From the NCBI GenBank assembly GCA_903822185.1, contig CAIJOA010000048.1, forward strand, positions 62,001 to 126,000: DNA of 64,000 nt, written 5' to 3'. The translations under genes were made by a program, and so were the position numbers. Of this stretch, positions 1 through 64,000 are shown one piece after another. The DNA is from an uncultured Rhodospirillales bacterium. Its GTDB lineage: Bacteria; Pseudomonadota; Alphaproteobacteria; ATCC43930; CGMCC-115725. The notes under the pieces were generated by a model. It was not told where the DNA came from and did no database searches. It saw only the letters and a program-made list of their open reading frames with translations. Every line of letters starts with the position of its first letter. Within the stretch, counting starts at the first letter, position 1.

Positions 1-622
1 CGCGCAGTACCAGCGTCGGCAGATCGATCGTCTTCAACCGGTCGCCGTAATCGAGATCGCGGATCGCTTCCCACCCCCACGAGAAAACGACGGGATCGTC
101 TTCCAGCAGCCAGTTGCGGCAGGACTGCACTTCGGGGCCGTTCAAGGCAAGATACGGCGCGGGAAACCAACGGCTCATGGTCGAATCGAGCATCGCCGGC
201 ATGCCCTTCAGAGAATCGTCGGCGCGTTGCTGCGTGCCTTTGCGCGATTCCGGCGTCTGGCGATGACCGGTATCGGCGAGGATCAGACCGGCCAAAAGTT
301 CAGGCGCTTTCAAAGCGACGCCTTGCGCCACCATGCCGCCCAGCGAGCAGCCAACGACGACAGCGCCTTCGCCGCGTTCCATCCGCAACAACTCGATCAC
401 ATCGTCGGCGAGATCATCGAGACTGAACCGATCGTGCGGCACGTCGGTGTCGCCGTGACCACGTAAATCCACCGTCACGCAGCGATAGCGATCGGCGATG
501 CGCTCGACCACCGGGTCCCAGAAAGCGCCGCGCGTGCCGATCGGATGAAGGAACATCAGCACCCGTCCCGCGCCGCGAACCCGATAAGACAGCGAAAGCC
601 CATTCGACAAACGAAAATGCAT
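1..622 (-). CDS. alpha/beta hydrolase, C-terminus beyond window edge
   Basis: Reverse-strand reading from CAT 620-622: MHFRLSNGLSLSYRVRGAGRVLMFLHPIGTRGAFWDPVVERIADRYRCVTVDLRGHGDTD...VVVGCSLGGMVAQG; nucleophile elbow GCSLGG. Runs off the left edge, so not in the ORF track. Confidence 0.85.
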   Translation of the reverse strand, partial: MHFRLSNGLSLSYRVRGAGRVLMFLHPIGTRGAFWDPVVERIADRYRCVTVDLRGHGDTDVPHDRFSLDDLADDVIELLRMERGEGAVVVGCSLGGMVAQGVALKAPELLAGLILADTGHRQTPESRKGTQQRADDSLKGMPAMLDSTMSRWFPAPYLALNGPEVQSCRNWLLEDDPVVFSWGWEAIRDLDYGDRLKTIDLPTLVLR

Positions 623-637
623 CGCGTCCTCCCTGAC

Positions 638-1978
638 TTAGCGTGAGAGATTTTCTTGCACCCATCGCGCGACGCCGATCAGCGGCGCGTCCTGGTCGAG
701 AAATCCCATCAATTGAAGACCGACGGGCAAATCCTCGACCGTCAGCAGCGGCAAGGAAATCGCCGGCACGCCCAGCAGCGAACCCGGCGCGACGAAAGAA
801 GGATCGCCGGTGCTGGCGATGCCGATCGGCGCGGGCCCGGTTGCCGACAGTGTCACAGTCGCATCGCATTCTGCGGCGAGCGTCGCATAGAGCGCACGGA
901 TCGCGGCACGTTCGGCCAGCGCCTCGCGATACTGCGCGAGGGTCATCGCTTCAGCCTCGGCAAGCTTATCCAGTGTGAACTGCGTCAGCCCCGCCGAATT
1001 GAGCGTGCGGTAGCTGTTGATCGGCCAGCGCGCTTCCCAGCAATTCACTTGCTGCGATACCGGCATCGACCGGTCCAGCGCAGCTTGGGCTTTGGCGATC
1101 GCGGCGCTGCCCTTGGCGCGGCGGATTTCGACGCCCGCGCCTGCCAAACGATCAATGGCCGCGTCGAAGGCATCGCGCGTCGCGCCTTTCGCCTTGTCCC
1201 AGCCGGGCATTTCCAGCACGGCAAGACGGCCTGGCTTTTGCGCGGCCGGTGTTTCGGTAGGACCGATGAGGCCGCCATAGCCGGGGTCGCCGCCGGCGCG
1301 ATCGACGATCTGTCGCAGCATCACCCAGGCGTCTTCGATGCTGGCCGCGAGCGCACCGTGAACGCTTTGGCTCAGACCGTCGTGACTGCCGCCGCGATTG
1401 ACAGCGCCGAGACTTGGTTTGAACCCGACGACGCCGCAAAAGCTGGCCGGGCGCAGGATCGAACCCAACACCTGCGTGCCCAGTCCTGCCGCGATCATGC
1501 CCGCCGCCGTCGCCGCCGCCGAACCGCTGGACGAACCGCCCGGCGTGCGCCGCAGATCCCACGGGTTGCAGGTCGGGCCCGACGGCAGGGTCGCGAATTC
1601 GGTCGTGACGGTTTTGCCGAGAATGACCGCCCCGGCTTCGCGCAACGCCGTCACCGAAGCGGCATCGCGATTGGGCCGCCAGCCTTTGTAATAACCCGCG
1701 CCCATTTCGGTCGGCATGTCGTGGGTTTCAATGATGTCTTTGATGCCGACCGGCATGCCGTCGATCGGTGAAAGCGGCTTGCCCGCGCGCCAATGCGCCG
1801 TCGATTCATCCGCCGCCTTTTGCGCGGAGGCCGCATCGTAGGTTACGAAGGCATGAACCTGCGGCTCGATTTCGCCAAGCGTCGCCAGACAGCGATCAAG
1901 GAAAGCGCGCGGCGTGTCTGTACCCGCGCGAAAGCCATCGGCGGCAGCGACGAAGGAACGGGTTTGCGGATGTGCCAT
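638..1978 (-). CDS. amidase (GatA/amidase signature family)
   Basis: MAHPQTRSFVAAADGF...GMPVGIKDIIETHDMPTEMG...GGSSSGSAAATAAGMIAAGLGTQVLGSILRPASFCGVVGFKPS; amidase-signature Ser/Lys motifs. Start chosen at 1978, overlapping the upstream stop. Confidence 0.9.
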   Translation of the reverse strand: MAHPQTRSFVAAADGFRAGTDTPRAFLDRCLATLGEIEPQVHAFVTYDAASAQKAADESTAHWRAGKPLSPIDGMPVGIKDIIETHDMPTEMGAGYYKGWRPNRDAASVTALREAGAVILGKTVTTEFATLPSGPTCNPWDLRRTPGGSSSGSAAATAAGMIAAGLGTQVLGSILRPASFCGVVGFKPSLGAVNRGGSHDGLSQSVHGALAASIEDAWVMLRQIVDRAGGDPGYGGLIGPTETPAAQKPGRLAVLEMPGWDKAKGATRDAFDAAIDRLAGAGVEIRRAKGSAAIAKAQAALDRSMPVSQQVNCWEARWPINSYRTLNSAGLTQFTLDKLAEAEAMTLAQYREALAERAAIRALYATLAAECDATVTLSATGPAPIGIASTGDPSFVAPGSLLGVPAISLPLLTVEDLPVGLQLMGFLDQDAPLIGVARWVQENLSR

Positions 1979-2742
1979 CAGGATTGTCCGATAAAGCGAT
2001 TGATATGCGCCGCCACCTCGGCGGTACGTTCGGTATGAAGCGCGTGGCCGGTTTCCGGCATCGCGATCAGTTCGGCATTCTTGATCGGCTGGCGATAAAG
2101 CTCGGCACAGGCAAAGGGACAAATCTGATCTTCCCGGCCCCAAACGAGCAAGGTTGGCACGTCGATGCGGTGCAGCCAATAAGGCAGTTGCGGATTGCAG
2201 AGTCGCGGATTCCAGCCGAGGCGCGCCGCCGCCGCGCGGTTCTGCAGATAAACATCCTGATCCATTGCCGCGAGTTGTTTGAGACGCGCCTCGACCAAGC
2301 GTTGATCGTGAAACATGCGGCGCGCATGTTCTTCCGGCGGCCACAAGAAGATATCGCCGAACGGAACATCGGGCGAGCGAACGCCTGCCGGCGCCAAGAG
2401 GCTGATCGTCTTGAGCCGCGCGGTATCGCGGATCGCGATTTCCGCCGCCGTCCAACCGCCCAGCGAATGGCCGACCAGATGCACATCGTGCAGATCGAGC
2501 TGTTTCAGCATGTCGAGATAGAAGAACGCGAGATCGCCGACCGTCATCATCCAATCGGGGATGCTGGATCGGCCGAAACTGGGATGTTGCGGTGCGATGA
2601 CGCGATGGGTTTGGGCCAGGGTTTCGAGGAGCGGACTCCAGTTCGAACCGCCCGCACCGTGAAGGAAAAGAACCGTGTCTCCCGCGCCGCCCTCGAACAA
2701 GTGCAGCTTGGTGGCGTTGACCTCGATGGCCGATTCTTTCAT
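1978..2742 (-). CDS. alpha/beta hydrolase (C-C bond or amide hydrolase type; N-formylmaleamate deformylase-like possible)
   Basis: ORF 254 aa: FLHGAGGSNWSPLL...VHLVGHSLGGWTAAEIA...TLLVWGREDQICP...GHALHTE; GHSLGG elbow, catalytic Asp and His. Confidence 0.88.
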   Translation of the reverse strand: MKESAIEVNATKLHLFEGGAGDTVLFLHGAGGSNWSPLLETLAQTHRVIAPQHPSFGRSSIPDWMMTVGDLAFFYLDMLKQLDLHDVHLVGHSLGGWTAAEIAIRDTARLKTISLLAPAGVRSPDVPFGDIFLWPPEEHARRMFHDQRLVEARLKQLAAMDQDVYLQNRAAAARLGWNPRLCNPQLPYWLHRIDVPTLLVWGREDQICPFACAELYRQPIKNAELIAMPETGHALHTERTAEVAAHINRFIGQS

Positions 2743-2856
2743 CGCACTTACTCCCCCAACCGACGATAGGAAGCGGCTGGAAGCGCCGCAAGGCTATCCT
2801 TGAAGGTCGAAGCAGGAGAGTCGCATAATGGCTGCCCTGCCAGTCCGGAGGATCTC

Positions 2857-3567
2857 ATGCACCAAGTTGCCATTCCGCCCCACGTCACCGAACGCGTGAT
2901 CGCCCGCCGCGGCAAGGAACATGTCTATGAGGATTTCGATCCGGCACGCACCGCGCTGATCGTCGTCGATATGCAGAACGGCTTCATGCTGCCGGGCGTC
3001 GCCTTCGCCGAGATCAAGACCGCGCCGACCATCGTCCCCAACATCAACAAGCTTGCCGCCGCGACACGCGCGGCAGGTGGCACCGTTGTTTGGATCGTGA
3101 CGACCTATACCAAGGCCATCGATACCGAATGGTCCACCTATTACGGCCTATCGACCGCCGAAAGCGGCGCGAAACGCAGCGCGGCGCTGACCAAGGGCGC
3201 GAAAGGTCACGCGATCTGGGACGGGCTCGAGGTGAAAGCCGGCGACCCGGTCGTCGAGAAGAAACGCTTCTCCGCCTTCATTCAGGGATCGAGCGATCTC
3301 GACAGCGTGTTGAAGGCGCGCAACATCGACAACATCCTGATCACGGGCACCGTGACCGGCGTCTGCTGCGAATCCACCGCCCGCGACGGCATGATGCTGA
3401 ACTACAAGGTCACGATGGTGACCGACGGCAACGCCGCCTATAGCGACATGGAACACAACAACGCGCTGACCGGCTTCTACGCCAGCTTCGGCGACATCAT
3501 GCCGACCGACATGCTGGTCGGGCTGATGGAAAAGAACGCGAAGAAGTATCGGCAAGCGGCGGAGTAG
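2857..3567 (+). CDS. isochorismatase-fold cysteine hydrolase (N-carbamoylsarcosine/maleamate amidase-like)
   Basis: MHQVAIPPHVTERV...TALIVVDMQNGFM...EKKRFSAFIQGSSDLDSVLKARNIDNILITGTVTGVCCESTARDGMMLNYKVTMVTDGNAA; D-K-C catalytic pattern. Confidence 0.9.
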   Translation: MHQVAIPPHVTERVIARRGKEHVYEDFDPARTALIVVDMQNGFMLPGVAFAEIKTAPTIVPNINKLAAATRAAGGTVVWIVTTYTKAIDTEWSTYYGLSTAESGAKRSAALTKGAKGHAIWDGLEVKAGDPVVEKKRFSAFIQGSSDLDSVLKARNIDNILITGTVTGVCCESTARDGMMLNYKVTMVTDGNAAYSDMEHNNALTGFYASFGDIMPTDMLVGLMEKNAKKYRQAAE

Positions 3568-3582
3568 CGACGCCTCTATGAG

Positions 3583-3722
3583 AACCCTCTCCGCCCGCTT
3601 GCGGGGGGAGAGGGCAGGGTGAGGCGGGTTTTTCGACGAAAGAAGTGGTGCAGGTGATAGACACCTCACCCTCCCGCGCGATGCGCGGGCCCCTCCCTCT
3701 CCCCACTGCGTGCGGAGAGGGA
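3583..3722. repeat. Intergenic palindromic repeat, family A copy 1
   Basis: ccctctccgcccgcttgcggggggagagggcagggtgaggcggg ... cacctcaccctcccgcgcgatgcgcgggcccctccctctcccc...ggagaggg; near-identical blocks at 12759-12900 (inverted) and 41220-41357. Confidence 0.9.
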
Positions 3723-3731
3723 TTCTAACAA

Positions 3732-5369
3732 TCAGCCTTCCGGATTATCCGGCCGGAACTTCGTCTCGGGCTTGATGCCTTTCTTGCGGTACTGCGCGCT
3801 GATGCGGCCGTTTTCGAGATAGCGGCCCGTCGCCGCCCGCTCTGCCGCTTGGTCCCATTCGGGCAGCCAGTCGCCGAGCGAATAGCCATACCAGGGAGGC
3901 TGCGGCCGCAGCTTCGGCAGGCCAAGACGATCCCAGATGTCCTTGGCGCGTTCCATATAAGGCTTCGTCGGCAAGGCCAGCGGCGGGAAGTCGCCCTTCA
4001 TCGTCGCATCCATCAGCAGCGTCGAATCTTCGTCATCGTCGGATTCGCGCTTCGGCCCATGACCCTGGCCGCGATGTTTGACGGTTTCGACATCCTTCAC
4101 CGGGTCCATGCGATAGGCCATGGCCCAGAGGATCGCATCGGCATTGTCGGGATCGATGTCCTCGTTCATGGCGATGCAGATCTTGCTCATATCGCCTTTG
4201 AAGAAGGCGGCCCCATGCAGCGCACGCCAAATCTCGGTTCGAGGCATGCCTTTTTCGATCGTGATCATCGTAACGCGCAGCAAGCCGGTCAGCGGCTCGT
4301 GCAGCGAAACTTTCTTCACGCCCTTGATGCTGAGCGTGTCGCGCAGATGGGTGAGGAACAGCGGCTCATACGCCACGCGTTTGATGACACTCGATTCCGA
4401 CGGCGCGACCTGGCTGATGTAGGACGGAATGATCGCGTTGCGGCGATGGGTGATCGCCGTGATCCGCATCGGCATGTTGTATTCTTCGAGCGCGACATGG
4501 CCGTGCGATTCACCGAACGGCGCTTCGGGCTCGAGATATTCCGTGTCGATCAAACCTTCGATCACCACTTCGGCCTCGGCCGGGACCAGCAGATCGACCG
4601 TGCGAGCCCGCACGACATTGATCGGCGCCCCGACGAGGCCGCCGGCGACCTTGAACTCGTCCATGTCGATCGGCAGCTTCTGCGGGCCCATGAAGGCGAC
4701 CGAGGGCGGGCAGCCGAGCACGATGGCGCAGGGCATCGTTTTGTCGCCGCGCTTTTGATGCTTGAGGTAATGCTGAAAACCGCCGGCGCCGCCGACGCGC
4801 GTCGCCATGCGCACGACCAGGCGATCCGGCGCCTTCAGCGCTGCCCGGTAGGTGCCCATGTTCTGGATCAACGTATCGGGATCGCGGGTAATGACATTGG
4901 TCGCCGTGAGAGTCGGCGAGCTGTCGAAGCCCGGCGTCGAGATCGGAATCGTCAGCATGTCGAGGCCATGGCCTTCGCCTTCGAGGTCTTTGCCCTCGAC
5001 GATGACCTCGTGGCACGGCGCGTCATTAACGACGCGCGGGTCGATCGGATGGGCGATGGCGTGATCCCATTTCGCCTGGATGTCTTCGACCGATGCGCCC
5101 ATGCCGACGGAATAGATTTCACGGTTGGCAGCGATCGCACCGACCACGACCGGCATTTCGTATTTCCGGCCCTTGCCATCGACCACATTGGTGAAAAGGA
5201 ACGCCTTGCGTTCGCTTTCCGGCAGGCCGCCGACGAATTGCCAGCGGACCAACGGATGAAGCTCGGCGTCCTTGTCGATCTGCTCGTCAACCGTGACGAG
5301 CAGATTCTTCTTCTTCAGCGTCTCAAGATGGTCGTGGAGGTCCGGATAACCCCGCGACGCAGCCGTCAC
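3732..5369 (-). CDS. UbiD-family (prFMN-dependent) decarboxylase
   Basis: GTG start overlapping the upstream stop; PDLHDHLETLKKKNLLVTVDEQIDKDAELHPLVRWQF...ESHGHVALEEYNMPMRITAITHRRNAIIPSYISQVAPSESSVIKRVAYEP; UbiD family pattern. Confidence 0.9.
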   Translation of the reverse strand: MTAASRGYPDLHDHLETLKKKNLLVTVDEQIDKDAELHPLVRWQFVGGLPESERKAFLFTNVVDGKGRKYEMPVVVGAIAANREIYSVGMGASVEDIQAKWDHAIAHPIDPRVVNDAPCHEVIVEGKDLEGEGHGLDMLTIPISTPGFDSSPTLTATNVITRDPDTLIQNMGTYRAALKAPDRLVVRMATRVGGAGGFQHYLKHQKRGDKTMPCAIVLGCPPSVAFMGPQKLPIDMDEFKVAGGLVGAPINVVRARTVDLLVPAEAEVVIEGLIDTEYLEPEAPFGESHGHVALEEYNMPMRITAITHRRNAIIPSYISQVAPSESSVIKRVAYEPLFLTHLRDTLSIKGVKKVSLHEPLTGLLRVTMITIEKGMPRTEIWRALHGAAFFKGDMSKICIAMNEDIDPDNADAILWAMAYRMDPVKDVETVKHRGQGHGPKRESDDDEDSTLLMDATMKGDFPPLALPTKPYMERAKDIWDRLGLPKLRPQPPWYGYSLGDWLPEWDQAAERAATGRYLENGRISAQYRKKGIKPETKFRPDNPEG

Positions 5370-6367
5370 AGCGTCGCCCCACAAGAGCAATCGACATTGA
5401 ACAGCTGCGCCGCCGTTTCGCCGAGAATGGCGCGGCGTTCGGCGACGGTCATCGGCGTGTCTTCGATCAGCTTCACCGGGTCCGGATCGCCGATCGGGAA
5501 GGGATAATCCGAGCCCAGGCAAATCTTGTCGGCACCGGCGACGTCGCAGAGATAGCGCAGCGCGCGCGGGTCGAAGAGGACCGAATCGAAATAGAGCTGT
5601 TCGAACTCTTTTTCGGCATCGGCGAATTCGCCTTTGTGGATGGCGTTATTCCGCTTCAAACGGCCCAGCGCGAAGGGCAGCGCCGCGCCGCCATGCGACA
5701 CAAGCAACTTCATGCCCGAGTAGCGCGTCAGGTGACCGGCGAACATCATGCGCGTGATCGCGATCGAGGTGTCGGACACGCGGCCGATCGCGTTCATCAT
5801 GTCGAAATCGTTCACGCGATCATCACCGCAGACGAACATCGGATGGATGAAAATCGCGACCTTGTTATCCGAGCAATATTCCCAGAATGGGTTGAGATCG
5901 GGATCGTCGAGCTTGCCCAGTTCGCCTTTCGGCTGGGTGCCGATCATCGCGCCGTGGAAGCCTTTCTTCATGGCTTCGTCCAGCACCTGGGCGGCATGCT
6001 TGCCGCTTTGCAGCGGGACGCAGGCGAGTGGCGTCAGTTCGGGCGACCCTTTGATGTCGTTGAGGGTGCATTCGTTCATGAAGCGGCACCAGTCGGCGCC
6101 TTCATCGCCCGGCAGTTCGTAGCCGAAAATGTCGAGCCACGACCCGACCAGTTGGTTATCGACCCGCGCCTTGCCGAGCCATTCCTTGCGCTTTTCCAGA
6201 TCGAACAGCAGCGCGCCGACCGGGCGCGTCGGCTTATGATCGCCGAAGATCATCTTCATGCCGGGCTTCTCGTTGAGAATCTTCACCGACGGGAAAAGAC
6301 GGCGTTGCGTCGCCAATGCTTCGAGGAAAGAGGCCGGGACGTAATGGCCATGGGTGTCGATATTCAA
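5366..6367 (-). CDS. ACMSD-like amidohydrolase (Amidohydro_2), candidate decarboxylase
   Basis: MNIDTHGHYVPASFLEAL (canonical HxH)...IFIHPMF...LLVSHGGAALPFALGRL...KICLGSDYPFPIGDPDPV; metal-site residues of the ACMSD subfamily. Confidence 0.9.
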   Translation of the reverse strand: MNIDTHGHYVPASFLEALATQRRLFPSVKILNEKPGMKMIFGDHKPTRPVGALLFDLEKRKEWLGKARVDNQLVGSWLDIFGYELPGDEGADWCRFMNECTLNDIKGSPELTPLACVPLQSGKHAAQVLDEAMKKGFHGAMIGTQPKGELGKLDDPDLNPFWEYCSDNKVAIFIHPMFVCGDDRVNDFDMMNAIGRVSDTSIAITRMMFAGHLTRYSGMKLLVSHGGAALPFALGRLKRNNAIHKGEFADAEKEFEQLYFDSVLFDPRALRYLCDVAGADKICLGSDYPFPIGDPDPVKLIEDTPMTVAERRAILGETAAQLFNVDCSCGATL

Positions 6368-6376
6368 TGGAGCCTC

Positions 6377-8773
6377 CTATGTGCGTTTATTTTCGACGGT
6401 GGCAATCAGATCGCCCAAGACCGAGGGCGTCATCGGCAATTCGGCGATCTTCAGCCCCAAAGGGGAGAGCGCATCATTCACGGCACAAGCAATGGCAGCC
6501 GGGCCGCCAAGATACCCCGCCTCGCCCGATCCCTTCTGACCGAAGGCGGTCAGCGGCGATGGGGTGCAATGATCGATGATTTTTACATCGGGCACTTCGT
6601 GCGACGACGGAATGAGGTAATCCATGAAGGTGCCGCTAAGTAGCTGGCCGGTATCGTCGTAGAGGAACCGTTCGTAGAGCGCCGCGCCGATGCCATGGGC
6701 GATGCCGCCATAGGTCATGCCATGGACGATGTCGGGATTGATCATCACGCCGCAATCATGCCCGACCGTGTAAGGCCCGAGCGTCACCTGACCGGTGACG
6801 CGATCGATCTCGGCATAGACGATATGGCTTTCGAAGGCATAACACGGATACATCTGCACCCGGCCCGTCGCATCGGGCAGCGTGCCGCCGGTCGGAACTT
6901 CGAGCACAAAGCTGGCCTGCAGCCCGGGCTCCATACCTTCGGGCAGCTCGTGGAATTTGCGATGGGCGATCTCGACGATCACTTCCCAAGATACTTTTTT
7001 TGAAGGATCGCTGCGCAGCACGACATTGCCGTCGCGATATTCGACCGCATCGATCGCAACGCCGAGCTTCTTGGCGCCGATCGCGGTGACGCTGGCCTTG
7101 ATCTTCTTCCCGGCACCCGCCGTCGCGCCGCCCAGCATGATCGCCATGCGGCTGCCGACCGGGCTGTTCGACGGCATTGCCGACAGCGAATCTGCATGCA
7201 GCACGCGGATGGTATCGGGATCGCGTTCGAGGATTTCACCCGCCACGGTCGCGGCCAGCGTCTCGTGTCCCTGGCCCGAGGTCGAGGTGTTCATGATCAC
7301 GACGATCGCGCCGAACGGATCGACCTTGATCGTGCTGGCTTCCATCCAGGTCGTGGTTTCGTTCTTGGGGTTGAACAGCGGCTCGAACGCGGAATTGCCG
7401 CCCGACGGTTCGAGACAGGTCGAAAGTCCGATGCCCGCGAGCTTTCCCGCGGCGCGCGCGGCATCGCGGCGCTTGATCAAGTCGTTATAGGTCGCGGCGG
7501 TCAGCGTCTTGTCGAGGACGGTGTGGAAGTCGCCGCTGTCATAGGTGCTGCCCGACGGGATCAGATAGGGGAACTGATCGGCGGTGATGAGGTTGCGGCG
7601 GCGGATTTCGAGCCGATCCATGCCGAGATGCGCGGCGACGCGATCGACCATGGTTTCGAGCGCGAAATTCGTCGGCGCCTGACCGAAGCCGCGCACCGCT
7701 TCTTGCGGCGTCTTGTTGGTCGTGACGCTGATCGCTTCGTATTCGACGCTGTTGACCTTGTAAGGCCCGCAGATCGCGCCGACCGGCTTACCGAGTTGTA
7801 ACGGCGCGCGGCCTGCATGCGCGCCGCAATCGTCGAGCGCGCGAATCTTCAGCGAGCGGATCATGCCGTCGTTATTGAAGGCTGCCTGCATATCGAAAAT
7901 ACGATCTGGCCCTTGCGCATCGCCGCCGCGCATATTCTCGAGCCGGTCTTCCATCAGCTTGACCGGCACACCGAGGCGCTTGGCCAGATAGCCGCCGAGG
8001 ATCGAATGTTTGAGGCCGCGCTTCACGCCATAGGAGCCGCCGACATCGACGTCGTAATGAACGCGAATGGCATTGCCTGGCACACGGAGTGCGCGGCCCA
8101 GCAGATCGTGGAACTTCGGCATCTGGATCGACGCCCAGACATCGAGCAGCTGTTGCGCCTGATTCCACTGCGAGACAACACCGAAGGTTTCGATCGGCAC
8201 GGTCGAGCTGCGATGCCAACGCGCGCGGAACGCAATGCGATGATCGGCCGCCGCGAAATCTTCTTCGACCGTGCCCCACACCCATTTCTTCTGAAAGAGG
8301 ATGTTGGAGCCGTGTTCGGGATGGAGCGGCGGCGACTCCGACGACATCGCCTGTTCCGGATCGGTCACCGGCGTCAGCGGTTCGTACTCGACCTCGACCA
8401 GCTCCGCCGCATCTTCTGCAATGGCGCGCGTATCGGCGACGACCGCCGCGACCCATTCGCCGGCATACCGTGCGATGCCGTCGGCCAGCACATAACGCCG
8501 CAGCTTCGGTGCATCGAGGCCGCTCATCATCGGATCGGTGCCGGCGACGATGTCCTCACCGGTCACGACCAGATGCACACCCGGCAAAGCCAGCGCGGCC
8601 TCCGCATTGATGCTGCGGATGCGGGCGAACGAATAAGGACTGGCGACCAGCCCGACATGCAGCATGCCGGGAATGGCGATATCCGCGACGAAGACGCCCG
8701 ACCCGGCGAGGAAGCGACGATCTTCCTTGGGCCGGCGCTTTTTCGAGATGTAACGGAAGTTCTGCTCAGCCAT
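6377..8773 (-). CDS. xanthine oxidase/CO dehydrogenase family molybdopterin-binding large subunit
   Basis: MAEQNFRYISKKRRPKEDRRFLAGSGVFVADIAIPGMLHVGLVASPYSFARI...QEAVRGFGQAPTNFALETMVDRVA...STSGQGHETLAATVAGEIL...GEAGYLGGPAAIACAVNDAL. Confidence 0.95.
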   Translation of the reverse strand: MAEQNFRYISKKRRPKEDRRFLAGSGVFVADIAIPGMLHVGLVASPYSFARIRSINAEAALALPGVHLVVTGEDIVAGTDPMMSGLDAPKLRRYVLADGIARYAGEWVAAVVADTRAIAEDAAELVEVEYEPLTPVTDPEQAMSSESPPLHPEHGSNILFQKKWVWGTVEEDFAAADHRIAFRARWHRSSTVPIETFGVVSQWNQAQQLLDVWASIQMPKFHDLLGRALRVPGNAIRVHYDVDVGGSYGVKRGLKHSILGGYLAKRLGVPVKLMEDRLENMRGGDAQGPDRIFDMQAAFNNDGMIRSLKIRALDDCGAHAGRAPLQLGKPVGAICGPYKVNSVEYEAISVTTNKTPQEAVRGFGQAPTNFALETMVDRVAAHLGMDRLEIRRRNLITADQFPYLIPSGSTYDSGDFHTVLDKTLTAATYNDLIKRRDAARAAGKLAGIGLSTCLEPSGGNSAFEPLFNPKNETTTWMEASTIKVDPFGAIVVIMNTSTSGQGHETLAATVAGEILERDPDTIRVLHADSLSAMPSNSPVGSRMAIMLGGATAGAGKKIKASVTAIGAKKLGVAIDAVEYRDGNVVLRSDPSKKVSWEVIVEIAHRKFHELPEGMEPGLQASFVLEVPTGGTLPDATGRVQMYPCYAFESHIVYAEIDRVTGQVTLGPYTVGHDCGVMINPDIVHGMTYGGIAHGIGAALYERFLYDDTGQLLSGTFMDYLIPSSHEVPDVKIIDHCTPSPLTAFGQKGSGEAGYLGGPAAIACAVNDALSPLGLKIAELPMTPSVLGDLIATVENKRT

Positions 8774-9266
8774 CGGACTTAACCGGGGCATTGAGGCCGC
8801 TGAGACGCTGCGCGGCAAGCTTTACCGCATCGACGATCTGCTTGTAGCCGGTGCAGCGGCAGAGATTACCGCTGATCGCTTCGCGAATTTCCTCGTCCGT
8901 CGGCAAGCGGTTCTTATCCAGCAAGGTCTGGGATGCGATCAGCATCCCGGGGGTACAGAAGCCGCATTGCAGCGCGTGGGTTTCCCAGAAGCAGTCTTGC
9001 AGCACGCTCAAGGTGCCGGGTTCCGCGAGGCCCTCGACCGTGGTGATCGATGCACCATCGGCTTGAACCGCGAACATCAGGCAGGAACGGATCGCCTGTC
9101 CTTCAAAGATGATCGAGCAAGCGCCGCAGACGCCGTGTTCGCAACCGGTATGAGTCCCGGTGAGACGCAGTTCGTCGCGCAGAAAATCGACCAGCGTCAT
9201 GCGCGCCGAGGCCTTGCCGCGATAGGTGCGGCCATTGACCTTCAGCGTGATGTCATGTTCGGACAT
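8766..9266 (-). CDS. (2Fe-2S) small subunit of molybdenum hydroxylase
   Basis: GTHTGCEHGVCGACSIIFEGQAIRSCL...ALQCGFCTPGMLIAS...ISGNLCRCTGYKQIVDAV; two [2Fe-2S] motifs. Confidence 0.96.
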   Translation of the reverse strand: MSEHDITLKVNGRTYRGKASARMTLVDFLRDELRLTGTHTGCEHGVCGACSIIFEGQAIRSCLMFAVQADGASITTVEGLAEPGTLSVLQDCFWETHALQCGFCTPGMLIASQTLLDKNRLPTDEEIREAISGNLCRCTGYKQIVDAVKLAAQRLSGLNAPVKSDG

Positions 9267-9269
9267 CGC

Positions 9270-10154
9270 TCAGTTCCTTGCCGCCAGGGCTTCGTCGCGC
9301 GCGACGGTCATCACACGTAGCGAAAGCTCGCGGGCAACGCGGCGGCGATAATCGGCCGAGGCATGATTGTCGGTGATTGGATCGATCGCATCGCGCAGCA
9401 AATCGGCTGCGGCGGCGAGATCGGTGGCCTCGAGTTTCGTGCCGACCAACCGTTGTTCCATGGCATCGACGCGCAGCGGCGACGGCTCCGCGCCACCGAT
9501 ACCCACCACGGCGCGGCGGCACACGCCGCTCTGATCGAGCGCAACTTGGCATGCCGCCGAAACCAGCGCGAAGTCGCTGCGGCGTATGCTCATTTCATCA
9601 AACGCCGTGCCGATACGGCCGGCGATTTGCCAGATCGGAAAGCGCACTTCGGTCAGGCATTCTTCGCTGGAAAGCGCTGTCGTCATCGCGCCAAGGGCGA
9701 AATTCTTGTCGGCGATAACGCGCGATCCCTGCGAACTGACCGCGGTGATCTCGGCATCGAGCACACGCGCGAGCAGACAAATTTCAGCCGCCGGATCGGA
9801 ATTGGCGAGGCTGCCGCCGACGGTACCGCGATTGCGTGTTTGCGGATGGCCGACCATCGCCAGTCCTTTGGCGAGCAGCGGCAAAGCCTTTGCCAGCGCG
9901 ACATCGTTCAGCGCATCGTACTGACGCGTACAAGCGCGAATGACCACGGCATCCGAATCGATCATGATGCCCTTCAGTGTCTCGATGTGATTGACGTCGA
10001 TGAGCAGACTGGGACGCGTCAGCCGCATCACCATCAGCGGAACGAGCGTCTGGCCGCCGGCGATGATCTTGCCGTCGCCATTGGCGCTATCGAGCAGGCG
10101 GCAAACTTCTTCGACCGAGGCAGCGCGCGCGTAATCGAATTCCGCCGCCTTCAT
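9270..10154 (-). CDS. FAD-binding medium subunit of molybdenum hydroxylase
   Basis: EFDYARAASVEEVCRLLDSANGDGKIIAGGQTLVPLMVMRLTRPSLLIDV...GHPQTRNRGTVGGSLANSDPAAEI. Confidence 0.95.
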   Translation of the reverse strand: MKAAEFDYARAASVEEVCRLLDSANGDGKIIAGGQTLVPLMVMRLTRPSLLIDVNHIETLKGIMIDSDAVVIRACTRQYDALNDVALAKALPLLAKGLAMVGHPQTRNRGTVGGSLANSDPAAEICLLARVLDAEITAVSSQGSRVIADKNFALGAMTTALSSEECLTEVRFPIWQIAGRIGTAFDEMSIRRSDFALVSAACQVALDQSGVCRRAVVGIGGAEPSPLRVDAMEQRLVGTKLEATDLAAAADLLRDAIDPITDNHASADYRRRVARELSLRVMTVARDEALAARN

Positions 10155-10158
10155 TCGC

Positions 10159-10527
10159 TCAGGCCGGAAGCTGCAGATAGACCTGGCTGTCGCGAACCGT
10201 CACTTCGATCGGCTGGAGCCGCACCGAGGGATCGCCCGGATGGCAACCGGTGTCGAGACTGAATTCATAGCCATGCCACGGGCAGACGATGTTGCGCGTC
10301 TCGGAAAAGCGCAGGCCCTGACTGGTGCCGTCCGCGCCGATCAATTCTTCGGTCTGATTGAAGATATGACCCTGGCAGACCGGACCGCCGTAATGCGGGC
10401 ATTCGTTCTTGTAGGCGACGATCTTTTCGCCCAGCCGAAAAATGCCGATCTCGAGCCCGCCGACAGCGACGACCCGGGGGCTGTCTTGTTCAAATTCGCT
10501 TAACGCACCGACTTCGATTTCAGCCAT
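10159..10527 (-). CDS. Rieske [2Fe-2S] ferredoxin (copy 1)
   Basis: MAEIEVGALSEF...NECPHYGGPVCQGH...NIVCPWHGYEFSLDTG; CxH and CxxH motifs. Confidence 0.92.
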   Translation of the reverse strand: MAEIEVGALSEFEQDSPRVVAVGGLEIGIFRLGEKIVAYKNECPHYGGPVCQGHIFNQTEELIGADGTSQGLRFSETRNIVCPWHGYEFSLDTGCHPGDPSVRLQPIEVTVRDSQVYLQLPA

Positions 10528-10538
10528 TCCCGCCCCCG

Positions 10539-10898
10539 TCACAGTTCCCCGGCGACCGGCCGGCGGAACCACATTGCCACGTCAAAGAGGTTCAGCCCCG
10601 CCGCGCGGATCATCGCGCAGGCCGCCACAACCGTTTCGGTCGCAGTCACGGTGCCCTCGAGAAACGGCACTAACTCGCGCTCGGCATCCTCGGCCTTGGC
10701 GGCATAAGCTTTCACCGCCGCGGTCAGCACCCGACGCAACTGTTCGTCGGTAATCGTCTGCGCGACACCCTTTTTTATGGCTGTATCGACTGCCTTGCAG
10801 AAAGCAGCGCCTGGATCGACCGCGCGGGTCGGTTTGGGCGCCGGCTTTTTGGCCACCTTTTTGACGGATCGCTTTGGAGGAGAAGGCTTTTTTGTCAC
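10539..10898 (-). CDS. small Lys/Pro-rich-tailed protein paired with Rieske ferredoxin (copy 1)
   Basis: VTKKPSPPKRSVKKVAKKPAPKPTRAV...LTAAVKAYAAKAEDAERELVPFLEGTVTATETVVAACAMIRAAGLNLFDVAMWFR; similar core to 21724-22068. Start assigned tentatively to GTG at 10898. Confidence 0.65.
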   Translation of the reverse strand: MTKKPSPPKRSVKKVAKKPAPKPTRAVDPGAAFCKAVDTAIKKGVAQTITDEQLRRVLTAAVKAYAAKAEDAERELVPFLEGTVTATETVVAACAMIRAAGLNLFDVAMWFRRPVAGEL

Positions 10899-10932
10899 GA
10901 TAGGCTCTTTATTGCACGCCGCTTCGGGGGGC

Positions 10933-12162
10933 TCAACCCTTCTCGGGCCAGTGCGGTGCCGTGCGAATATGCTCGGGACGCACCCCCACCCCGACAAGAC
11001 GGGCGGCCAATCCCTGCAAGAACGGGAAAGCCTGAAGCAGCTTGATAATGAAAGGCGGCTTGAGGGTCGGTGCGCCGCCCAGGACCGGCGTCAGGACCCG
11101 GTTCTGAATCATCAGTTGCATCGCCTGAATGACGCGCATCGGGAATTCGCGCCGTTTCTGGACCCGCGCCAGATCGTCCTCGGTCACGGAGCCAGCCAGA
11201 AGCGGTCCGGCGAGGATGTTCGATGCGGCGACGGCATCCTGAACGGCCAGGTTGATACCCACCCCGGCGACGGGCGACATCGCATGGGCAGCATCGCCGA
11301 TGCAGAGAAACCCGGGCCGGTGCCAGGACTTGGCGCGGTTGACCTGCACCGTCAGCAGCTTGATCTTGTCCCAGTCGTCGAGCAGCGCGACGCGATCGGC
11401 CATGTAAGGCGCCATCTGCGTCAGGGTTGCCCTGAAATCATGGAGGCCGCGCGCCTTGATCGCCTCGAATGTCCCTTTCGGAATGACGTCGCCGAACTGC
11501 CAGTAATCCTGGCGATCAATCGCGATCAGCATCCGGCCGGCGTCGATACGGCCCATGGTCTCGTCGGGATCGCTGGGCTTGCGCGGCATGCTGAACCACA
11601 GCACATCCATCGGCGCGCCGAGTTCATCGACCGCAAGGCCCGCCTGCTGGCGCATCAGCGAAGTGCGACCGTCGGCGGCGATGACGAGATCGGCGCGAAT
11701 CTCCAAGGGGCCAATCGGCGTGGTCGCCGTAACGCCGACGATAAGGCCGTTTTCTTCGATAAGCCCCGTCGCCTCGGCGCCCATTTTCAGCGTGAATGTC
11801 GGATAACGCGCGGCGCGCTTCGAGAGAAAAGTCAGGAAGTCCCATTGCGGCATGAACGCGATATAGGGCGTGCGCAGTTTGGTCCGGGTGAAGTCGGCGA
11901 TCGTCCCGAACGTATCGCCGAACTGAAACCGCAGCCGCGCCGTCTTTTGATGCGGCAAGTGCAGCAGATCGTCGAGACTGCCCAGCTCGTACATCAGTTC
12001 GAGGGTCGAGGGATGGATCGTGTCGCCGCGAAAATCGCGGAAGAAGTCGGCGTGCTTTTCCAGCACGACGACATCGACGCCGGCACGCGCGAGCAGCAAA
12101 CCCGCCATGACGCCGGCCGGCCCGCCCCCCGCAATGCAGCATCGTACCGATGTCTTTTCCAT
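10933..12162 (-). CDS. FAD-dependent aromatic monooxygenase-like oxidoreductase
   Basis: CCIAGGGPAGVMAGLLLARAGVDVVVLEKHADFFRDFRGDTIHPSTLELM...FLCIGDAAHAMSPVAGVGINLAVQDAVAASN; GxGxxG and GD motifs. Confidence 0.93.
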   Translation of the reverse strand: MEKTSVRCCIAGGGPAGVMAGLLLARAGVDVVVLEKHADFFRDFRGDTIHPSTLELMYELGSLDDLLHLPHQKTARLRFQFGDTFGTIADFTRTKLRTPYIAFMPQWDFLTFLSKRAARYPTFTLKMGAEATGLIEENGLIVGVTATTPIGPLEIRADLVIAADGRTSLMRQQAGLAVDELGAPMDVLWFSMPRKPSDPDETMGRIDAGRMLIAIDRQDYWQFGDVIPKGTFEAIKARGLHDFRATLTQMAPYMADRVALLDDWDKIKLLTVQVNRAKSWHRPGFLCIGDAAHAMSPVAGVGINLAVQDAVAASNILAGPLLAGSVTEDDLARVQKRREFPMRVIQAMQLMIQNRVLTPVLGGAPTLKPPFIIKLLQAFPFLQGLAARLVGVGVRPEHIRTAPHWPEKG

Positions 12163-12294
12163 CCCCGATTGTTGCCTGGGGACTGGGCCGGATCAAGCCG
12201 CCCGCTCTTGCCGAGGCGATCCAAATCCCGCACTCTGTCGCACCATCCAAAAAGGAAGACCGGCGCGCTTCGCGTCGCCAAGGGGAGACAGAAC

Positions 12295-12735
12295 ATGATT
12301 CAATTGACCGATTTGATCCGCGACCTGCTGAACACGGCTTTGTCCGACGGCGCGGTGGCCCTGTTGGGCACGTCCAGCAAAGACGGACACCCGCAAATCA
12401 GCCCCAAGGGCAGCATCGTCGTCTTCAACGACGACACGCTTTGCTATTGGGAGCGCAGCGGCCGCAGCGCGCTGAAGCGCGTCGAAGAGAACCCGCATGT
12501 CATGGTCTATTACCGCAACTCGGCCAAGATGAAGGAAATTCCCTTCCGCGGCGCCGTCATCCGTTTCTATGGCGAAGCACAGATCCTCGAAGCCGGCGCC
12601 GATCGCGACAAGGTCTGGGACCTCATCCCGGAAGCCGAGCGCAAGCCCGATCCGGAAAAGAAGGGCACCGCCGTTCTGATCAAGCTGACGAGCGTCGAAG
12701 AGATGTCCGGCAACGTCGTCATGAAGCGCGATTGA
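12295..12735 (+). CDS. pyridoxamine 5'-phosphate oxidase-like FMN-binding protein
   Basis: LLGTSSKDGHPQISPKGSIVVFNDDTLCYWERSGRSALKRVEENPHVMVYYRN; split-barrel flavin fold pattern; SD 'ggggag' upstream. Confidence 0.8.
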   Translation: MIQLTDLIRDLLNTALSDGAVALLGTSSKDGHPQISPKGSIVVFNDDTLCYWERSGRSALKRVEENPHVMVYYRNSAKMKEIPFRGAVIRFYGEAQILEAGADRDKVWDLIPEAERKPDPEKKGTAVLIKLTSVEEMSGNVVMKRD

Positions 12736-12758
12736 GAATGACGCTTATGGGTTTTTCC

Positions 12759-12900
12759 CTCTCCGCACGCAGTGGGGAGAGGGAGGGGCCCGTCGCGAAG
12801 CGATGGGAGGGTGAGGTGTCTATCGACCCCGCCATCGTATTTGCGATCACGACCCACCTCACCCTGCCCTCTCCGCCCGCATGCGGGCGGAGAGGGTTTT
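12759..12900. repeat. Intergenic palindromic repeat, family A copy 2 (inverted)
   Basis: ccctctccgcacgcagtggggagagggaggggcccgtcgcgaagcgatgggagggtgaggtgtc...cacctcaccctgccctctccgcccgcatgcgggcggagaggg. Confidence 0.9.
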
Positions 12901-12917
12901 AGTTTCGGCACCCTGCT

Positions 12918-13850
12918 TTGCTCGACGGCGTCAGCTTCATCATCCCGATCTTCAACAAGCGGTCGTTCCTGCCGCAGGTCGTTGCGGGGCTGAAAGCGCA
13001 GCGTGGCGATTTCGCACGCGAGTTCATCTTCATCGATGACGGCTCGACCGACGGCTCGCGCGAGGCGCTGTTGCCGCTGATCGAGGATTTGCTCAACGCG
13101 CGCGTCCTTCATCACGCCAATGCCGGACCGAGCGTCACCACCAATCGCGGCTTGCGCGAAGCACGATACGGCCTGGTCAAGCTGGTCGATGGTGATGACG
13201 TCCTACTGCCCGATGCGACCGAGCGGCTTCGCAACGCACTGACGCAGCACCCCGAAGCCGTCGTGGCTTATGGCGAATCAGGCTATTACGCCTATGCGGG
13301 TGAAGCGCTTGCGCGCCTTGCGGCAACCGACACCACCGCCGATGAAGCGCATCTCGAAGACGCGCTGCCGCTGTTCCTGCGCGAATGTTATCTCGGCCCC
13401 AGCAATTGCCTGATCCGTACCGAAGCTGCCTTGGCGGTCGGCGGTTGCGACGAGCATGTCTTCGTCCAGGACTATTCGCTGCTGATGCGGCTTTCGACCA
13501 AAGGCCCGTTCGTCGCGACCAAGATACCGACGACGCTACATCCTCAGGCAACCGAAGGCCGACTGAATGACGGCGGGCCGCAGCTTCTACACGACACCAA
13601 CCTGACCTTGCTCAACTTCCTGTCCGAACACGATCTGCCCGCCGACGTCTTCGCCAAAACTGCGCGGCGTTCGATCACGCGCGCTTGGCTTTGGGCTAAG
13701 CGCCGCGAAGACGCGTCGGTCTTTTCGATCTGGTATCTGCTGCGGCTCGCGGCGTATCTGCCGTCGCACAAACTACAGCTTGCCTTGCTACGTCGAAGCA
13801 ATGCCGCCTTTACCTTGAGCCGTCCGGTACGTATGAGCCATCCGGTATGA
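12918..13850 (+). CDS. glycosyltransferase family 2
   Basis: VSFIIPIFNKRSFLPQVVAGLKAQRGDFAREFIFIDDGSTDGSREALLPLIED...LVKLVDGDDVLLPDATERL. Confidence 0.9.
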   Translation: MLDGVSFIIPIFNKRSFLPQVVAGLKAQRGDFAREFIFIDDGSTDGSREALLPLIEDLLNARVLHHANAGPSVTTNRGLREARYGLVKLVDGDDVLLPDATERLRNALTQHPEAVVAYGESGYYAYAGEALARLAATDTTADEAHLEDALPLFLRECYLGPSNCLIRTEAALAVGGCDEHVFVQDYSLLMRLSTKGPFVATKIPTTLHPQATEGRLNDGGPQLLHDTNLTLLNFLSEHDLPADVFAKTARRSITRAWLWAKRREDASVFSIWYLLRLAAYLPSHKLQLALLRRSNAAFTLSRPVRMSHPV

Positions 13851-14917
13851 ACATCGTCGAAGCGACCACACAATACGAAGACTGGGCCGAAGCGCGGATC
13901 GGGCTGATCGCCTCCGACGTCGAGGCCAAGCATCGGCGCATGGAATCTGCCCCCTTCCCGTTTCTGCGCGCCACCTTCTATCGCTGGTCCGCGCTTTATC
14001 GCGAAGCCTGCCCCGAATTGGCCGATGCGCCCGAACTGCTTGCGGTCGGCGATCTGCACATCGAGAATTTCGGCACCTGGCGTGATGCCGAGGCGCGGCT
14101 GGTCTGGGGCATCAACGATTTCGACGAGGCGCATCCGCTGCCTTATGCGATCGACCTTGTTCGGCTGGCGACCAGCGCCTTACTCGCCGGACAGGACCGC
14201 GTGTTGCTGATCAGCGGGCGCTATGCGGCGGCGGCGATCCTCAAAGGTTATCGCGATGCGATCACGGCCGGCGAGGGAAAGCCGTTCGTTCTCGAAGAAG
14301 AACACCCGGCCCTGCGCGTTATGGCGATGAGCAAGGAGCGCGACCCGGTTCGTTTCTGGACCAAGCTGTCGAACCAGAAGCCGATCAAGACGCCGAAGGC
14401 GATGCAGTCATTGCTGCTGCGCCAACTGCCGGGCGATGTCGAGAAGCCACGCTTCGTCCATCGCATTGCCGGTGCGGGCAGCTTGGGTCGGCCGCGTTAC
14501 GCCGTCATCGCCCAATCGGCGGGCGGGCTGGTCGCGCGCGAAACCAAGCCGCTGCTGCCGTCGGCTTGGCGGATCGGGCTCAATTCGAAACGCGAGCCTT
14601 TGTATTACGACGCGATCTTGAAGCGCGCGATCCGCGATCCGGACCCGTTCCTCACGATCACGAACGGTTGGGTCTTCCGACGACTCGCCCCGCATTGCAC
14701 CCGGATCGAGATCGGCGAGTTGCCGCGCGAGAAGGACGAGCAGCGTCTCCTCGAAGCGATGGGCCGCGAGACGGCGAACATTCATTTGGGATCACGCGAC
14801 GCGATCACAGCGTTGCGGCGCGATTTGAAACGCCGCGGTAATGGCTGGCTTTATGCCGCCGCCAATCGTATGGCGGCGGCGACCATCAAAGACTGGAAAG
14901 CCTGGAAGGCGCGCTGA
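13847..14917 (+). CDS. DUF2252-family protein
   Basis: FPFLRATFYRWSALY...LLAVGDLHIENFGTWRDAEARLVWGINDFDEAHPLPYAIDLVRLATSALLA; ATGA overlap with upstream gene. Confidence 0.85.
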   Translation: MNIVEATTQYEDWAEARIGLIASDVEAKHRRMESAPFPFLRATFYRWSALYREACPELADAPELLAVGDLHIENFGTWRDAEARLVWGINDFDEAHPLPYAIDLVRLATSALLAGQDRVLLISGRYAAAAILKGYRDAITAGEGKPFVLEEEHPALRVMAMSKERDPVRFWTKLSNQKPIKTPKAMQSLLLRQLPGDVEKPRFVHRIAGAGSLGRPRYAVIAQSAGGLVARETKPLLPSAWRIGLNSKREPLYYDAILKRAIRDPDPFLTITNGWVFRRLAPHCTRIEIGELPREKDEQRLLEAMGRETANIHLGSRDAITALRRDLKRRGNGWLYAAANRMAAATIKDWKAWKAR

Positions 14918-14920
14918 GTC

Positions 14921-16561
14921 TCAGCCGACTTCCGACGAGCGCGGGCTGCGGCGTTCGGTGATGAATTCGAGCAGCGCCGGTTGCCCCTCGTTGATTCGCG
15001 CAACAGCGCGCTTGATCGCCGGCACGATCGCGCCGGGTTCGGTGACGCGTTCGCCGTAGCAACCCAGCGACTTCGCAAGATCGGCGTAATTGCCGCTGAT
15101 GTCGGTCGATTTGAACTTCTCGGTCGAGTACTGCATCACGCCCAGTTCGGCGGCCATGACCGAGTTGTTGAAGAGGATCGACAGGATCGGCAATCCCGCG
15201 CGCGCCGAGGTTTCAAGATCGAGACCGGTGAAGCCAAAAGCCGCATCGCCCCAGACATTGATGCAGAGCTTTTCCGGCGCGGCGAGCTTCGCACCGATGG
15301 CGAGGCCGAGGCCGTAACCCAGCTGCGTGCTCTTGCCCCACCCGATGTAGGAGCGCGGCGTCTTGCACTGCCAGAATGGCATGATCTGGTCGCGCGGGCT
15401 GCCCGAATCATGGGTGACGACGGTGTTCGCGACATCGACCGTATGCATCAAATCCCAGATGACGCGATAGGGCGACAGCGGCGCCGAATTCGAGGTGAGG
15501 CGCGGAAGCCACTCGGCCATCCATTCCTCACGATGGGCATTGATCTCGGCGGTCACGGCGGCGAGACGGCCGCGTGGCTTGCCTTTGAGACGATCGCTGA
15601 CCTCGGCAATCAACATGTCGAGCGCCAGCCCGGCATCGCCGACCAGGGCAAGCCCCGACGCGATGTCCTTGTTGATGTCGGCAGGATCGAGGGTCAAATG
15701 GACCATCTTCTTGCCTTTGGGCATCTGCATGTTGAACGGCGTCGAGGTCCAAGAACAGCCGCAACCGAAGATCAGATCGGCCTTGTGCAGCATGCGATAA
15801 AACTGCCGCGAATGCGTCGTGGCGCTCGCGCCGAGGGCGAGCGGATGGGTTTCGTCGAACACACTCTTGCCGGGGTTGCTGGTACCGACCGGCGCTTCGA
15901 GCAGCTCGGCCAGTTTCTGCAATTGCGTCCAGGCTTTCGCGTAATGGATGCCTTGGCCGGCGAAGATCACCGGGCGTTCGGCCGCAACGAGGGCCGCCGC
16001 GACTTCCGAGACATTCTTTGGATCGGGACCCGAGCGATAACGCTGGGTCTTTTCATAGACCAGCGGCTCCGGCACTTCCTCGTTCCACATATCGCTCGGA
16101 ACTTCCACCATGGTCGGACCCGGACGGCCGTTCTTGGCGATGCTGAAGGCGCGGCGCATCATGTCGGGGACGGCGGCCGCGGTCGTCACCTGTTCAACCG
16201 ATTTCGTCACGTTCTTGAAATTGGCCAACGCGCTGAAGTTAGGTTTCACATTGGCTTGCGAACGCGGATGGCCGGCCGGAATGATGACCATTGGCACCGA
16301 TTCGGCGAAAGCCTGCGCCACACCGCCGAAGGCGTTCTCGGTCCCCGGTCCCTGCTGCATCGCAAAGACGCCGATACGGTCGCCACAGCTCATACGGCCC
16401 AAAGCGTCAGCCATATGGACGCCGGTGCGTTCCTGACGGACGAGGATGGGACGAATTCCTGCTTCGGCCGCCGCTTCGATCACGCCGTTACGCGGGTAAC
16501 AGACCAGATCGGTCACGCCTTCGCGGCGCATGATTTCGGCAATGGCGGCACTGACTTTCAT
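14921..16561 (-). CDS. thiamine-pyrophosphate-dependent enzyme (acetolactate-synthase-like)
   Basis: MKVSAAIAEIMRREGVTDLVCYPRNGVIEAAAEAGIRPILVRQERTGVHMADALGRM...GWGKSTQLGYGLGLAIGAKLAAPEKLCINVWGDAAFGFTGLDLETSARAGLPILSILFNNS; E, GDA..N ThDP motifs. Confidence 0.93.
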   Translation of the reverse strand: MKVSAAIAEIMRREGVTDLVCYPRNGVIEAAAEAGIRPILVRQERTGVHMADALGRMSCGDRIGVFAMQQGPGTENAFGGVAQAFAESVPMVIIPAGHPRSQANVKPNFSALANFKNVTKSVEQVTTAAAVPDMMRRAFSIAKNGRPGPTMVEVPSDMWNEEVPEPLVYEKTQRYRSGPDPKNVSEVAAALVAAERPVIFAGQGIHYAKAWTQLQKLAELLEAPVGTSNPGKSVFDETHPLALGASATTHSRQFYRMLHKADLIFGCGCSWTSTPFNMQMPKGKKMVHLTLDPADINKDIASGLALVGDAGLALDMLIAEVSDRLKGKPRGRLAAVTAEINAHREEWMAEWLPRLTSNSAPLSPYRVIWDLMHTVDVANTVVTHDSGSPRDQIMPFWQCKTPRSYIGWGKSTQLGYGLGLAIGAKLAAPEKLCINVWGDAAFGFTGLDLETSARAGLPILSILFNNSVMAAELGVMQYSTEKFKSTDISGNYADLAKSLGCYGERVTEPGAIVPAIKRAVARINEGQPALLEFITERRSPRSSEVG

Positions 16562-16687
16562 GACGTTTCTCTTTCTACGAAAAGGCGCTTGCCGCTTTAT
16601 AAGCGGGCAGTGAACAGAGGTAAAAAGGCGATCTGGTTGTCGCAGAGGATGGCGCGTCTCGCCGCTTCGGGGAGGACCGGATTGGTT

Positions 16688-17929
16688 TTAAGCTTTGTTG
16701 CGTTCCGCCAGCCGTTTGATTTTCAGTTCGGACATCACCGGTTCCAGATTGAAGAACCGCTTGGCGTTGCCGCCGAGGATGTTCCGCTTCGCCGTCTCGG
16801 TGAGGAACGGCAGGTCATAAATCGTCGAGGGCAGATCCATGTCCCAATGCGGATAGTCCGATGAGTAGCAAAGCTGCGTCTCGGCATTGATCATCTTGAA
16901 GGTCAGCTCGAGCGCTTCCTTGTTGTTGACCATCTCCATCGGCTGCGACGAGTAATACATCTCGCGCATGTAATCCGACGGCTTACGCTTCAACAGCGGC
17001 ACTTCCGAGCTACGCATCATCCATTCATTGTCGAGACGCTGCATCAGGAACGGCACCCAGGCGAGGCCGCTTTCGACCCACATCGTCTTCAGTTTCGGGA
17101 AACGTTCCGGCAGGCCGTTGCACAGCCAGTTCGTCATATGAAGGATATTGAACCAGGCAAAGCCCAGCGCATGGACCGCGAGGAAGCGGTTGCACAACTC
17201 AAGGCTTTGATCGCCGCCCCAGGCGTAAGCGCCATGGAACACCAGCGGCATGTTCATTTCTTCGAGCAGCGCATAGGTCTTCATAAAGGCGTTGTCATAG
17301 ACCGCCTTGTAGCGCGGCGAGACGATGGTGAAGCCGATGACGCCCTTCTTGCCGCCGAAGTCTTTGACCATCTTGTAACTGCCCTCAGGATCGTTGAGCG
17401 GCAGATAGAGGGTCGAACAGATACGCGGTTCCTGTGCCAAAACCTCTTCGCAAAGCCACGCGTTGTAGGCGCGCGCCAGCGCGTTCTCGACATCGGGACG
17501 CGGCGTCAGACCCAGCGTCAACATCGGCGTCGGGAACAAGCAAACGATGTCGATACCGAGCGCATCCATCCAGCGCTTGGTCAGGGTCACGTCGCGATGC
17601 GGCGTCGGCGGGGTGATCTCGCGCGGGTTACCGCCGCTGTGGCGGGTGACGCGACCGAGAATATTTTGATAGCCGCCGGCGCCCAGCGACGAGGCGAGAC
17701 CACCCGCGCCGTAGCCTTGGTACTTGGCCTGATCGCGCATGACCGGGTCTTCGATATATTCGCAAATCTGTTTGAAAGAATGCGTCTCGAAGTGATGGCC
17801 ATCGACATCGACGATCAGGAAATCTTCATATCGCCGCTGGACCGATTGCTGATCCGCATGCGCCAGAAGAGTCTTGGTATCGACCTCGGCGAGCGATAAA
17901 TCCCGGAAATTGGCTGTATCCATCGGCAT
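16688..17929 (-). CDS. divergent amidohydrolase-superfamily protein, tandem copy 1
   Basis: MPMDTANFRDLSL...DVDGHHFETHSF...PLVFHGAYAWGGDQ...LHMTNWLCNGLPERFPKLKTMWVESGLAW...YSSDYPHWDMDLPSTIYDLPFLTETAKRNILGGNAKRFFNL. Confidence 0.9.
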   Translation of the reverse strand: MPMDTANFRDLSLAEVDTKTLLAHADQQSVQRRYEDFLIVDVDGHHFETHSFKQICEYIEDPVMRDQAKYQGYGAGGLASSLGAGGYQNILGRVTRHSGGNPREITPPTPHRDVTLTKRWMDALGIDIVCLFPTPMLTLGLTPRPDVENALARAYNAWLCEEVLAQEPRICSTLYLPLNDPEGSYKMVKDFGGKKGVIGFTIVSPRYKAVYDNAFMKTYALLEEMNMPLVFHGAYAWGGDQSLELCNRFLAVHALGFAWFNILHMTNWLCNGLPERFPKLKTMWVESGLAWVPFLMQRLDNEWMMRSSEVPLLKRKPSDYMREMYYSSQPMEMVNNKEALELTFKMINAETQLCYSSDYPHWDMDLPSTIYDLPFLTETAKRNILGGNAKRFFNLEPVMSELKIKRLAERNKA

Positions 17930-17956
17930 CGCGCTTTCTCCCTATCGTCTTTTATA

Positions 17957-19198
17957 TCAGCCGCGCTGCGTGCGTTCGGCCAGGCGTTTCGTTTTCAATT
18001 CAGATACCACTGGTTCCAGATTGAAGAACCGTTTGGCGTTGCCGCCGAGAATGTTCCGCTTCGCCTGATCGCCGAGGAACGGCAGATCGTAAATTGTCGA
18101 AGGCAGATCCATGTCCCAATGCGGATAATCCGACGAGTACATCAACTGCGTTTCCGCGTTGATCATCTTGAAGGTCAGTTCCAGCGCTTCGCGGTTGTTC
18201 ACCATTTCCATCGGCTGCGAGGAATAGAACATGTCGCGCATATAATCCGAGGGCCGCTTCTTCAGCAGCGGCACTTCGGAGCTGCGCATCATCCATTCAT
18301 TGTCGAGACGCTGCATCAAGAAGGGAATCCAGGCGAGACCGCTTTCGACCCAGGCCACTTTCAGCTTGGGGAAACGTTCCGGCATGCCGTTGCAGAGCCA
18401 GTTGGTGCAATGAAGGATGTTGAACCAGGTGAAGCCCAGCGCATGCACCGAGATGAACTTGTTGCAGAGCTGCATGCTCTGATCGCCGCCCCAGGCATAG
18501 GCACCATGGAACACCAGTGGCATGCCGGTTTCCTCGAGCAGGGCGTAGGTCTTGATATATGCGTTGTCATAGACCGCCTTGTAATGCGGCGAGACGATCG
18601 TGAAGCCGATGACGCCCTTCTTGCCGGCAAATTCCTTGACCATCTGATAGCTGGCCTCGGGATCGTTCAGCGGCAGATACATCGTCGAGCGGATGCGCGG
18701 CTCGTGCGCCAGCACGTTCTCGGCCAGCCAGCGGTTATACGCACGCGCCAGCGCGACCTCGACCTCGGGCCGCGGCGTTAGGCCCAGCGTCAGCATCGGC
18801 GTCGGGAAAAGACAGGCCACATCGATGCCGAGCGCATCCATCCAACGCTTGGTCAGGGTGATGTCGCGATGCGGCACCGGCGGCGTTTGTTCTTTTGGAT
18901 TGCCGGTCGAGCGGGTGACACGGCCCATCATGTTCTGGTAGCCGCCGCCCGAAACCGCCGTCGATATACCGCCGCTGCCATAGCCCTGATAGCGGGCCTG
19001 TTCGCGCATCACCGGATCTTCGATGTACTCGATGATCTGCGCCCAGGAGGAAAGTTCGAAATGATGCCCATCGACGTCGGCGATGAAGAAATCTTCATAG
19101 CGGCGCTGGATCGATTGCTGGTCGGCATGCGCCAGCAGCTTCGCCGTATCCGTCTCGACGACGGGAACATCCCGGAAGTTGATGGTGTCCATGGGCAT
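17957..19198 (-). CDS. divergent amidohydrolase-superfamily protein, tandem copy 2
   Basis: MPMDTINFRDVPV...DVDGHHFELSSW...same FHGAYAWGGDQ / SSDYPHWDMDLPSTIYDLPFLGDQAKRNILGGNAKRFFNL signatures. Confidence 0.9.
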   Translation of the reverse strand: MPMDTINFRDVPVVETDTAKLLAHADQQSIQRRYEDFFIADVDGHHFELSSWAQIIEYIEDPVMREQARYQGYGSGGISTAVSGGGYQNMMGRVTRSTGNPKEQTPPVPHRDITLTKRWMDALGIDVACLFPTPMLTLGLTPRPEVEVALARAYNRWLAENVLAHEPRIRSTMYLPLNDPEASYQMVKEFAGKKGVIGFTIVSPHYKAVYDNAYIKTYALLEETGMPLVFHGAYAWGGDQSMQLCNKFISVHALGFTWFNILHCTNWLCNGMPERFPKLKVAWVESGLAWIPFLMQRLDNEWMMRSSEVPLLKKRPSDYMRDMFYSSQPMEMVNNREALELTFKMINAETQLMYSSDYPHWDMDLPSTIYDLPFLGDQAKRNILGGNAKRFFNLEPVVSELKTKRLAERTQRG

Positions 19199-19215
19199 AA
19201 TCTTAATTCCTGACG

Positions 19216-20448
19216 TTAGGCATTGGCGTTGTTGCGTTCGGCGAGCCGACGCGATTTGACCTCGGACACGACGGGCCCAAGATTGAAGGCCCGTTTGGCA
19301 TTGCCGCCGAGAATGTTCCGTTTCGCCTGTTCCGACAGGAACGGCAGATCATAGATCGTGCTGGGCAAATCCATGTCCCAGTGCGGATAATCGGATGAGT
19401 AGAGCAGCTGCGTTTCCGCGTTGATCATCTTGAAGGTGAGTTCCAGCGCCTCGCGGTTGTTCACCATCTCCATCGGCTGGGTCGAGTAATACATCTCGCG
19501 CATATAGTCCGACGGCTTCTTCTTCAGCAGCGGCACTTCCGAGCTGCGCATCATCCATTCATTGTCGAGCCGCTGCATCAGGAAGGGAATCCAGGCGAGC
19601 CCGCTTTCGATCCAGACCGTGCGCAGGTTCGGAAACCGTTCCGGCATCCCGTTGCAGAGCCAGTTGGTCATGTGCAGAATGTTGAACCAGGTGAAGCCCA
19701 GCGCATGCACCGCCATGAAGCGGTTACACAGTTCCGCCTGTTGATCACCGCCCCAGGTATAAGCGCCATGGAAGACGAGCGTCAGATTGCGCTCTTCGAT
19801 CGCGCGCCAGGTCTTGGCATAGACATTGTCATAGACGCCGGTCTTGACCGGCGAGACGACGGTGAAGCCGATCACGCCCTTCTTGTCGCCGAAATCCTGA
19901 ACCATCTTGTAACAGGCTTCCGGGTCACGCATCGGCAGATAGAGCGTCGAATGAAGCCGCGGCTCGTGTGCCAGAACATTCTCGACCAGCCAGCGGTTAT
20001 AGGCGCGCGCCAAAGCCGTCTCGACATCGATGCGCGGACAGGTACCGAGCTGCAGCATCGGCGTCGGGAACATGCAGGCGATGTCGATGCCCATCGCATC
20101 CATCCACCGCTTCGTCAGGGTGATGTCGCGATGCGGCGTCGGCGGGGTTTTTTCTTTCTGAACGCCAGGATAACGCCCAACGCGGCCGGCAAGATTCTGA
20201 TAGCTGCCCGGACCCGAGGCGATGCCGGTGCGGCCGAAGCCCTGATACTGCGCCTGTTCGCGCATGATCGGGTCTTCGATATAACCGATAATCTCGGCGA
20301 ACGAATCCGTCTCGTAGTGATGCGCATCGACATCGACGATGAGGAAATCCTCGTACCGGCGCTGCGCCGCCTGCTGCGCCGCGTGCGACAGCAGCGTCTT
20401 GGTGTCGAAGGATTCGACGGCTAGATCGCGATAATTGACGGTATCCAT
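19216..20448 (-). CDS. divergent amidohydrolase-superfamily protein, tandem copy 3
   Basis: MDTVNYRDLAVESFD...DVDAHHYETDSF...FHGAYTWGGDQ...SSDYPHWDMDLPSTIYDLPFLSEQAKRNILGGNAKRAFNL; start placed at 20448. Confidence 0.9.
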   Translation of the reverse strand: MDTVNYRDLAVESFDTKTLLSHAAQQAAQRRYEDFLIVDVDAHHYETDSFAEIIGYIEDPIMREQAQYQGFGRTGIASGPGSYQNLAGRVGRYPGVQKEKTPPTPHRDITLTKRWMDAMGIDIACMFPTPMLQLGTCPRIDVETALARAYNRWLVENVLAHEPRLHSTLYLPMRDPEACYKMVQDFGDKKGVIGFTVVSPVKTGVYDNVYAKTWRAIEERNLTLVFHGAYTWGGDQQAELCNRFMAVHALGFTWFNILHMTNWLCNGMPERFPNLRTVWIESGLAWIPFLMQRLDNEWMMRSSEVPLLKKKPSDYMREMYYSTQPMEMVNNREALELTFKMINAETQLLYSSDYPHWDMDLPSTIYDLPFLSEQAKRNILGGNAKRAFNLGPVVSEVKSRRLAERNNANA

Positions 20449-20459
20449 CGCGGCGTCCG

Positions 20460-21686
20460 TTATTGCGCGGGACGGCTCGCGAGGCGCTGCGCTTTCACCT
20501 CGGAAATCGTCGGGTCGAGGTTGAAGACCTTCTTGGCGTTGCCGCCGAGAATGTTGCGCTTCGCCTGTTCCGACAGGAACGGCAGATCGTAAATCGTCGA
20601 GGGCAGGTCCATGTCCCAATGCGGATAGTCCGACGCGTACATCAGTTGCGTCTCGGCATTGATCATCTTGAAGGTGAGTTCCAGCGCCTCACGGTTATGC
20701 ACCATCTCCATCGGCTGGGTGGAGTAGTACATTTCGCGCATGTAATCGCTGGGACGGCGCTTGAGCAGCGGCACCTCGGAACTACGCATCATCCATTCGT
20801 TATCGAGGCGCTGCATCAGGAAGGGAATCCAGGCGAGGCCGCTTTCGACCCAGATGGTCTTGAGCTTGGGGAACCGTTCCGGCATGCCGTTGCACAGCCA
20901 GTTCGTGCAGTGAAGAATGTTGAACCAGGAAAAGCCCAGCGCGTGCACGGCGAGGAAGCGGTTGCACAGCGACATGCTTTGATCGCCGCCCCAGGCGAAG
21001 GCGCCGTGAAACACCAGCGGCAGGCCCATTTCCTCGATCAGAGCGTAGCTCTTCATATAGGCGTTGTCATAGACCGCCTTGTAATGCGGCGAGCAGATCG
21101 TGAAGCCGATGACGCCGGGCTTGCCGCCGAAATCCTTGACCATCTGATAGGTCGCTTCGGGATCGTTGATCGGCAGATAGAGCGATGATTTGATGCGCGG
21201 CTCGGCGGGAAGAATCTCTTCGCAGAGCCAGCGGTTATAGGCGCGCGACAGCGCGACTTCGACCTCGGCGCGCGGGGTCAGGCCGAGGCTGAGCATCGGC
21301 GTCGGGAACATGCAGACCTGGTCGATGCCGATCGCATCCATCCAGCGTTTGGTCAGGGTGATATCGCGATGCGGCGTCGGCGGCGTCTTTTCCTTGCGCC
21401 GGCCCGGATAGCGCGTCACGCGCCCGCCCAATTCCTGCGACGCGCCATTGGCGCCGGCAATGCCGCTGCCACCAAACCCCTGATACTTCGCCTGATCCCG
21501 CATCACCGGGTCTTCGATATAGTCGCAGATTTTGGCGAAAGAGGCCGTCTCGTAATGATGGCCGTCGATATCGGCGATAAAGAAATCCTCATACCGGCGC
21601 TGAATCGCCTGCTGCGTCGCGTGTTCCAGCATCGTCGTCGTATCGAATTCTTCGACCGACAAATCGCGGAAATTGACGGTATCCAT
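20460..21686 (-). CDS. divergent amidohydrolase-superfamily protein, tandem copy 4
   Basis: MDTVNFRDLSVEEFDTT...DIDGHHYETASF...FHGAFAWGGDQ...ASDYPHWDMDLPSTIYDLPFLSEQAKRNILGGNAKKVFNL; start placed at 21686. Confidence 0.9.
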   Translation of the reverse strand: MDTVNFRDLSVEEFDTTTMLEHATQQAIQRRYEDFFIADIDGHHYETASFAKICDYIEDPVMRDQAKYQGFGGSGIAGANGASQELGGRVTRYPGRRKEKTPPTPHRDITLTKRWMDAIGIDQVCMFPTPMLSLGLTPRAEVEVALSRAYNRWLCEEILPAEPRIKSSLYLPINDPEATYQMVKDFGGKPGVIGFTICSPHYKAVYDNAYMKSYALIEEMGLPLVFHGAFAWGGDQSMSLCNRFLAVHALGFSWFNILHCTNWLCNGMPERFPKLKTIWVESGLAWIPFLMQRLDNEWMMRSSEVPLLKRRPSDYMREMYYSTQPMEMVHNREALELTFKMINAETQLMYASDYPHWDMDLPSTIYDLPFLSEQAKRNILGGNAKKVFNLDPTISEVKAQRLASRPAQ

Positions 21687-21723
21687 AGGCAAAGGGACTT
21701 CCTCCGGATGAGTGGTCGGCGGC

Positions 21724-22068
21724 TTAGCTGTCGGCGGTATCAGCGTCTTCGGGTTGGCGTTTGCCGACGGTGGACCAGGATTGCCACAAGGCGAGATCGA
21801 ACAGCGGGACATTCACGCCTTCGAGCATCGCGGTGCAGCCGATCATCACGTCGGTCGCGGTAATGCCGCTATTACGGGCGAAGGGACGCGGCGGATTACC
21901 CACCTGCGCCTTTGCCGCATAGAGACGGACGACGCTGGCAAACAATTGGCCCAGCGAATCGTCCGGCACGTCACCCAATTTGTCTTCTTCGATCACTTCG
22001 GCAAAGACCGCCGCGATGTCACTCGCGAGTTCGGCGATCTTCGCTTTGCGATCGTCAGACGTTGACAT
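21724..22068 (-). CDS. small helical protein paired with Rieske ferredoxin (copy 2)
   Basis: MSTSDDRKAKIAELASDIAAVF...LFASVVRLYAAKAQ...GITATDVMIGCTAMLEGVNVPLFDLALWQSW; shares LYAAKA / TATxxxxxCxAM / LFDxAxW pattern with 10539-10898. Confidence 0.75.
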   Translation of the reverse strand: MSTSDDRKAKIAELASDIAAVFAEVIEEDKLGDVPDDSLGQLFASVVRLYAAKAQVGNPPRPFARNSGITATDVMIGCTAMLEGVNVPLFDLALWQSWSTVGKRQPEDADTADS

Positions 22069-22420
22069 ACACGGCCCCGTTTTTCTCGACGACGTTGAAT
22101 TTCTGCAGGCGAATGCGCTTGTCGCAGACATTGACCCCGTCCTCGAGATGGAACTCGTAGGCGTGCCAGGGGCAGACAATATGCATGTCGTTCTTGTCGT
22201 AGTCTTGCTGCAGGAACGTGCGATCCGGCGCAATGATGTCGAGAACCGCGGGCATCCGCACACCCTCGCAGACCGGGCCACCCTGATGCGGGCAATGGTT
22301 GCGATAGGCGTAATATTTGCCGCCGTGGCGGATGACGCCGATTTCGACCTCGCCGGCCGTGATCACGCGCACGCCGCCTTCGACAATCTCGCCGTCCTTG
22401 CACACCAATACTTCAGACAT
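22055..22420 (-). CDS. Rieske [2Fe-2S] ferredoxin (copy 2)
   Basis: MSEVLVCKDGEIVEGGVRVI...NHCPHQGGPVCEGVRM...HIVCPWHAYEFHLEDG. Confidence 0.93.
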   Translation of the reverse strand: MSEVLVCKDGEIVEGGVRVITAGEVEIGVIRHGGKYYAYRNHCPHQGGPVCEGVRMPAVLDIIAPDRTFLQQDYDKNDMHIVCPWHAYEFHLEDGVNVCDKRIRLQKFNVVEKNGAVYVNV

Positions 22421-22568
22421 AGTGCTTCCGTCCCTTTCGATGTCGCCGTGAATTTTTCTGATAGTAGCGTCCTCCCGCGGCGTTTGCCCATATGTTTCGC
22501 CGGGCTATTTCCTGCCGGGCACAGAACGAATGTGCACAATGCTGCGGTTGCGAAAGCTTTTCAGGACC

Positions 22569-23618
22569 TTAGTCAGTCATGACATAGGTGTTGAAGACAT
22601 GTTTGCCGGTGCGCGACGGGAAGCCGCCCCGCACCGCACCCGCGCGCTGATCCTGATAGATCGTTGCCATCTGGGGGCTGAGCGGACGTGAATTCGGCAT
22701 CGACAGCCACATCCGCAGCAGATGCCGCTTGCGGTCTTCCTCGGGCCAATCCTCGAACGCGGTCCGGGAATGAAAGCAGATGTGATTGTTCACGAGCTGT
22801 AGATCGCCCGGCTGGAACATCATCGAGAAATTGAATTCCTCGCTGTTGGTCAGTTCACTGACCAAAGCCTGGGCTTCGATCTGCGCCGGGGTAAAGCGCG
22901 GCACCTCGGGGAAGGCCTGGGCATTCTTGATCTGCAATTCGACGAAGCGGCAGCAGAAATGGCCGTCGCATTCGCTGAAGACCGGCTGCTGGTAATAAGG
23001 TTTCTGGTCCGGCCCTTCTTGCCGGTTCCAGCTCCAAGTGAAAGGCTGATACAGCACCTCGAGCAGATCGGGCCGTCGCCGGGCGATTTCGTTCCGCACG
23101 GCGACCGAGCTGGCGAGCTTGCTGAGGCCGCCGCTTTTGGCGACATGGAGGACGAACAATCCGGTCACGTCGCAGGTGTCTGTATGGAAGCTAAGCCGTT
23201 GATTTGATTGATAGCCGCGCCCGGCGGCGCTGTCGGTCTGGACGCCGAAATCCTTGACGTCGCCGAGGAGATCACCGACCCGGCTTTGCGAGCGGGCGGT
23301 GCCGATATGCTTGCCCATTCCCCAATAGATCAGCCGCAGATCGTCCTTGCTGTAACGGGCATAGGGAAACCCGCGAAAAAGCTGCAAGCCGCAGCCTTTT
23401 TCGAGCTGGTTGCGCGCCATTTCGAAGCAGCGTGCCACTGTGGGCAGCGGAAAATCGTCGCGTTCCAGCGTTTCGAGCGTCTTGCCGCGCGACCGCGCCG
23501 TGGCAAAGGCCTGTTCGATCTCGGCGATTTCGGCGGGACTCCAATCGTGAATCCATTCGGTGGATTTCACCAGGTCGGGGCCACGCCAATTGCTGGGGCC
23601 CTCAATGATCCGCGCCAT
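22569..23618 (-). CDS. TauD/TfdA-like Fe(II)/2-oxoglutarate dioxygenase
   Basis: MARIIEGPSNWRGPDL...LSFHTDTCDVTGLF (HxD)...NNHICFHSRTAFEDWPEEDRKRHLLRMWL (distal H/R). Confidence 0.88.
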   Translation of the reverse strand: MARIIEGPSNWRGPDLVKSTEWIHDWSPAEIAEIEQAFATARSRGKTLETLERDDFPLPTVARCFEMARNQLEKGCGLQLFRGFPYARYSKDDLRLIYWGMGKHIGTARSQSRVGDLLGDVKDFGVQTDSAAGRGYQSNQRLSFHTDTCDVTGLFVLHVAKSGGLSKLASSVAVRNEIARRRPDLLEVLYQPFTWSWNRQEGPDQKPYYQQPVFSECDGHFCCRFVELQIKNAQAFPEVPRFTPAQIEAQALVSELTNSEEFNFSMMFQPGDLQLVNNHICFHSRTAFEDWPEEDRKRHLLRMWLSMPNSRPLSPQMATIYQDQRAGAVRGGFPSRTGKHVFNTYVMTD

Positions 23619-23762
23619 ATCTTCCTCCAAACCGGCTTGTTGGGCCGGACGTTACGCTGTCGTTTTTCCCGAGTCCATGCGGGCCGAAAATCGGTTAGGC
23701 TTCGCCCTGCCCACCAAGGGCGCGAAAACACGACCCAAGAGTCGGACAACGGGGGAACGGAT

Positions 23763-24725
23763 ATGAAGCATCAACGGACCTGGGGCGCGGCCATCGCCCT
23801 TCTGCTGGCTGTGAGCGCGACCAGCGCGACGGCCGCCGACAAAATCCGCCTCGGCAAAGCCAATTCCAACGGCTGGACCTTCATCCCCGCCGATATCGGC
23901 ATGTCCGAGGGCATCTTCGCCAAATACGGCATCGAGCTGGAAATCGCCGGCCTCGCCGGGGACGCCAAACTGCAGCAGGCGCTGATCGCCAACGCCCTCG
24001 ACATCGCGCTGGGCAGCGGCCCGTCGATGGCCTTCGTCGCCAAGGGCGCGCCGGTCACCACGGTCGCCGCTTATGCCGGCGAGCCGCGCCAGATCGCGAT
24101 CATCGTCCTGCCCGATTCGCCGATCCACAAGATCGCCGACATGAAAGGCAAGACACTGGGCATCTCGACCGTTGGTTCGCTGACCGAATGGCTAGGCGGC
24201 CAGATGGGCGTGCAGGAAGGCTGGGGCAAGGACGGGGTGAAGACGCTGCCGCTGGGCGACAACGACGCCAATCTTGCCGCGCTGCGCACCCATCAGATCG
24301 ACGGCATGCTGGCCGCGACCGAGGTCGGCTATCAGCTCGAGGAAAAGAAGATCGGGCGTAATTTCATGAGCATGGAAAAATACGCGCCGCATTTTCATGC
24401 CCACGTGATCTTCGCCCGTCAGGAATTGGCCGAGCAAAAGCCCGACGTGGTCGAACGTTTCCTCAAAGGTTTTTTCGCCTCGATCGCCTTCATGAAGACG
24501 CACCGCGAAGAGACCTCGAAGCTCGCCGCAAAATTCCTGCATGAAAGCGTCGAGATAGCCGACAAGACCTACGACCATGAAATCTCGATGCTGGAAACCG
24601 ACGGCCATTTCGATCCCAAAGCGATCGAGGTGCTGAAAACATCGTTCGTCGATATGGGCATCCTCAAGGAAAAGCCCCGCGACGATCAGTTGTTCACGAC
24701 CAAGTTCGTGCCGGTAAAGCCGTGA
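23763..24725 (+). CDS. SBP-01, NitT/TauT-type ABC substrate-binding protein
   Basis: Sec signal + ADKIRLGKANSNGWTFIPADIGMSEGIFAKYGIELEI..GDAKLQQALI..LGSGPSMAFVAKG..DSPIHKIADMKGKTLGISTVGSLTEWL.. Confidence 0.95.
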   Translation: MKHQRTWGAAIALLLAVSATSATAADKIRLGKANSNGWTFIPADIGMSEGIFAKYGIELEIAGLAGDAKLQQALIANALDIALGSGPSMAFVAKGAPVTTVAAYAGEPRQIAIIVLPDSPIHKIADMKGKTLGISTVGSLTEWLGGQMGVQEGWGKDGVKTLPLGDNDANLAALRTHQIDGMLAATEVGYQLEEKKIGRNFMSMEKYAPHFHAHVIFARQELAEQKPDVVERFLKGFFASIAFMKTHREETSKLAAKFLHESVEIADKTYDHEISMLETDGHFDPKAIEVLKTSFVDMGILKEKPRDDQLFTTKFVPVKP

Positions 24726-24743
24726 CAGCTGCTTCCTTATCAT

Positions 24744-24824
24744 CGTCATTCCCGCGAAAGCGGGAATCCATGGCAACCACACGCCGCATTGTTGGATGGA
24801 CCACCGTTTTCGCGGGGGGTGACG
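24744..24824. repeat. Palindromic repeat family D, copy 1
   Basis: cgtcattcccgcgaaagcgggaatccatgg...ttggatggaccaccgttttcgcggggggtgacg; inverted arms; also at 28828 and 49962. Confidence 0.85.
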
Positions 24825-25766
24825 ATGTTTTTGTTGGGTCTAGTAACGCTCATCTGCATCGCATCACCCGCCCATGCCGCCGACAAGCTGATCGTCGGCA
24901 AGGCGGCGAATGCCTGGACCTTCATTCCGGTGAATGTCGGTGTCGAGGTCAGCACCTTCGCCGCGCAAGGCGTCGAGGTCGAAATCGTCAATCTCGCTAG
25001 CGACGCGAAGTTGCAGCAGGCCCTCGTCGCCGGCAGCGTCGATATCGGCGTCATCGGCGGCCCGACCATGGCGCAATCGGTGCGCGGTTCGCCGGTGCTG
25101 GCGGTCGCCGCCTTCGCGCGCGAGCCGCGCAACATGGCGATCATCACCGTTGCCGATTCGCCGATCCGTCAGGTCGCCGACCTTAAGGGCAAGCTGCTGG
25201 GCGTGCCGGGCACCGCGTCGCTGACCGAATGGATGGCACGGCGGGTCGCGTTGGTCGAAGGCTGGGGCAAGGACGGCGTGCGCACAGTTTCATTGGGCGG
25301 GTTCGACGCCAATCTCGCGGCGCTGAAGACGAAGCAGACGGATGCGATGGTGACTGCCACCGAGATCGGTTACATGCTCGAGGCACGCGGCGAAGGCCGG
25401 ATCGTCACCGTCCTCGGCGCCTATGCACCGCAATTCCACGCCCATGTGATCGTCGCCCGCAATCAGGTCGTGGCCGAACATCCCGACAGCGTCGCGCGTT
25501 TTCTCAAAGGCTATTTCGACGCCATCGCTTTCATGAAAAAGAACAAGGCGAAGACCACGGAAATCGCCATGGGGCTGCTGAAGCTGGACGAAGCGGTGAT
25601 GAACCGCGCCTATGACGAAGAGATCGGCATGCTGCAGGATGACGGGCATTTCGATCGGCAGGCCGTCGATGTCCTCAAGCAATCCTTCGTCGATATGGGA
25701 CTGCTGCCCGACATACCGCGTGACGATCAGATTCTGACGACACGCTACGAACCGATGCGCCCCTAA
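24825..25766 (+). CDS. SBP-02, NitT/TauT-type substrate-binding protein
   Basis: MFLLGLVTLICIASPAHAADKLIVGKAANAWTFIPVNVGVEVSTFAAQGVEVEIVNLASDAKLQQALVAGSVDIGVIGGPTMAQSVRG; start abuts repeat D1. Confidence 0.93.
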   Translation: MFLLGLVTLICIASPAHAADKLIVGKAANAWTFIPVNVGVEVSTFAAQGVEVEIVNLASDAKLQQALVAGSVDIGVIGGPTMAQSVRGSPVLAVAAFAREPRNMAIITVADSPIRQVADLKGKLLGVPGTASLTEWMARRVALVEGWGKDGVRTVSLGGFDANLAALKTKQTDAMVTATEIGYMLEARGEGRIVTVLGAYAPQFHAHVIVARNQVVAEHPDSVARFLKGYFDAIAFMKKNKAKTTEIAMGLLKLDEAVMNRAYDEEIGMLQDDGHFDRQAVDVLKQSFVDMGLLPDIPRDDQILTTRYEPMRP

Positions 25767-25778
25767 CGAGGATAACCC

Positions 25779-26735
25779 ATGAATTTTCTGCGCCTGCTTC
25801 CTGTTTTCGGCATCGCCTTGATCGGCGCGGCTCCCGCCTTCGCCGCCGACAAGGTCCATCTCGGCAAAGCCGAGGCCGTGCCGCTGTCGTTCATTCCCGC
25901 CGATATCGGCGTCGAGAAGGGCTTCTTCGCCAAATACGGCCTCGATGTCGAAATCAGCGACATGGGTGGCGACGCGAAGCTGCAGCAAGCGCTCGCCGCC
26001 GGCAGTCTCGATTTTGGCATGGGCAGCGGCCCGTCGATGGCCTTCGCCGTCAAAGGCTCGCCCTCGATCGCGGTCGCCGCCTTTGCCGCCGAGCCGCGTA
26101 ACATGATCGTTCTGGTCAACGCCGATTCACCGCTGAAGACGGTGGATGATTTGAAAGGAAAATTGATCGGCGTCTCCAGCAAAGGATCACTGACCGACTG
26201 GCTGGCCAACCGCATCGCCGTTCGCGAGAATTGGGAACCGGGCAGCATACGGACTTTGGGCCTCGGCACATTCGATGCCAGCTTCGCCGCCGTTCGCACG
26301 CATCAGACCGACGCCATGGTGACCGCCGTCGAGAAAGGCCTCCAGTTCGAGCAGCAGGGGATCGGCCGCATCCTGCTCGGCTTCGAAACCATCGCGCCTC
26401 ATTTTCATACCCATGTCGTGCTCGCGCGCCGCGCGCTGATCACCGAGAATCCCGATCTGGTCACGCGCTTCCTCAAAGGCTTCTTCGCCGCGATTCATTT
26501 CATGAAGACCAACAAGGACGAATCCGTCGCCATCGCCGCGAAGAACCTGCGTCAAGACCCGGCGGTGATGAGCCATTCCTATGATCGCGAGATCGCGATG
26601 CTGGAGAATGACGGCCATTTTGATCCTGAAGCGATCGCGCTGCTGAAAGAATCCTTTGTCGAGATGGGAACTCTGCCGGAAAAACCGAGAGACGATCAGA
26701 TGTTCGTCAGCACGTTCGTCCCGGTGAAGCCGTAA
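25779..26735 (+). CDS. SBP-03, NitT/TauT-type substrate-binding protein
   Basis: AADKVHLGKAEAVPLSFIPADIGVEKGFFAKYGLDVEISDMGGDAKLQQALAAGSLDFGMGSGPSMAFAVKG. Confidence 0.95.
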   Translation: MNFLRLLPVFGIALIGAAPAFAADKVHLGKAEAVPLSFIPADIGVEKGFFAKYGLDVEISDMGGDAKLQQALAAGSLDFGMGSGPSMAFAVKGSPSIAVAAFAAEPRNMIVLVNADSPLKTVDDLKGKLIGVSSKGSLTDWLANRIAVRENWEPGSIRTLGLGTFDASFAAVRTHQTDAMVTAVEKGLQFEQQGIGRILLGFETIAPHFHTHVVLARRALITENPDLVTRFLKGFFAAIHFMKTNKDESVAIAAKNLRQDPAVMSHSYDREIAMLENDGHFDPEAIALLKESFVEMGTLPEKPRDDQMFVSTFVPVKP

Positions 26736-26744
26736 AATTTAATC

Positions 26745-26816
26745 CGTCATTGCGAGCATAGCGAAGCAATCCAGTCTGTCCGCGCACTGGATTGCTTCGC
26801 TTCGCTCGCAATGACG
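26745..26816. repeat. Palindromic repeat family B, copy 1
   Basis: cgtcattgcgagcatagcgaagcaatccagtctgtccgcgcactggattgcttcgcttcgctcgcaatgacg. Confidence 0.92.
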
Positions 26817-26834
26817 CCTACTTTGGAGTGCCGA

Positions 26835-27791
26835 ATGAATCTTCGTTTTCGTGCTGCAATCCTCGGCATCGCGCTCATCGTCTCGAGCGCCGCAAATGCC
26901 GCCGACAAGATCCATGTCGGCAAAGCGATCGATGATAATTGGGTTTATGTCCCGGTCGATATTGCCGCCGAGAAAGGCTTCTACGCCAAATACGGCCTCG
27001 ACGTCGAAATCTCCCAGCTGTCGGGCGGCGCCAAACTGCAGCAGGCGCTGCTCGCCGGCAGCATCGATCTCGGTTTCGGCGGCGCGCAGGCGATGGCGCT
27101 TTCGGTCAAAGGTTCGCCGACCATCGCCGTCGCGTCCTTCGCCGGCGAGCCGTACAATTTCTCGATCGTCGTCGCGCAGGATTCGCCGATCAAGACGATC
27201 GCCGACCTTAAAGGCAAAGGGATCGGCTTTGCCACCAACGGCTCACTGCCCGATTGGCTGTCGCAGCGTTTCGCCATCGCCCAGGGTTGGGGCAAGGACG
27301 GTATGAAGCGCGTCACCACCGGCGGCGCGCAAGCGAGCAACGCGGCGGTGCAATCGCATCAGCTCGATTCGATGATGACGACGACCGAGCTGGGCCTGTT
27401 CCTCGAATCGAAAAAGCAGGGCCGCATCATCGTCGGCATGCAGGATTACGCCAAACATCTGGTGACGCAGGCGATCTTCGCACATACGCCCTTCGTCGAA
27501 GCGCATCCCGAATTGGTCGATCGCTATCTCAAGGCTTATTTCGCCACGATCGCCTGGATCAAAAGCCATAAAGACGAGACCAGCGAGATCGCCGCCCGCA
27601 TCCTGCATATGGACAAGGCGGTGATGGAGCGAACCTACGACGAAGAATTATTCATGCTCCCCGATGACGGGAGCTTCGATCCGGCCGGGGTCGAGATGCT
27701 GCGCGATTCCTTCGTCGAACTGGGCATTCTCGATAAGAAGCCGACCGAAGACCAGATTTTGACCAAGCGCTTTCTCCCTGTAAAACCGTAA
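26835..27791 (+). CDS. SBP-04, NitT/TauT-type substrate-binding protein
   Basis: MNLRFRAAILGIALIVSSAANAADKIHVGKAIDDNWVYVPVDIAAEKGFYAKYGLDVEISQLSGGAKLQQALLAGSIDLGFGGAQAMALSVKG; start at 26835 preferred (SD ggag). Confidence 0.93.
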   Translation: MNLRFRAAILGIALIVSSAANAADKIHVGKAIDDNWVYVPVDIAAEKGFYAKYGLDVEISQLSGGAKLQQALLAGSIDLGFGGAQAMALSVKGSPTIAVASFAGEPYNFSIVVAQDSPIKTIADLKGKGIGFATNGSLPDWLSQRFAIAQGWGKDGMKRVTTGGAQASNAAVQSHQLDSMMTTTELGLFLESKKQGRIIVGMQDYAKHLVTQAIFAHTPFVEAHPELVDRYLKAYFATIAWIKSHKDETSEIAARILHMDKAVMERTYDEELFMLPDDGSFDPAGVEMLRDSFVELGILDKKPTEDQILTKRFLPVKP

Positions 27792-27822
27792 CGATTTTGC
27801 ATTTCGGTTTCGGAGTTTTGTG

Positions 27823-28782
27823 ATGCGTGGATTACGGTGCGCGGCGCTCGCTTGCGCCATGGTGATGGGTATTTCGGCCGGCGCACATGCCACCGACACG
27901 GTGAAGGCCGGCAAGTCAGTCGGCTCTCTCTGGGCCTTCCTGCCGGTCGATGTCGGCATGGAAGAAGGCATCTTCGCCAAGTACGGCATCAATGTCGAAA
28001 TCAGCGCCCTCGGCAGCGGCCCGAAACTGCAACAGGCCCTCGCCTCGCAAAGCATTGATTTCGGCCTCAGCGCCGGGTCAGACATGGCCTTCGCCGTCAA
28101 AGGCTCGCCGATCCGCGCCGTCGCCGCCTTCGCCGAGGAACCGCGCAGCGTCGTCATCATGGTCAATGACGATTCGCCGCTGAAGACCGTCGCCGACCTT
28201 AAAGGCAAGCTGATTGGCATCCCCGGCCTTGGCACCGTCAGCGAATGGCTGATCTGGCACATGGCCATCGCCGAAGGTTGGGGCAAAGACGGCGTGAAGA
28301 TCGTGGCGCAGGGCGCGGTCGAATCGAACGTGGCCGCCATGCGCACCCATGCCATCGACGCCATGGCCGGCCCAGTCGAAGTCGGCTTCAATCTCGAAGA
28401 CAAGCATCAAGGCCGTATCCTTGTCCCGCTGGCGCAATATGCGCCGCATTTCCACGCCCATATCATCTTCGCCCAACAGACGCTGATCGCGCAAAAGCCC
28501 GACGTCGTCGATCGTTTCCTCAAAGGTTTTTTCGCCTCGATCGCCTTCATCAAGGCGAATAAGGAAAAGACCAACGAGATCGCGATGAAGACGCTGAACG
28601 AAAGCCATTCGATCGTCGATCGTACCTACGATTACGAAATCTCGATGCTGCTGTCCGACGGCAAGTTCGATCCGCAAGCGATCGATATCATCAAGAAGTC
28701 GTGGGTCGATCTCGGCATGCTGCCGACCCTGCCGAACGACGACCAGTTCATGACGACTCAGTTTTTGCCGGTGAAGCCGTAA
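27823..28782 (+). CDS. SBP-05, NitT/TauT-type substrate-binding protein
   Basis: VKAGKSVGSLWAFLPVDVGMEEGIFAKYGINVEISALGSGPKLQQALASQSIDFGLSAGSDMAFAVKG...MAGPVEVGFNLEDKHQGR. Confidence 0.95.
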   Translation: MRGLRCAALACAMVMGISAGAHATDTVKAGKSVGSLWAFLPVDVGMEEGIFAKYGINVEISALGSGPKLQQALASQSIDFGLSAGSDMAFAVKGSPIRAVAAFAEEPRSVVIMVNDDSPLKTVADLKGKLIGIPGLGTVSEWLIWHMAIAEGWGKDGVKIVAQGAVESNVAAMRTHAIDAMAGPVEVGFNLEDKHQGRILVPLAQYAPHFHAHIIFAQQTLIAQKPDVVDRFLKGFFASIAFIKANKEKTNEIAMKTLNESHSIVDRTYDYEISMLLSDGKFDPQAIDIIKKSWVDLGMLPTLPNDDQFMTTQFLPVKP

Positions 28783-28827
28783 GGAAAGTCCTGCTCGCCC
28801 GCGCCGATCACCGACAGCTTCCCTTCT

Positions 28828-28906
28828 CGTCACCCCCGCGAAAGCGGGGGTCCATGCCAACAACGAACTCGCTGCCTGATGGATTCCCGCTTTCGCGGGA
28901 ATGACG
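28828..28906. repeat. Palindromic repeat family D, copy 2
   Basis: cgtcacccccgcgaaagcgggggtccatgcc...tgatggattcccgctttcgcgggaatgacg. Confidence 0.85.
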
Positions 28907-29012
28907 AATGGAGCGCGACCCTTCCCTCACCTCGCCATGCGCGGAGAGGGTATCAAGTTTGATCGACAGCCACGGCTCCCTTTCGTATGTTGCCCACTTA
29001 GGGAGGAACAAC

Positions 29013-29972
29013 ATGCGCATCATCCGAAATCTCGGTTTCGCCGTCATCGCTTTGGCGCTCGCCAGCGCACCGCAGGCACGCGCCTTGGACAAGGTTCACG
29101 CCGGCACCGCCGTCCCGCTTTGGGCGTTCCTGCCGCTGCAGATCGGGCAGCAGCAAGGTATCTGGGAAAAATACGGCATCGATCTCGACATCACCAACAG
29201 CGGCAGCGACGCGAAGCTGCAGCAGGCGATGACCGCGGGCAGCCTCGATTTCGGCCTCGGTAGCGGCGCGGCGATGGCCTTTGCCGCGAAGGGCGCACCG
29301 GTTCGCGCCGTTGCCGCTTTCGCCGGCGAGCCTAAGACCGTCGTCATCATCGTCGCCGCCGATTCACCGGTGAAGGAACCCAAGGATCTCAAAGGCAAGC
29401 TGGTCGTGATGCCGGGCGTCGGATCGGTCAGCGAATGGCTGGTCTGGCAGATGGCGATTCAGGAAGGCTGGGGCAAAGACGGCATCAATACGCTGGGCCA
29501 GGGCGGTATCCCCGCCAATGTCGCGTCGATCAAAACGCATCAAGCCGACGCCATGACCGGCCCGCCGGAAGTCGGCTATCTGCTGGATGCGAACCATGAA
29601 GGCCATGTCGCCTTCGACATGGCGAAATACGCGCCGCATTTCCACGCGCATATCATCTTCGCGCGCAAGGAATTGATCGACAGCAATCCCGATCTGGTCA
29701 CACGTTTCCTCAAAGGCTTCTTCGCCGGCGTCGCCTATCTGAAGACGCACAAGAAAGAGACGACCGAGCTTGCGGTGAAGGAATTGAACAACACGCCCGA
29801 GATCATGAATCGCGTCTATGATAACCTGTCCGGCTGGCTGGAAAGCGATGGCCATTTCGACCCGCAGGCGATCGAGGTATTGAAGACGTCGTTCGTCGAT
29901 ATGGGCATCCTCGACACCAAGCCCGCCGACGACAGCTTCATGACCACGAAGTTCGTACCAGTGAAGCCGTAA
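29013..29972 (+). CDS. SBP-06, NitT/TauT-type substrate-binding protein
   Basis: SD gggagga, MRIIRNLGFAVIALALASAPQARALDKVHAGTAVPLWAFLPLQIGQQQGIWEKYGIDLDITNSGSDAKLQQAMTAGSLDFGLGSGAAMAFAAKG. Confidence 0.94.
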   Translation: MRIIRNLGFAVIALALASAPQARALDKVHAGTAVPLWAFLPLQIGQQQGIWEKYGIDLDITNSGSDAKLQQAMTAGSLDFGLGSGAAMAFAAKGAPVRAVAAFAGEPKTVVIIVAADSPVKEPKDLKGKLVVMPGVGSVSEWLVWQMAIQEGWGKDGINTLGQGGIPANVASIKTHQADAMTGPPEVGYLLDANHEGHVAFDMAKYAPHFHAHIIFARKELIDSNPDLVTRFLKGFFAGVAYLKTHKKETTELAVKELNNTPEIMNRVYDNLSGWLESDGHFDPQAIEVLKTSFVDMGILDTKPADDSFMTTKFVPVKP

Positions 29973-29987
29973 AGTCTATTTTTCTAT

Positions 29988-30065
29988 CGTCATTGCGAGC
30001 GTAGCGAAGCAATCCAGTCCGTCCGCGCACTGGATTGCTTCGTCGCTACGCTCCTCGCAAGGACG
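29988..30065. repeat. Palindromic repeat family B, copy 2
   Basis: cgtcattgcgagcgtagcgaagcaatccagtccgtccgcgcactggattgcttcgtcgctacgctcctcgcaaggacg. Confidence 0.92.
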
Positions 30066-30140
30066 GGTGTATAAGAAGAACGTCGCATAAGCAGGCCCAT
30101 AAGGGCCGCATCAAAAGCGACTTACAGGGAGGAACCTTCG

Positions 30141-31100
30141 GTGCATCCGTTCAAGCATTGGTTCTGTGCAATTGCCCTCACGGCGCTGACTCTCAGCAGC
30201 GCCCAAGCTGCCGACAAACTACGCGTCGGCAAGTCCGTCGGCACGACCTGGACCTTCATCCAACTGGATGTCGGCATGAAGGAAGGCATCTTCGCCGAAT
30301 ACGGCATCGACCTTGAGATGGCCTCGTTCTCAGGTGACGCCAAATTGCAGCAGGCGTTGGCAGCCGAGGCACTCGATGTCGGATTGGGCAGCGGGCCGTC
30401 GATGGCTTTCTCGGTCAAAGGCTCGCCCGTCATCGCCGTCGCGTCGTTCGCCAACGAGCCGCGTAATATCTCGGTCACCGTGCCGATCAATTCGACGGCG
30501 AAATCCGCCCAAGACCTCAAAGGCAAATTGATCGCCGTCAGCAGCAGCGGTTCGTTGACCGATTGGCTAGCCAAGCGTCTTGCGGTTGAAGAAGGCTGGG
30601 GCGCCGATGGCGTGCGCCGTGTCGCGATCGGCGATGCCGTGCAAATGACCGCCGCGCTGAAGTCACAACAGGTCGATGGTTTGATGGGCGCGACCGAAAA
30701 CGGCTATCAGCTCGAAGAGCGCGGCGAAGGCCGGGTGCTGCTAGGCATGGAAAAATACGTGCCGCATTTCGTCACCCACGTGATTTTCGCCAACAAACAG
30801 TTCGTCGCCGAAAAGCCCGATGTCATCAACCGTTTCCTCAAAGGCTTCTTCGCCTCGATGGCCTTCATCCGCGACAACAAAGAAAAGACCGCCGAGATCG
30901 CAGCGCCGGTGCTGCATGAAAGTCCCGCTGTTCTCAACAAGACCTACGATTACCTGATGCCGATGATGGGTTTCGACGGTCAGTTCGATCCGCAAGGACT
31001 CGATCTCATCAAGACCTCGTTCCTCGACATGGGCATCCTCGATCAGAAACCGAGCGACGATCAGATTCTCACGCGTCAGTTTCTGCCGGTGAAGCCATAA
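30141..31100 (+). CDS. SBP-07, NitT/TauT-type substrate-binding protein
   Basis: AADKLRVGKSVGTTWTFIQLDVGMKEGIFAEYGIDLEMASFSGDAKLQQALAAEALDVGLGSGPSMAFSVKG. Confidence 0.95.
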   Translation: MHPFKHWFCAIALTALTLSSAQAADKLRVGKSVGTTWTFIQLDVGMKEGIFAEYGIDLEMASFSGDAKLQQALAAEALDVGLGSGPSMAFSVKGSPVIAVASFANEPRNISVTVPINSTAKSAQDLKGKLIAVSSSGSLTDWLAKRLAVEEGWGADGVRRVAIGDAVQMTAALKSQQVDGLMGATENGYQLEERGEGRVLLGMEKYVPHFVTHVIFANKQFVAEKPDVINRFLKGFFASMAFIRDNKEKTAEIAAPVLHESPAVLNKTYDYLMPMMGFDGQFDPQGLDLIKTSFLDMGILDQKPSDDQILTRQFLPVKP

Positions 31101-31115
31101 CTAAAGGAATACCGA

Positions 31116-32183
31116 ATGCGTAATTCACCCCCCACCCTGGCCCTCCCCCTCAAGGGGAGAGGGAATGAAACCCGTCATCGTTCATTTTCTCCCTCCCCCC
31201 TTGAGGGGGAGGGTTGGGGTGGGGGGTACCTCGCGAAGCTGTGCCTCAGTCTTTGTCTCGGCACCGCCCTCCTCGCATCGTCGGCCCATGCCGCCGACAA
31301 AGTCCGCGCCGGCAAGGCTGTTGCGACCTCGCTGCCAATGGCGATGCTCGATCTGGGCGTGAACGAAGGCATCTTCGCCAAATACGGCATCGAGCCGGAG
31401 ATCATCGCCTTCACCGGCGATGCGCGATTGCAGCAGGCCTTTGCCGCCGAGAGCGTCGATATCGGATTGGGCAGCGGCCCTGCCATGGCCTTTCAGGTCA
31501 AAGGCGCGCCGTCCCTTGCCGTCGCGGCCTTTGCCGGCCCACCGCGCACCATTTCCGTCGCGGTCATTCCCGATTCACCGATTAAGAAAGCAAGCGATCT
31601 CAAAGGGAAAACGCTGGCCATCAGCACCACCGGATCGCTGACCGAATGGCTGGCACGGCGGCTGGCGGTCAAGGAAGGCTGGGGACCGGAAGGGGTCAAA
31701 ACAATCGCCTTGGGCGCGGGCGCAGCGATGAACGGGCCGCTTTTCACCAAGCAGGTCGATGCGATGATGACCGGGACTGAAAACGCCCTATTGCTGGTCG
31801 AAAAGAAGCAGGTCCGCATCGTCACCGGCATGGAGGACTATGCGCCGGACTTCATCACCCATGTGGTCTTCGCCAGCAACAGCATGATCGAGAAGAAGCC
31901 CGAGATCATCGGCCGGTTCCTGCAAGGCTTCTTCGCCTCGATGCAGTTCGCCAAGGCGAACAAGGCCAAGACCGTCGCCTTCCTGGCCCCGTTGTTCAAC
32001 GAGCCCGCCGATGTGACCGAGCAAATCTACGATCATGAGATGCCCATGATGATCGAAGATGGGCATTTCGACCCGAAGGCCGTGGCGGTGCTGAAAGACT
32101 CGTTCCTCGACATGGGCATTCTCGACAAGAAGCCCGAGGATGCGCAGCTTTTCGACGCGCGTTTCGTACCCGTAAAACCCTAG
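31116..32183 (+). CDS. SBP-08, NitT/TauT-type substrate-binding protein with repeat-encoded N-terminal extension
   Basis: MRNSPPTLALPLKGRGNETRHRSFSPSPLEGEGWGGGYLAKLCLSLCLGTALLASSAHAADKVRAGKAVATSLPMAMLDLGVNEGIFAKYGIEPEI; residues 4-37 come from an inverted repeat. Confidence 0.9.
   Translation: MRNSPPTLALPLKGRGNETRHRSFSPSPLEGEGWGGGYLAKLCLSLCLGTALLASSAHAADKVRAGKAVATSLPMAMLDLGVNEGIFAKYGIEPEIIAFTGDARLQQAFAAESVDIGLGSGPAMAFQVKGAPSLAVAAFAGPPRTISVAVIPDSPIKKASDLKGKTLAISTTGSLTEWLARRLAVKEGWGPEGVKTIALGAGAAMNGPLFTKQVDAMMTGTENALLLVEKKQVRIVTGMEDYAPDFITHVVFASNSMIEKKPEIIGRFLQGFFASMQFAKANKAKTVAFLAPLFNEPADVTEQIYDHEMPMMIEDGHFDPKAVAVLKDSFLDMGILDKKPEDAQLFDARFVPVKP
31126..31227. repeat. Inverted repeat family C inside SBP-08 5' end
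   Basis: ccccaccctggccctccccctcaaggggagaggg ... ctccctcccccctt gagggggagggttggggtgggggg arms. Confidence 0.85.
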
Positions 32184-32273
32184 CGCCCGGCCACCGCCGA
32201 CATCGACATAGCCACGCCGTTAGCTTATTTTGACGGCAAGGCGCCTTGAGCGTCGGATGAACGGGAGGACCGC

Positions 32274-33242
32274 ATGACGCTTAGCCGGTTTGCGCTTTCG
32301 ACGGCCTTGGGCGCTTTATGCTTATGGCTCCACGCCGCACCGTCCGAAGCCGCCGATAAGGTTCATGCCGGCAAGGCTGCCGCGCCGGTCTGGACCTTCA
32401 CCCTCCTCGATGTCGGGATCGAAGAAGGCATTTTCGCCAAATACGGACTCGACGTCGATTACACCGCCTTTGCCGGTGACGCGAAAATTCAACAGGCCAT
32501 GGCAGCGGGCGCCATCGATTTCGCCCTCGGCAGCGGCCCCTCGATGGCCTTTGCCGCCAAAGGCATTCCCGCCGTCGCCATCGCCGCTTTCGCCGGCGAG
32601 CCGCGTAATTTGGCGGTTCTGGTCGATAAGGATTCGCCGGCCAAGACGGCCACCGACCTTAAAGACAAGACCGTCGCCGTCACCACCGTCGGGTCGCTGA
32701 CCGAATGGCTGGTCCGGCGCATGGCTGCGCAGGAAGGATGGGGTCACGACGGCGTCCATTTCGTCGAGATCGGTTCTTTCGACAGCAGCCTTGCCGCGAT
32801 GAAGACGCATCAGGTCGATGCCATGGTCGGCTCAGCCGAAGCCGGCTATCTGCTGGAAGAAAAGAATCAGGCCCGCGTTCTTCTGACCTTCGAGAAATAC
32901 GCGCCGAAGTTCCACACCCACGTCATCTTTGCCCGCAAAGACCTGGTCGCGAGCAATCCCGACGTGGTCAATCGTTTCCTCAAAGGCGTTTTCGCCTCGA
33001 TTGCCTTCATGAAGGCGAACAAAGAAAAGACCACCGAGATCGCGACGCGCGTACTGCATCAAAGCCCGACCGTGATGAGCCATGCCTACGACACCGAGAT
33101 TTCGATGTTCGAGGATGACGGCCATTTCGATCCGCAGGCGATGGACGTGCTGAAGCAATCCTTCGTCGATATGGGATTGCTGACCGAGAAGCCTGCCGAC
33201 AATCAGCTTTTGACGACCCAGTTCTTGCCGGTGAAGCCGTAA
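32274..33242 (+). CDS. SBP-09, NitT/TauT-type substrate-binding protein
   Basis: AADKVHAGKAAAPVWTFTLLDVGIEEGIFAKYGLDVDYTAFAGDAKIQQAMAAGAIDFALGSGPSMAFAAKG; SD gggagga. Confidence 0.95.
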   Translation: MTLSRFALSTALGALCLWLHAAPSEAADKVHAGKAAAPVWTFTLLDVGIEEGIFAKYGLDVDYTAFAGDAKIQQAMAAGAIDFALGSGPSMAFAAKGIPAVAIAAFAGEPRNLAVLVDKDSPAKTATDLKDKTVAVTTVGSLTEWLVRRMAAQEGWGHDGVHFVEIGSFDSSLAAMKTHQVDAMVGSAEAGYLLEEKNQARVLLTFEKYAPKFHTHVIFARKDLVASNPDVVNRFLKGVFASIAFMKANKEKTTEIATRVLHQSPTVMSHAYDTEISMFEDDGHFDPQAMDVLKQSFVDMGLLTEKPADNQLLTTQFLPVKP

Positions 33243-33291
33243 GAGCGTTCGAACCGGCGCATCACGACACAAAAAATCGAGGGGAAATGCG

Positions 33292-34263
33292 ATGACGATC
33301 AATCCATGGAAAATCTTCGGCACCGCCGCCGTCATTGGCGCGGCCATGTTGAGCCCAATGGCCGCGCAAGCCAACGATGCCGTGAAGGCGTCGAAATCGG
33401 TCGATGTCGCCTGGGCGTTCATCCCGCTCGATGTCGGCCTGGAACAAGGCCTCTTCGCCAAATACGGCATCGATATCGAGATATCCGCCATGACGGGCGA
33501 CGCCAAGCTGCAACAGGCCCTGACAGCCGGAAGTGTCGATTTCGGCCTTGGCAGCGGGCCCAGCATGGCCTTCGCTGTCAAAGGATCGCCGGTCCATGCC
33601 GTCGCCGCCTTCGCCGCCGAACCGCGCAACATTTCGGTTGTCGTCGCCACGGATTCGCCGATCAAGACCGTGGCCGATCTGAAGGGCAAACTTCTGGCCG
33701 TCACCACCGCCGGATCTTTGACTGACTGGCTAGCGCATCGCATCGCGGTGCAAGAAGGCTGGGGCGTCGATGGTATTCACACCAACGCCTTGGGTTCGTT
33801 CGAATCCTTCGTCGCCGCCATGCGCACCAAGCAGATCGACGGTCTGATGGTCGCGACCGAGGCCGGTTATTTGCTGGAAGAACGCAAGGAAGGCCGCGTT
33901 CTCGTCGGCATGGAAAAATACGCGCCGAAGTTTCACACCCATGTGATCTATGCGCGCAACGACATCATTGCGAACAAGCCCGATCTGGTGACACGCTTCC
34001 TCAAAGGTTTCTTCGCCTCGGTCGCCTTCATGAAAGCCAACAAGGAAAAGACCACCGAGGTCGCCACCCGCGTCCTGCATCAAAGCCCTGCCGTGATGAG
34101 CCGCACCTGGGATTATGAAATCTCGATGCTGGAAAATGACGGCCATTTCGACGAGGCGGCGCTTGACGTGCTGAAAGAATCCTTCGTCGGGATGAATATT
34201 CTGACCGAGAAGCCGAACGACGATCAAATCCTGACGCGGCAATTCCTGCCCGTGAAACCATAA
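33292..34263 (+). CDS. SBP-10, NitT/TauT-type substrate-binding protein
   Basis: NDAVKASKSVDVAWAFIPLDVGLEQGLFAKYGIDIEISAMTGDAKLQQALTAGSVDFGLGSGPSMAFAVKG. Confidence 0.95.
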   Translation: MTINPWKIFGTAAVIGAAMLSPMAAQANDAVKASKSVDVAWAFIPLDVGLEQGLFAKYGIDIEISAMTGDAKLQQALTAGSVDFGLGSGPSMAFAVKGSPVHAVAAFAAEPRNISVVVATDSPIKTVADLKGKLLAVTTAGSLTDWLAHRIAVQEGWGVDGIHTNALGSFESFVAAMRTKQIDGLMVATEAGYLLEERKEGRVLVGMEKYAPKFHTHVIYARNDIIANKPDLVTRFLKGFFASVAFMKANKEKTTEVATRVLHQSPAVMSRTWDYEISMLENDGHFDEAALDVLKESFVGMNILTEKPNDDQILTRQFLPVKP

Positions 34264-34288
34264 CCCACGAAGGTCCAAAAGGACTCCG

Positions 34289-35248
34289 ATGAACGCAATC
34301 TTCAAATCATTCCTGCTCGGCGCAACGATCCTCGGCTTTTGCGCGACAGCGCAAGCTGCCGATAAGGTCCATGCCGGCAAGTCGGTCAACACCGCTTGGG
34401 CCTTCATCCCGCTGGATGTCGGTCTGGAAGCCGGCATCTTCGCGAAGTACGGCATCGATTTGGAGATCAGCGCGCTGACCGGCGACGCGAAGCTGCAACA
34501 GGCGCTGGCATCGGACAGTCTCGAATTCGGTTTGGGCAGCGGCCCGTCGATGGCCTTTGCCGTCAAAGGTGCACCGGTGATCGCCGTCGCCGCCTTTGCC
34601 GCCGAGCCGCGCAATATCTCGGTTGTCGTGCCGGCGGATTCGCCGATCAAGACGGTCGCCGATTTGAAGGGCAAACTATTGTCGGTGACGACCGCCGGAT
34701 CGCTGACCGATTGGTTGGTGCATCGCCTGTCGGTCAAGGAAGGCTGGGGCACGGACGGCGTGCGTATCGCCGCCATTGGCGGTTTCGATTCCGCGGTGCC
34801 GGCGATGAAGACCAAACAGATCGACGGCATGATGGTCGCGACCGAAGCCGGCTATCTGCTCGAAGAACGCGGCGAGGGCCGTATCCTCGTCGGCATGGAA
34901 AAATATGCGCCGAAGTTCCACACCCATGTCGTCTTCAGCCGCAAGGATCTGGTCGCCAGCAACCCGGCGCTGGTCGAGCGGTTCCTCAAGGCCTTCTTCG
35001 CCTCGATCGATTTCATGAAGGCGAACAAAGAAAAGACCACCGAGGTCGCCGCGCGCGTCACCCATCAAACCGTCAGCGCGATGAATAAGACCTATGACTA
35101 TGAAATCTCGATGCTCGAGACCGACGGTCATTTCGATCCCGAAGCGGTCGAGGTGATCAAGGATTCCTTCGTCGGCATGGGTATCCTGACCGAGAAGCCG
35201 GCCAACGATCTTCTCTTCACGACGCGGTTCCTGCCCGTCAAACCCTGA
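34289..35248 (+). CDS. SBP-11, NitT/TauT-type substrate-binding protein
   Basis: AADKVHAGKSVNTAWAFIPLDVGLEAGIFAKYGIDLEISALTGDAKLQQALASDSLEFGLGSGPSMAFAVKG. Confidence 0.95.
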   Translation: MNAIFKSFLLGATILGFCATAQAADKVHAGKSVNTAWAFIPLDVGLEAGIFAKYGIDLEISALTGDAKLQQALASDSLEFGLGSGPSMAFAVKGAPVIAVAAFAAEPRNISVVVPADSPIKTVADLKGKLLSVTTAGSLTDWLVHRLSVKEGWGTDGVRIAAIGGFDSAVPAMKTKQIDGMMVATEAGYLLEERGEGRILVGMEKYAPKFHTHVVFSRKDLVASNPALVERFLKAFFASIDFMKANKEKTTEVAARVTHQTVSAMNKTYDYEISMLETDGHFDPEAVEVIKDSFVGMGILTEKPANDLLFTTRFLPVKP

Positions 35249-35262
35249 AAGCGAGCCTCACC

Positions 35263-36225
35263 ATGACCCGCAAACACATCGTCGCGGCGGGGCTTGCCCT
35301 CGCCGCCCTGTTCGCCGGCACACCGGCGCAGGCCGCCGACAAGATGGCGGTCGGCAAGGCGATCAACGTGCTGTGGGTCTATTCACTGCTCGATATCGGC
35401 GTCGAGGAAGGCATCTTCGCCAAATACGGCCTCGACGTCGAAGTATCCACTTTGCCGGGCGATGCGAAGTTCCAGCAGGCGTTGATTTCGAAGAGCATCG
35501 ATATCGGCCTTTCCGCCGGCACTGCGATGGCGCTCTCGCTTAAAGGTTCGCCGGCGATTGCCGTCGCCGCCTATTCCGGAGCGCCGCGCAATTTCGCGGT
35601 CATCGTTGCCGCCGACTCATCGATCAGGACCGTCGCCGACTTAAAGGGCAAGTTGCTCTCCACCGCGACGGCAGGGTCGCTGCCCGAATGGTTGATTAAA
35701 CGGCTGGCGATCAAGGAAGGCTGGGGCGTCGATGGCATCCGCCGCACGACGACCGGCGGCTTCGAGGCGAGCCTCGCCGCGGCGCTGACCCATTCGACCG
35801 ACGGCTTCATGGGTGCGACCGAGGCCGGGCTTCAACTGGAAGAAGAAAAGCGTGGACGCGTGATCACCGATATGGAGCGTTACGCACCGCGCTTCATCAC
35901 CCAAGTCGTCTCGACGCGCACCGATTTTATCGCGGAGCATCCCGACCGGGTGGATCGCTTCCTCAAAGGCCTGTTCGCGACCGTCGCCTTCGTCAAATCG
36001 AACAAGGCGAAGACCGGCGAGATCACGACCCGCGTGCTGCATCAAAGCCGCACGGTGATGGACCGTACCTATGATTCGGAAGTGTCGATGTTGTCGGACG
36101 ATGGCGCGTTTGATGGGGAAGCAATCGAGATCTTGAAAGAGTCCTATCTCGAGATGGGCATTCTCGATAAGAAACCCAGCAACGACCAACTGTTCACAAC
36201 ACGATTTCTTCCGGTGAAACCCTGA
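35263..36225 (+). CDS. SBP-12, NitT/TauT-type substrate-binding protein
   Basis: AADKMAVGKAINVLWVYSLLDIGVEEGIFAKYGLDVEVSTLPGDAKFQQALISKSIDIGLSAGTAMALSLKG. Confidence 0.95.
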   Translation: MTRKHIVAAGLALAALFAGTPAQAADKMAVGKAINVLWVYSLLDIGVEEGIFAKYGLDVEVSTLPGDAKFQQALISKSIDIGLSAGTAMALSLKGSPAIAVAAYSGAPRNFAVIVAADSSIRTVADLKGKLLSTATAGSLPEWLIKRLAIKEGWGVDGIRRTTTGGFEASLAAALTHSTDGFMGATEAGLQLEEEKRGRVITDMERYAPRFITQVVSTRTDFIAEHPDRVDRFLKGLFATVAFVKSNKAKTGEITTRVLHQSRTVMDRTYDSEVSMLSDDGAFDGEAIEILKESYLEMGILDKKPSNDQLFTTRFLPVKP

Positions 36226-37196
36226 TGAATTGCATCGTCTCTAAACTTCGAAACGCCGCGTTGATCGGCGTCGCCACGATCGCTCTTGCCGTGCCCGCAC
36301 ATGCCGCCGATGTCGTTCGCGCGGCCAAGGCCGTCGGCAGCCAATGGGTCTTCATCCCGTTGGATGTCGGGGTCGAGAAAGGCATCTTCGCCAAATACGG
36401 CATCGACGTCGAAATCAGCACCATGACCGGCGAAGCGCGCCTGCAGCAGGCGCTAACCGCCGGCAGTCTCGATATCGGCATCGCCGGCAGTTCGGGCGCC
36501 GCCTTGTCGGTCAAAGGCGCACCGACCGTCGCCATCGCCGCCTTCCTCAACGAACCGCGTAATTTCTCCGTTGTCGTGCTGGCCGATTCACCAATCAAGA
36601 CCGTTGCCGACCTCAAAGGCAAATCGCTGTCGGGCGCGACCAACGGCGGCTTGCCGGAATGGCTGGTGAAGCATCTGGGCGTGACGCAAGGCTGGGGACC
36701 GGACGCGGTCAAAAGCATCTCGGTCGGTTCGCCCGACGCCAGCCTCTCGGCGATGCGCACGCGCCAGGTCGATGGAATGATGACCGCGACGGCAACAGGG
36801 CTGACGCTGGAAAGCCAAGGCATCGGCCGCATCGTCACCCAAATGGGCTCCTATGCTATGAATTTCCACACCGCGTTGGTCTTCGCGCGTAAAGGTTTCA
36901 TCGAAGAAAAGCCCGACGCGACCAAGCGGTTCCTGCAAGGCCTCTTCGCGACGATCGCTTATATGAAGGCGAACAAAGAAGCGACCAGCGAGATCGCCAC
37001 CAAGGTGCTGCGACTGAGCCCCGAGATCGCCAGCCGCGTCTATGACATCGAGAGCCCAGCCTTATCGAGCGACGGTCATTTCGAGCCCGAAGCGGTCGAA
37101 GCGATGAAACAATCCATGGTCGATATGGCGACGCTGCCCGAAAAGCCGCGCGACGATCAAATCATCACAACCAAATTTGTACCGGTGAAATTCTAA
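36225..37196 (+). CDS. SBP-13, NitT/TauT-type substrate-binding protein
   Basis: AADVVRAAKAVGSQWVFIPLDVGVEKGIFAKYGIDVEISTMTGEARLQQALTAGSLDIGIAGSSGAALSVKG; 1-nt overlap with SBP-12 stop. Confidence 0.95.
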   Translation: MNCIVSKLRNAALIGVATIALAVPAHAADVVRAAKAVGSQWVFIPLDVGVEKGIFAKYGIDVEISTMTGEARLQQALTAGSLDIGIAGSSGAALSVKGAPTVAIAAFLNEPRNFSVVVLADSPIKTVADLKGKSLSGATNGGLPEWLVKHLGVTQGWGPDAVKSISVGSPDASLSAMRTRQVDGMMTATATGLTLESQGIGRIVTQMGSYAMNFHTALVFARKGFIEEKPDATKRFLQGLFATIAYMKANKEATSEIATKVLRLSPEIASRVYDIESPALSSDGHFEPEAVEAMKQSMVDMATLPEKPRDDQIITTKFVPVKF

Positions 37197-38159
37197 ATGC
37201 GTAAATCGTTTTTGCCGATCGTCGCTTTGTTAGGCGGCGCTGTTGCTCTTGCCGCTCCCGCTGTCGCCGCAGACAAGGTACGCGTCGGCAAGGCGGTCGG
37301 CTCGATGTGGGTCTTCGTGCCGATGGATATCGGCGTCGAGCAAGGCATCTTCGCCAAATACGGCCTCGACGTCGAAGTCTCGACCATGACCGGCGAAGCC
37401 AAGATGGCGCAGGGTCTGACCGCCAACAGCCTCGATATCGGCTTGGCCGGTCCGCAAGGCGCGGCGCTGAGCGTCAAAGGTGCACCGCTGCTGGGCGTTG
37501 CGGTGCTGACCAACCAGCCGCGCAATTTCGCTGTCGTCGTCGCGGCGGATTCGCCGATCAAGACGGTGGCCGATCTTAAGGGCAAACAGGTTTCCGGCGC
37601 GTCGGCCGGCGGATTGCCGGAATGGCTGGTGCGGCATCTGGCCGTGACGCAAGGCTGGGGCCCCGACGGAATCAAAAGCATCGCGCTAGGCTCGCCGAGC
37701 GCCAGCCTCGCCGCGGTCCAGACGCATCAGGTCGATGCCATGATGACCGCGACCGCGACGGGCATCTCGCTGGAAGAACAGGGCAAGGGCCGCATCGTCA
37801 CGACGATGGGCGATTCCGTACCGAAGTTTCACACCGAGATCATCTTCGCCCGCACCGGCTTCATGCAGGACAATCCCGACGTATTGAAGCGCTTTCTCAA
37901 GGGCGTCTTCGCCTCGATCGACTTTGTGAAGAAGAACAAAGACAAGACCGACGAGACCGCGGCGCGCATCCTCAATCTCTCGCCCGCGATCATGGGCAAG
38001 ATTTACGATTCGGAAATCTCGACCTTCTCCAAAGACGGCTCGTTCGATCCGGAAGCCCTCGCCGTCCTGAAGCAATCCTTCATCGACATGGCGATCCTGC
38101 CGGAAAAGCCGACCGACGATCAGATCATTACGACGAAGTTCGTTCCCATCACGCCATAG
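37197..38159 (+). CDS. SBP-14, NitT/TauT-type substrate-binding protein
   Basis: AADKVRVGKAVGSMWVFVPMDIGVEQGIFAKYGLDVEVSTMTGEAKMAQGLTANSLDIGLAGPQGAALSVKG; start abuts SBP-13 stop. Confidence 0.95.
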   Translation: MRKSFLPIVALLGGAVALAAPAVAADKVRVGKAVGSMWVFVPMDIGVEQGIFAKYGLDVEVSTMTGEAKMAQGLTANSLDIGLAGPQGAALSVKGAPLLGVAVLTNQPRNFAVVVAADSPIKTVADLKGKQVSGASAGGLPEWLVRHLAVTQGWGPDGIKSIALGSPSASLAAVQTHQVDAMMTATATGISLEEQGKGRIVTTMGDSVPKFHTEIIFARTGFMQDNPDVLKRFLKGVFASIDFVKKNKDKTDETAARILNLSPAIMGKIYDSEISTFSKDGSFDPEALAVLKQSFIDMAILPEKPTDDQIITTKFVPITP

Positions 38160-38167
38160 GTGTTCGC

Positions 38168-39142
38168 ATGACGATCGGCCGTTCCCTCCCGCTGCGCGCG
38201 GCAATCGCCGCCGCGGTTCTTTTGCTGCAGCCGATCGTCCCGACCCATGCCGCCGACAAGATCCGCGCCGGCAAGGCGATCAACGTCATCTGGGCGATGG
38301 TACCCGTCGATATCGCCATACACGAAGGCATCTTCGCCAAATACGGCGTCGAGGTCGAAGTCGCGACGATGAGCGGCGACGCTAAGCTGCAACAGGGCCT
38401 TGCCGCGGGCAGTCTCGATATCGGTCTCGCCGGCGGCACCAGCATGGTCTTCGCGGCGAAAGGCGCCCCCATCCGCGGTATCGCCGCGATCGCCGGTGCG
38501 CCCAGCAATTTCTCGGTCACCGTCGCCGCTGATTCCGACATCAAGACAGTCGCCGACTTGAAAGGCCGCCTGCTGTCCGTCGCGACCAGCGGTTCCTTTC
38601 CCGAATGGCTGATCAAGCGGCTCGCTATCGGCGAAGGCTGGGGTCCGACCGGCATCCGCACCACGGCGGTCGGCGGCTTCGAGGCCAGCGCCGCGGCGAT
38701 GCAGACGCATCAGACCGACGGCTTCATGGGCGCGACCGAAGCCGGCTTGATGCTGGAAGAAAAGCACGTCGGGCGCGTGCTCAACACGATGGAAAAATAC
38801 GTGCCGCGTTTCCACAACCACGTCCTCGTCGCGCGCACCGAAGTTATCAAAGACCAGCCCGACGCAGTCGCCCGCTTCCTCAAAGGCTTCTTTGCCGCCG
38901 TCGCCTTCATGAAAGCCAACCGCGACAAGACCATCGCCATCTCATCCGAGGTAATGCATATGAGCCCCGCCGTCATCAGCAAGACTTATGACGACGAAAT
39001 CGCCATGCTCTCGACCGACGGTGCTTTCGATCCCGAAGCGATCGACGTGCTGAAAGCGTCCTATGTCGAGATGGGCATGCTCGAGCAGAAGCCGACGACC
39101 GAACAAATCCTGACAACGGAATTCACGCCGGTTAAGTTCTAA
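38168..39142 (+). CDS. SBP-15, NitT/TauT-type substrate-binding protein
   Basis: MTIGRSLPLRAAIAAAVLLLQPIVPTHAADKIRAGKAINVIWAMVPVDIAIHEGIFAKYGVEVEVATMSGDAKLQQGLAAGSLDIGLAGGTSMVFAAKG. Confidence 0.95.
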   Translation: MTIGRSLPLRAAIAAAVLLLQPIVPTHAADKIRAGKAINVIWAMVPVDIAIHEGIFAKYGVEVEVATMSGDAKLQQGLAAGSLDIGLAGGTSMVFAAKGAPIRGIAAIAGAPSNFSVTVAADSDIKTVADLKGRLLSVATSGSFPEWLIKRLAIGEGWGPTGIRTTAVGGFEASAAAMQTHQTDGFMGATEAGLMLEEKHVGRVLNTMEKYVPRFHNHVLVARTEVIKDQPDAVARFLKGFFAAVAFMKANRDKTIAISSEVMHMSPAVISKTYDDEIAMLSTDGAFDPEAIDVLKASYVEMGMLEQKPTTEQILTTEFTPVKF

Positions 39143-39163
39143 CCTAATGAACTTCTCCTTCGT

Positions 39164-39241
39164 CGTCATTGCGAGCGAAGCGAAGCAATCCAGTCGATCA
39201 GCGCACTGGATTGCTTCGTCGCTACGCTCCTCGCAATGACG
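39164..39241. repeat. Palindromic repeat family B, copy 3 (overlaps SBP-16 start codon)
   Basis: cgtcattgcgagcgaagcgaagcaatccagtcgatcagcgcactggattgcttcgtcgctacgctcctcgcaatgacg. Confidence 0.92.
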
Positions 39242-40207
39242 ACGAAAGGAATATCGTTTCTTCTCTCCACGCTGCTCCTCGCAGCAGCCACGTTCGTTTC
39301 TCCCGCCATCGCCGCCGACAAAATCCACGCCGGCAAGACCATCGGCGTGTTGTGGGTGCTGACTCCGATTGATGTCGGCGTCGCCGAAGGCTTCTTCGCT
39401 AAGCGCGGACTCGACGTAGAAATTACGACGCTCGCGGGCGATTCGCGGCTGATGCAGGGCTTCGTCTCGGGCGATTTCGACATCGGCCTTTCCGGTTCGA
39501 CCGGCATGATCTTCGCCGCCAAGGGTGCGCCCATCCGGGGCATTGCCGCACTGGACGGCGAGCCACGCGATTTTTCCCTGCTGGTTGCGCCCAACTCGTC
39601 CATCACCTCGGTCAAAGACCTCAAAGGCAAATCGCTGGGCACCGCCGTAACGGCCTCGTTCCCCGAATGGCTGGGCAAACGCGTATCGGTCGGCGAAGGC
39701 TGGGGACCGGACGGGATCAAGACCACCGTCACTGGTGGCTTTGAAGCCACCATCGCGGCGATGCGGACGGGTCAGTTGGAAGGCTTCATCGGCGCGACCG
39801 AACTCGGCTATCAACTTGCCGAGAAACAGCAGATCCGGATCATCGTCGGCATGGAGCAATTCGTGCCGCGCTTTCACACTCATGTCGTGCTGGGCCGCGA
39901 AGCTTTCGTGCGCGACCATCCCGATGTCGCGACACGTTTCCTGCAAGGTCTTTTCGAAGCCATCGCCTTCATGAAGGCCAACCGCGACAAGACGATCGAG
40001 CTGACCGCGCCGATCATGCATATGAGCACGGCGGTGATCGCCAAGACCTACGATTACGAGATCGCGATGCTGTCCGACGACGGCGTATTCGATCCGGCTT
40101 CGCTGAAAGTTCTCAAAGATTCTTATGTCGAGATGGGGCTTCTGCCGGAAGCACCGACGGACGATCAGCTTTTGACCCGGCAATTTGTGCCGGTGAAATT
40201 CCGATGA
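39236..40207 (+). CDS. SBP-16, NitT/TauT-type substrate-binding protein
   Basis: MTTKGISFLLSTLLLAAATFVSPAIAADKIHAGKTIGVLWVLTPIDVGVAEGFFAKRGLDVEITTLAGDSRLMQGFVSGDFDIGLSGSTGMIFAAKG. Confidence 0.94.
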   Translation: MTTKGISFLLSTLLLAAATFVSPAIAADKIHAGKTIGVLWVLTPIDVGVAEGFFAKRGLDVEITTLAGDSRLMQGFVSGDFDIGLSGSTGMIFAAKGAPIRGIAALDGEPRDFSLLVAPNSSITSVKDLKGKSLGTAVTASFPEWLGKRVSVGEGWGPDGIKTTVTGGFEATIAAMRTGQLEGFIGATELGYQLAEKQQIRIIVGMEQFVPRFHTHVVLGREAFVRDHPDVATRFLQGLFEAIAFMKANRDKTIELTAPIMHMSTAVIAKTYDYEIAMLSDDGVFDPASLKVLKDSYVEMGLLPEAPTDDQLLTRQFVPVKFR

Positions 40208-41208
40208 CATTACGTCATTGCGAGCGCAGCGAAGCAATCCAGTGGTCCCGCGCACTGGATTGCTTCGTCGCTACGCTCCTCGCAATGACGGTACTTTTAG
40301 GCACACCCGCGCATGCCCTCGACAAAGTCCGCGCCGGCAAGACCATCGGCGTTCTCTGGGCGCTGACGCCGGTCGATGTCGGCGTCGAGGAAGGCATCTT
40401 CGCTGAATACGGCATCGAAGTCGAAATCACGACCCTCAACGGCGATACCAAGCTGCAACAGGCTTTGATTTCCGACAGCGTCGATGTCGGTTTGGCCGGC
40501 GGCACCGGGATGGTCTTTGCCGTAAAGGGTTCTCCCGTCGTCGGCATCGCCGCGCTCGCCGATGCGCCGCGCAATTTTTCGATCATTGTCGGCCCATCCT
40601 CGACCATCCGTTCAGCCAAGGATATGCACAACAAGTTGCTGGGCGTCTCGACGGTCGGCTCGCTGGTTGAATGGTTCGCGAAACATATCTCGACCCGGGA
40701 GGGCTGGGGCACGGACGGCATTCGAACCGTGGCCACCGGTGGTTTCGAAGGCACCATCGCCGCGCTGAAAACCGGCCAGATCGACGGCTTTACCGGCGCG
40801 ACCGAACTCGGCTATCAGCTCGAAGAAAAGCGCGAAGGCAAGATCATCGCCGGCATGGAGAAATTCGTGCCGCGTTTCCACACGCAAGTAATTCTCGCGC
40901 AGCAAAAGACGGTGCGCGAACAGCCTGCCGTCGTCGAGCGCTTCCTCAAGGGGCTTTTCGCTTCGGTCGCCTTCATGAAGAAGAACCGCGACAAGACGAT
41001 CGAGATCACATCGCGGGTCATCCATATGAGTCCAGCGGTTATTACCAAGACCTATGATTACGAAATCGCGATGTTGTCGGATGATGGTGCGTTCGATGCA
41101 GAAGCGCTGACCGTGTTGAAAGATTCTTATCGCGACATGGGTTTGTTGCCTGATGCGCCAACCGACGCACAGATTTTGACGCGGCAGTTCGTGCCGGTGA
41201 AGTTCTAA
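40204..41208 (+). CDS. SBP-17, NitT/TauT-type substrate-binding protein with repeat-encoded signal peptide
   Basis: MTLRHCERSEAIQWSRALDCFVATLLAMTVLLGTPAHALDKVRAGKTIGVLWALTPVDVGVEEGIFAEYGIEVEITTLNGDTKLQQALISDSVDVGLAGGTGMVFAVKG. Confidence 0.93.
   Translation: MTLRHCERSEAIQWSRALDCFVATLLAMTVLLGTPAHALDKVRAGKTIGVLWALTPVDVGVEEGIFAEYGIEVEITTLNGDTKLQQALISDSVDVGLAGGTGMVFAVKGSPVVGIAALADAPRNFSIIVGPSSTIRSAKDMHNKLLGVSTVGSLVEWFAKHISTREGWGTDGIRTVATGGFEGTIAALKTGQIDGFTGATELGYQLEEKREGKIIAGMEKFVPRFHTQVILAQQKTVREQPAVVERFLKGLFASVAFMKKNRDKTIEITSRVIHMSPAVITKTYDYEIAMLSDDGAFDAEALTVLKDSYRDMGLLPDAPTDAQILTRQFVPVKF
40213..40290. repeat. Palindromic repeat family B, copy 4 (inside SBP-17 coding sequence)
   Basis: cgtcattgcgagcgcagcgaagcaatccagtggtcccgcgcactggattgcttcgtcgctacgctcctcgcaatgacg. 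Confidence 0.92.
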
Positions 41209-41219
41209 AAAATAAGAAC

Positions 41220-41357
41220 TCTCTCCGGCCCGCTTGCGGGGGGAGAGGGCAGGGTGAGGTGGGTAGCAGAACAAGCGAGATCGTGCCTTTGAAAAACACC
41301 TCACCCTCCCACGCGGTGCGCGGGCCCCTCCCTCTCCCCGCAAGCGCGGAGAGGGTT
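41220..41357. repeat. Intergenic palindromic repeat, family A copy 3
   Basis: ctctccggcccgcttgcggggggagagggcagggtgaggtggg...cacctcaccctcccacgcggtgcgcgggcccctccctctccccgcaagcgcggagaggg at the convergent end of the + array. Confidence 0.9.
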
Positions 41358-42729
41358 AAGACACACAGGCCGCAGTTAACCGCCGTACCGCGCCAGGACC
41401 CGATAAACCCTGCACCGCTTCTTCGATTGCCGTCAGCCGCGCGCTTGAGAAAAGCCCCGCGCCGTTATCGCGGAACTTCTTCAGGATATCCGCGTCACTC
41501 AAGGGCCGTTCAGCGCTGCCGTGATTGAACGGCTCGATTTTCTCGAGCCGGCGACCATCAGTAGTTTCGACGATCACCCAGCCTTTGAACTGGCCGGGCT
41601 TCGCGTCCTTGTCGATCTCGCATTCGATCTTCGCCGCCAGCGCGCCGATGTCGCCATGCGTTGCCGCATCGATGCGATAGCTGGAGCCGTCGAGCTTGCC
41701 GGTGATCAGCGCCTCGGCGAGGGAATAATAAAGCGATGCCCGACCCTGCCAGGCATTGACCGGCGCCAGCTTCTTCTCGCGCGGTTCGCACACCACCCCG
41801 ACCATGTAATCGGCGATCGGGCAGACGATGCGTTTCACCTGATCCGCGCGCAGCCCTTCGGCGCGCAGCGCCAGGATGGCGTCGAGGAAGGAATGCGAGA
41901 CATGGGCGCAAGGGTATGGCTTCAGCGAGATGCCGAGGCTTTCCCAGCGTTGCCCCAGCCCTTCGGTAACGGCCGAAAAATCGAAGCGGTAATCCGGGTC
42001 CTGGACATGGGTGCGGAACAGCCCCGCCGTTCCTTCGAAAACATTGATCGGCCCAGTGTGGCCGTGCTGCGCCAGGAGCGCCGCCGAAATCCCGCCCTGC
42101 GCACCCCATCCAGCATGAAGATTCGGTGATTCGACGCCCTCGCGCATCCCTTCGCCGATGCCGGCAGCGAACGAGCCGGTGATGCCCACCGCCTGAGCCG
42201 TCCGTGCCGGATCTAGTCCCAGCAGCTTGGCCGCCGCATAGGTCGCGCCGACCGCGCCGAAGAGCCCGGTCGGGTGCCAGCCGCGTTTGTGGAATTGCAG
42301 CGGCGCGGCGAGGCCGATCCGGCTGGCGATCTCGCTGCCGCCGATGAAGGCGGCGAGGAAATCCTCGCCCGACACATCCCGATCCTCACCCAGCGCCAGG
42401 GTCGCCGCAACGAGGCAGGCGGAAACATGGACGATGGTCGCGTTGTGGGTGTCGTCGAAGGATTGGGCCGAGGCCATCGCGCCGTTGGCGATCGCCGCCA
42501 CCGCCGGCGAGGTTCGGTCGGCAGAGCCGAGAATGTGGGACGCGCCCTGCCCGCCCAGCGCCAGCGACCCGGCCTTTATCCGTTGCCCATAGTCCTGCCC
42601 CGCGACCGCGAAGATGCAGCCCAGCGTATCGAGAACCCGCCAGCGGGCCGACGCGACGACATCGGCCGGGATCGCGGCTAGGGTCAGGCCGCTGCTCCAA
42701 GCGGCGATCGTTTCACTGAGGCTGGGCAT
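41356..42729 (-). CDS. MmgE/PrpD family protein (copy 1)
   Basis: ETIAAWSSGLTLAAIPADVVASARWRVLDTLGCIFAVAGQDYGQRI...AIANGAMASAQSFDDTHNATIVHVSACLVAATLALGEDRDVSGEDFLAAFIGGSEIASRIG. Confidence 0.93.
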   Translation of the reverse strand: MPSLSETIAAWSSGLTLAAIPADVVASARWRVLDTLGCIFAVAGQDYGQRIKAGSLALGGQGASHILGSADRTSPAVAAIANGAMASAQSFDDTHNATIVHVSACLVAATLALGEDRDVSGEDFLAAFIGGSEIASRIGLAAPLQFHKRGWHPTGLFGAVGATYAAAKLLGLDPARTAQAVGITGSFAAGIGEGMREGVESPNLHAGWGAQGGISAALLAQHGHTGPINVFEGTAGLFRTHVQDPDYRFDFSAVTEGLGQRWESLGISLKPYPCAHVSHSFLDAILALRAEGLRADQVKRIVCPIADYMVGVVCEPREKKLAPVNAWQGRASLYYSLAEALITGKLDGSSYRIDAATHGDIGALAAKIECEIDKDAKPGQFKGWVIVETTDGRRLEKIEPFNHGSAERPLSDADILKKFRDNGAGLFSSARLTAIEEAVQGLSGPGAVRRLTAACVS

Positions 42730-42877
42730 GGTCGTTTCGTCCCGTCATTGGCTTTGGTTGAAGGCGATCATAACTCATTTGCGCGCCGGGCTTGCCTGCG
42801 TCTATGCTTTCCGAAAGGGCAGGCCCTCGGGCCAGGAAGGCTGCAAAAAACGCAGTCTGCATCGGGAGATAGAGACG

Positions 42878-43903
42878 ATGAGCGCAGCCGAAACGCATCC
42901 TTCGACGACACCCGATCATGTCCGCCAGGCATGGAAAGACGCCAACGTCTCGCCGCTGTGGGAACAGCTCAACGCCCATTCCCTCGAGGTGAAGCGCGAC
43001 CGCGGCTATATCTGGAAATGGCAGACGATGCGCCCGCTGATCGACGATGCCTTGGCGCTGCAGGATATGGCCGCGATTCAGCGCCGCGTTCTGACTTTCA
43101 ACAATCCGAATTTGCGCAACCCGTCGATGGGCGCGACACCGACCCTGACCGCCGCGCTGCAGATCCTGAAGCCCGGCGAAGTCGCCCGGCCGCATCGCCA
43201 TTCACCCAGCGCCCTCCGCTTCGTCCTCGAAGGCGAAGGCGCCTATACCATCGTCGATGGCAAGGAATGCCTGATGGAAGAAGGCGACCTGGTCATCACA
43301 CCAGGCTGGACCTGGCACGAGCACGAGCATCGCGGCACGCGTCCGATCATCTGGCTCGATTCCCTCGACGTGCCGCTGCATCGCTATTTCGGCACCGATG
43401 GTTTTCAGCCGGGCCCGCCGCCGAACAAGATGCCGGAAACCCTGCCGGATGCGATGTTCGCCATCGCCAATGTCGTGCCCGAAGGCATCAAGACCAACCC
43501 GAACTTCTCACCGGTCTTCCGTTATCCGTACCAGCAGGTCGTCGCCGCCCTGGCGGCAACGCCGATCGGCCCCGACGGCACGCGGCGTGTGCGCTACGTC
43601 AATCCGATGACCGGCGGTTCTTGCATGTCGTTGATGGATTGCGCCATGTTCGAGATCGAAGGTGATCAAGCCTTGCCGGTCAGCACCAGCGCCAGCACGG
43701 TCTGCGCCATCGTCGAAGGCACCGGCACGACGCATGTCGGCGACGACGTGTTCCATTGGGAACCGAAGGACGTCTTCGCCCTGCCGACGGGCACCGCTGT
43801 TCGCCACCGCGCCAACGGCAAAGCCCGCATCTTCACAGTCAGCGACCGCGAAGTGCTGCGCCGTCTCGACCTGCTCGATGAAACAATCGGCACGCCGGCC
43901 TAA
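42878..43903 (+). CDS. gentisate 1,2-dioxygenase-like bicupin
   Basis: MSAAETHPSTTPDHVRQAWKDANVSPLWEQLNAHS...GEVARPHRHSPSALRFVLEGEGAYTIVDGKECLMEEGDLVITPGWTWHEHEHRGTRPIIWLDSLDVPLHRYF; SD gggaga. Confidence 0.93.
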   Translation: MSAAETHPSTTPDHVRQAWKDANVSPLWEQLNAHSLEVKRDRGYIWKWQTMRPLIDDALALQDMAAIQRRVLTFNNPNLRNPSMGATPTLTAALQILKPGEVARPHRHSPSALRFVLEGEGAYTIVDGKECLMEEGDLVITPGWTWHEHEHRGTRPIIWLDSLDVPLHRYFGTDGFQPGPPPNKMPETLPDAMFAIANVVPEGIKTNPNFSPVFRYPYQQVVAALAATPIGPDGTRRVRYVNPMTGGSCMSLMDCAMFEIEGDQALPVSTSASTVCAIVEGTGTTHVGDDVFHWEPKDVFALPTGTAVRHRANGKARIFTVSDREVLRRLDLLDETIGTPA

Positions 43904-43916
43904 CGCCGCTTAATCG

Positions 43917-43992
43917 TTACGTCATGCTCGGACGTGTTCCGGGCATCTGCGATAGAAGACGCGGATTGCCCGGACGAGCCGGGCAATGGCGC
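43917..43992. repeat. Palindromic intergenic repeat, family E (single copy seen)
   Basis: gtcatgctcggacgtgttccgggcatctgcg...gaagacgcggattgcccggacgagccgggcaatgg; inverted arms. Confidence 0.6.
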
Positions 43993-44013
43993 TAGGAGAG
44001 TGAATAAGCCAAG

Positions 44014-45630
44014 ATGACCACCACCATTGAAACACCGATCCTTATCGTCGGCGCCGGCCCGATCGGCCTGGCCTTGGCCGCTGAACTGGGTCGCCGCGAT
44101 GTTCCTTGTTTGGTGATCGAGCAGAGCGATGGCGTGATCTATCACCCGCGCGCGACCGCGCTCAACGCGCGAACGATGGAGTTCCTGCGCCGCCTTGGCG
44201 TTAGCGAGCGCGTCAAACAAGACGGCACGCCGCCGGACTTTCCGCACAACGTTCTTTACGTCACGACCCTCAAAGGCAACGAGATCGCCCGCATCGAACG
44301 GCCAAGCCACGGCGCGCGTACGCCTTCGCCGATCAGCCCTGAACGCCCGCAACGTTGCAATCAGTTGTGGCTCGATCCGATACTGGTCGAACTCGATAAG
44401 AGCTTTCCCTCGGTCACGCTGCGTTATCGCTGCCGTTATGACTCGCTGAAAGAAGAAAATGACAAGGTCATCGTCACGGCAATGGACCTTACCACCGAAA
44501 CGCCGGTGACGATTGCCGCACGCTATGTCATCGACTGCAGCGGCAGCCATACCTCGGTCCGGCGGCAACTCGGCATTGCCATGACCGGCGCGGCAGACGC
44601 CGAACATCACCTCAGCGTCTTCGTCCGCGCGCCCGAATTGTGGAAGCAGCACGAAAAGGGCAAGGCGGCGCTGACCTTCTTCATCGACGAGAAGGGCAAT
44701 TGGCGAAACCTTGTCGCCATCGACGGTCGCGAGCTTTATCGTTTCGGCATTTCCGGCAAAGAGTTTTACGACAATCCTGACGCGGTCGATGTCGAAAAAT
44801 ATTTCACCGAGGCGATGGGCGGCGACGTGCCGCATGAAATCCTGTCGGTCATCCGCTGGGCAGCGCGCGATATCGTCGCCGAGAAATATCGCGTCGGCCG
44901 CGTGTTCTTCGCCGGCGATGCCGCGCATCAGAATCATCCGTCCGGTGGCTTCGGCCTGAACACCGGTATGGGCGACATGGACAATCTGGGTTGGAAGCTG
45001 GCCGCGACGGTGCAAGGCTGGGGCGGTGCCGCCTTGCTCGATTCCTACGAGGTCGAGCGCCGTCCGGTAGGCTTGCGCAATATCAGCCAGGCCTTCAACA
45101 ACCATATCGACAATCGCGACCGCGTCTCGCATCCCGATATCGCCAAGGATACGCCCGACGGCGCGGCGGCCCGCACACGCATGAGGGAACAGATTCTATC
45201 GTCACAGCCCGCGATGGTGCTGACCGATGGCGTGGCGCTGGGCTATCGCTATGAAGGCTCGCCGATCGTCTGTGCCGACGGCACGCCGGCGACCGCCGAC
45301 ACGATCAGCCTCTACGAACCGACGACGCGACCGGGATCGCGCGCACCGCATGCCTGGATCAAGGAAGGCCAATCGACGGTCGATCTATTTGGCAAGGGCT
45401 TCGTCCTGTTGCGTCTCGGCGACGATGCGCCGGATGCCGCCGCGATCGAACAAGCCTTCCGCCAGCGGCAGGTGCCGATCGAGACCGTGACGCTGACCAA
45501 TCCCGATATCGTCAAACTCTATGAGAAGAAGCTTGTCCTGGTCCGGCCCGACGGCCATGTGGCCTGGCGATCGGATACATTGCATCAAGACCCGCTGGCG
45601 CTCGCCGATCACGTTCGCGGCGGCGTTTAA
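44014..45630 (+). CDS. FAD-dependent aromatic hydroxylase (MhpA/PheA-like)
   Basis: ILIVGAGPIGLALAAELGRRDVPCLVIEQSDGVIYHPRATALNARTMEFLRRLG...VFFAGDAAHQNHPSGGFGLNTGMGDMDNLGWKLAATVQG. Confidence 0.95.
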   Translation: MTTTIETPILIVGAGPIGLALAAELGRRDVPCLVIEQSDGVIYHPRATALNARTMEFLRRLGVSERVKQDGTPPDFPHNVLYVTTLKGNEIARIERPSHGARTPSPISPERPQRCNQLWLDPILVELDKSFPSVTLRYRCRYDSLKEENDKVIVTAMDLTTETPVTIAARYVIDCSGSHTSVRRQLGIAMTGAADAEHHLSVFVRAPELWKQHEKGKAALTFFIDEKGNWRNLVAIDGRELYRFGISGKEFYDNPDAVDVEKYFTEAMGGDVPHEILSVIRWAARDIVAEKYRVGRVFFAGDAAHQNHPSGGFGLNTGMGDMDNLGWKLAATVQGWGGAALLDSYEVERRPVGLRNISQAFNNHIDNRDRVSHPDIAKDTPDGAAARTRMREQILSSQPAMVLTDGVALGYRYEGSPIVCADGTPATADTISLYEPTTRPGSRAPHAWIKEGQSTVDLFGKGFVLLRLGDDAPDAAAIEQAFRQRQVPIETVTLTNPDIVKLYEKKLVLVRPDGHVAWRSDTLHQDPLALADHVRGGV

Positions 45631-45647
45631 ACCCAAGGAATCATCCG

Positions 45648-46658
45648 ATGAAATGCGTTGAGATTGCCACGACCACCGGCCCCGACGGCCTGCGCCTTGC
45701 CGAACGGCCGATGCCGACGGTCGGACCGCGTCAGGTGCTGGTCCGGGTCCATGCCGCGTCGATCAATTATCGCGATGCCATGATCCTGTCGGGCGGGCAC
45801 GCCCGCGGTGTCGATCTGCCGCGCATTCCGTTGTCGGACGGGGCGGGCGAGATCATCGAGGTCGGCAGCGAGGTGACGCGCGTCAAGAAAGGCGACCGCG
45901 TTTGCGGCAGCTTCTTCCAACGCTGGATCGATGGTCCCGTCTTTCCCGAGATGCAAAATCATGCGCTGGGCGGGACCGCCGAAGGCATGCTGACCGAATA
46001 TGCGCTGCTGGAAGGCGATGGCGTCGTCACGTTTCCCGATCACCTGTCTTATGCCGAAGCGGCGACCTTACCTTGCGCCGGTCTGACGGCGTGGCACGGA
46101 CTGATCGAAGCCGGCGGTTTGCGCGCGGGCGAGACGGCGCTGCTGCTCGGTACCGGCGGTGTTTCCGTGTTCGGTTTGCAATTCGCGCGCGCGGCGGGCG
46201 CGAACGCCATTATCACCTCGTCCAGCGACGCCAAGCTGGAACGCGCCAAGGCGTTAGGCGCGACCGGCACGGTGAATTACGCCACGAACCCGAAATGGGC
46301 CGAAACGGTTGTTTCTCTGACGGGTGGACGCGGCGTCGATGCGATCCTCGATGTTGCCGGCGGCGATAGCACCAGGGGCGCGCTGACGGCGGTGCGGCAT
46401 GGCGGCTTCATCGGCATCATCGGCGGCCGATCGGGCCCGGGCGGCGAACTGGATCGCAGCTTCATCCTGCGCAAGGGCATCAATGTACGCGGCATCAATG
46501 TCGGCAGCCGCGCGATGTTCGAAGCGATGAATCGCGCCATCGCCACCGCCAAGCTGAAGCCGCAGATCTACAAGACCTTCGCGATGGCCGACAGCGTTGC
46601 GGCTTATAAAGACTTCTTGACCGGCAAGCAGTTCGGCAAGGTCGTGATTACGATCTGA
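45648..46658 (+). CDS. zinc-type alcohol dehydrogenase / NADPH:quinone reductase-like (MDR) protein
   Basis: VHAASINYRDAMILSGGHARGVDLPRIPLSDGAGEIIEVGSEVTRVKKGDRVCGSF...LLLGTGGVSVFGLQFARAAGANAIITSSSDAKLERAKALGA. Confidence 0.93.
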   Translation: MKCVEIATTTGPDGLRLAERPMPTVGPRQVLVRVHAASINYRDAMILSGGHARGVDLPRIPLSDGAGEIIEVGSEVTRVKKGDRVCGSFFQRWIDGPVFPEMQNHALGGTAEGMLTEYALLEGDGVVTFPDHLSYAEAATLPCAGLTAWHGLIEAGGLRAGETALLLGTGGVSVFGLQFARAAGANAIITSSSDAKLERAKALGATGTVNYATNPKWAETVVSLTGGRGVDAILDVAGGDSTRGALTAVRHGGFIGIIGGRSGPGGELDRSFILRKGINVRGINVGSRAMFEAMNRAIATAKLKPQIYKTFAMADSVAAYKDFLTGKQFGKVVITI

Positions 46659-47997
46659 CGTCGAGCGACGGCACCGTCGCGATCGCCGCAATCAGGTCTT
46701 TCAGCGACGCATCGTTGGTCGTTGCACCGAGCGCCGCTTTTTCCATGCGGGCCGCGATGTCCTTGCCCGCGACCGGCGTGGCGAGGCGATGGAATTTCGC
46801 GATCACGTCTTTCGCATCAAGGGGACGCGCCGGATCGCCGGTCGCGTCGGTGACGAGTTGCGTGATCTTTTCCCCGTTATGGAGCGTCGCCTCGACCCGC
46901 GCCGGATAGGTCTTGGGGAAATAGGCCGCGAGGTCCGGATCGGCGGCAACCTCGACCTTGGCCATGAAAGCGGCGATCGGCGCTTCCTGCGACAGGTTCG
47001 GGCGCACGACATCTTCGACCATGTCGGGATGATAAGCGCACAGCGCGAACTGATAAGCCGTGCTGGAGACGCGTTCGATCCGGCCTTTGGCCGCGTGCTT
47101 ATGACCGATCATGCCGGCATAGGACGGCGGCACTTTTACCTTTACCGAGGCGATGTCTTCGGCCTTCACCTTGGCAAGGATTTGCCGGAAACCGTCGATG
47201 GCCGCGGTGTTCTGTTTCGCGGCGCAGAACGGCTTGTAGCTGATCGCATCGATCGCACCGTCGCCGGCCTTCACCGCGAGCAGTGGTGTTGTATCGAGCG
47301 CAATGCCGTGCGTCTTTTGCAGCCATTCGCCGTCGAGCAAGGTGCGATCCGCCTGGTAGCCCTTGGCCGCGGCGAGCGCGGCGAAGACGCCGGCGCGGGC
47401 CGCCTGGCCGAGAACGAGGAAACGCGGTGAAGCTTCGCTGGGTCCGCCCAACGCGCCGCAGGTTGAGGCTAAGGCAATGGCCAGCGCATTCGCGGTCTGC
47501 GCCGGGTTGAGTCCCAGCAGCGGGGCTGCCGTCGCCGCCGCGCCGATCGGCCCCGAGAAATAGGTCGGCCAGATGCCGCGATAGAGGATCGTCGCGCCGG
47601 ACACGGCGAGGCCCAAGCGCACCATCACCTCGTAACCGGCGGCGACGCTCTGCGCGAAGGTCTTGGCGCTGGCGGTGCCGAGCACGCCGGCCAATGTCAG
47701 CGCCACCGGGACGATCACCGATCCGACCGTGGTGCAGGATTCCATATGGATATCGTCGATCTCGGTCGCGCGCACGGTTGCAACGCGCTGCGCCAGGCGG
47801 TCGAGCGGCGTATCCGGCGTGATCGCTGCGAAGCCGGGGCTCGCCGCGGTCATCGCCTTCAGCAGACCCATTTCCTCGACCCGCGTGCCGGCATGCCAAG
47901 CGCCCAGCGTATCGAGCACATGCAGCGCGAGCTTGCCGGACGCGTCACCGACCGGCGCCAGAATGGTTTCAGCGAGTTTTTCGAGATTGGTCGTCAT
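46648..47997 (-). CDS. MmgE/PrpD family protein (copy 2)
   Basis: LALHVLDTLGAWHAGTRVEEMGLLKAM...EIDDIHMESCTTVGSVIVPVALTLAG...SYKPFCAAKQNTAAIDGFRQIL. Confidence 0.9.
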   Translation of the reverse strand: MTTNLEKLAETILAPVGDASGKLALHVLDTLGAWHAGTRVEEMGLLKAMTAASPGFAAITPDTPLDRLAQRVATVRATEIDDIHMESCTTVGSVIVPVALTLAGVLGTASAKTFAQSVAAGYEVMVRLGLAVSGATILYRGIWPTYFSGPIGAAATAAPLLGLNPAQTANALAIALASTCGALGGPSEASPRFLVLGQAARAGVFAALAAAKGYQADRTLLDGEWLQKTHGIALDTTPLLAVKAGDGAIDAISYKPFCAAKQNTAAIDGFRQILAKVKAEDIASVKVKVPPSYAGMIGHKHAAKGRIERVSSTAYQFALCAYHPDMVEDVVRPNLSQEAPIAAFMAKVEVAADPDLAAYFPKTYPARVEATLHNGEKITQLVTDATGDPARPLDAKDVIAKFHRLATPVAGKDIAARMEKAALGATTNDASLKDLIAAIATVPSLDVRS

Positions 47998-48012
47998 GCT
48001 TGTCTTGATCCA

Positions 48013-48954
48013 CTAATTCTTCGGCAGATACGCCTCGGTATAAAGCTTCGTCATATCGGGCGGCTGTTCGAAGGTGCCCATCTCGACGAAGGTTTCCTGA
48101 AGCGTTTGAAGCGCGGCCGGATGGAAATGTCCATCGGCGGAGAAGACCGGCATCACCAGATCATATTCGCGGCTTTCGACCTCGGGCGTGTAGCGGGTGT
48201 ATTTGCGTGCGGCCTCGATAGTTTCCGGTTTGTGCGCGTGCATCCAGGCGATAGTTTCGAACCAGCCTTGGATGAAGTTACGCACCGTGTCGGGGTGGTC
48301 GTGCATGATCGCGTTCGAGGCATAGATGCTCTCGCCCAGGAAATCGCGGCCGATATCGAAGGAAGACAGCAACAACCGGCCACGCTTGGTCAATTCGAGC
48401 TGCACGCCCAGCGCAGGCGGCGCGACGACGGCGTCGATCTGCCCCGTGGTCAGCAGCGCGACATTGCCTGACAACTCGCTGCCGATTGCGATCAGCGTGA
48501 CGTCGTCCTTGGACCAGCCTTGTTTCTTTATCAGTTGCAACATCAACCATTCGGTCAGCGAGCCTTTGGTCGTCACCCCGACCCGCTTGCCTTTGAGATC
48601 GTCCACGGTGCGTATCGGTGAATCATAGGGCACGGTCATGCCCAACGGCGGACGGTTGCCGACTGCCGCGACCGCCAAGGCCGGTGCACCCTTGGCGATG
48701 AAGCTCAGATCCGTACCGGCGGAGACCGCCATATCGACGCTGCCCGCGACCATCGCCTGTTGCAACTTCGCACCGCCGCCGAAATCGGTGACTTCGACCT
48801 CGAGCCCGTGCTTGGTGAAGATGCCTTGGTCGGTACCGACACGTACCGGGATGAAGGTGAAGTTGCCGCCGGCAGGCGTGCCGACATGAAGCGGCTCCGC
48901 CCGCGCCGGCATCACCGCCAGTGCCCCGAGAATCACGATTACCGCAAACCGCAT
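48013..48954 (-). CDS. SBP-18, NitT/TauT-type substrate-binding protein (clade II)
   Basis: EPLHVGTPAGGNFTFIPVRVGTDQGIFTKHGLEVEVTDFGGGAKLQQAMVAGSVDMAVSAGTDLSFIAKG...DMTKLYTEAYLPKN. Confidence 0.94.
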   Translation of the reverse strand: MRFAVIVILGALAVMPARAEPLHVGTPAGGNFTFIPVRVGTDQGIFTKHGLEVEVTDFGGGAKLQQAMVAGSVDMAVSAGTDLSFIAKGAPALAVAAVGNRPPLGMTVPYDSPIRTVDDLKGKRVGVTTKGSLTEWLMLQLIKKQGWSKDDVTLIAIGSELSGNVALLTTGQIDAVVAPPALGVQLELTKRGRLLLSSFDIGRDFLGESIYASNAIMHDHPDTVRNFIQGWFETIAWMHAHKPETIEAARKYTRYTPEVESREYDLVMPVFSADGHFHPAALQTLQETFVEMGTFEQPPDMTKLYTEAYLPKN

Positions 48955-48968
48955 AGATCGTTCTCCGC

Positions 48969-49928
48969 TTACTTCTTCGGCAGATAGGCTTCGGTATAGA
49001 GCTTCGATATATCCGGCTTGGTGTCGAGCAGGCCCATCTCGATGAAGGATTCCTGGATCGTCTTGAGGCCTGCGGCCTGGAAGTGACCGTCATCGAGCAT
49101 CATCGGCATGACCAAGTCATATTCCTTGGCTTCGACCTCGGGCGAGAATTTCGTCACCGAGCGGGCGATCTCGACCGTCTCGGCCTTGTTGGCGCGCATC
49201 CAGGCGATGGTTTCGAACCAGGCCTTCAGGAAACGCCGCAGCGCATCCGGGTTTTCGGCGACGAGCTTGTTCGACGAAAAGATCGCGTGCTGAATGAAGT
49301 CATGCACGATCTCGCCGGTCGTCATCAGCAGCCGGCCCTGCTTGGTCGTCTCGAGCTGGAAGCCCAAGGCCGCGGCAGATTCGACGGCGTCGATCTGCTT
49401 GGTCACCAGCGGTGCGATTTCCGACGGCCAATCGCCGCCCACCGATACCTGGATCAGATCGTTCGGGCCCCAGCCCTTGTTCTGCATCAGCCGCTTGGTC
49501 AGCCATTGCAGCAGCGCGCCGTTCGGCACACCGATCTTCTTGCCCTTCAAATCGTCCGAGGTTTTGATCGGCGAGTCATAGCCGACGATAATGCCGAGAA
49601 AGAGCGGCGGCCCGGCGATGGCGGCGACGCCGATTTCCGGCGCACCCTTCGCGACGAACGCAAGATCGGGCCCGGCCGCGATGGCGATCTCGAGGCCGCC
49701 GGCGATCATCGCCTGATGCAACTGCGCCCCGCCCGAAAGATCGACCCGTTCGGCATCGATGCCGTTCTGGGTCATGAAACCTTTGCGTAGCGCGATCTCG
49801 AACGGGATGAAGGGAAAAGCCTGCGCCGAGGGATTACCGACGCGGAGCTTATCAGCAGCGTGAGATGGCGTTGCCGTCATCGCCATCATGACGGCTGCGA
49901 TCGCACAGAACGTGATCTTCGTCTTCAT
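48969..49928 (-). CDS. SBP-19, NitT/TauT-type substrate-binding protein (clade II)
   Basis: AADKLRVGNPSAQAFPFIPFEIALRKGFMTQNGIDAERVDLSGGAQLHQAMIAGGLEIAIAAGPDLAFVAKG...DISKLYTEAYLPKK. Confidence 0.94.
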   Translation of the reverse strand: MKTKITFCAIAAVMMAMTATPSHAADKLRVGNPSAQAFPFIPFEIALRKGFMTQNGIDAERVDLSGGAQLHQAMIAGGLEIAIAAGPDLAFVAKGAPEIGVAAIAGPPLFLGIIVGYDSPIKTSDDLKGKKIGVPNGALLQWLTKRLMQNKGWGPNDLIQVSVGGDWPSEIAPLVTKQIDAVESAAALGFQLETTKQGRLLMTTGEIVHDFIQHAIFSSNKLVAENPDALRRFLKAWFETIAWMRANKAETVEIARSVTKFSPEVEAKEYDLVMPMMLDDGHFQAAGLKTIQESFIEMGLLDTKPDISKLYTEAYLPKK

Positions 49929-49961
49929 TTGTGCTTCCCCCTCGCTTCATTATTATTTGTA

Positions 49962-50040
49962 GTCATTCCCGCGAAAGCGGGAATCCATAGTACCGACGTA
50001 CGGCTTGATGGATGGACCCCCGCTTTCGCGGGGGTGACGA
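49962..50040. repeat. Palindromic repeat family D, copy 3
   Basis: gtcattcccgcgaaagcgggaatccatag...gatggacccccgctttcgcgggggtgacga. Confidence 0.88.
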
Positions 50041-50048
50041 TAGATGTT

Positions 50049-51008
50049 TCAACGTTTCGGCAGATAAGCCTCGGTATAAAGTTTCGACATGTCCGGCGGC
50101 GACGGCAGGATTTTTAGATCCATGAAAGATTCCTCGACCGTCTTGAGGCCGGCGGCTTGGAATTTTCCGTCGGCCGAAAACATCGGCATCACCAGATCGA
50201 ATTCCTGCGATTCGACTTCATGATCGAAGCGCGTGGACAGCATGGTGAGCTGGACCGCTTCTTCTTTATTGGCGCGCATCCAGTCGATGGTGTCGAACCA
50301 TCCAGTCAGGAAACGCCGGATTGAATCTGGATTCTTTTCGACGAGTTTGTTCTGGGCGAAGATCACATGCTGGATGAAATCGTGGACGATTTCGGAGGTA
50401 GAGAGCAGCGTGCGGCCCTGCTTGGTTTCAGCAAGCTTGTAGCCGAGCGCCGAGACGGTGACGAAGCCGTCGATCTGGCCGGTCAGCATCGCCGCCGTCT
50501 CACCGGTCCAATCGCCGCCCATCGGCACGGTCTTGATCGTGCCTTTCGGCCAGCCCTGTTTCTGTTCCAGCTTGAGCATGAACCATTCGGTCAGCGAACC
50601 GGCGGTCGAGACGGCGATCTTTTTGCCTTTGAGGTCGTCGGCACTTTTTGCGGATGAATCGTACGGCACGACGACGCCGAGCATCAGCGGCGGTCCCGCC
50701 ATCTGCGCGACGCCGATCGCCGGCACGCCCTTGGCGACATAAGCAAGATCGGTCCCGGCGCCCAAGGCGATGTCGATGCTGTCGGATATCAGCGCCTGTT
50801 CCTGCTTACCCGCGCCGCCCAGGCCAATCTCCTCAATCTGCAATCCCTGCTTTTCGAAAAAGCCTTTTTTGACGCCGATTTGTAACGGGACGAAAGAAAA
50901 AGCCTGTATCTGCGGATTGCCGATACGCAGCGTTTCCGCCTGCGCGGGCACGATGAAGGCGGTAGCAGCGAGCAGCGCAATGACGGCCGGTACGATTTTC
51001 TTCTGCAT
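50049..51008 (-). CDS. SBP-20, NitT/TauT-type substrate-binding protein (clade II)
   Basis: AETLRIGNPQIQAFSFVPLQIGVKKGFFEKQGLQIEEIGLGGAGKQEQALISDSIDIALGAGTDLAYVAKG...DMSKLYTEAYLPKR. Confidence 0.94.
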   Translation of the reverse strand: MQKKIVPAVIALLAATAFIVPAQAETLRIGNPQIQAFSFVPLQIGVKKGFFEKQGLQIEEIGLGGAGKQEQALISDSIDIALGAGTDLAYVAKGVPAIGVAQMAGPPLMLGVVVPYDSSAKSADDLKGKKIAVSTAGSLTEWFMLKLEQKQGWPKGTIKTVPMGGDWTGETAAMLTGQIDGFVTVSALGYKLAETKQGRTLLSTSEIVHDFIQHVIFAQNKLVEKNPDSIRRFLTGWFDTIDWMRANKEEAVQLTMLSTRFDHEVESQEFDLVMPMFSADGKFQAAGLKTVEESFMDLKILPSPPDMSKLYTEAYLPKR

Positions 51009-51022
51009 GAGTCCTCGATGAA

Positions 51023-51991
51023 TTAACGCGCTGCGCCAGGCAGGAACGCTTCGGTATAGAGTTTCGACATGTCAGGTTCGGTTTGCAGCAGGCCCAGATC
51101 GACAAAGGATTCGCGAATGACTTTCAACCCGGCCGGCAGGAATTTTCCGTCTGCCGAGAACATCGGCATGACGAGATCGAATTCACGGCTTTCGACATTC
51201 TCGTCGAAGCCGGTGGTCAGGCGCGCGATCTCGATCGATTCTTTGCGGTTGGCGCGCATCCAGGCAATCGTGTCGAACCAGCCTTTGAGGAAGCGGCGTA
51301 CCGCTTCGGGATTGTCGTGCATGATCGCGTTCGAGGCGAAAATCACATGCTGAATGAAATCGGGCGCGATCTCGCCGGTGGTCATCAGCAAACGGCCTTG
51401 CTTGGTTTCCTCGAGCTTGAAGCCGAGAGCCGCCGCGGTGACGGCAGCATCGACTTGATGGGTCGTCAGGACCGCGATCTGGGACGCCCAGTCGCCGCCC
51501 GAAGCGACCGGCACGACGCCATCCGGTCCCCAACCCTTTTGCTGTGCCAGCCGCATGATCAGCCAACGCGTGACACCGCCACCGGCCGACACGCTGACCT
51601 TGGCGCCTTTGAGGCCGTCGGCGTTCTTGATCGGTGAATCATAAGGCACGGTGATGCCGAGAAACAGCGGCGGCCCAGCCATTTGCGCAACGCCCAGTTC
51701 AGGCGCGCCCTTGGCGATGTAAGCCATATCGGGGCCGCCGCTGAGCGCGATGTCCATCGCGCCGGCGGCAACAGCCTGATGCAGCTTGGCGCTGCCCGGC
51801 ATGTCGATGCGTTCGATCTCGATGCCGTCTTTTTTAAAGAAGCCTTTGCGGATGCCGACATCGAGCGGGATGAAGGAGAAGGCTTGTGCCGAGGAATTGC
51901 CGACCCGCAGGGCCGGGGTATCAGCTTGTGCCGACGATGCCGCGATCGTTGCCAGGACGACGGCAAAAACCGGCCCGAAAAATCTCGTCAC
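51023..51991 (-). CDS. SBP-21, NitT/TauT-type substrate-binding protein (clade II)
   Basis: PALRVGNSSAQAFSFIPLDVGIRKGFFKKDGIEIERIDMPGSAKLHQAVAAGAMDIALSGGPDMAYIAKG...DMSKLYTEAFLPGAAR. Confidence 0.94.
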   Translation of the reverse strand: MTRFFGPVFAVVLATIAASSAQADTPALRVGNSSAQAFSFIPLDVGIRKGFFKKDGIEIERIDMPGSAKLHQAVAAGAMDIALSGGPDMAYIAKGAPELGVAQMAGPPLFLGITVPYDSPIKNADGLKGAKVSVSAGGGVTRWLIMRLAQQKGWGPDGVVPVASGGDWASQIAVLTTHQVDAAVTAAALGFKLEETKQGRLLMTTGEIAPDFIQHVIFASNAIMHDNPEAVRRFLKGWFDTIAWMRANRKESIEIARLTTGFDENVESREFDLVMPMFSADGKFLPAGLKVIRESFVDLGLLQTEPDMSKLYTEAFLPGAAR

Positions 51992-52053
51992 GCGCCCTCC
52001 CGAATGAAGAAGGGGCGCCGCTATTGCGGTCGCCCCTTTTAGTCCGTCGTCGC

Positions 52054-52818
52054 TTAGGCGGTATGCCAGCGACTGAAGCGGCGTTCCGCCGTTCGGCAGC
52101 CTTCGTTGAGGACCACCGCGATCGTCGCCAACACCGAGATCAATGCGAAGAGATCCGGCGGCGAGAAGCTTTCAGCGAAGAGGCGGGTGAAGAAGCCGAT
52201 ACCCGCCGTCGAAACATAGAGTTCGGCCAGCAGCACGCCGAGCAGCACCGCCGTCATGCCGAGACGCATGCCGGTGAAGAAGCTGGGAATCATGTGCGGG
52301 AAGATGATCGTCGTGAAAATCTGCCAGCGGCTCGCGCCCATCGACTTCGCCGCGGTCAGCAGACTTGGCTTCAAGTTCTGCACGCCGGCGACGACGGTGA
52401 CAATCACCGGGAAAATGCCGTGACTGAAGCCGAACGCGATCTTGGCCGCCGGACCGATGCCGAAGGACAGGATGAACAGCGGCAGGATGGTCGCTTGCGG
52501 GGTTGCGTAGAGCAGCAGGATCACCGGCAGGATCGACTGCTTGGTGAAGCCGTTGAGGCCGACCGCAAGACCGATCGCCATGCCGCAGATGACCGCCATG
52601 ACGAACGCGGTCAGCACTTCATAGACCGTGATGCGGATGGCGTTGAGAATTTTCGGGTCCGTCAGAATATGCGGCAGCGCGCGAACCGCCTGCGACGGCG
52701 GACACAGGAACAACGGATCGGCATAAAGCCGAGCGCCGACTTCCCAGAGCGCGAGCAAAGCGATGATCACCAGGAGACGCGCGATCCCCGGCGACATCAA
52801 GGGGCCTTTGCGGTTCAT
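52054..52818 (-). CDS. ABC transporter permease (NitT/TauT type)
   Basis: ARLLVIIALLALWEVGARLYADPLFLCPPSQAVRAL...MAVICGMAIGLAVGLNGFTKQSILPVILLLYATPQATILPLFILSFGIGPAAKIAFGFSHGIFPVIVTVVAGV; EAA-loop region. Confidence 0.95.
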   Translation of the reverse strand: MNRKGPLMSPGIARLLVIIALLALWEVGARLYADPLFLCPPSQAVRALPHILTDPKILNAIRITVYEVLTAFVMAVICGMAIGLAVGLNGFTKQSILPVILLLYATPQATILPLFILSFGIGPAAKIAFGFSHGIFPVIVTVVAGVQNLKPSLLTAAKSMGASRWQIFTTIIFPHMIPSFFTGMRLGMTAVLLGVLLAELYVSTAGIGFFTRLFAESFSPPDLFALISVLATIAVVLNEGCRTAERRFSRWHTA

Positions 52819-53579
52819 TACTGCATCCCTCGCCGGCCGCGTGCCTCGACATACGAGACGGTGCCGTTGATGATGAACGCCATGAGAATGGCGAACAAGA
52901 TATTGCCGAACATCTGAGCCGATTCCATGTTCTCGGCCAGCGACACGATGCGATGGCCGAGCCCCGCCAGCGACGAGATCGTTTCGCCGCCGAGGATCGC
53001 GAGGAAGGCGATGATGCAGCCCAGCCGCAGACCTGTCAGCACAACCGGAAACGCCGCCGGCATCATGACCGACCAGAAGAGTTGGAAGTCGTTCGCGCCC
53101 ATCGACTGCGCCGCGCGGATATAGGCCTTATCGACGTAGGCCAAGCCGGCGATGGTGTTGAGGACGATCGGGAAGAAAGCGATCGTCGTACCGATCGCGA
53201 TCTTCGAACCCGAACCCAAACCAAAGAACAGCAGATAGAGCGGGAACAGCAGGATCGCCGGGATCGAATAGAGACCGGCGAGCAGCGGATCGAACACCCG
53301 CACGGCATAGCCAGAGCGGCTGATGACATAACCGAGGGTGCAGCCGGTGGTCGATGCCAGCAGGAAGGCGACGATCCATTCATGCACGGTGACCCACAGA
53401 TCGGGCCAGATGCTCGCGGTCGTCAACAGCAGCCAGAAATTCTTGAACACCGGCGCGGGCGGCGGCAACAGCAGCGGATTGATGCGGCCCGGCAGCGTCC
53501 CCCACCACCAGACGAGAAGAATCGCCAGCAGAACGCCCAGTTGGATCAGGCGTTGCGGGATTTTCGATTCTTTTTTCAT
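52818..53579 (-). CDS. ABC transporter permease (NitT/TauT type)
   Basis: LIQLGVLLAILLVWWWGTLPGRINPLLLPPPAPVFKNFWLLL...YSIPAILLFPLYLLFFGLGSGSKIAIGTTIAFFPIVLNTIAGL...RLGCIIAFLAILGGETISSLAGLGHRI; overlaps the flanking genes. Confidence 0.95.
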   Translation of the reverse strand: MKKESKIPQRLIQLGVLLAILLVWWWGTLPGRINPLLLPPPAPVFKNFWLLLTTASIWPDLWVTVHEWIVAFLLASTTGCTLGYVISRSGYAVRVFDPLLAGLYSIPAILLFPLYLLFFGLGSGSKIAIGTTIAFFPIVLNTIAGLAYVDKAYIRAAQSMGANDFQLFWSVMMPAAFPVVLTGLRLGCIIAFLAILGGETISSLAGLGHRIVSLAENMESAQMFGNILFAILMAFIINGTVSYVEARGRRGMQ

Positions 53580-54421
53580 TTGTCCCCGCCGACTTCCGCG
53601 CGGAGGGTCATGGTCTTGCGGATTTCGTCATGCAGCAACTCGTAAAGCTCGTTGCGCATCGCGCCGAGCTTGGCCGAGGTCATGAAGTTGCTTTTGCGCG
53701 GATGCGGCTCTTCGACATTGATGATCTTTTTGATCTTGCCGGGACGCGCGGTCAGCACGGCGACGCGATCCGCGAGGAACACGGCTTCGACCAAGCTGTG
53801 CGTGACGAAGATGATCGTCTTGCCGGTGCGCGCGAGCAGTACCGAGAGATCTTCGCCGAGCACCATGCGCGTCTGTTCGTCGAGCGCCGCGAAGGGCTCG
53901 TCCATCAGCACGATTTCGGTTTGCAGACCGAGAGCACGCGCAAGTTGCACGCGTTGCTTCATGCCACCCGAAAGCTGGCCGGGGAAATGATTGGCGAAAT
54001 CCTGCATGCCGACGGCTTCCAGCGATTCGCGTGCGCGGCCTTCGCGTTCGCTTTTGCTGACGCCTTGGAATGCCATGCCCAGCTTCACGTTGTCGATCAC
54101 CGTCCGCCAGGGGAACAGCGTGTTCTCCTGGAAAACATAGGCGACCTTCTGTGGCGAAGGCCCTTTGACCTCGACACCGTCGATGGTGACGCGCCCGGTC
54201 GTTGGGGTCGCGAGACCACCAATGATGTTCAGCAGCGTGCTTTTGCCACAGCCCGAGGGGCCGATGAGGCTCAAGAGTTCGCCACGCGGGATGTCTAGTG
54301 TCGCGCTTTCCAGTGCGACGACGCGGCGAGGATCGCCCTCCGCGCCGAAGGCTTGGCTTACGCCTTCGACTTTAATGACCGTTGAGGTCCGATTCACGAC
54401 GCGATCCTCCGTGATTGTCAC
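53576..54421 (-). CDS. ABC transporter ATP-binding protein (NitT/TauT type)
   Basis: LSLIGPSGCGKSTLLNIIGGLATPTTGRVTIDG...YVFQENTLFPWRTVIDNVKLG...QLSGGMKQRVQLARALGLQTEIVLMDEPFAALDEQTR; Walker A/B, signature. Confidence 0.97.
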   Translation of the reverse strand: MTITEDRVVNRTSTVIKVEGVSQAFGAEGDPRRVVALESATLDIPRGELLSLIGPSGCGKSTLLNIIGGLATPTTGRVTIDGVEVKGPSPQKVAYVFQENTLFPWRTVIDNVKLGMAFQGVSKSEREGRARESLEAVGMQDFANHFPGQLSGGMKQRVQLARALGLQTEIVLMDEPFAALDEQTRMVLGEDLSVLLARTGKTIIFVTHSLVEAVFLADRVAVLTARPGKIKKIINVEEPHPRKSNFMTSAKLGAMRNELYELLHDEIRKTMTLRAEVGGDK

Positions 54422-55395
54422 GATGCCCCCGGCAGAAATTGCTCGGTGTAAAGCTTGCTCATATCAGGCTCAGTAGGAAGTAGGTTCATATCCATAAAGG
54501 AGTGACGCAGTACCGCAACCGGTTTTTCTTCGAATTTACCCGTATCCGAAAAAGTCGGCATCACGACATCGTAGGCGCCGCCGACGACATCGGGCGTCTG
54601 GCGCATGATCGGCGCGATAATCTTCACCGTCTCTGCTTTGTTCGCTTTCATCCAGGCTATCGTCTCGAACCAGCCGGCAAGGAAACCCCGTACCTGGTCG
54701 GGATGGTCGGTCGTGACCGCTTTGGTCGCATAGATGATGTGTATGACAAAATCGGGGACGATCTGGCCGTAACGCACCAGAATGCGACCGATCCCTTCGT
54801 CCTCCATCCTCAGCGCCGTGCCGATATCGTTGGACATTCCCTCGATCTGATCGGTGCGCAACGCCGCGATCTGGCCGGCGATATTGCCGAGGAAAACGGG
54901 TTCGATACCGTCAGGCCCCCAGCCCTGCTGTTTCGAGGTCTGGCGCACCATCCATTCGGTCAGCGAGCCGACGCTGGAAACGCTGACTTTCTGGCCCTTC
55001 AGATCGGCGACCGTTTTGATCGGCCCATCTTTCTTGACCACCATCACAAGACCATCGGGCCGGCCGGCAAAAGCGGCGATGCCGAGCTGCGGCGCGCCTT
55101 TGGCGATCGTCGCCATTTCCGGCCCACCGCCGAGCCCCATATCGACGCCGCCCGCCGCCAAAGCTTGTTGCTGCTTGGCCGCGCCGGCGAAATTGACGAT
55201 CTCGACATCGACGCCGTGCTTTTTGAAGAAGCCTTTTTCGACGCCGACATCAATCGGGGTAAAATCGAGCGGTTCGGATTGGGCCTTGCCGACCTTCAGC
55301 GCGTCAGCCGCCGTCGCAGGCTGGCTCACGCCAGCCAACATCATGGTCAGCGCGTACGCAGCAACAACAAGCGTCGTTCGTCTTCCCGTCATCAC
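54418..55395 (-). CDS. SBP-22, NitT/TauT-type substrate-binding protein (clade III)
   Basis: AADALKVGKAQSEPLDFTPIDVGVEKGFFKKHGVDVEIVNFAGAAKQQQALAAGGVDMGLGGGPEMATIAKG...DMSKLYTEQFLPGAS; abuts ATPase. Confidence 0.94.
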   Translation of the reverse strand: MMTGRRTTLVVAAYALTMMLAGVSQPATAADALKVGKAQSEPLDFTPIDVGVEKGFFKKHGVDVEIVNFAGAAKQQQALAAGGVDMGLGGGPEMATIAKGAPQLGIAAFAGRPDGLVMVVKKDGPIKTVADLKGQKVSVSSVGSLTEWMVRQTSKQQGWGPDGIEPVFLGNIAGQIAALRTDQIEGMSNDIGTALRMEDEGIGRILVRYGQIVPDFVIHIIYATKAVTTDHPDQVRGFLAGWFETIAWMKANKAETVKIIAPIMRQTPDVVGGAYDVVMPTFSDTGKFEEKPVAVLRHSFMDMNLLPTEPDMSKLYTEQFLPGAS

Positions 55396-55425
55396 GATTC
55401 CTATCCCTGGGCTTTCTTTAGCCGA

Positions 55426-56403
55426 TCAATGTTTCGTGCTGGGCAAAAACTTTTCGGTATAGAGCTTGCTCATATCGGGCTCACTTGGAAGCTGGTTCGT
55501 TTGAACGAACGAGCGCGCGAGAACGGCGAGGCCTTTCGGATCGAATTTCCCAGTATCGGAGAAGCTGGGCATGATCTCGTCATAGGCGCGGCCGGCGATC
55601 TCTTCCGATTGGTGCATCACCGGCATCGCGATCTTCACCGATTCCGCCTTGTTCTGGCGCATCCAGGCGATGGTCTCGAACCAGCCGGCGAGGAACGCGC
55701 GGATCTGATCAGGATGCTGCTCGATCAGCTTGTTGGTGGCGTAGGTGATGTGATTGATGAAGTCGGGCGCGACCGTCGAGAAATGCAGCAAGATCTTCGC
55801 CGCGCCTTCCTTCTCGAGACGATAGGCACCGGCGACGTCGATCGCCATGCCGTCGATATCTTTTGTCCGTAGCGCCGCAACCTGCGCTTCGTCGCTGCCC
55901 AGCGGAGTCACTTGAATGCCGTCCGCGCCCCAGCCTTGCTGGCGCGAGGCTTCATGCACCGCCCAGTCGGTCAGACCGCCGACGGTCGAGACGGCGATCT
56001 TCTTACCCTTGAGATCGGCGGGCGTGTTGATGCCTGCATCGGGACGGACGATCAGCATCAGCCCCATCGGGCCGGCGAAAGCGGCAACGCCGAGATCGGT
56101 ATTACCCTTGGCAACGAAAAGCAGTTCCGGCCCCGAGCCGAGACCGAGATCGATCGCATCGGCGGCCAGCGCCTGCTGCAGCTTAGCGCTGCCGGCAAAA
56201 CCGATCTCTTCGATTTCAAGCCCGTGATTTTTGAAAAAGCCTTTTTCCATGCCGACATCCAGCGGCACGAAGTCGAAAGGAAGCGCGATTGCCTTGCCGA
56301 CGCGAAGCTTATCCAGCGCCGATGCCTGACCACCGCCGAACGTCACCAACGCGCACGCTGCCACAGCGGCAACGAGAGCTTTCGCCCTCCAAGTCCTCGT
56401 CAT
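55426..56403 (-). CDS. SBP-23, NitT/TauT-type substrate-binding protein (clade III)
   Basis: LDKLRVGKAIALPFDFVPLDVGMEKGFFKNHGLEIEEIGFAGSAKLQQALAADAIDLGLGSGPELLFVAKG...DMSKLYTEKFLPSTKH. Confidence 0.94.
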   Translation of the reverse strand: MTRTWRAKALVAAVAACALVTFGGGQASALDKLRVGKAIALPFDFVPLDVGMEKGFFKNHGLEIEEIGFAGSAKLQQALAADAIDLGLGSGPELLFVAKGNTDLGVAAFAGPMGLMLIVRPDAGINTPADLKGKKIAVSTVGGLTDWAVHEASRQQGWGADGIQVTPLGSDEAQVAALRTKDIDGMAIDVAGAYRLEKEGAAKILLHFSTVAPDFINHITYATNKLIEQHPDQIRAFLAGWFETIAWMRQNKAESVKIAMPVMHQSEEIAGRAYDEIMPSFSDTGKFDPKGLAVLARSFVQTNQLPSEPDMSKLYTEKFLPSTKH

Positions 56404-56446
56404 GTCGTACTTCCTCCTGGTATTTTCTGCGCTTCAAGCGCTTCCC

Positions 56447-57466
56447 TTAATGGGACGCGCCGGGCAGAAATTTCTCTGTATAGAGTTTGCTCATATCCGG
56501 TTCGGTCGGCAGCGTGCCCAGTTCGACGAAGGAGCGCGCGAGCGCCGCCATCGCCTTAGGCTCGAACTTGCCGTCGGTCGAAAAGGTCGAGATCAGTTCG
56601 TCATAGACTTTGCTTTCGATCTCTTCCGAGACCCGCCCGACTTTCGCGCCGATACGCACGGCTTCGGGCTTGTTCGCTTTCATGAAGGCGATGGTGTCGA
56701 ACCAGCCGGCAAGAAATTCGCGCACCTGTTCCGGATGCTCGGTCATGATTTTGTTCGAGGCATAGATCACGTGGATGTGGAAATCCTTCACGATCGTGCC
56801 GAAGTTCACGACGATATGGCCGTTGCCTTCTTCTTCCATTTTGTAGGCGGTCGCGACATCGAGGACCATGCCGTTGGTCTGATTGACCCGCATCGCCGCG
56901 ACCTGCGCCGTATCGGTGCCGAGTTCGACCATGTTGATGCCTTCGGGGCCCCAGCCTTGCTGACGCGCCAGTTCTTTGACGAGCCAGCCGGTGAGCGAAC
57001 CTTTGGTGCTGACGCTGATCAGCTTGCCCTTCAAGTCGGCGACCTTTTTGATCGCGCTGTCTTTTTGCGTGATCAGCACAAGCAGCGAAGGCTCGTTCGC
57101 CATCGCGGCAACGCCGAGTTCGGGATTGCCCTTGGCGATGAAGGCAAGTTCCGGTCCCGAGCCGACGGCGATATCGATCGCATCGGCGGTGATGCCGCGC
57201 TGCAGATTGGCGCTGCCCGGAAAATTCACCATTTCGATTTCGAGATTATGTTTGGCGAAGATGCCTTCCTCGATGCCGATATCGAGCGGCGCAAAGGTGA
57301 AGGGCTGAGCCTGCGCCTTGCCGACACGAAGCTTGTCGGCAGCCTGCGCCGGCGCGCCCATGGCGATCGACATCGCCAAAGCCATCGCCGTACCTGCAAG
57401 CCAGAAACCACGCATACTCATTCCAACAACGCTCCTAAACACCATACGGATGGGCAACCGGCCCAC
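56447..57466 (-). CDS. SBP-24, NitT/TauT-type substrate-binding protein (clade III)
   Basis: AADKLRVGKAQAQPFTFAPLDIGIEEGIFAKHNLEIEMVNFPGSANLQRGITADAIDIAVGSGPELAFIAKG; true start may be an internal ATG near 57420. Confidence 0.93.
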   Translation of the reverse strand: MGRLPIRMVFRSVVGMSMRGFWLAGTAMALAMSIAMGAPAQAADKLRVGKAQAQPFTFAPLDIGIEEGIFAKHNLEIEMVNFPGSANLQRGITADAIDIAVGSGPELAFIAKGNPELGVAAMANEPSLLVLITQKDSAIKKVADLKGKLISVSTKGSLTGWLVKELARQQGWGPEGINMVELGTDTAQVAAMRVNQTNGMVLDVATAYKMEEEGNGHIVVNFGTIVKDFHIHVIYASNKIMTEHPEQVREFLAGWFDTIAFMKANKPEAVRIGAKVGRVSEEIESKVYDELISTFSTDGKFEPKAMAALARSFVELGTLPTEPDMSKLYTEKFLPGASH

Positions 57467-57478
57467 GAGACCGTTTCG

Positions 57479-58453
57479 TTACCGGGATATTACCGGTAAA
57501 AATTTTTCGGTATAGAGTTTTGACGTATCCGGTTCCGTCGGAAGCATCGCCATTTCGACGAAAGACCGGCTGAGGACCGCCAGACCTTTCGGATCGAATT
57601 TTCCGTCCTCGGAAATCATCCGAAACGTCTCGTCATAAACGCGGCCCACAATGGTATCGGGAATTTTCAGCACACCTGAAACGATCCGAACCGTATCTGT
57701 CTTGTTCTTTTTCATGAAAGCGACGGTTTCGAACCACGCCGTCAGAAATGACCGCAATTTATCGGGGTGATCCGCCATCATGCGGTTGCTCGCATACATG
57801 ACGGTGTTGATGTAATTCGGAATGACATCGCCGAATTTTACGAGGATTCGGCCTTCACGACTGTCTTCAAGCCGGTAGGCCGTGGTGATATCCGCGACGA
57901 AAGCGTCGGTCTGGCGCGTTTTCAACGCAGCCACCTGCGACGGCACGCCGCCCAGCGCCACGAGGTTGATTCCGTCAGGTCCCCAGCCTTGTTGTCGCGA
58001 CAACTCGCGGGTCATCCATTCCGGTTGCGAGCCGACCGTCGAAACGCTGGTGGTTTTACCTTTGAGATCATTGGGCGTTTTGATCGCCGAATCGTAAAGC
58101 ACGGTGAGCGTCGCGCCCAGCGGCGCGCCGGCTTCCTGCGCGACGGCCAGCGCCGGCGTGCCTTTGGCGATGAAGGCGAGCGACGGACCGCCGCCCACGC
58201 CCATATCGATCGAGCCCGAGGCCAATGCCTGCTGCAGCTTCGCATCGCCATCGAACGACGTCACATCGACATCGATGCCGTGGCTTTTAAAGATGCCGCG
58301 ATCGAGGCCGACATCGATCGGCGTGTAGTGGAACAGAGTCGCGAGTGATTTGCCGAAATGAATCGGCTCGTCCGCCGACGCCATCGGCGCGGCGAAAGAC
58401 ACCATCAGAGCGATCGTTGCGATGAAACGCGGCATGGCGCGATAGGGCGTCAT
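57479..58453 (-). CDS. SBP-25, NitT/TauT-type substrate-binding protein (clade III)
   Basis: DEPIHFGKSLATLFHYTPIDVGLDRGIFKSHGIDVDVTSFDGDAKLQQALASGSIDMGVGGGPSLAFIAKG...DTSKLYTEKFLPVISR. Confidence 0.94.
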   Translation of the reverse strand: MTPYRAMPRFIATIALMVSFAAPMASADEPIHFGKSLATLFHYTPIDVGLDRGIFKSHGIDVDVTSFDGDAKLQQALASGSIDMGVGGGPSLAFIAKGTPALAVAQEAGAPLGATLTVLYDSAIKTPNDLKGKTTSVSTVGSQPEWMTRELSRQQGWGPDGINLVALGGVPSQVAALKTRQTDAFVADITTAYRLEDSREGRILVKFGDVIPNYINTVMYASNRMMADHPDKLRSFLTAWFETVAFMKKNKTDTVRIVSGVLKIPDTIVGRVYDETFRMISEDGKFDPKGLAVLSRSFVEMAMLPTEPDTSKLYTEKFLPVISR

Positions 58454-58478
58454 GTCTGGTCCTCTTTAAGGCGACGGC

Positions 58479-59471
58479 TTACTTCGCCGCGCCGGGCAGG
58501 AACTTTTCGGTATAGAGCTTGCTCATGTCGGGTTCCGTCGGCAGCATCTTCGTCTCGACGAAAGAGCGCGACAGGACAGCAAGGCCTTTCTGGTTGAATC
58601 GGCCGTCATCCGTCAGCATCGGGATCGTTTCGTCATAGACCTGCGCGACGACCGGCGCCGGAATCTTGAGCACGGCGCTGGAGATGCGCACGGTCTCGTC
58701 CTTGTTCTTTTTCACGAAGGCGATGGTTTCGAACCAGCCGGCGAGGAATTTGCGCACATCCTCGGGCCGCTTCTCGATCACCGAAGTTTCGGCATAGATG
58801 ACGTGATTGACATAGTCTTTCACGATATCGCCGAACAGCATCAGGATGCGCACGTCGCCTGTGGCCTTCAACTGATAGGCGGTGGTGATATCGAAGGGCG
58901 CGGCGTCGATCTGATTGGTGCGTAGGGCCGAGAGCTGGGCCGTCGCATCGCCGAGCGTCGCCATGCGGATGCCCTCGGGGCCCCAGCCTTGCTGGCGCGA
59001 CAGTTCCCGCACCATCCATTCGGTCTGCGAGCCGACGCTCGAGATGCTGATCAGCTTGCCCTTGAGTTCGGAGATCGACTTGATCGGGCCGCTGGCCAAC
59101 ACCGACAGGCTGATGCCAAGCGGCGGGCCGGCTTCCTGCGCGACGCCGAGAACCGGCGCACCCTTGGCGATGAAGGCAAGGCCGGGGCCGGAGCCGATGC
59201 CCATGTCGATCGCGCCTGCGGTGAAAGCCTGATGCAGTTTCGCATCGCCGGCGAAGGCAGAGATTTCGACATCGACGCCGTGTTTTTTGAAGATGCCTTC
59301 TTGAACACCGACATCGAGCGGGGTGAATTGGAACAGCGAGGGAAAGCCCTTACCGACGCGCAACGGCTCCGCAGCATTGCCGCCTTGCGCGAAGGCCAGG
59401 ACTGTTCCGAAACCAAGTACCGCGGCCACAAGAATCTTGCTGCCGAAACCGCGTTGAACGCGTTGCATCAT
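58479..59471 (-). CDS. SBP-26, NitT/TauT-type substrate-binding protein (clade III)
   Basis: AEPLRVGKGFPSLFQFTPLDVGVQEGIFKKHGVDVEISAFAGDAKLHQAFTAGAIDMGIGSGPGLAFIAKG...DMSKLYTEKFLPGAAK. Confidence 0.94.
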   Translation of the reverse strand: MMQRVQRGFGSKILVAAVLGFGTVLAFAQGGNAAEPLRVGKGFPSLFQFTPLDVGVQEGIFKKHGVDVEISAFAGDAKLHQAFTAGAIDMGIGSGPGLAFIAKGAPVLGVAQEAGPPLGISLSVLASGPIKSISELKGKLISISSVGSQTEWMVRELSRQQGWGPEGIRMATLGDATAQLSALRTNQIDAAPFDITTAYQLKATGDVRILMLFGDIVKDYVNHVIYAETSVIEKRPEDVRKFLAGWFETIAFVKKNKDETVRISSAVLKIPAPVVAQVYDETIPMLTDDGRFNQKGLAVLSRSFVETKMLPTEPDMSKLYTEKFLPGAAK

Positions 59472-59542
59472 GCCTCCCCTTCGACCAGCCGCCGCCTCTT
59501 GCGTGCGGCGGCGGTCGATTTTTGTTCAGACGCGCTTGGCCT

Positions 59543-61300
59543 TTAAGCGACGGCCTTCGCGCGCATTTCCGACCGCAGCTTTTCCGTTGCGGCGGCATCG
59601 ATCACATAGTCTTTGGCGCTGAGCACGACACCGTAATCGCTGCGGGCGTGCTCGATCGTCACGTAACCCTCGATCACGTCGTAGCGCACGCGATCGGCTT
59701 CGCGGTCGAGAGGGTTGCCCCAACCGCCGCCGCCGTTGCTGCGCACCATGACCTGAGCGTTGGCCGGGGTCGGGTAACGGTTTTCGTCTTTTTCGTGGAA
59801 GTCGTTATCGCCCGGCAGCTTCAGCAGGTAATTGCTGGTGTTGCCCGGCTTGCCTTCCCAGAGACCCCACGGCGGGCACTCGACGCGCGCCGGGCTGTGC
59901 AGGTTCCAACGGCCTTCGACGAAGTTGGTGACTTGGACATCGAGACCGAGGCCGCCACGGAACCTGCCGGGGCCGCCCGAATCGGTCCGCAGGGCGCGCT
60001 TCTCGACCAGCACCGGCGTCTTCATTTCGATCGCTTCGATGCTGCCGTTGCGCACGTCGCCTTGGCAGACCGAAACCGAACCGGATTCGCCGTCTTCATG
60101 CGGACGACCGCCCCAGCCACCGCCCTCGATGCTTTGGACGACGAAGGCTTTGCCGGTCTTCGGGTTGCGGCCGAAGAACACGACCGCCGCGCCGAGCGTG
60201 CCGAGATGGGCTGCCGGGATACGTTCTTTGGCGGCCGGCGCGAGCGCCTTGATGATGGTATCGACAACCGTTGGCACGATCGTGCTCCAACCCGACATCG
60301 GCATCGGGTAGCGCGCCATCATGATGTTGCCTTCGGGGATGACATGCTTCAGCGCGTTGAACGAGCCTTCGTTCACGGCATCGAGCGGCGCGGTCAGCGA
60401 CTTGTAAGCGACGCGCGCGCCGGCCAGCGTGCGAGAATTGATGCCCGCCTTGCGTTCCGCCGAGCAACCGGACAAATCGATTTCCATCGAGCCGGTTTCT
60501 TGATCGACCGTCACTTTCGCATGGACGCGAACGCGTTCGCCCTTTTTGACGCCGTCGTCATCGAGGAACGCTTCGGCTTCATAGACACCCGACGGGAAGC
60601 CGGAAACGACCTTGCGGCAACGCTTTTCGGTTTCGAGGAAGATGTATTCGATCGCTTCCATCATCGTGGTCTGGCCGAACTTGTCGAACAGTTCGTCGAG
60701 ACGGCGATGCGCCAGCTTGCACGCCGCGATCTGCGAGCGCATGTCGCCCATCGACGAATCCGGGAAGCGGATATTGTCGCGGATGACCTTCAAGAGGATT
60801 TCGACCGGCTTGCCGTTCTCGTAGATCTTGAGCTGATCGAGCTGCAGCCCTTCCATCCAGGGATCGACGACTTCGGCGCCGCCGCCGAAGCCGGTCGAGA
60901 TGCCGCCGACATCGATCCAGTGCGCGCGCACCATCGAGAACATCTTCAGCTCACCCTTATAGAAATAGGGCATGTAGATGACGATGTTGTTGAGATGCTG
61001 ACCGGCCACCGCCTGGTGGTTGGTGATGATGACGTCGTCATGCTTGAAGCCCGCCGCGCCGTAGCGGTTCATACCATCGACGATGATCGCGCCCAGATCG
61101 GCGACGAAGTGCGAAACGCCGCCGACATTTTGGGAGACCAAACGGGAGTCCGGCAGCAACATCGCGGTGCAGAAGTCGCGCACCTCGTAGATCATCATGT
61201 TGTAGGAGGTACGATGCAGGTCCGCCGCCATTTCGGTGGCGATGGCCGGCAGTGCGCTGCGGATGACTTCGAGGGTAACCGGATCGAGTTTCGCCGTCAT
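59543..61300 (-). CDS. hyuB: hydantoinase B / oxoprolinase family protein
   Basis: KLDPVTLEVIRSALPAIATEMAADLHRTSYNMMIYEVRDFCTAMLLPDSRLVSQNVGG...GGPGRFRGGLGLDVQVTNF...VMVRSNGGGGWGNPLDREADRVRYDVIEGYVTIEHARSDYGVVL. Confidence 0.95.
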   Translation of the reverse strand: MTAKLDPVTLEVIRSALPAIATEMAADLHRTSYNMMIYEVRDFCTAMLLPDSRLVSQNVGGVSHFVADLGAIIVDGMNRYGAAGFKHDDVIITNHQAVAGQHLNNIVIYMPYFYKGELKMFSMVRAHWIDVGGISTGFGGGAEVVDPWMEGLQLDQLKIYENGKPVEILLKVIRDNIRFPDSSMGDMRSQIAACKLAHRRLDELFDKFGQTTMMEAIEYIFLETEKRCRKVVSGFPSGVYEAEAFLDDDGVKKGERVRVHAKVTVDQETGSMEIDLSGCSAERKAGINSRTLAGARVAYKSLTAPLDAVNEGSFNALKHVIPEGNIMMARYPMPMSGWSTIVPTVVDTIIKALAPAAKERIPAAHLGTLGAAVVFFGRNPKTGKAFVVQSIEGGGWGGRPHEDGESGSVSVCQGDVRNGSIEAIEMKTPVLVEKRALRTDSGGPGRFRGGLGLDVQVTNFVEGRWNLHSPARVECPPWGLWEGKPGNTSNYLLKLPGDNDFHEKDENRYPTPANAQVMVRSNGGGGWGNPLDREADRVRYDVIEGYVTIEHARSDYGVVLSAKDYVIDAAATEKLRSEMRAKAVA

Positions 61301-63333
61301 TGTGCGTTCCCCACTGAGATGATGAGTTCGCCGGTATCGGCCACGCTGACCTTGTCGAGTGGGAAGATAACCGTGGTCGAGCCATATTCGCTGACGAGCG
61401 CCGGGCCGTCGAACTTGTCGCCGGGGGTCAGCTTCTCGCGGTCATAGACTGGGCAATCGACAGCCGTCTTGCCTTCGAACAGGACCTGGCGGATTTCGCG
61501 CGGCGCCAGCTTGCCTTCGCGCGGCAGCGCCGGCAAAGCGAGCTTCGAGCGCTGGCCCAAAGCGACCAGACGGATGTTGATCATCTCGACCGGTTCGTCG
61601 GCCGCCTGGTGGGCGTAACGCTGCTCGTGCAGATCGTCGAACGACTTGCGGATCGCTTTGCGGTCGGCGCGCGCCAATTGTTCCGGCGTCACGCTGATCG
61701 GCAGAGTGAATTCCTGACCGACATAGCGCAGATCGAACTGGACCTGGGTGGTGCAGTTGTCCTTGCGGCCCAGCAGCTTGTAGGCCTCGCCGGTCAGTTC
61801 CTCGGTAATGCGGCGGATGAGGTCGAAATCCGCGACATTGAGTTCGGCGAGATAGGTGCGGACCAAGTCGTGCCGTTCATCGGCCATCAGCATGCCGAGC
61901 GCCGAGAAATGCGACGGGAACCGCGGGACGATGACGGTCGGAACGAAGAGCTCGCGGGCGATCGCGACGGCATGGACGGCGCCGCCGCCGCCCGAGGCGA
62001 TGAGCACGAAATCGCGCGGATCGTAACCCTTTTCGACCGACACTTCGCGAACGCAGAGGGCCATTTTGGCGATGGCGATCTGAACCACGGCGCTGGCGGC
62101 TTCTTCGGCGGTCATGTTGAGCGGTTTCGCGATACGCTCCTGCATGCCCTTCAGCGCCGCGTCGCGGTCGAGTTTCATCTCGCCGCCGAGGAAGTCATTG
62201 GCACCGATACGGCCGAGAATAACGTTGGCATCGGTGATCGTCGGCTCGGTGCCGCCGCGGCCATAGCAGATCGGGCCGGGTTCGGCGCCGGAGCTTTGCG
62301 GGCCGACTTTCAGCGCGCCGACATCGTCGATCGAGGCGATCGAGCCGCCGCCGGCGCCGACTTCGACGATATCGACGACCGGGGTCATGACCGGATGGCC
62401 CGAGGCGTAACCGCCGACGTAATAGCCTTCTGCCATCGAGGCTTCGCCGTCACGGACGAGGCTGGCCTTGGCGGTCGTGCCGCCCATGTCGAAGGAAACG
62501 ACGTTGGCATAACCGAGCGCCTGACCGACCTGCGCCGCGGCGATGATGCCGCCGACCGGGCCGGATTCCATCATCGTGACCGGACGGTTGATCGCCGTCG
62601 CCGGGGCCATGACGCCGCCGTTCGACTGCATGATCGCGAGTTCGCCCTTGAAACCGATGGTTTCGAGGCGATTTTGCAGATTACGGACGTAACCGCCGAC
62701 GACCGGGCCGATATAGGCGTTCACCGCCGTGGTCGAGATACGCTCATATTCCCGATATTCGCGCATGATCTCGTGGCTGAGCGAGACATAAGCCTTCGGC
62801 ATCGCCTTCCGGACGATCTCGCCGGCCTGCTGCTCGTGCTCGGGATTGGCGTAGGAGTGGAGGAAGCAGACCGCGACCGCATCGACGCCTTCCTTGACGA
62901 GGATATCGCAGGCCGCCTTGACGCTGGCCGGGTCGAGCGCTTCGCGGACTTCGCCGGAGGCGAGGAGGCGCTCATTGACCTCGATGGTCAGATGGCGCGG
63001 CACCAGCGGCTTCGGCCGATGGAAGAAGAGGTTGTAGGCTTCGGGGCGATTGCCGCGGCCGATGGCGTAAACGTCGCGTGTACCGCGCGTCACGATCAAG
63101 CCAACCTTCGCACCCTTGCGCTCGATCAGCGTGTTGATCGCCGTGGTCGAGCCATGGATCAGGTGATTGATGGTGCCGGGATCGAGTTCGGACTTCTCGA
63201 TGCAATCGATGATGCCATCGACGTGATTCCGGGGCGTGGTCAGGCTTTTCGCCTGAAAAAAGCGCCCGGTCTTGTCGTCGAACGCAATCAGATCCGTAAA
63301 CGTCCCACCGATATCAACCGCTAGAAAAACCAC
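61297..63333 (-). CDS. hyuA: hydantoinase A / oxoprolinase family protein
   Basis: VFLAVDIGGTFTDLIAFDDKTGRFFQAKSLTTPRNHVDGI...SFDMGGTTAKASLV...GAGGGSIASIDDVGALKVGPQSSGAEPGPICYGRGGTEPTITDANVILGRI; GTG start at 63333; 4-nt overlap with hyuB. Confidence 0.95.
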   Translation of the reverse strand: MVFLAVDIGGTFTDLIAFDDKTGRFFQAKSLTTPRNHVDGIIDCIEKSELDPGTINHLIHGSTTAINTLIERKGAKVGLIVTRGTRDVYAIGRGNRPEAYNLFFHRPKPLVPRHLTIEVNERLLASGEVREALDPASVKAACDILVKEGVDAVAVCFLHSYANPEHEQQAGEIVRKAMPKAYVSLSHEIMREYREYERISTTAVNAYIGPVVGGYVRNLQNRLETIGFKGELAIMQSNGGVMAPATAINRPVTMMESGPVGGIIAAAQVGQALGYANVVSFDMGGTTAKASLVRDGEASMAEGYYVGGYASGHPVMTPVVDIVEVGAGGGSIASIDDVGALKVGPQSSGAEPGPICYGRGGTEPTITDANVILGRIGANDFLGGEMKLDRDAALKGMQERIAKPLNMTAEEAASAVVQIAIAKMALCVREVSVEKGYDPRDFVLIASGGGGAVHAVAIARELFVPTVIVPRFPSHFSALGMLMADERHDLVRTYLAELNVADFDLIRRITEELTGEAYKLLGRKDNCTTQVQFDLRYVGQEFTLPISVTPEQLARADRKAIRKSFDDLHEQRYAHQAADEPVEMINIRLVALGQRSKLALPALPREGKLAPREIRQVLFEGKTAVDCPVYDREKLTPGDKFDGPALVSEYGSTTVIFPLDKVSVADTGELIISVGNAQ

Positions 63334-63447
63334 GATATTTTGTCCCTCTGACGTGTTCCTGCACCTGGCGCACAATTTTGTGGGCAAGCCGCCTCGGGGC
63401 GGCACGGTGCCGGGCGCGACTATCGCGGAGCAACGGAAATGACGCAA

Positions 63448-63489
63448 TCCCTTTTCCGTGCCACTCTTTCCCTTTTCCGTGCCACTCTT
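63448..63489. repeat. 21-bp direct tandem duplication in the divergent hyuA / lyase intergenic region
   Basis: tcccttttccgtgccactctt repeated twice back to back. Confidence 0.9.
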
Positions 63490-63551
63490 TTCGGCACGTT
63501 CGGCATGCTTCACTATGTGTTTTCGACAGGAAATTACCCGGAGGAATAGTG

Positions 63552-64000
63552 ATGACGGAAAGCGCGGCACAGAAACTGCGGCGGATGATGGCGGGACCCG
63601 AGATATTGGTCTGTCCGGTGATCGGCGATCCGCTGATGGCGCGGATGTCCGAGGAAGCCGGCTTCCCCCTCGCCATGCTGGGCGGGTTCGGCATCGCCGC
63701 GATGAGCTTCGCCATGCCCGATGCCGGGCTGATCGACTTCACCGAAGTGGTCACCGCCCTCCACAACACCTGCGCCGCTGTGCCCGGTTTCCCGGTCATC
63801 GCCGACGGCGACACCGGCTATGGCAACGCGATGAACGTCCGCCGGACGATCAAGGAATTCGCCCGCGCCGGCGCGGCGGTCACGCTGCTGGAAGACCAGG
63901 TCTGGCCCAAGAAATGCGGCCATTATGGAGGCAAGCGCGAGGTCATTCCCCGCGCCGAGGCCCGGCTGAAAATCCGCGCCGCGGTCGAGGCGCGCAACGA
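63552..64000 (+). CDS. isocitrate lyase/PEP mutase superfamily protein, C-terminus beyond window
   Basis: MTESAAQKLRRMMAGPEILVCPVIGDPLMARMSEEAGFPLAMLGGFGIAAMSFAMPDAG...PVIADGDTGYGNAMNVRRTIKEFARAGAAVTLLEDQVWPKKCGHYGGK; SD ggagg. Confidence 0.93.
   Translation, partial: MTESAAQKLRRMMAGPEILVCPVIGDPLMARMSEEAGFPLAMLGGFGIAAMSFAMPDAGLIDFTEVVTALHNTCAAVPGFPVIADGDTGYGNAMNVRRTIKEFARAGAAVTLLEDQVWPKKCGHYGGKREVIPRAEARLKIRAAVEARN

Follow-up and report, generated by a model that had tools for sequence, protein, structure and literature searches.

Predicted amidohydrolase-related dinuclear oxygenases encoded in tandem beside a Rieske ferredoxin and a candidate third component in an uncultured Rhodospirillales bacterium

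Background

To our knowledge, the amidohydrolase-related dinuclear oxygenases (AROs: AibH2, SfbO, PtmU3) are Mn/Fe or Fe/Fe monooxygenases that were recognised as a class only very recently; few of them have been characterised, and for most no substrate is known. PtmU3, the diiron hydroxylase of the platensimycin pathway, is a natural-product pathway enzyme and is not known to be part of an operon of a Rieske gene, a small-protein gene and an ARO gene. The class itself has been published already (PMC10811679, PMC10401708). AibH1H2 forms, with AibG and AibF, the 2-aminoisobutyrate hydroxylase of Rhodococcus wratislaviensis (PMC7782822, PMC10401708). The metal ligands of AibH2 are D25, H27, H211, E265, D337 and H340 (Hibi et al., PMC7782822), and a second-sphere residue, D342, is needed for full activity, its mutation lowering activity (PMC10401708). 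SfbO and the other AROs of Liu et al. 2024 (PDB 8SM6-8SM9) have a dinuclear site and a Rieske neighbourhood (PMC10811679). ACMSD and related PF04909 decarboxylases share the fold family and differ in having an HxH motif, no Glu or second His ligand, and a mononuclear metal site (PMC10811679).

Tandem genes and their metal site

The window, by which we mean the whole 64,000-nt stretch of DNA that was analysed, carries four intact ORFs in tandem on the minus strand (16688-21686), here called c1 to c4 (Table 1). They are 74-81% identical to one another and each has a PF04909 match. A sequence-only reading of the window had reported four tandem paralogs with the motif D-x-D-(G/A)-H-H-(F/Y)-E, and the motif is indeed present in every copy (DIDGHHYE, DVDAHHYE, DVDGHHFE and DVDGHHFE across c1-c4), with 0 matches to the corresponding DNA pattern expected in shuffles. 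It had also called the motif altered, but D-x-D-x-H-H is the normal motif of the published ARO class, of which D-x-D-(G/A)-H-H-(F/Y)-E is the signature, and is not peculiar to this locus.

In alignments with PDB sequences, D25 and H27 of AibH2 correspond to D43 and H45 of c3, and H211, E265, D337 and H340 to H231, E285, D357 and H360. Each of c1-c4 has the complete set of six dinuclear-site ligands. The alignment columns of these ligands, and that of c3 D362, the equivalent of AibH2 D342, hold a single residue in 52 of 52 relatives. The constancy of the six ligands, like the zero expectation from shuffles, speaks against a chance motif. The later motifs VFHGA, ILH(C/M)TNW and SDYPHWD are carried by all four copies, with c1 reading ASDYPHWD where SSDYPHWD had been given. 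Among the candidate later ligands, H231 and the SDYPH block held up; the His of ILH (H263) is not a reported AibH2 ligand, and Glu285, at the position of the bridging Glu, had been missed. The nearby ACMSD-like protein has the canonical HGH, as had been said of it, but lacks a Glu at the place of the bridging one as well as a second His beyond the Asp, and is thus a fair negative control.

Table 1. Genes and gene groups of the locus. Positions are those of the window.
Feature	Position	Strand	Remark
c1, ARO-type PF04909 protein	20460-21686	minus	first in transcription order
c2, ARO-type PF04909 protein	19216-20448	minus	DVDAHHYE
c3, ARO-type PF04909 protein	17957-19198	minus	copy modelled
c4, ARO-type PF04909 protein	16688-17929	minus
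Small helical protein, 114 aa	21724-22068	minus	proposed third component
Rieske [2Fe-2S] ferredoxin	22055-22420	minus	CPH...CPWH; proposed electron donor
TauD/TfdA-family dioxygenase	22569-23618	minus	upstream of Rieske gene; 84% identical gene in same place in sister species
ThDP-dependent enzyme	14921-16561	minus	downstream of c4; NCBIfam PRK06154, above cut-off
Second small-protein copy	10539-10898	minus	no ARO adjacent
Second Rieske ferredoxin	10159-10530	minus	paired with second small protein
FAD monooxygenase	10933-12162
UbiD decarboxylase, ACMSD-like decarboxylase, CoxL/CoxS/CoxM-type molybdenum hydroxylase	3732-10154	minus
ACMSD-like protein	5366-6367		HGH
NMT1/SsuA-type binding proteins, first array	23730-41208	plus
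NMT1/SsuA-type binding proteins, second array	48013-59471	minus
ABC permease/ATPase set	52054-54421
Hydantoinase A/B (oxoprolinase-type) gene pair	59543-63570	minus	edge of binding-protein array

Sequence and fold relatives

The best PDB sequence matches were 8sm7, 8sm6 (SfbO), 8sm9 and AibH2 (6m1w_B), and PtmU3 (E 9e-16) and ACMSD-type decarboxylases scored weaker than these AROs. An AlphaFold model of c3 (pLDDT 81, pTM 0.85; low confidence at residues 1-13 and 73-99) places AROs and AibH1H2 before any ACMSD. The top 20 Foldseek matches of the model were all ARO or AibH1H2 structures (E from 2e-18); ACMSD came first at rank 21 (E 1e-12), ACMSD-fold structures also matching well, and PtmU3 at rank 43. 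The likeness to AibH1H2 and PtmU3 that the sequence-only reading drew is apt, with PtmU3, of the same fold and class, more distant than AibH2 or SfbO.

Taken together, c1-c4 have the PF04909 fold, the six ligands and a small Rieske gene adjoining on the same strand, and the mononuclear HxH + His + Asp site of ACMSD type is not found in them, DxH standing in place of HxH. We consider it highly probable that they are ARO-type dinuclear monooxygenases, that is, oxygenases and not hydrolases, as had been predicted. The prediction stands on sequence and fold because of the six ligands and the ARO-first PDB matches, and the near-constant Rieske neighbours described below also support it.

The locus shares with AibH1H2 the PF04909 barrel, the six AibH2 ligands and a Rieske partner encoded alongside (PMC7782822, PMC10401708). 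AibH1H2 is however a heterotetramer with one mononuclear subunit, whereas here there are four AibH2-type copies, and its cluster encodes a dedicated reductase, AibF. Among the genes annotated at 2.8-23.6 kb, none beside c1-c4 was recognised as an AibF-type NADH:ferredoxin reductase, so an NAD(P)H-linked reductase is presumably encoded elsewhere. The aib gene cluster names no small protein (PMC7782822), and the main text of PMC10811679 describes none for SfbO, whereas one accompanies c1-c4.

The small helical protein

The Rieske ferredoxin and the small protein that had been noted next to the array are both real genes. The small protein was underrated in that first reading and is the less known part of the locus. 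It has no NCBIfam match, the protein of the window has no Pfam match, and no convincing relative was found by PDB sequence or fold. CENP-H and other isolated weak matches (CENP-H in 1 of 31 members) were taken as noise of helical composition. The protein is predicted to be all-helical (pLDDT 80). Its family diverges fast, with a mean column identity of 34% compared to 63% for the AROs, and keeps a C-terminal segment, T-A-T-x-V...F-E-L-G-M-W-Q, whose Trp is invariant. There is no conserved Cys or His in the family, the most conserved residues being Trp, Phe, Glu, Leu and Thr.

A search with only the small-protein profile gave matches in 11 of 296 genomes of Alphaproteobacteria and in 70 of 250 genomes of the family of genome G405. 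The 87 loci considered consist of 17 from the first scan, 30 from the second and 40 further places of the G405 family that were picked by hand and are mostly weaker-scoring. Within 600 bp and on the same strand, an ARO was found at 85 of the 87 loci, a Rieske gene at 84 and both at 82. Of the five exceptions, two lie in loci shorter than 2 kb that are probably cut by a contig edge, and in another the genes are arranged as Rieske-ARO-small. The remaining two, L091 and the second small-protein copy of the window, are without an ARO. The usual gene order is Rieske-small-ARO. The small-protein and Rieske ORFs overlap by 14 nt in the window and most other loci allow an overlap too, which is only suggestive of translational coupling of the small protein to the Rieske gene because the most upstream candidate was taken as the start of each ORF.

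The small protein is absent beside several AROs of the same wider clade (L028, L075, L076, L060 and solo copies), some of which sit in genomes carrying another copy with it, so it is not needed next to every ARO copy. On the haloarchaeal plasmids of L170 and L171 the ARO genes overlap the Rieske gene, with no small protein between them. We read the small protein as the third component of an ARO subfamily; the shared neighbourhood of small protein, Rieske and ARO does not prove a physical complex. Neither a conserved third component nor a genus-level paralog array is described in the main texts of the ARO papers cited here. If the unannotated component is real, reconstitution of subfamily members would call for the Rieske and small proteins together.

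Origin of the array

Most relatives have one ARO per triad. A sister species of the same genus (record CAIKMD01, uncultured Rhodospirillales) has five AROs in the same place, flanked, as in the window, by the TauD gene and by DUF2252/GT2 genes. The c1 copies of the two species are 90% identical. In the tree, each of c1, c2 and c4 branches with its namesake from the sister species, c3 lies within a c3/c4 group, and two dispersed solo AROs in each of the two genomes also pair up. Because copies pair with copies of the sister species, the ARO set predates the species split. The dN/dS values were 0.10-0.17 between orthologs and 0.17-0.23 between paralogs, dS being near 1 and the values therefore rough. 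The paralogs of the array form a set at the level of the genus that is under purifying selection.

Thirty positions are fixed within ortholog pairs and differ between copies, and c2 is the copy most often different at them. In the TIM-barrel fold of this kind, substrates bind at the loops after the barrel strands, and 10 of 29 such positions lie in these loops (p about 0.004). The enrichment is modest and, since the test was framed once the data had been seen, is only a hint of substrate specialisation. Sets of ARO paralogs that share one redox module within a genus would form a natural series in which to learn what governs substrate choice in this fold. Two observations on copy number may be added. 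The ThDP gene stands where the sister species has its fifth ARO copy (L011:14996-16213), by gene replacement, loss or gain. In Roseiarcaceae bacterium H3SJ34-1 (loci L075-L080) the ARO profile matches 14 times at E <= 1e-20, on several contigs, and the small protein accompanies some of these matches and not others.

Alternative explanations

Since PF04909 is common to both groups, ACMSD structures also match the c3 model by fold and a true ACMSD-like gene lies within the window, one may ask whether c1-c4 are mononuclear ACMSD-type hydrolases or decarboxylases merely placed beside redox genes. We regard this as very improbable, given the replacement of HxH by DxH, the Glu and second His that are invariant in the family and absent from the ACMSD-like proteins of the window and other loci, the higher rank of AROs by sequence and fold, and a Rieske neighbour that is missing from very few loci. 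Hetero-oligomers had been raised as a possibility in the sequence-only reading, and some copies might be structural subunits, as AibH1 is for AibH2. In favour of this, two PF04909 proteins make up the AibH1H2 heterotetramer (PMC7782822), the four copies here are encoded together, and L086 and L089 have two AROs around one Rieske-small pair. AibH1, however, is without the second His ligand, whereas c1-c4 keep all six ligands (the H360 equivalent in each), most relatives have a single ARO, and SfbO is active as a single expressed gene product (PMC10811679). As no copy shows the AibH1 pattern, nothing points to a pair of catalytic and non-catalytic subunits, and such an arrangement seems unlikely to us, while the copies of c1-c4 may mix within oligomers.

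Simple amplification for dosage, with no difference in substrate, would agree with the high similarity of the copies and the low dN/dS of all pairs. The copies are, however, only 74-81% identical and are old, since the sister species has orthologs, and the copy-specific positions are modestly enriched in post-strand loops (by a post hoc test), which leaves dosage with a rather small chance. We give about the same limited weight to the small protein being a metal chaperone or assembly factor for an Fe/Fe or Mn/Fe site and not a catalytic component. It is small, helical, fast-evolving and present once for several AROs, and for AibH1H2 it has been speculated that Mn is delivered by a chaperone (PMC10401708), but it has no conserved Cys or His and its most consistent link is to a Rieske and an ARO in the same transcription unit.

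Proposed mechanism

In the reading we prefer, c1-c4 would be paralogous catalytic subunits, each an amidohydrolase TIM barrel that houses an Fe/Fe or Mn/Fe site. The Rieske ferredoxin would pass electrons to the dimetal site (D43, H45, H231, E285, D357 and H360 in c3 numbering), which in its reduced state would bind O2 and, as AibH2 and SfbO do, hydroxylate a small organic substrate at a C-H bond. The small helical protein would most likely dock on the ARO via its conserved C-terminal FELGMWQ segment and gate or couple electron delivery and substrate access, and one Rieske and one small protein would serve several ARO copies specialised for related substrates. We offer only tentatively, as somewhat less than an even chance, that in a large ARO subfamily the small protein acts as a regulator or coupler, a counterpart of the MmoB-type proteins of soluble methane monooxygenase, and that several substrate-specialised barrels can draw on a single Rieske-small pair.

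Neighbouring genes and substrate

At the Arsenicitalea locus L021, genes for a CoxMSL-type molybdenum hydroxylase, an ACMSD-like protein, an alpha/beta hydrolase, a UbiX-like flavoprotein and UbiD directly precede Rieske-small-ARO, with TctC/TctA, a ThDP enzyme and an aldehyde dehydrogenase after the ARO. Its UbiD is 75% identical to that of the window, where the same kinds of gene as at L021 recur at 3.7-12.2 kb beside the second small protein and Rieske. At L047, ARO-small-Rieske is accompanied by an FAD oxidoreductase, a PF04909 gene, 4-carboxy-4-hydroxy-2-oxoadipate aldolase and 4-hydroxybenzoate 3-monooxygenase. These neighbours hint at aromatic or heteroaromatic acid catabolism.

Several substrates were considered. 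The Mo-hydroxylase, ACMSD-like and isochorismatase neighbours had prompted picolinate degradation and PicB (6-hydroxypicolinate monooxygenase). Clusters of pic genes are common in Alcaligenaceae, and ARO matches (E <= 1e-20) occurred in 3 of 121 Alcaligenaceae genomes, which argues against identity as judged by family occurrence only. Indole-3-carboxylate monooxygenase is a flavin enzyme and unrelated. A sulfonate, suggested by TauD, NMT1-type binding proteins and the sulfate in SfbO, is not favoured, the SfbO arginines not being conserved. The sulfate-binding R232 and R235 of SfbO align with Ala253 and Phe256 of c3 in the PDB sequence alignment, and a substrate different from that of SfbO is expected because of this replacement.

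Further observations concern the surroundings. The second Rieske and second small protein (10159-10898, minus strand) lie beside the FAD monooxygenase and CoxMSL genes without an adjacent ARO, and the FAD monooxygenase, second small protein and CoxM are also kept in the sister species. The window has 25 paralogous NMT1/SsuA-type solute-binding proteins in two arrays, with which a single ABC permease/ATPase set was seen, and a hydantoinase A/B gene pair borders the binding-protein array. In other parts of the genome, solo ARO copies likewise have one NMT1/SsuA-type binding protein as a neighbour.
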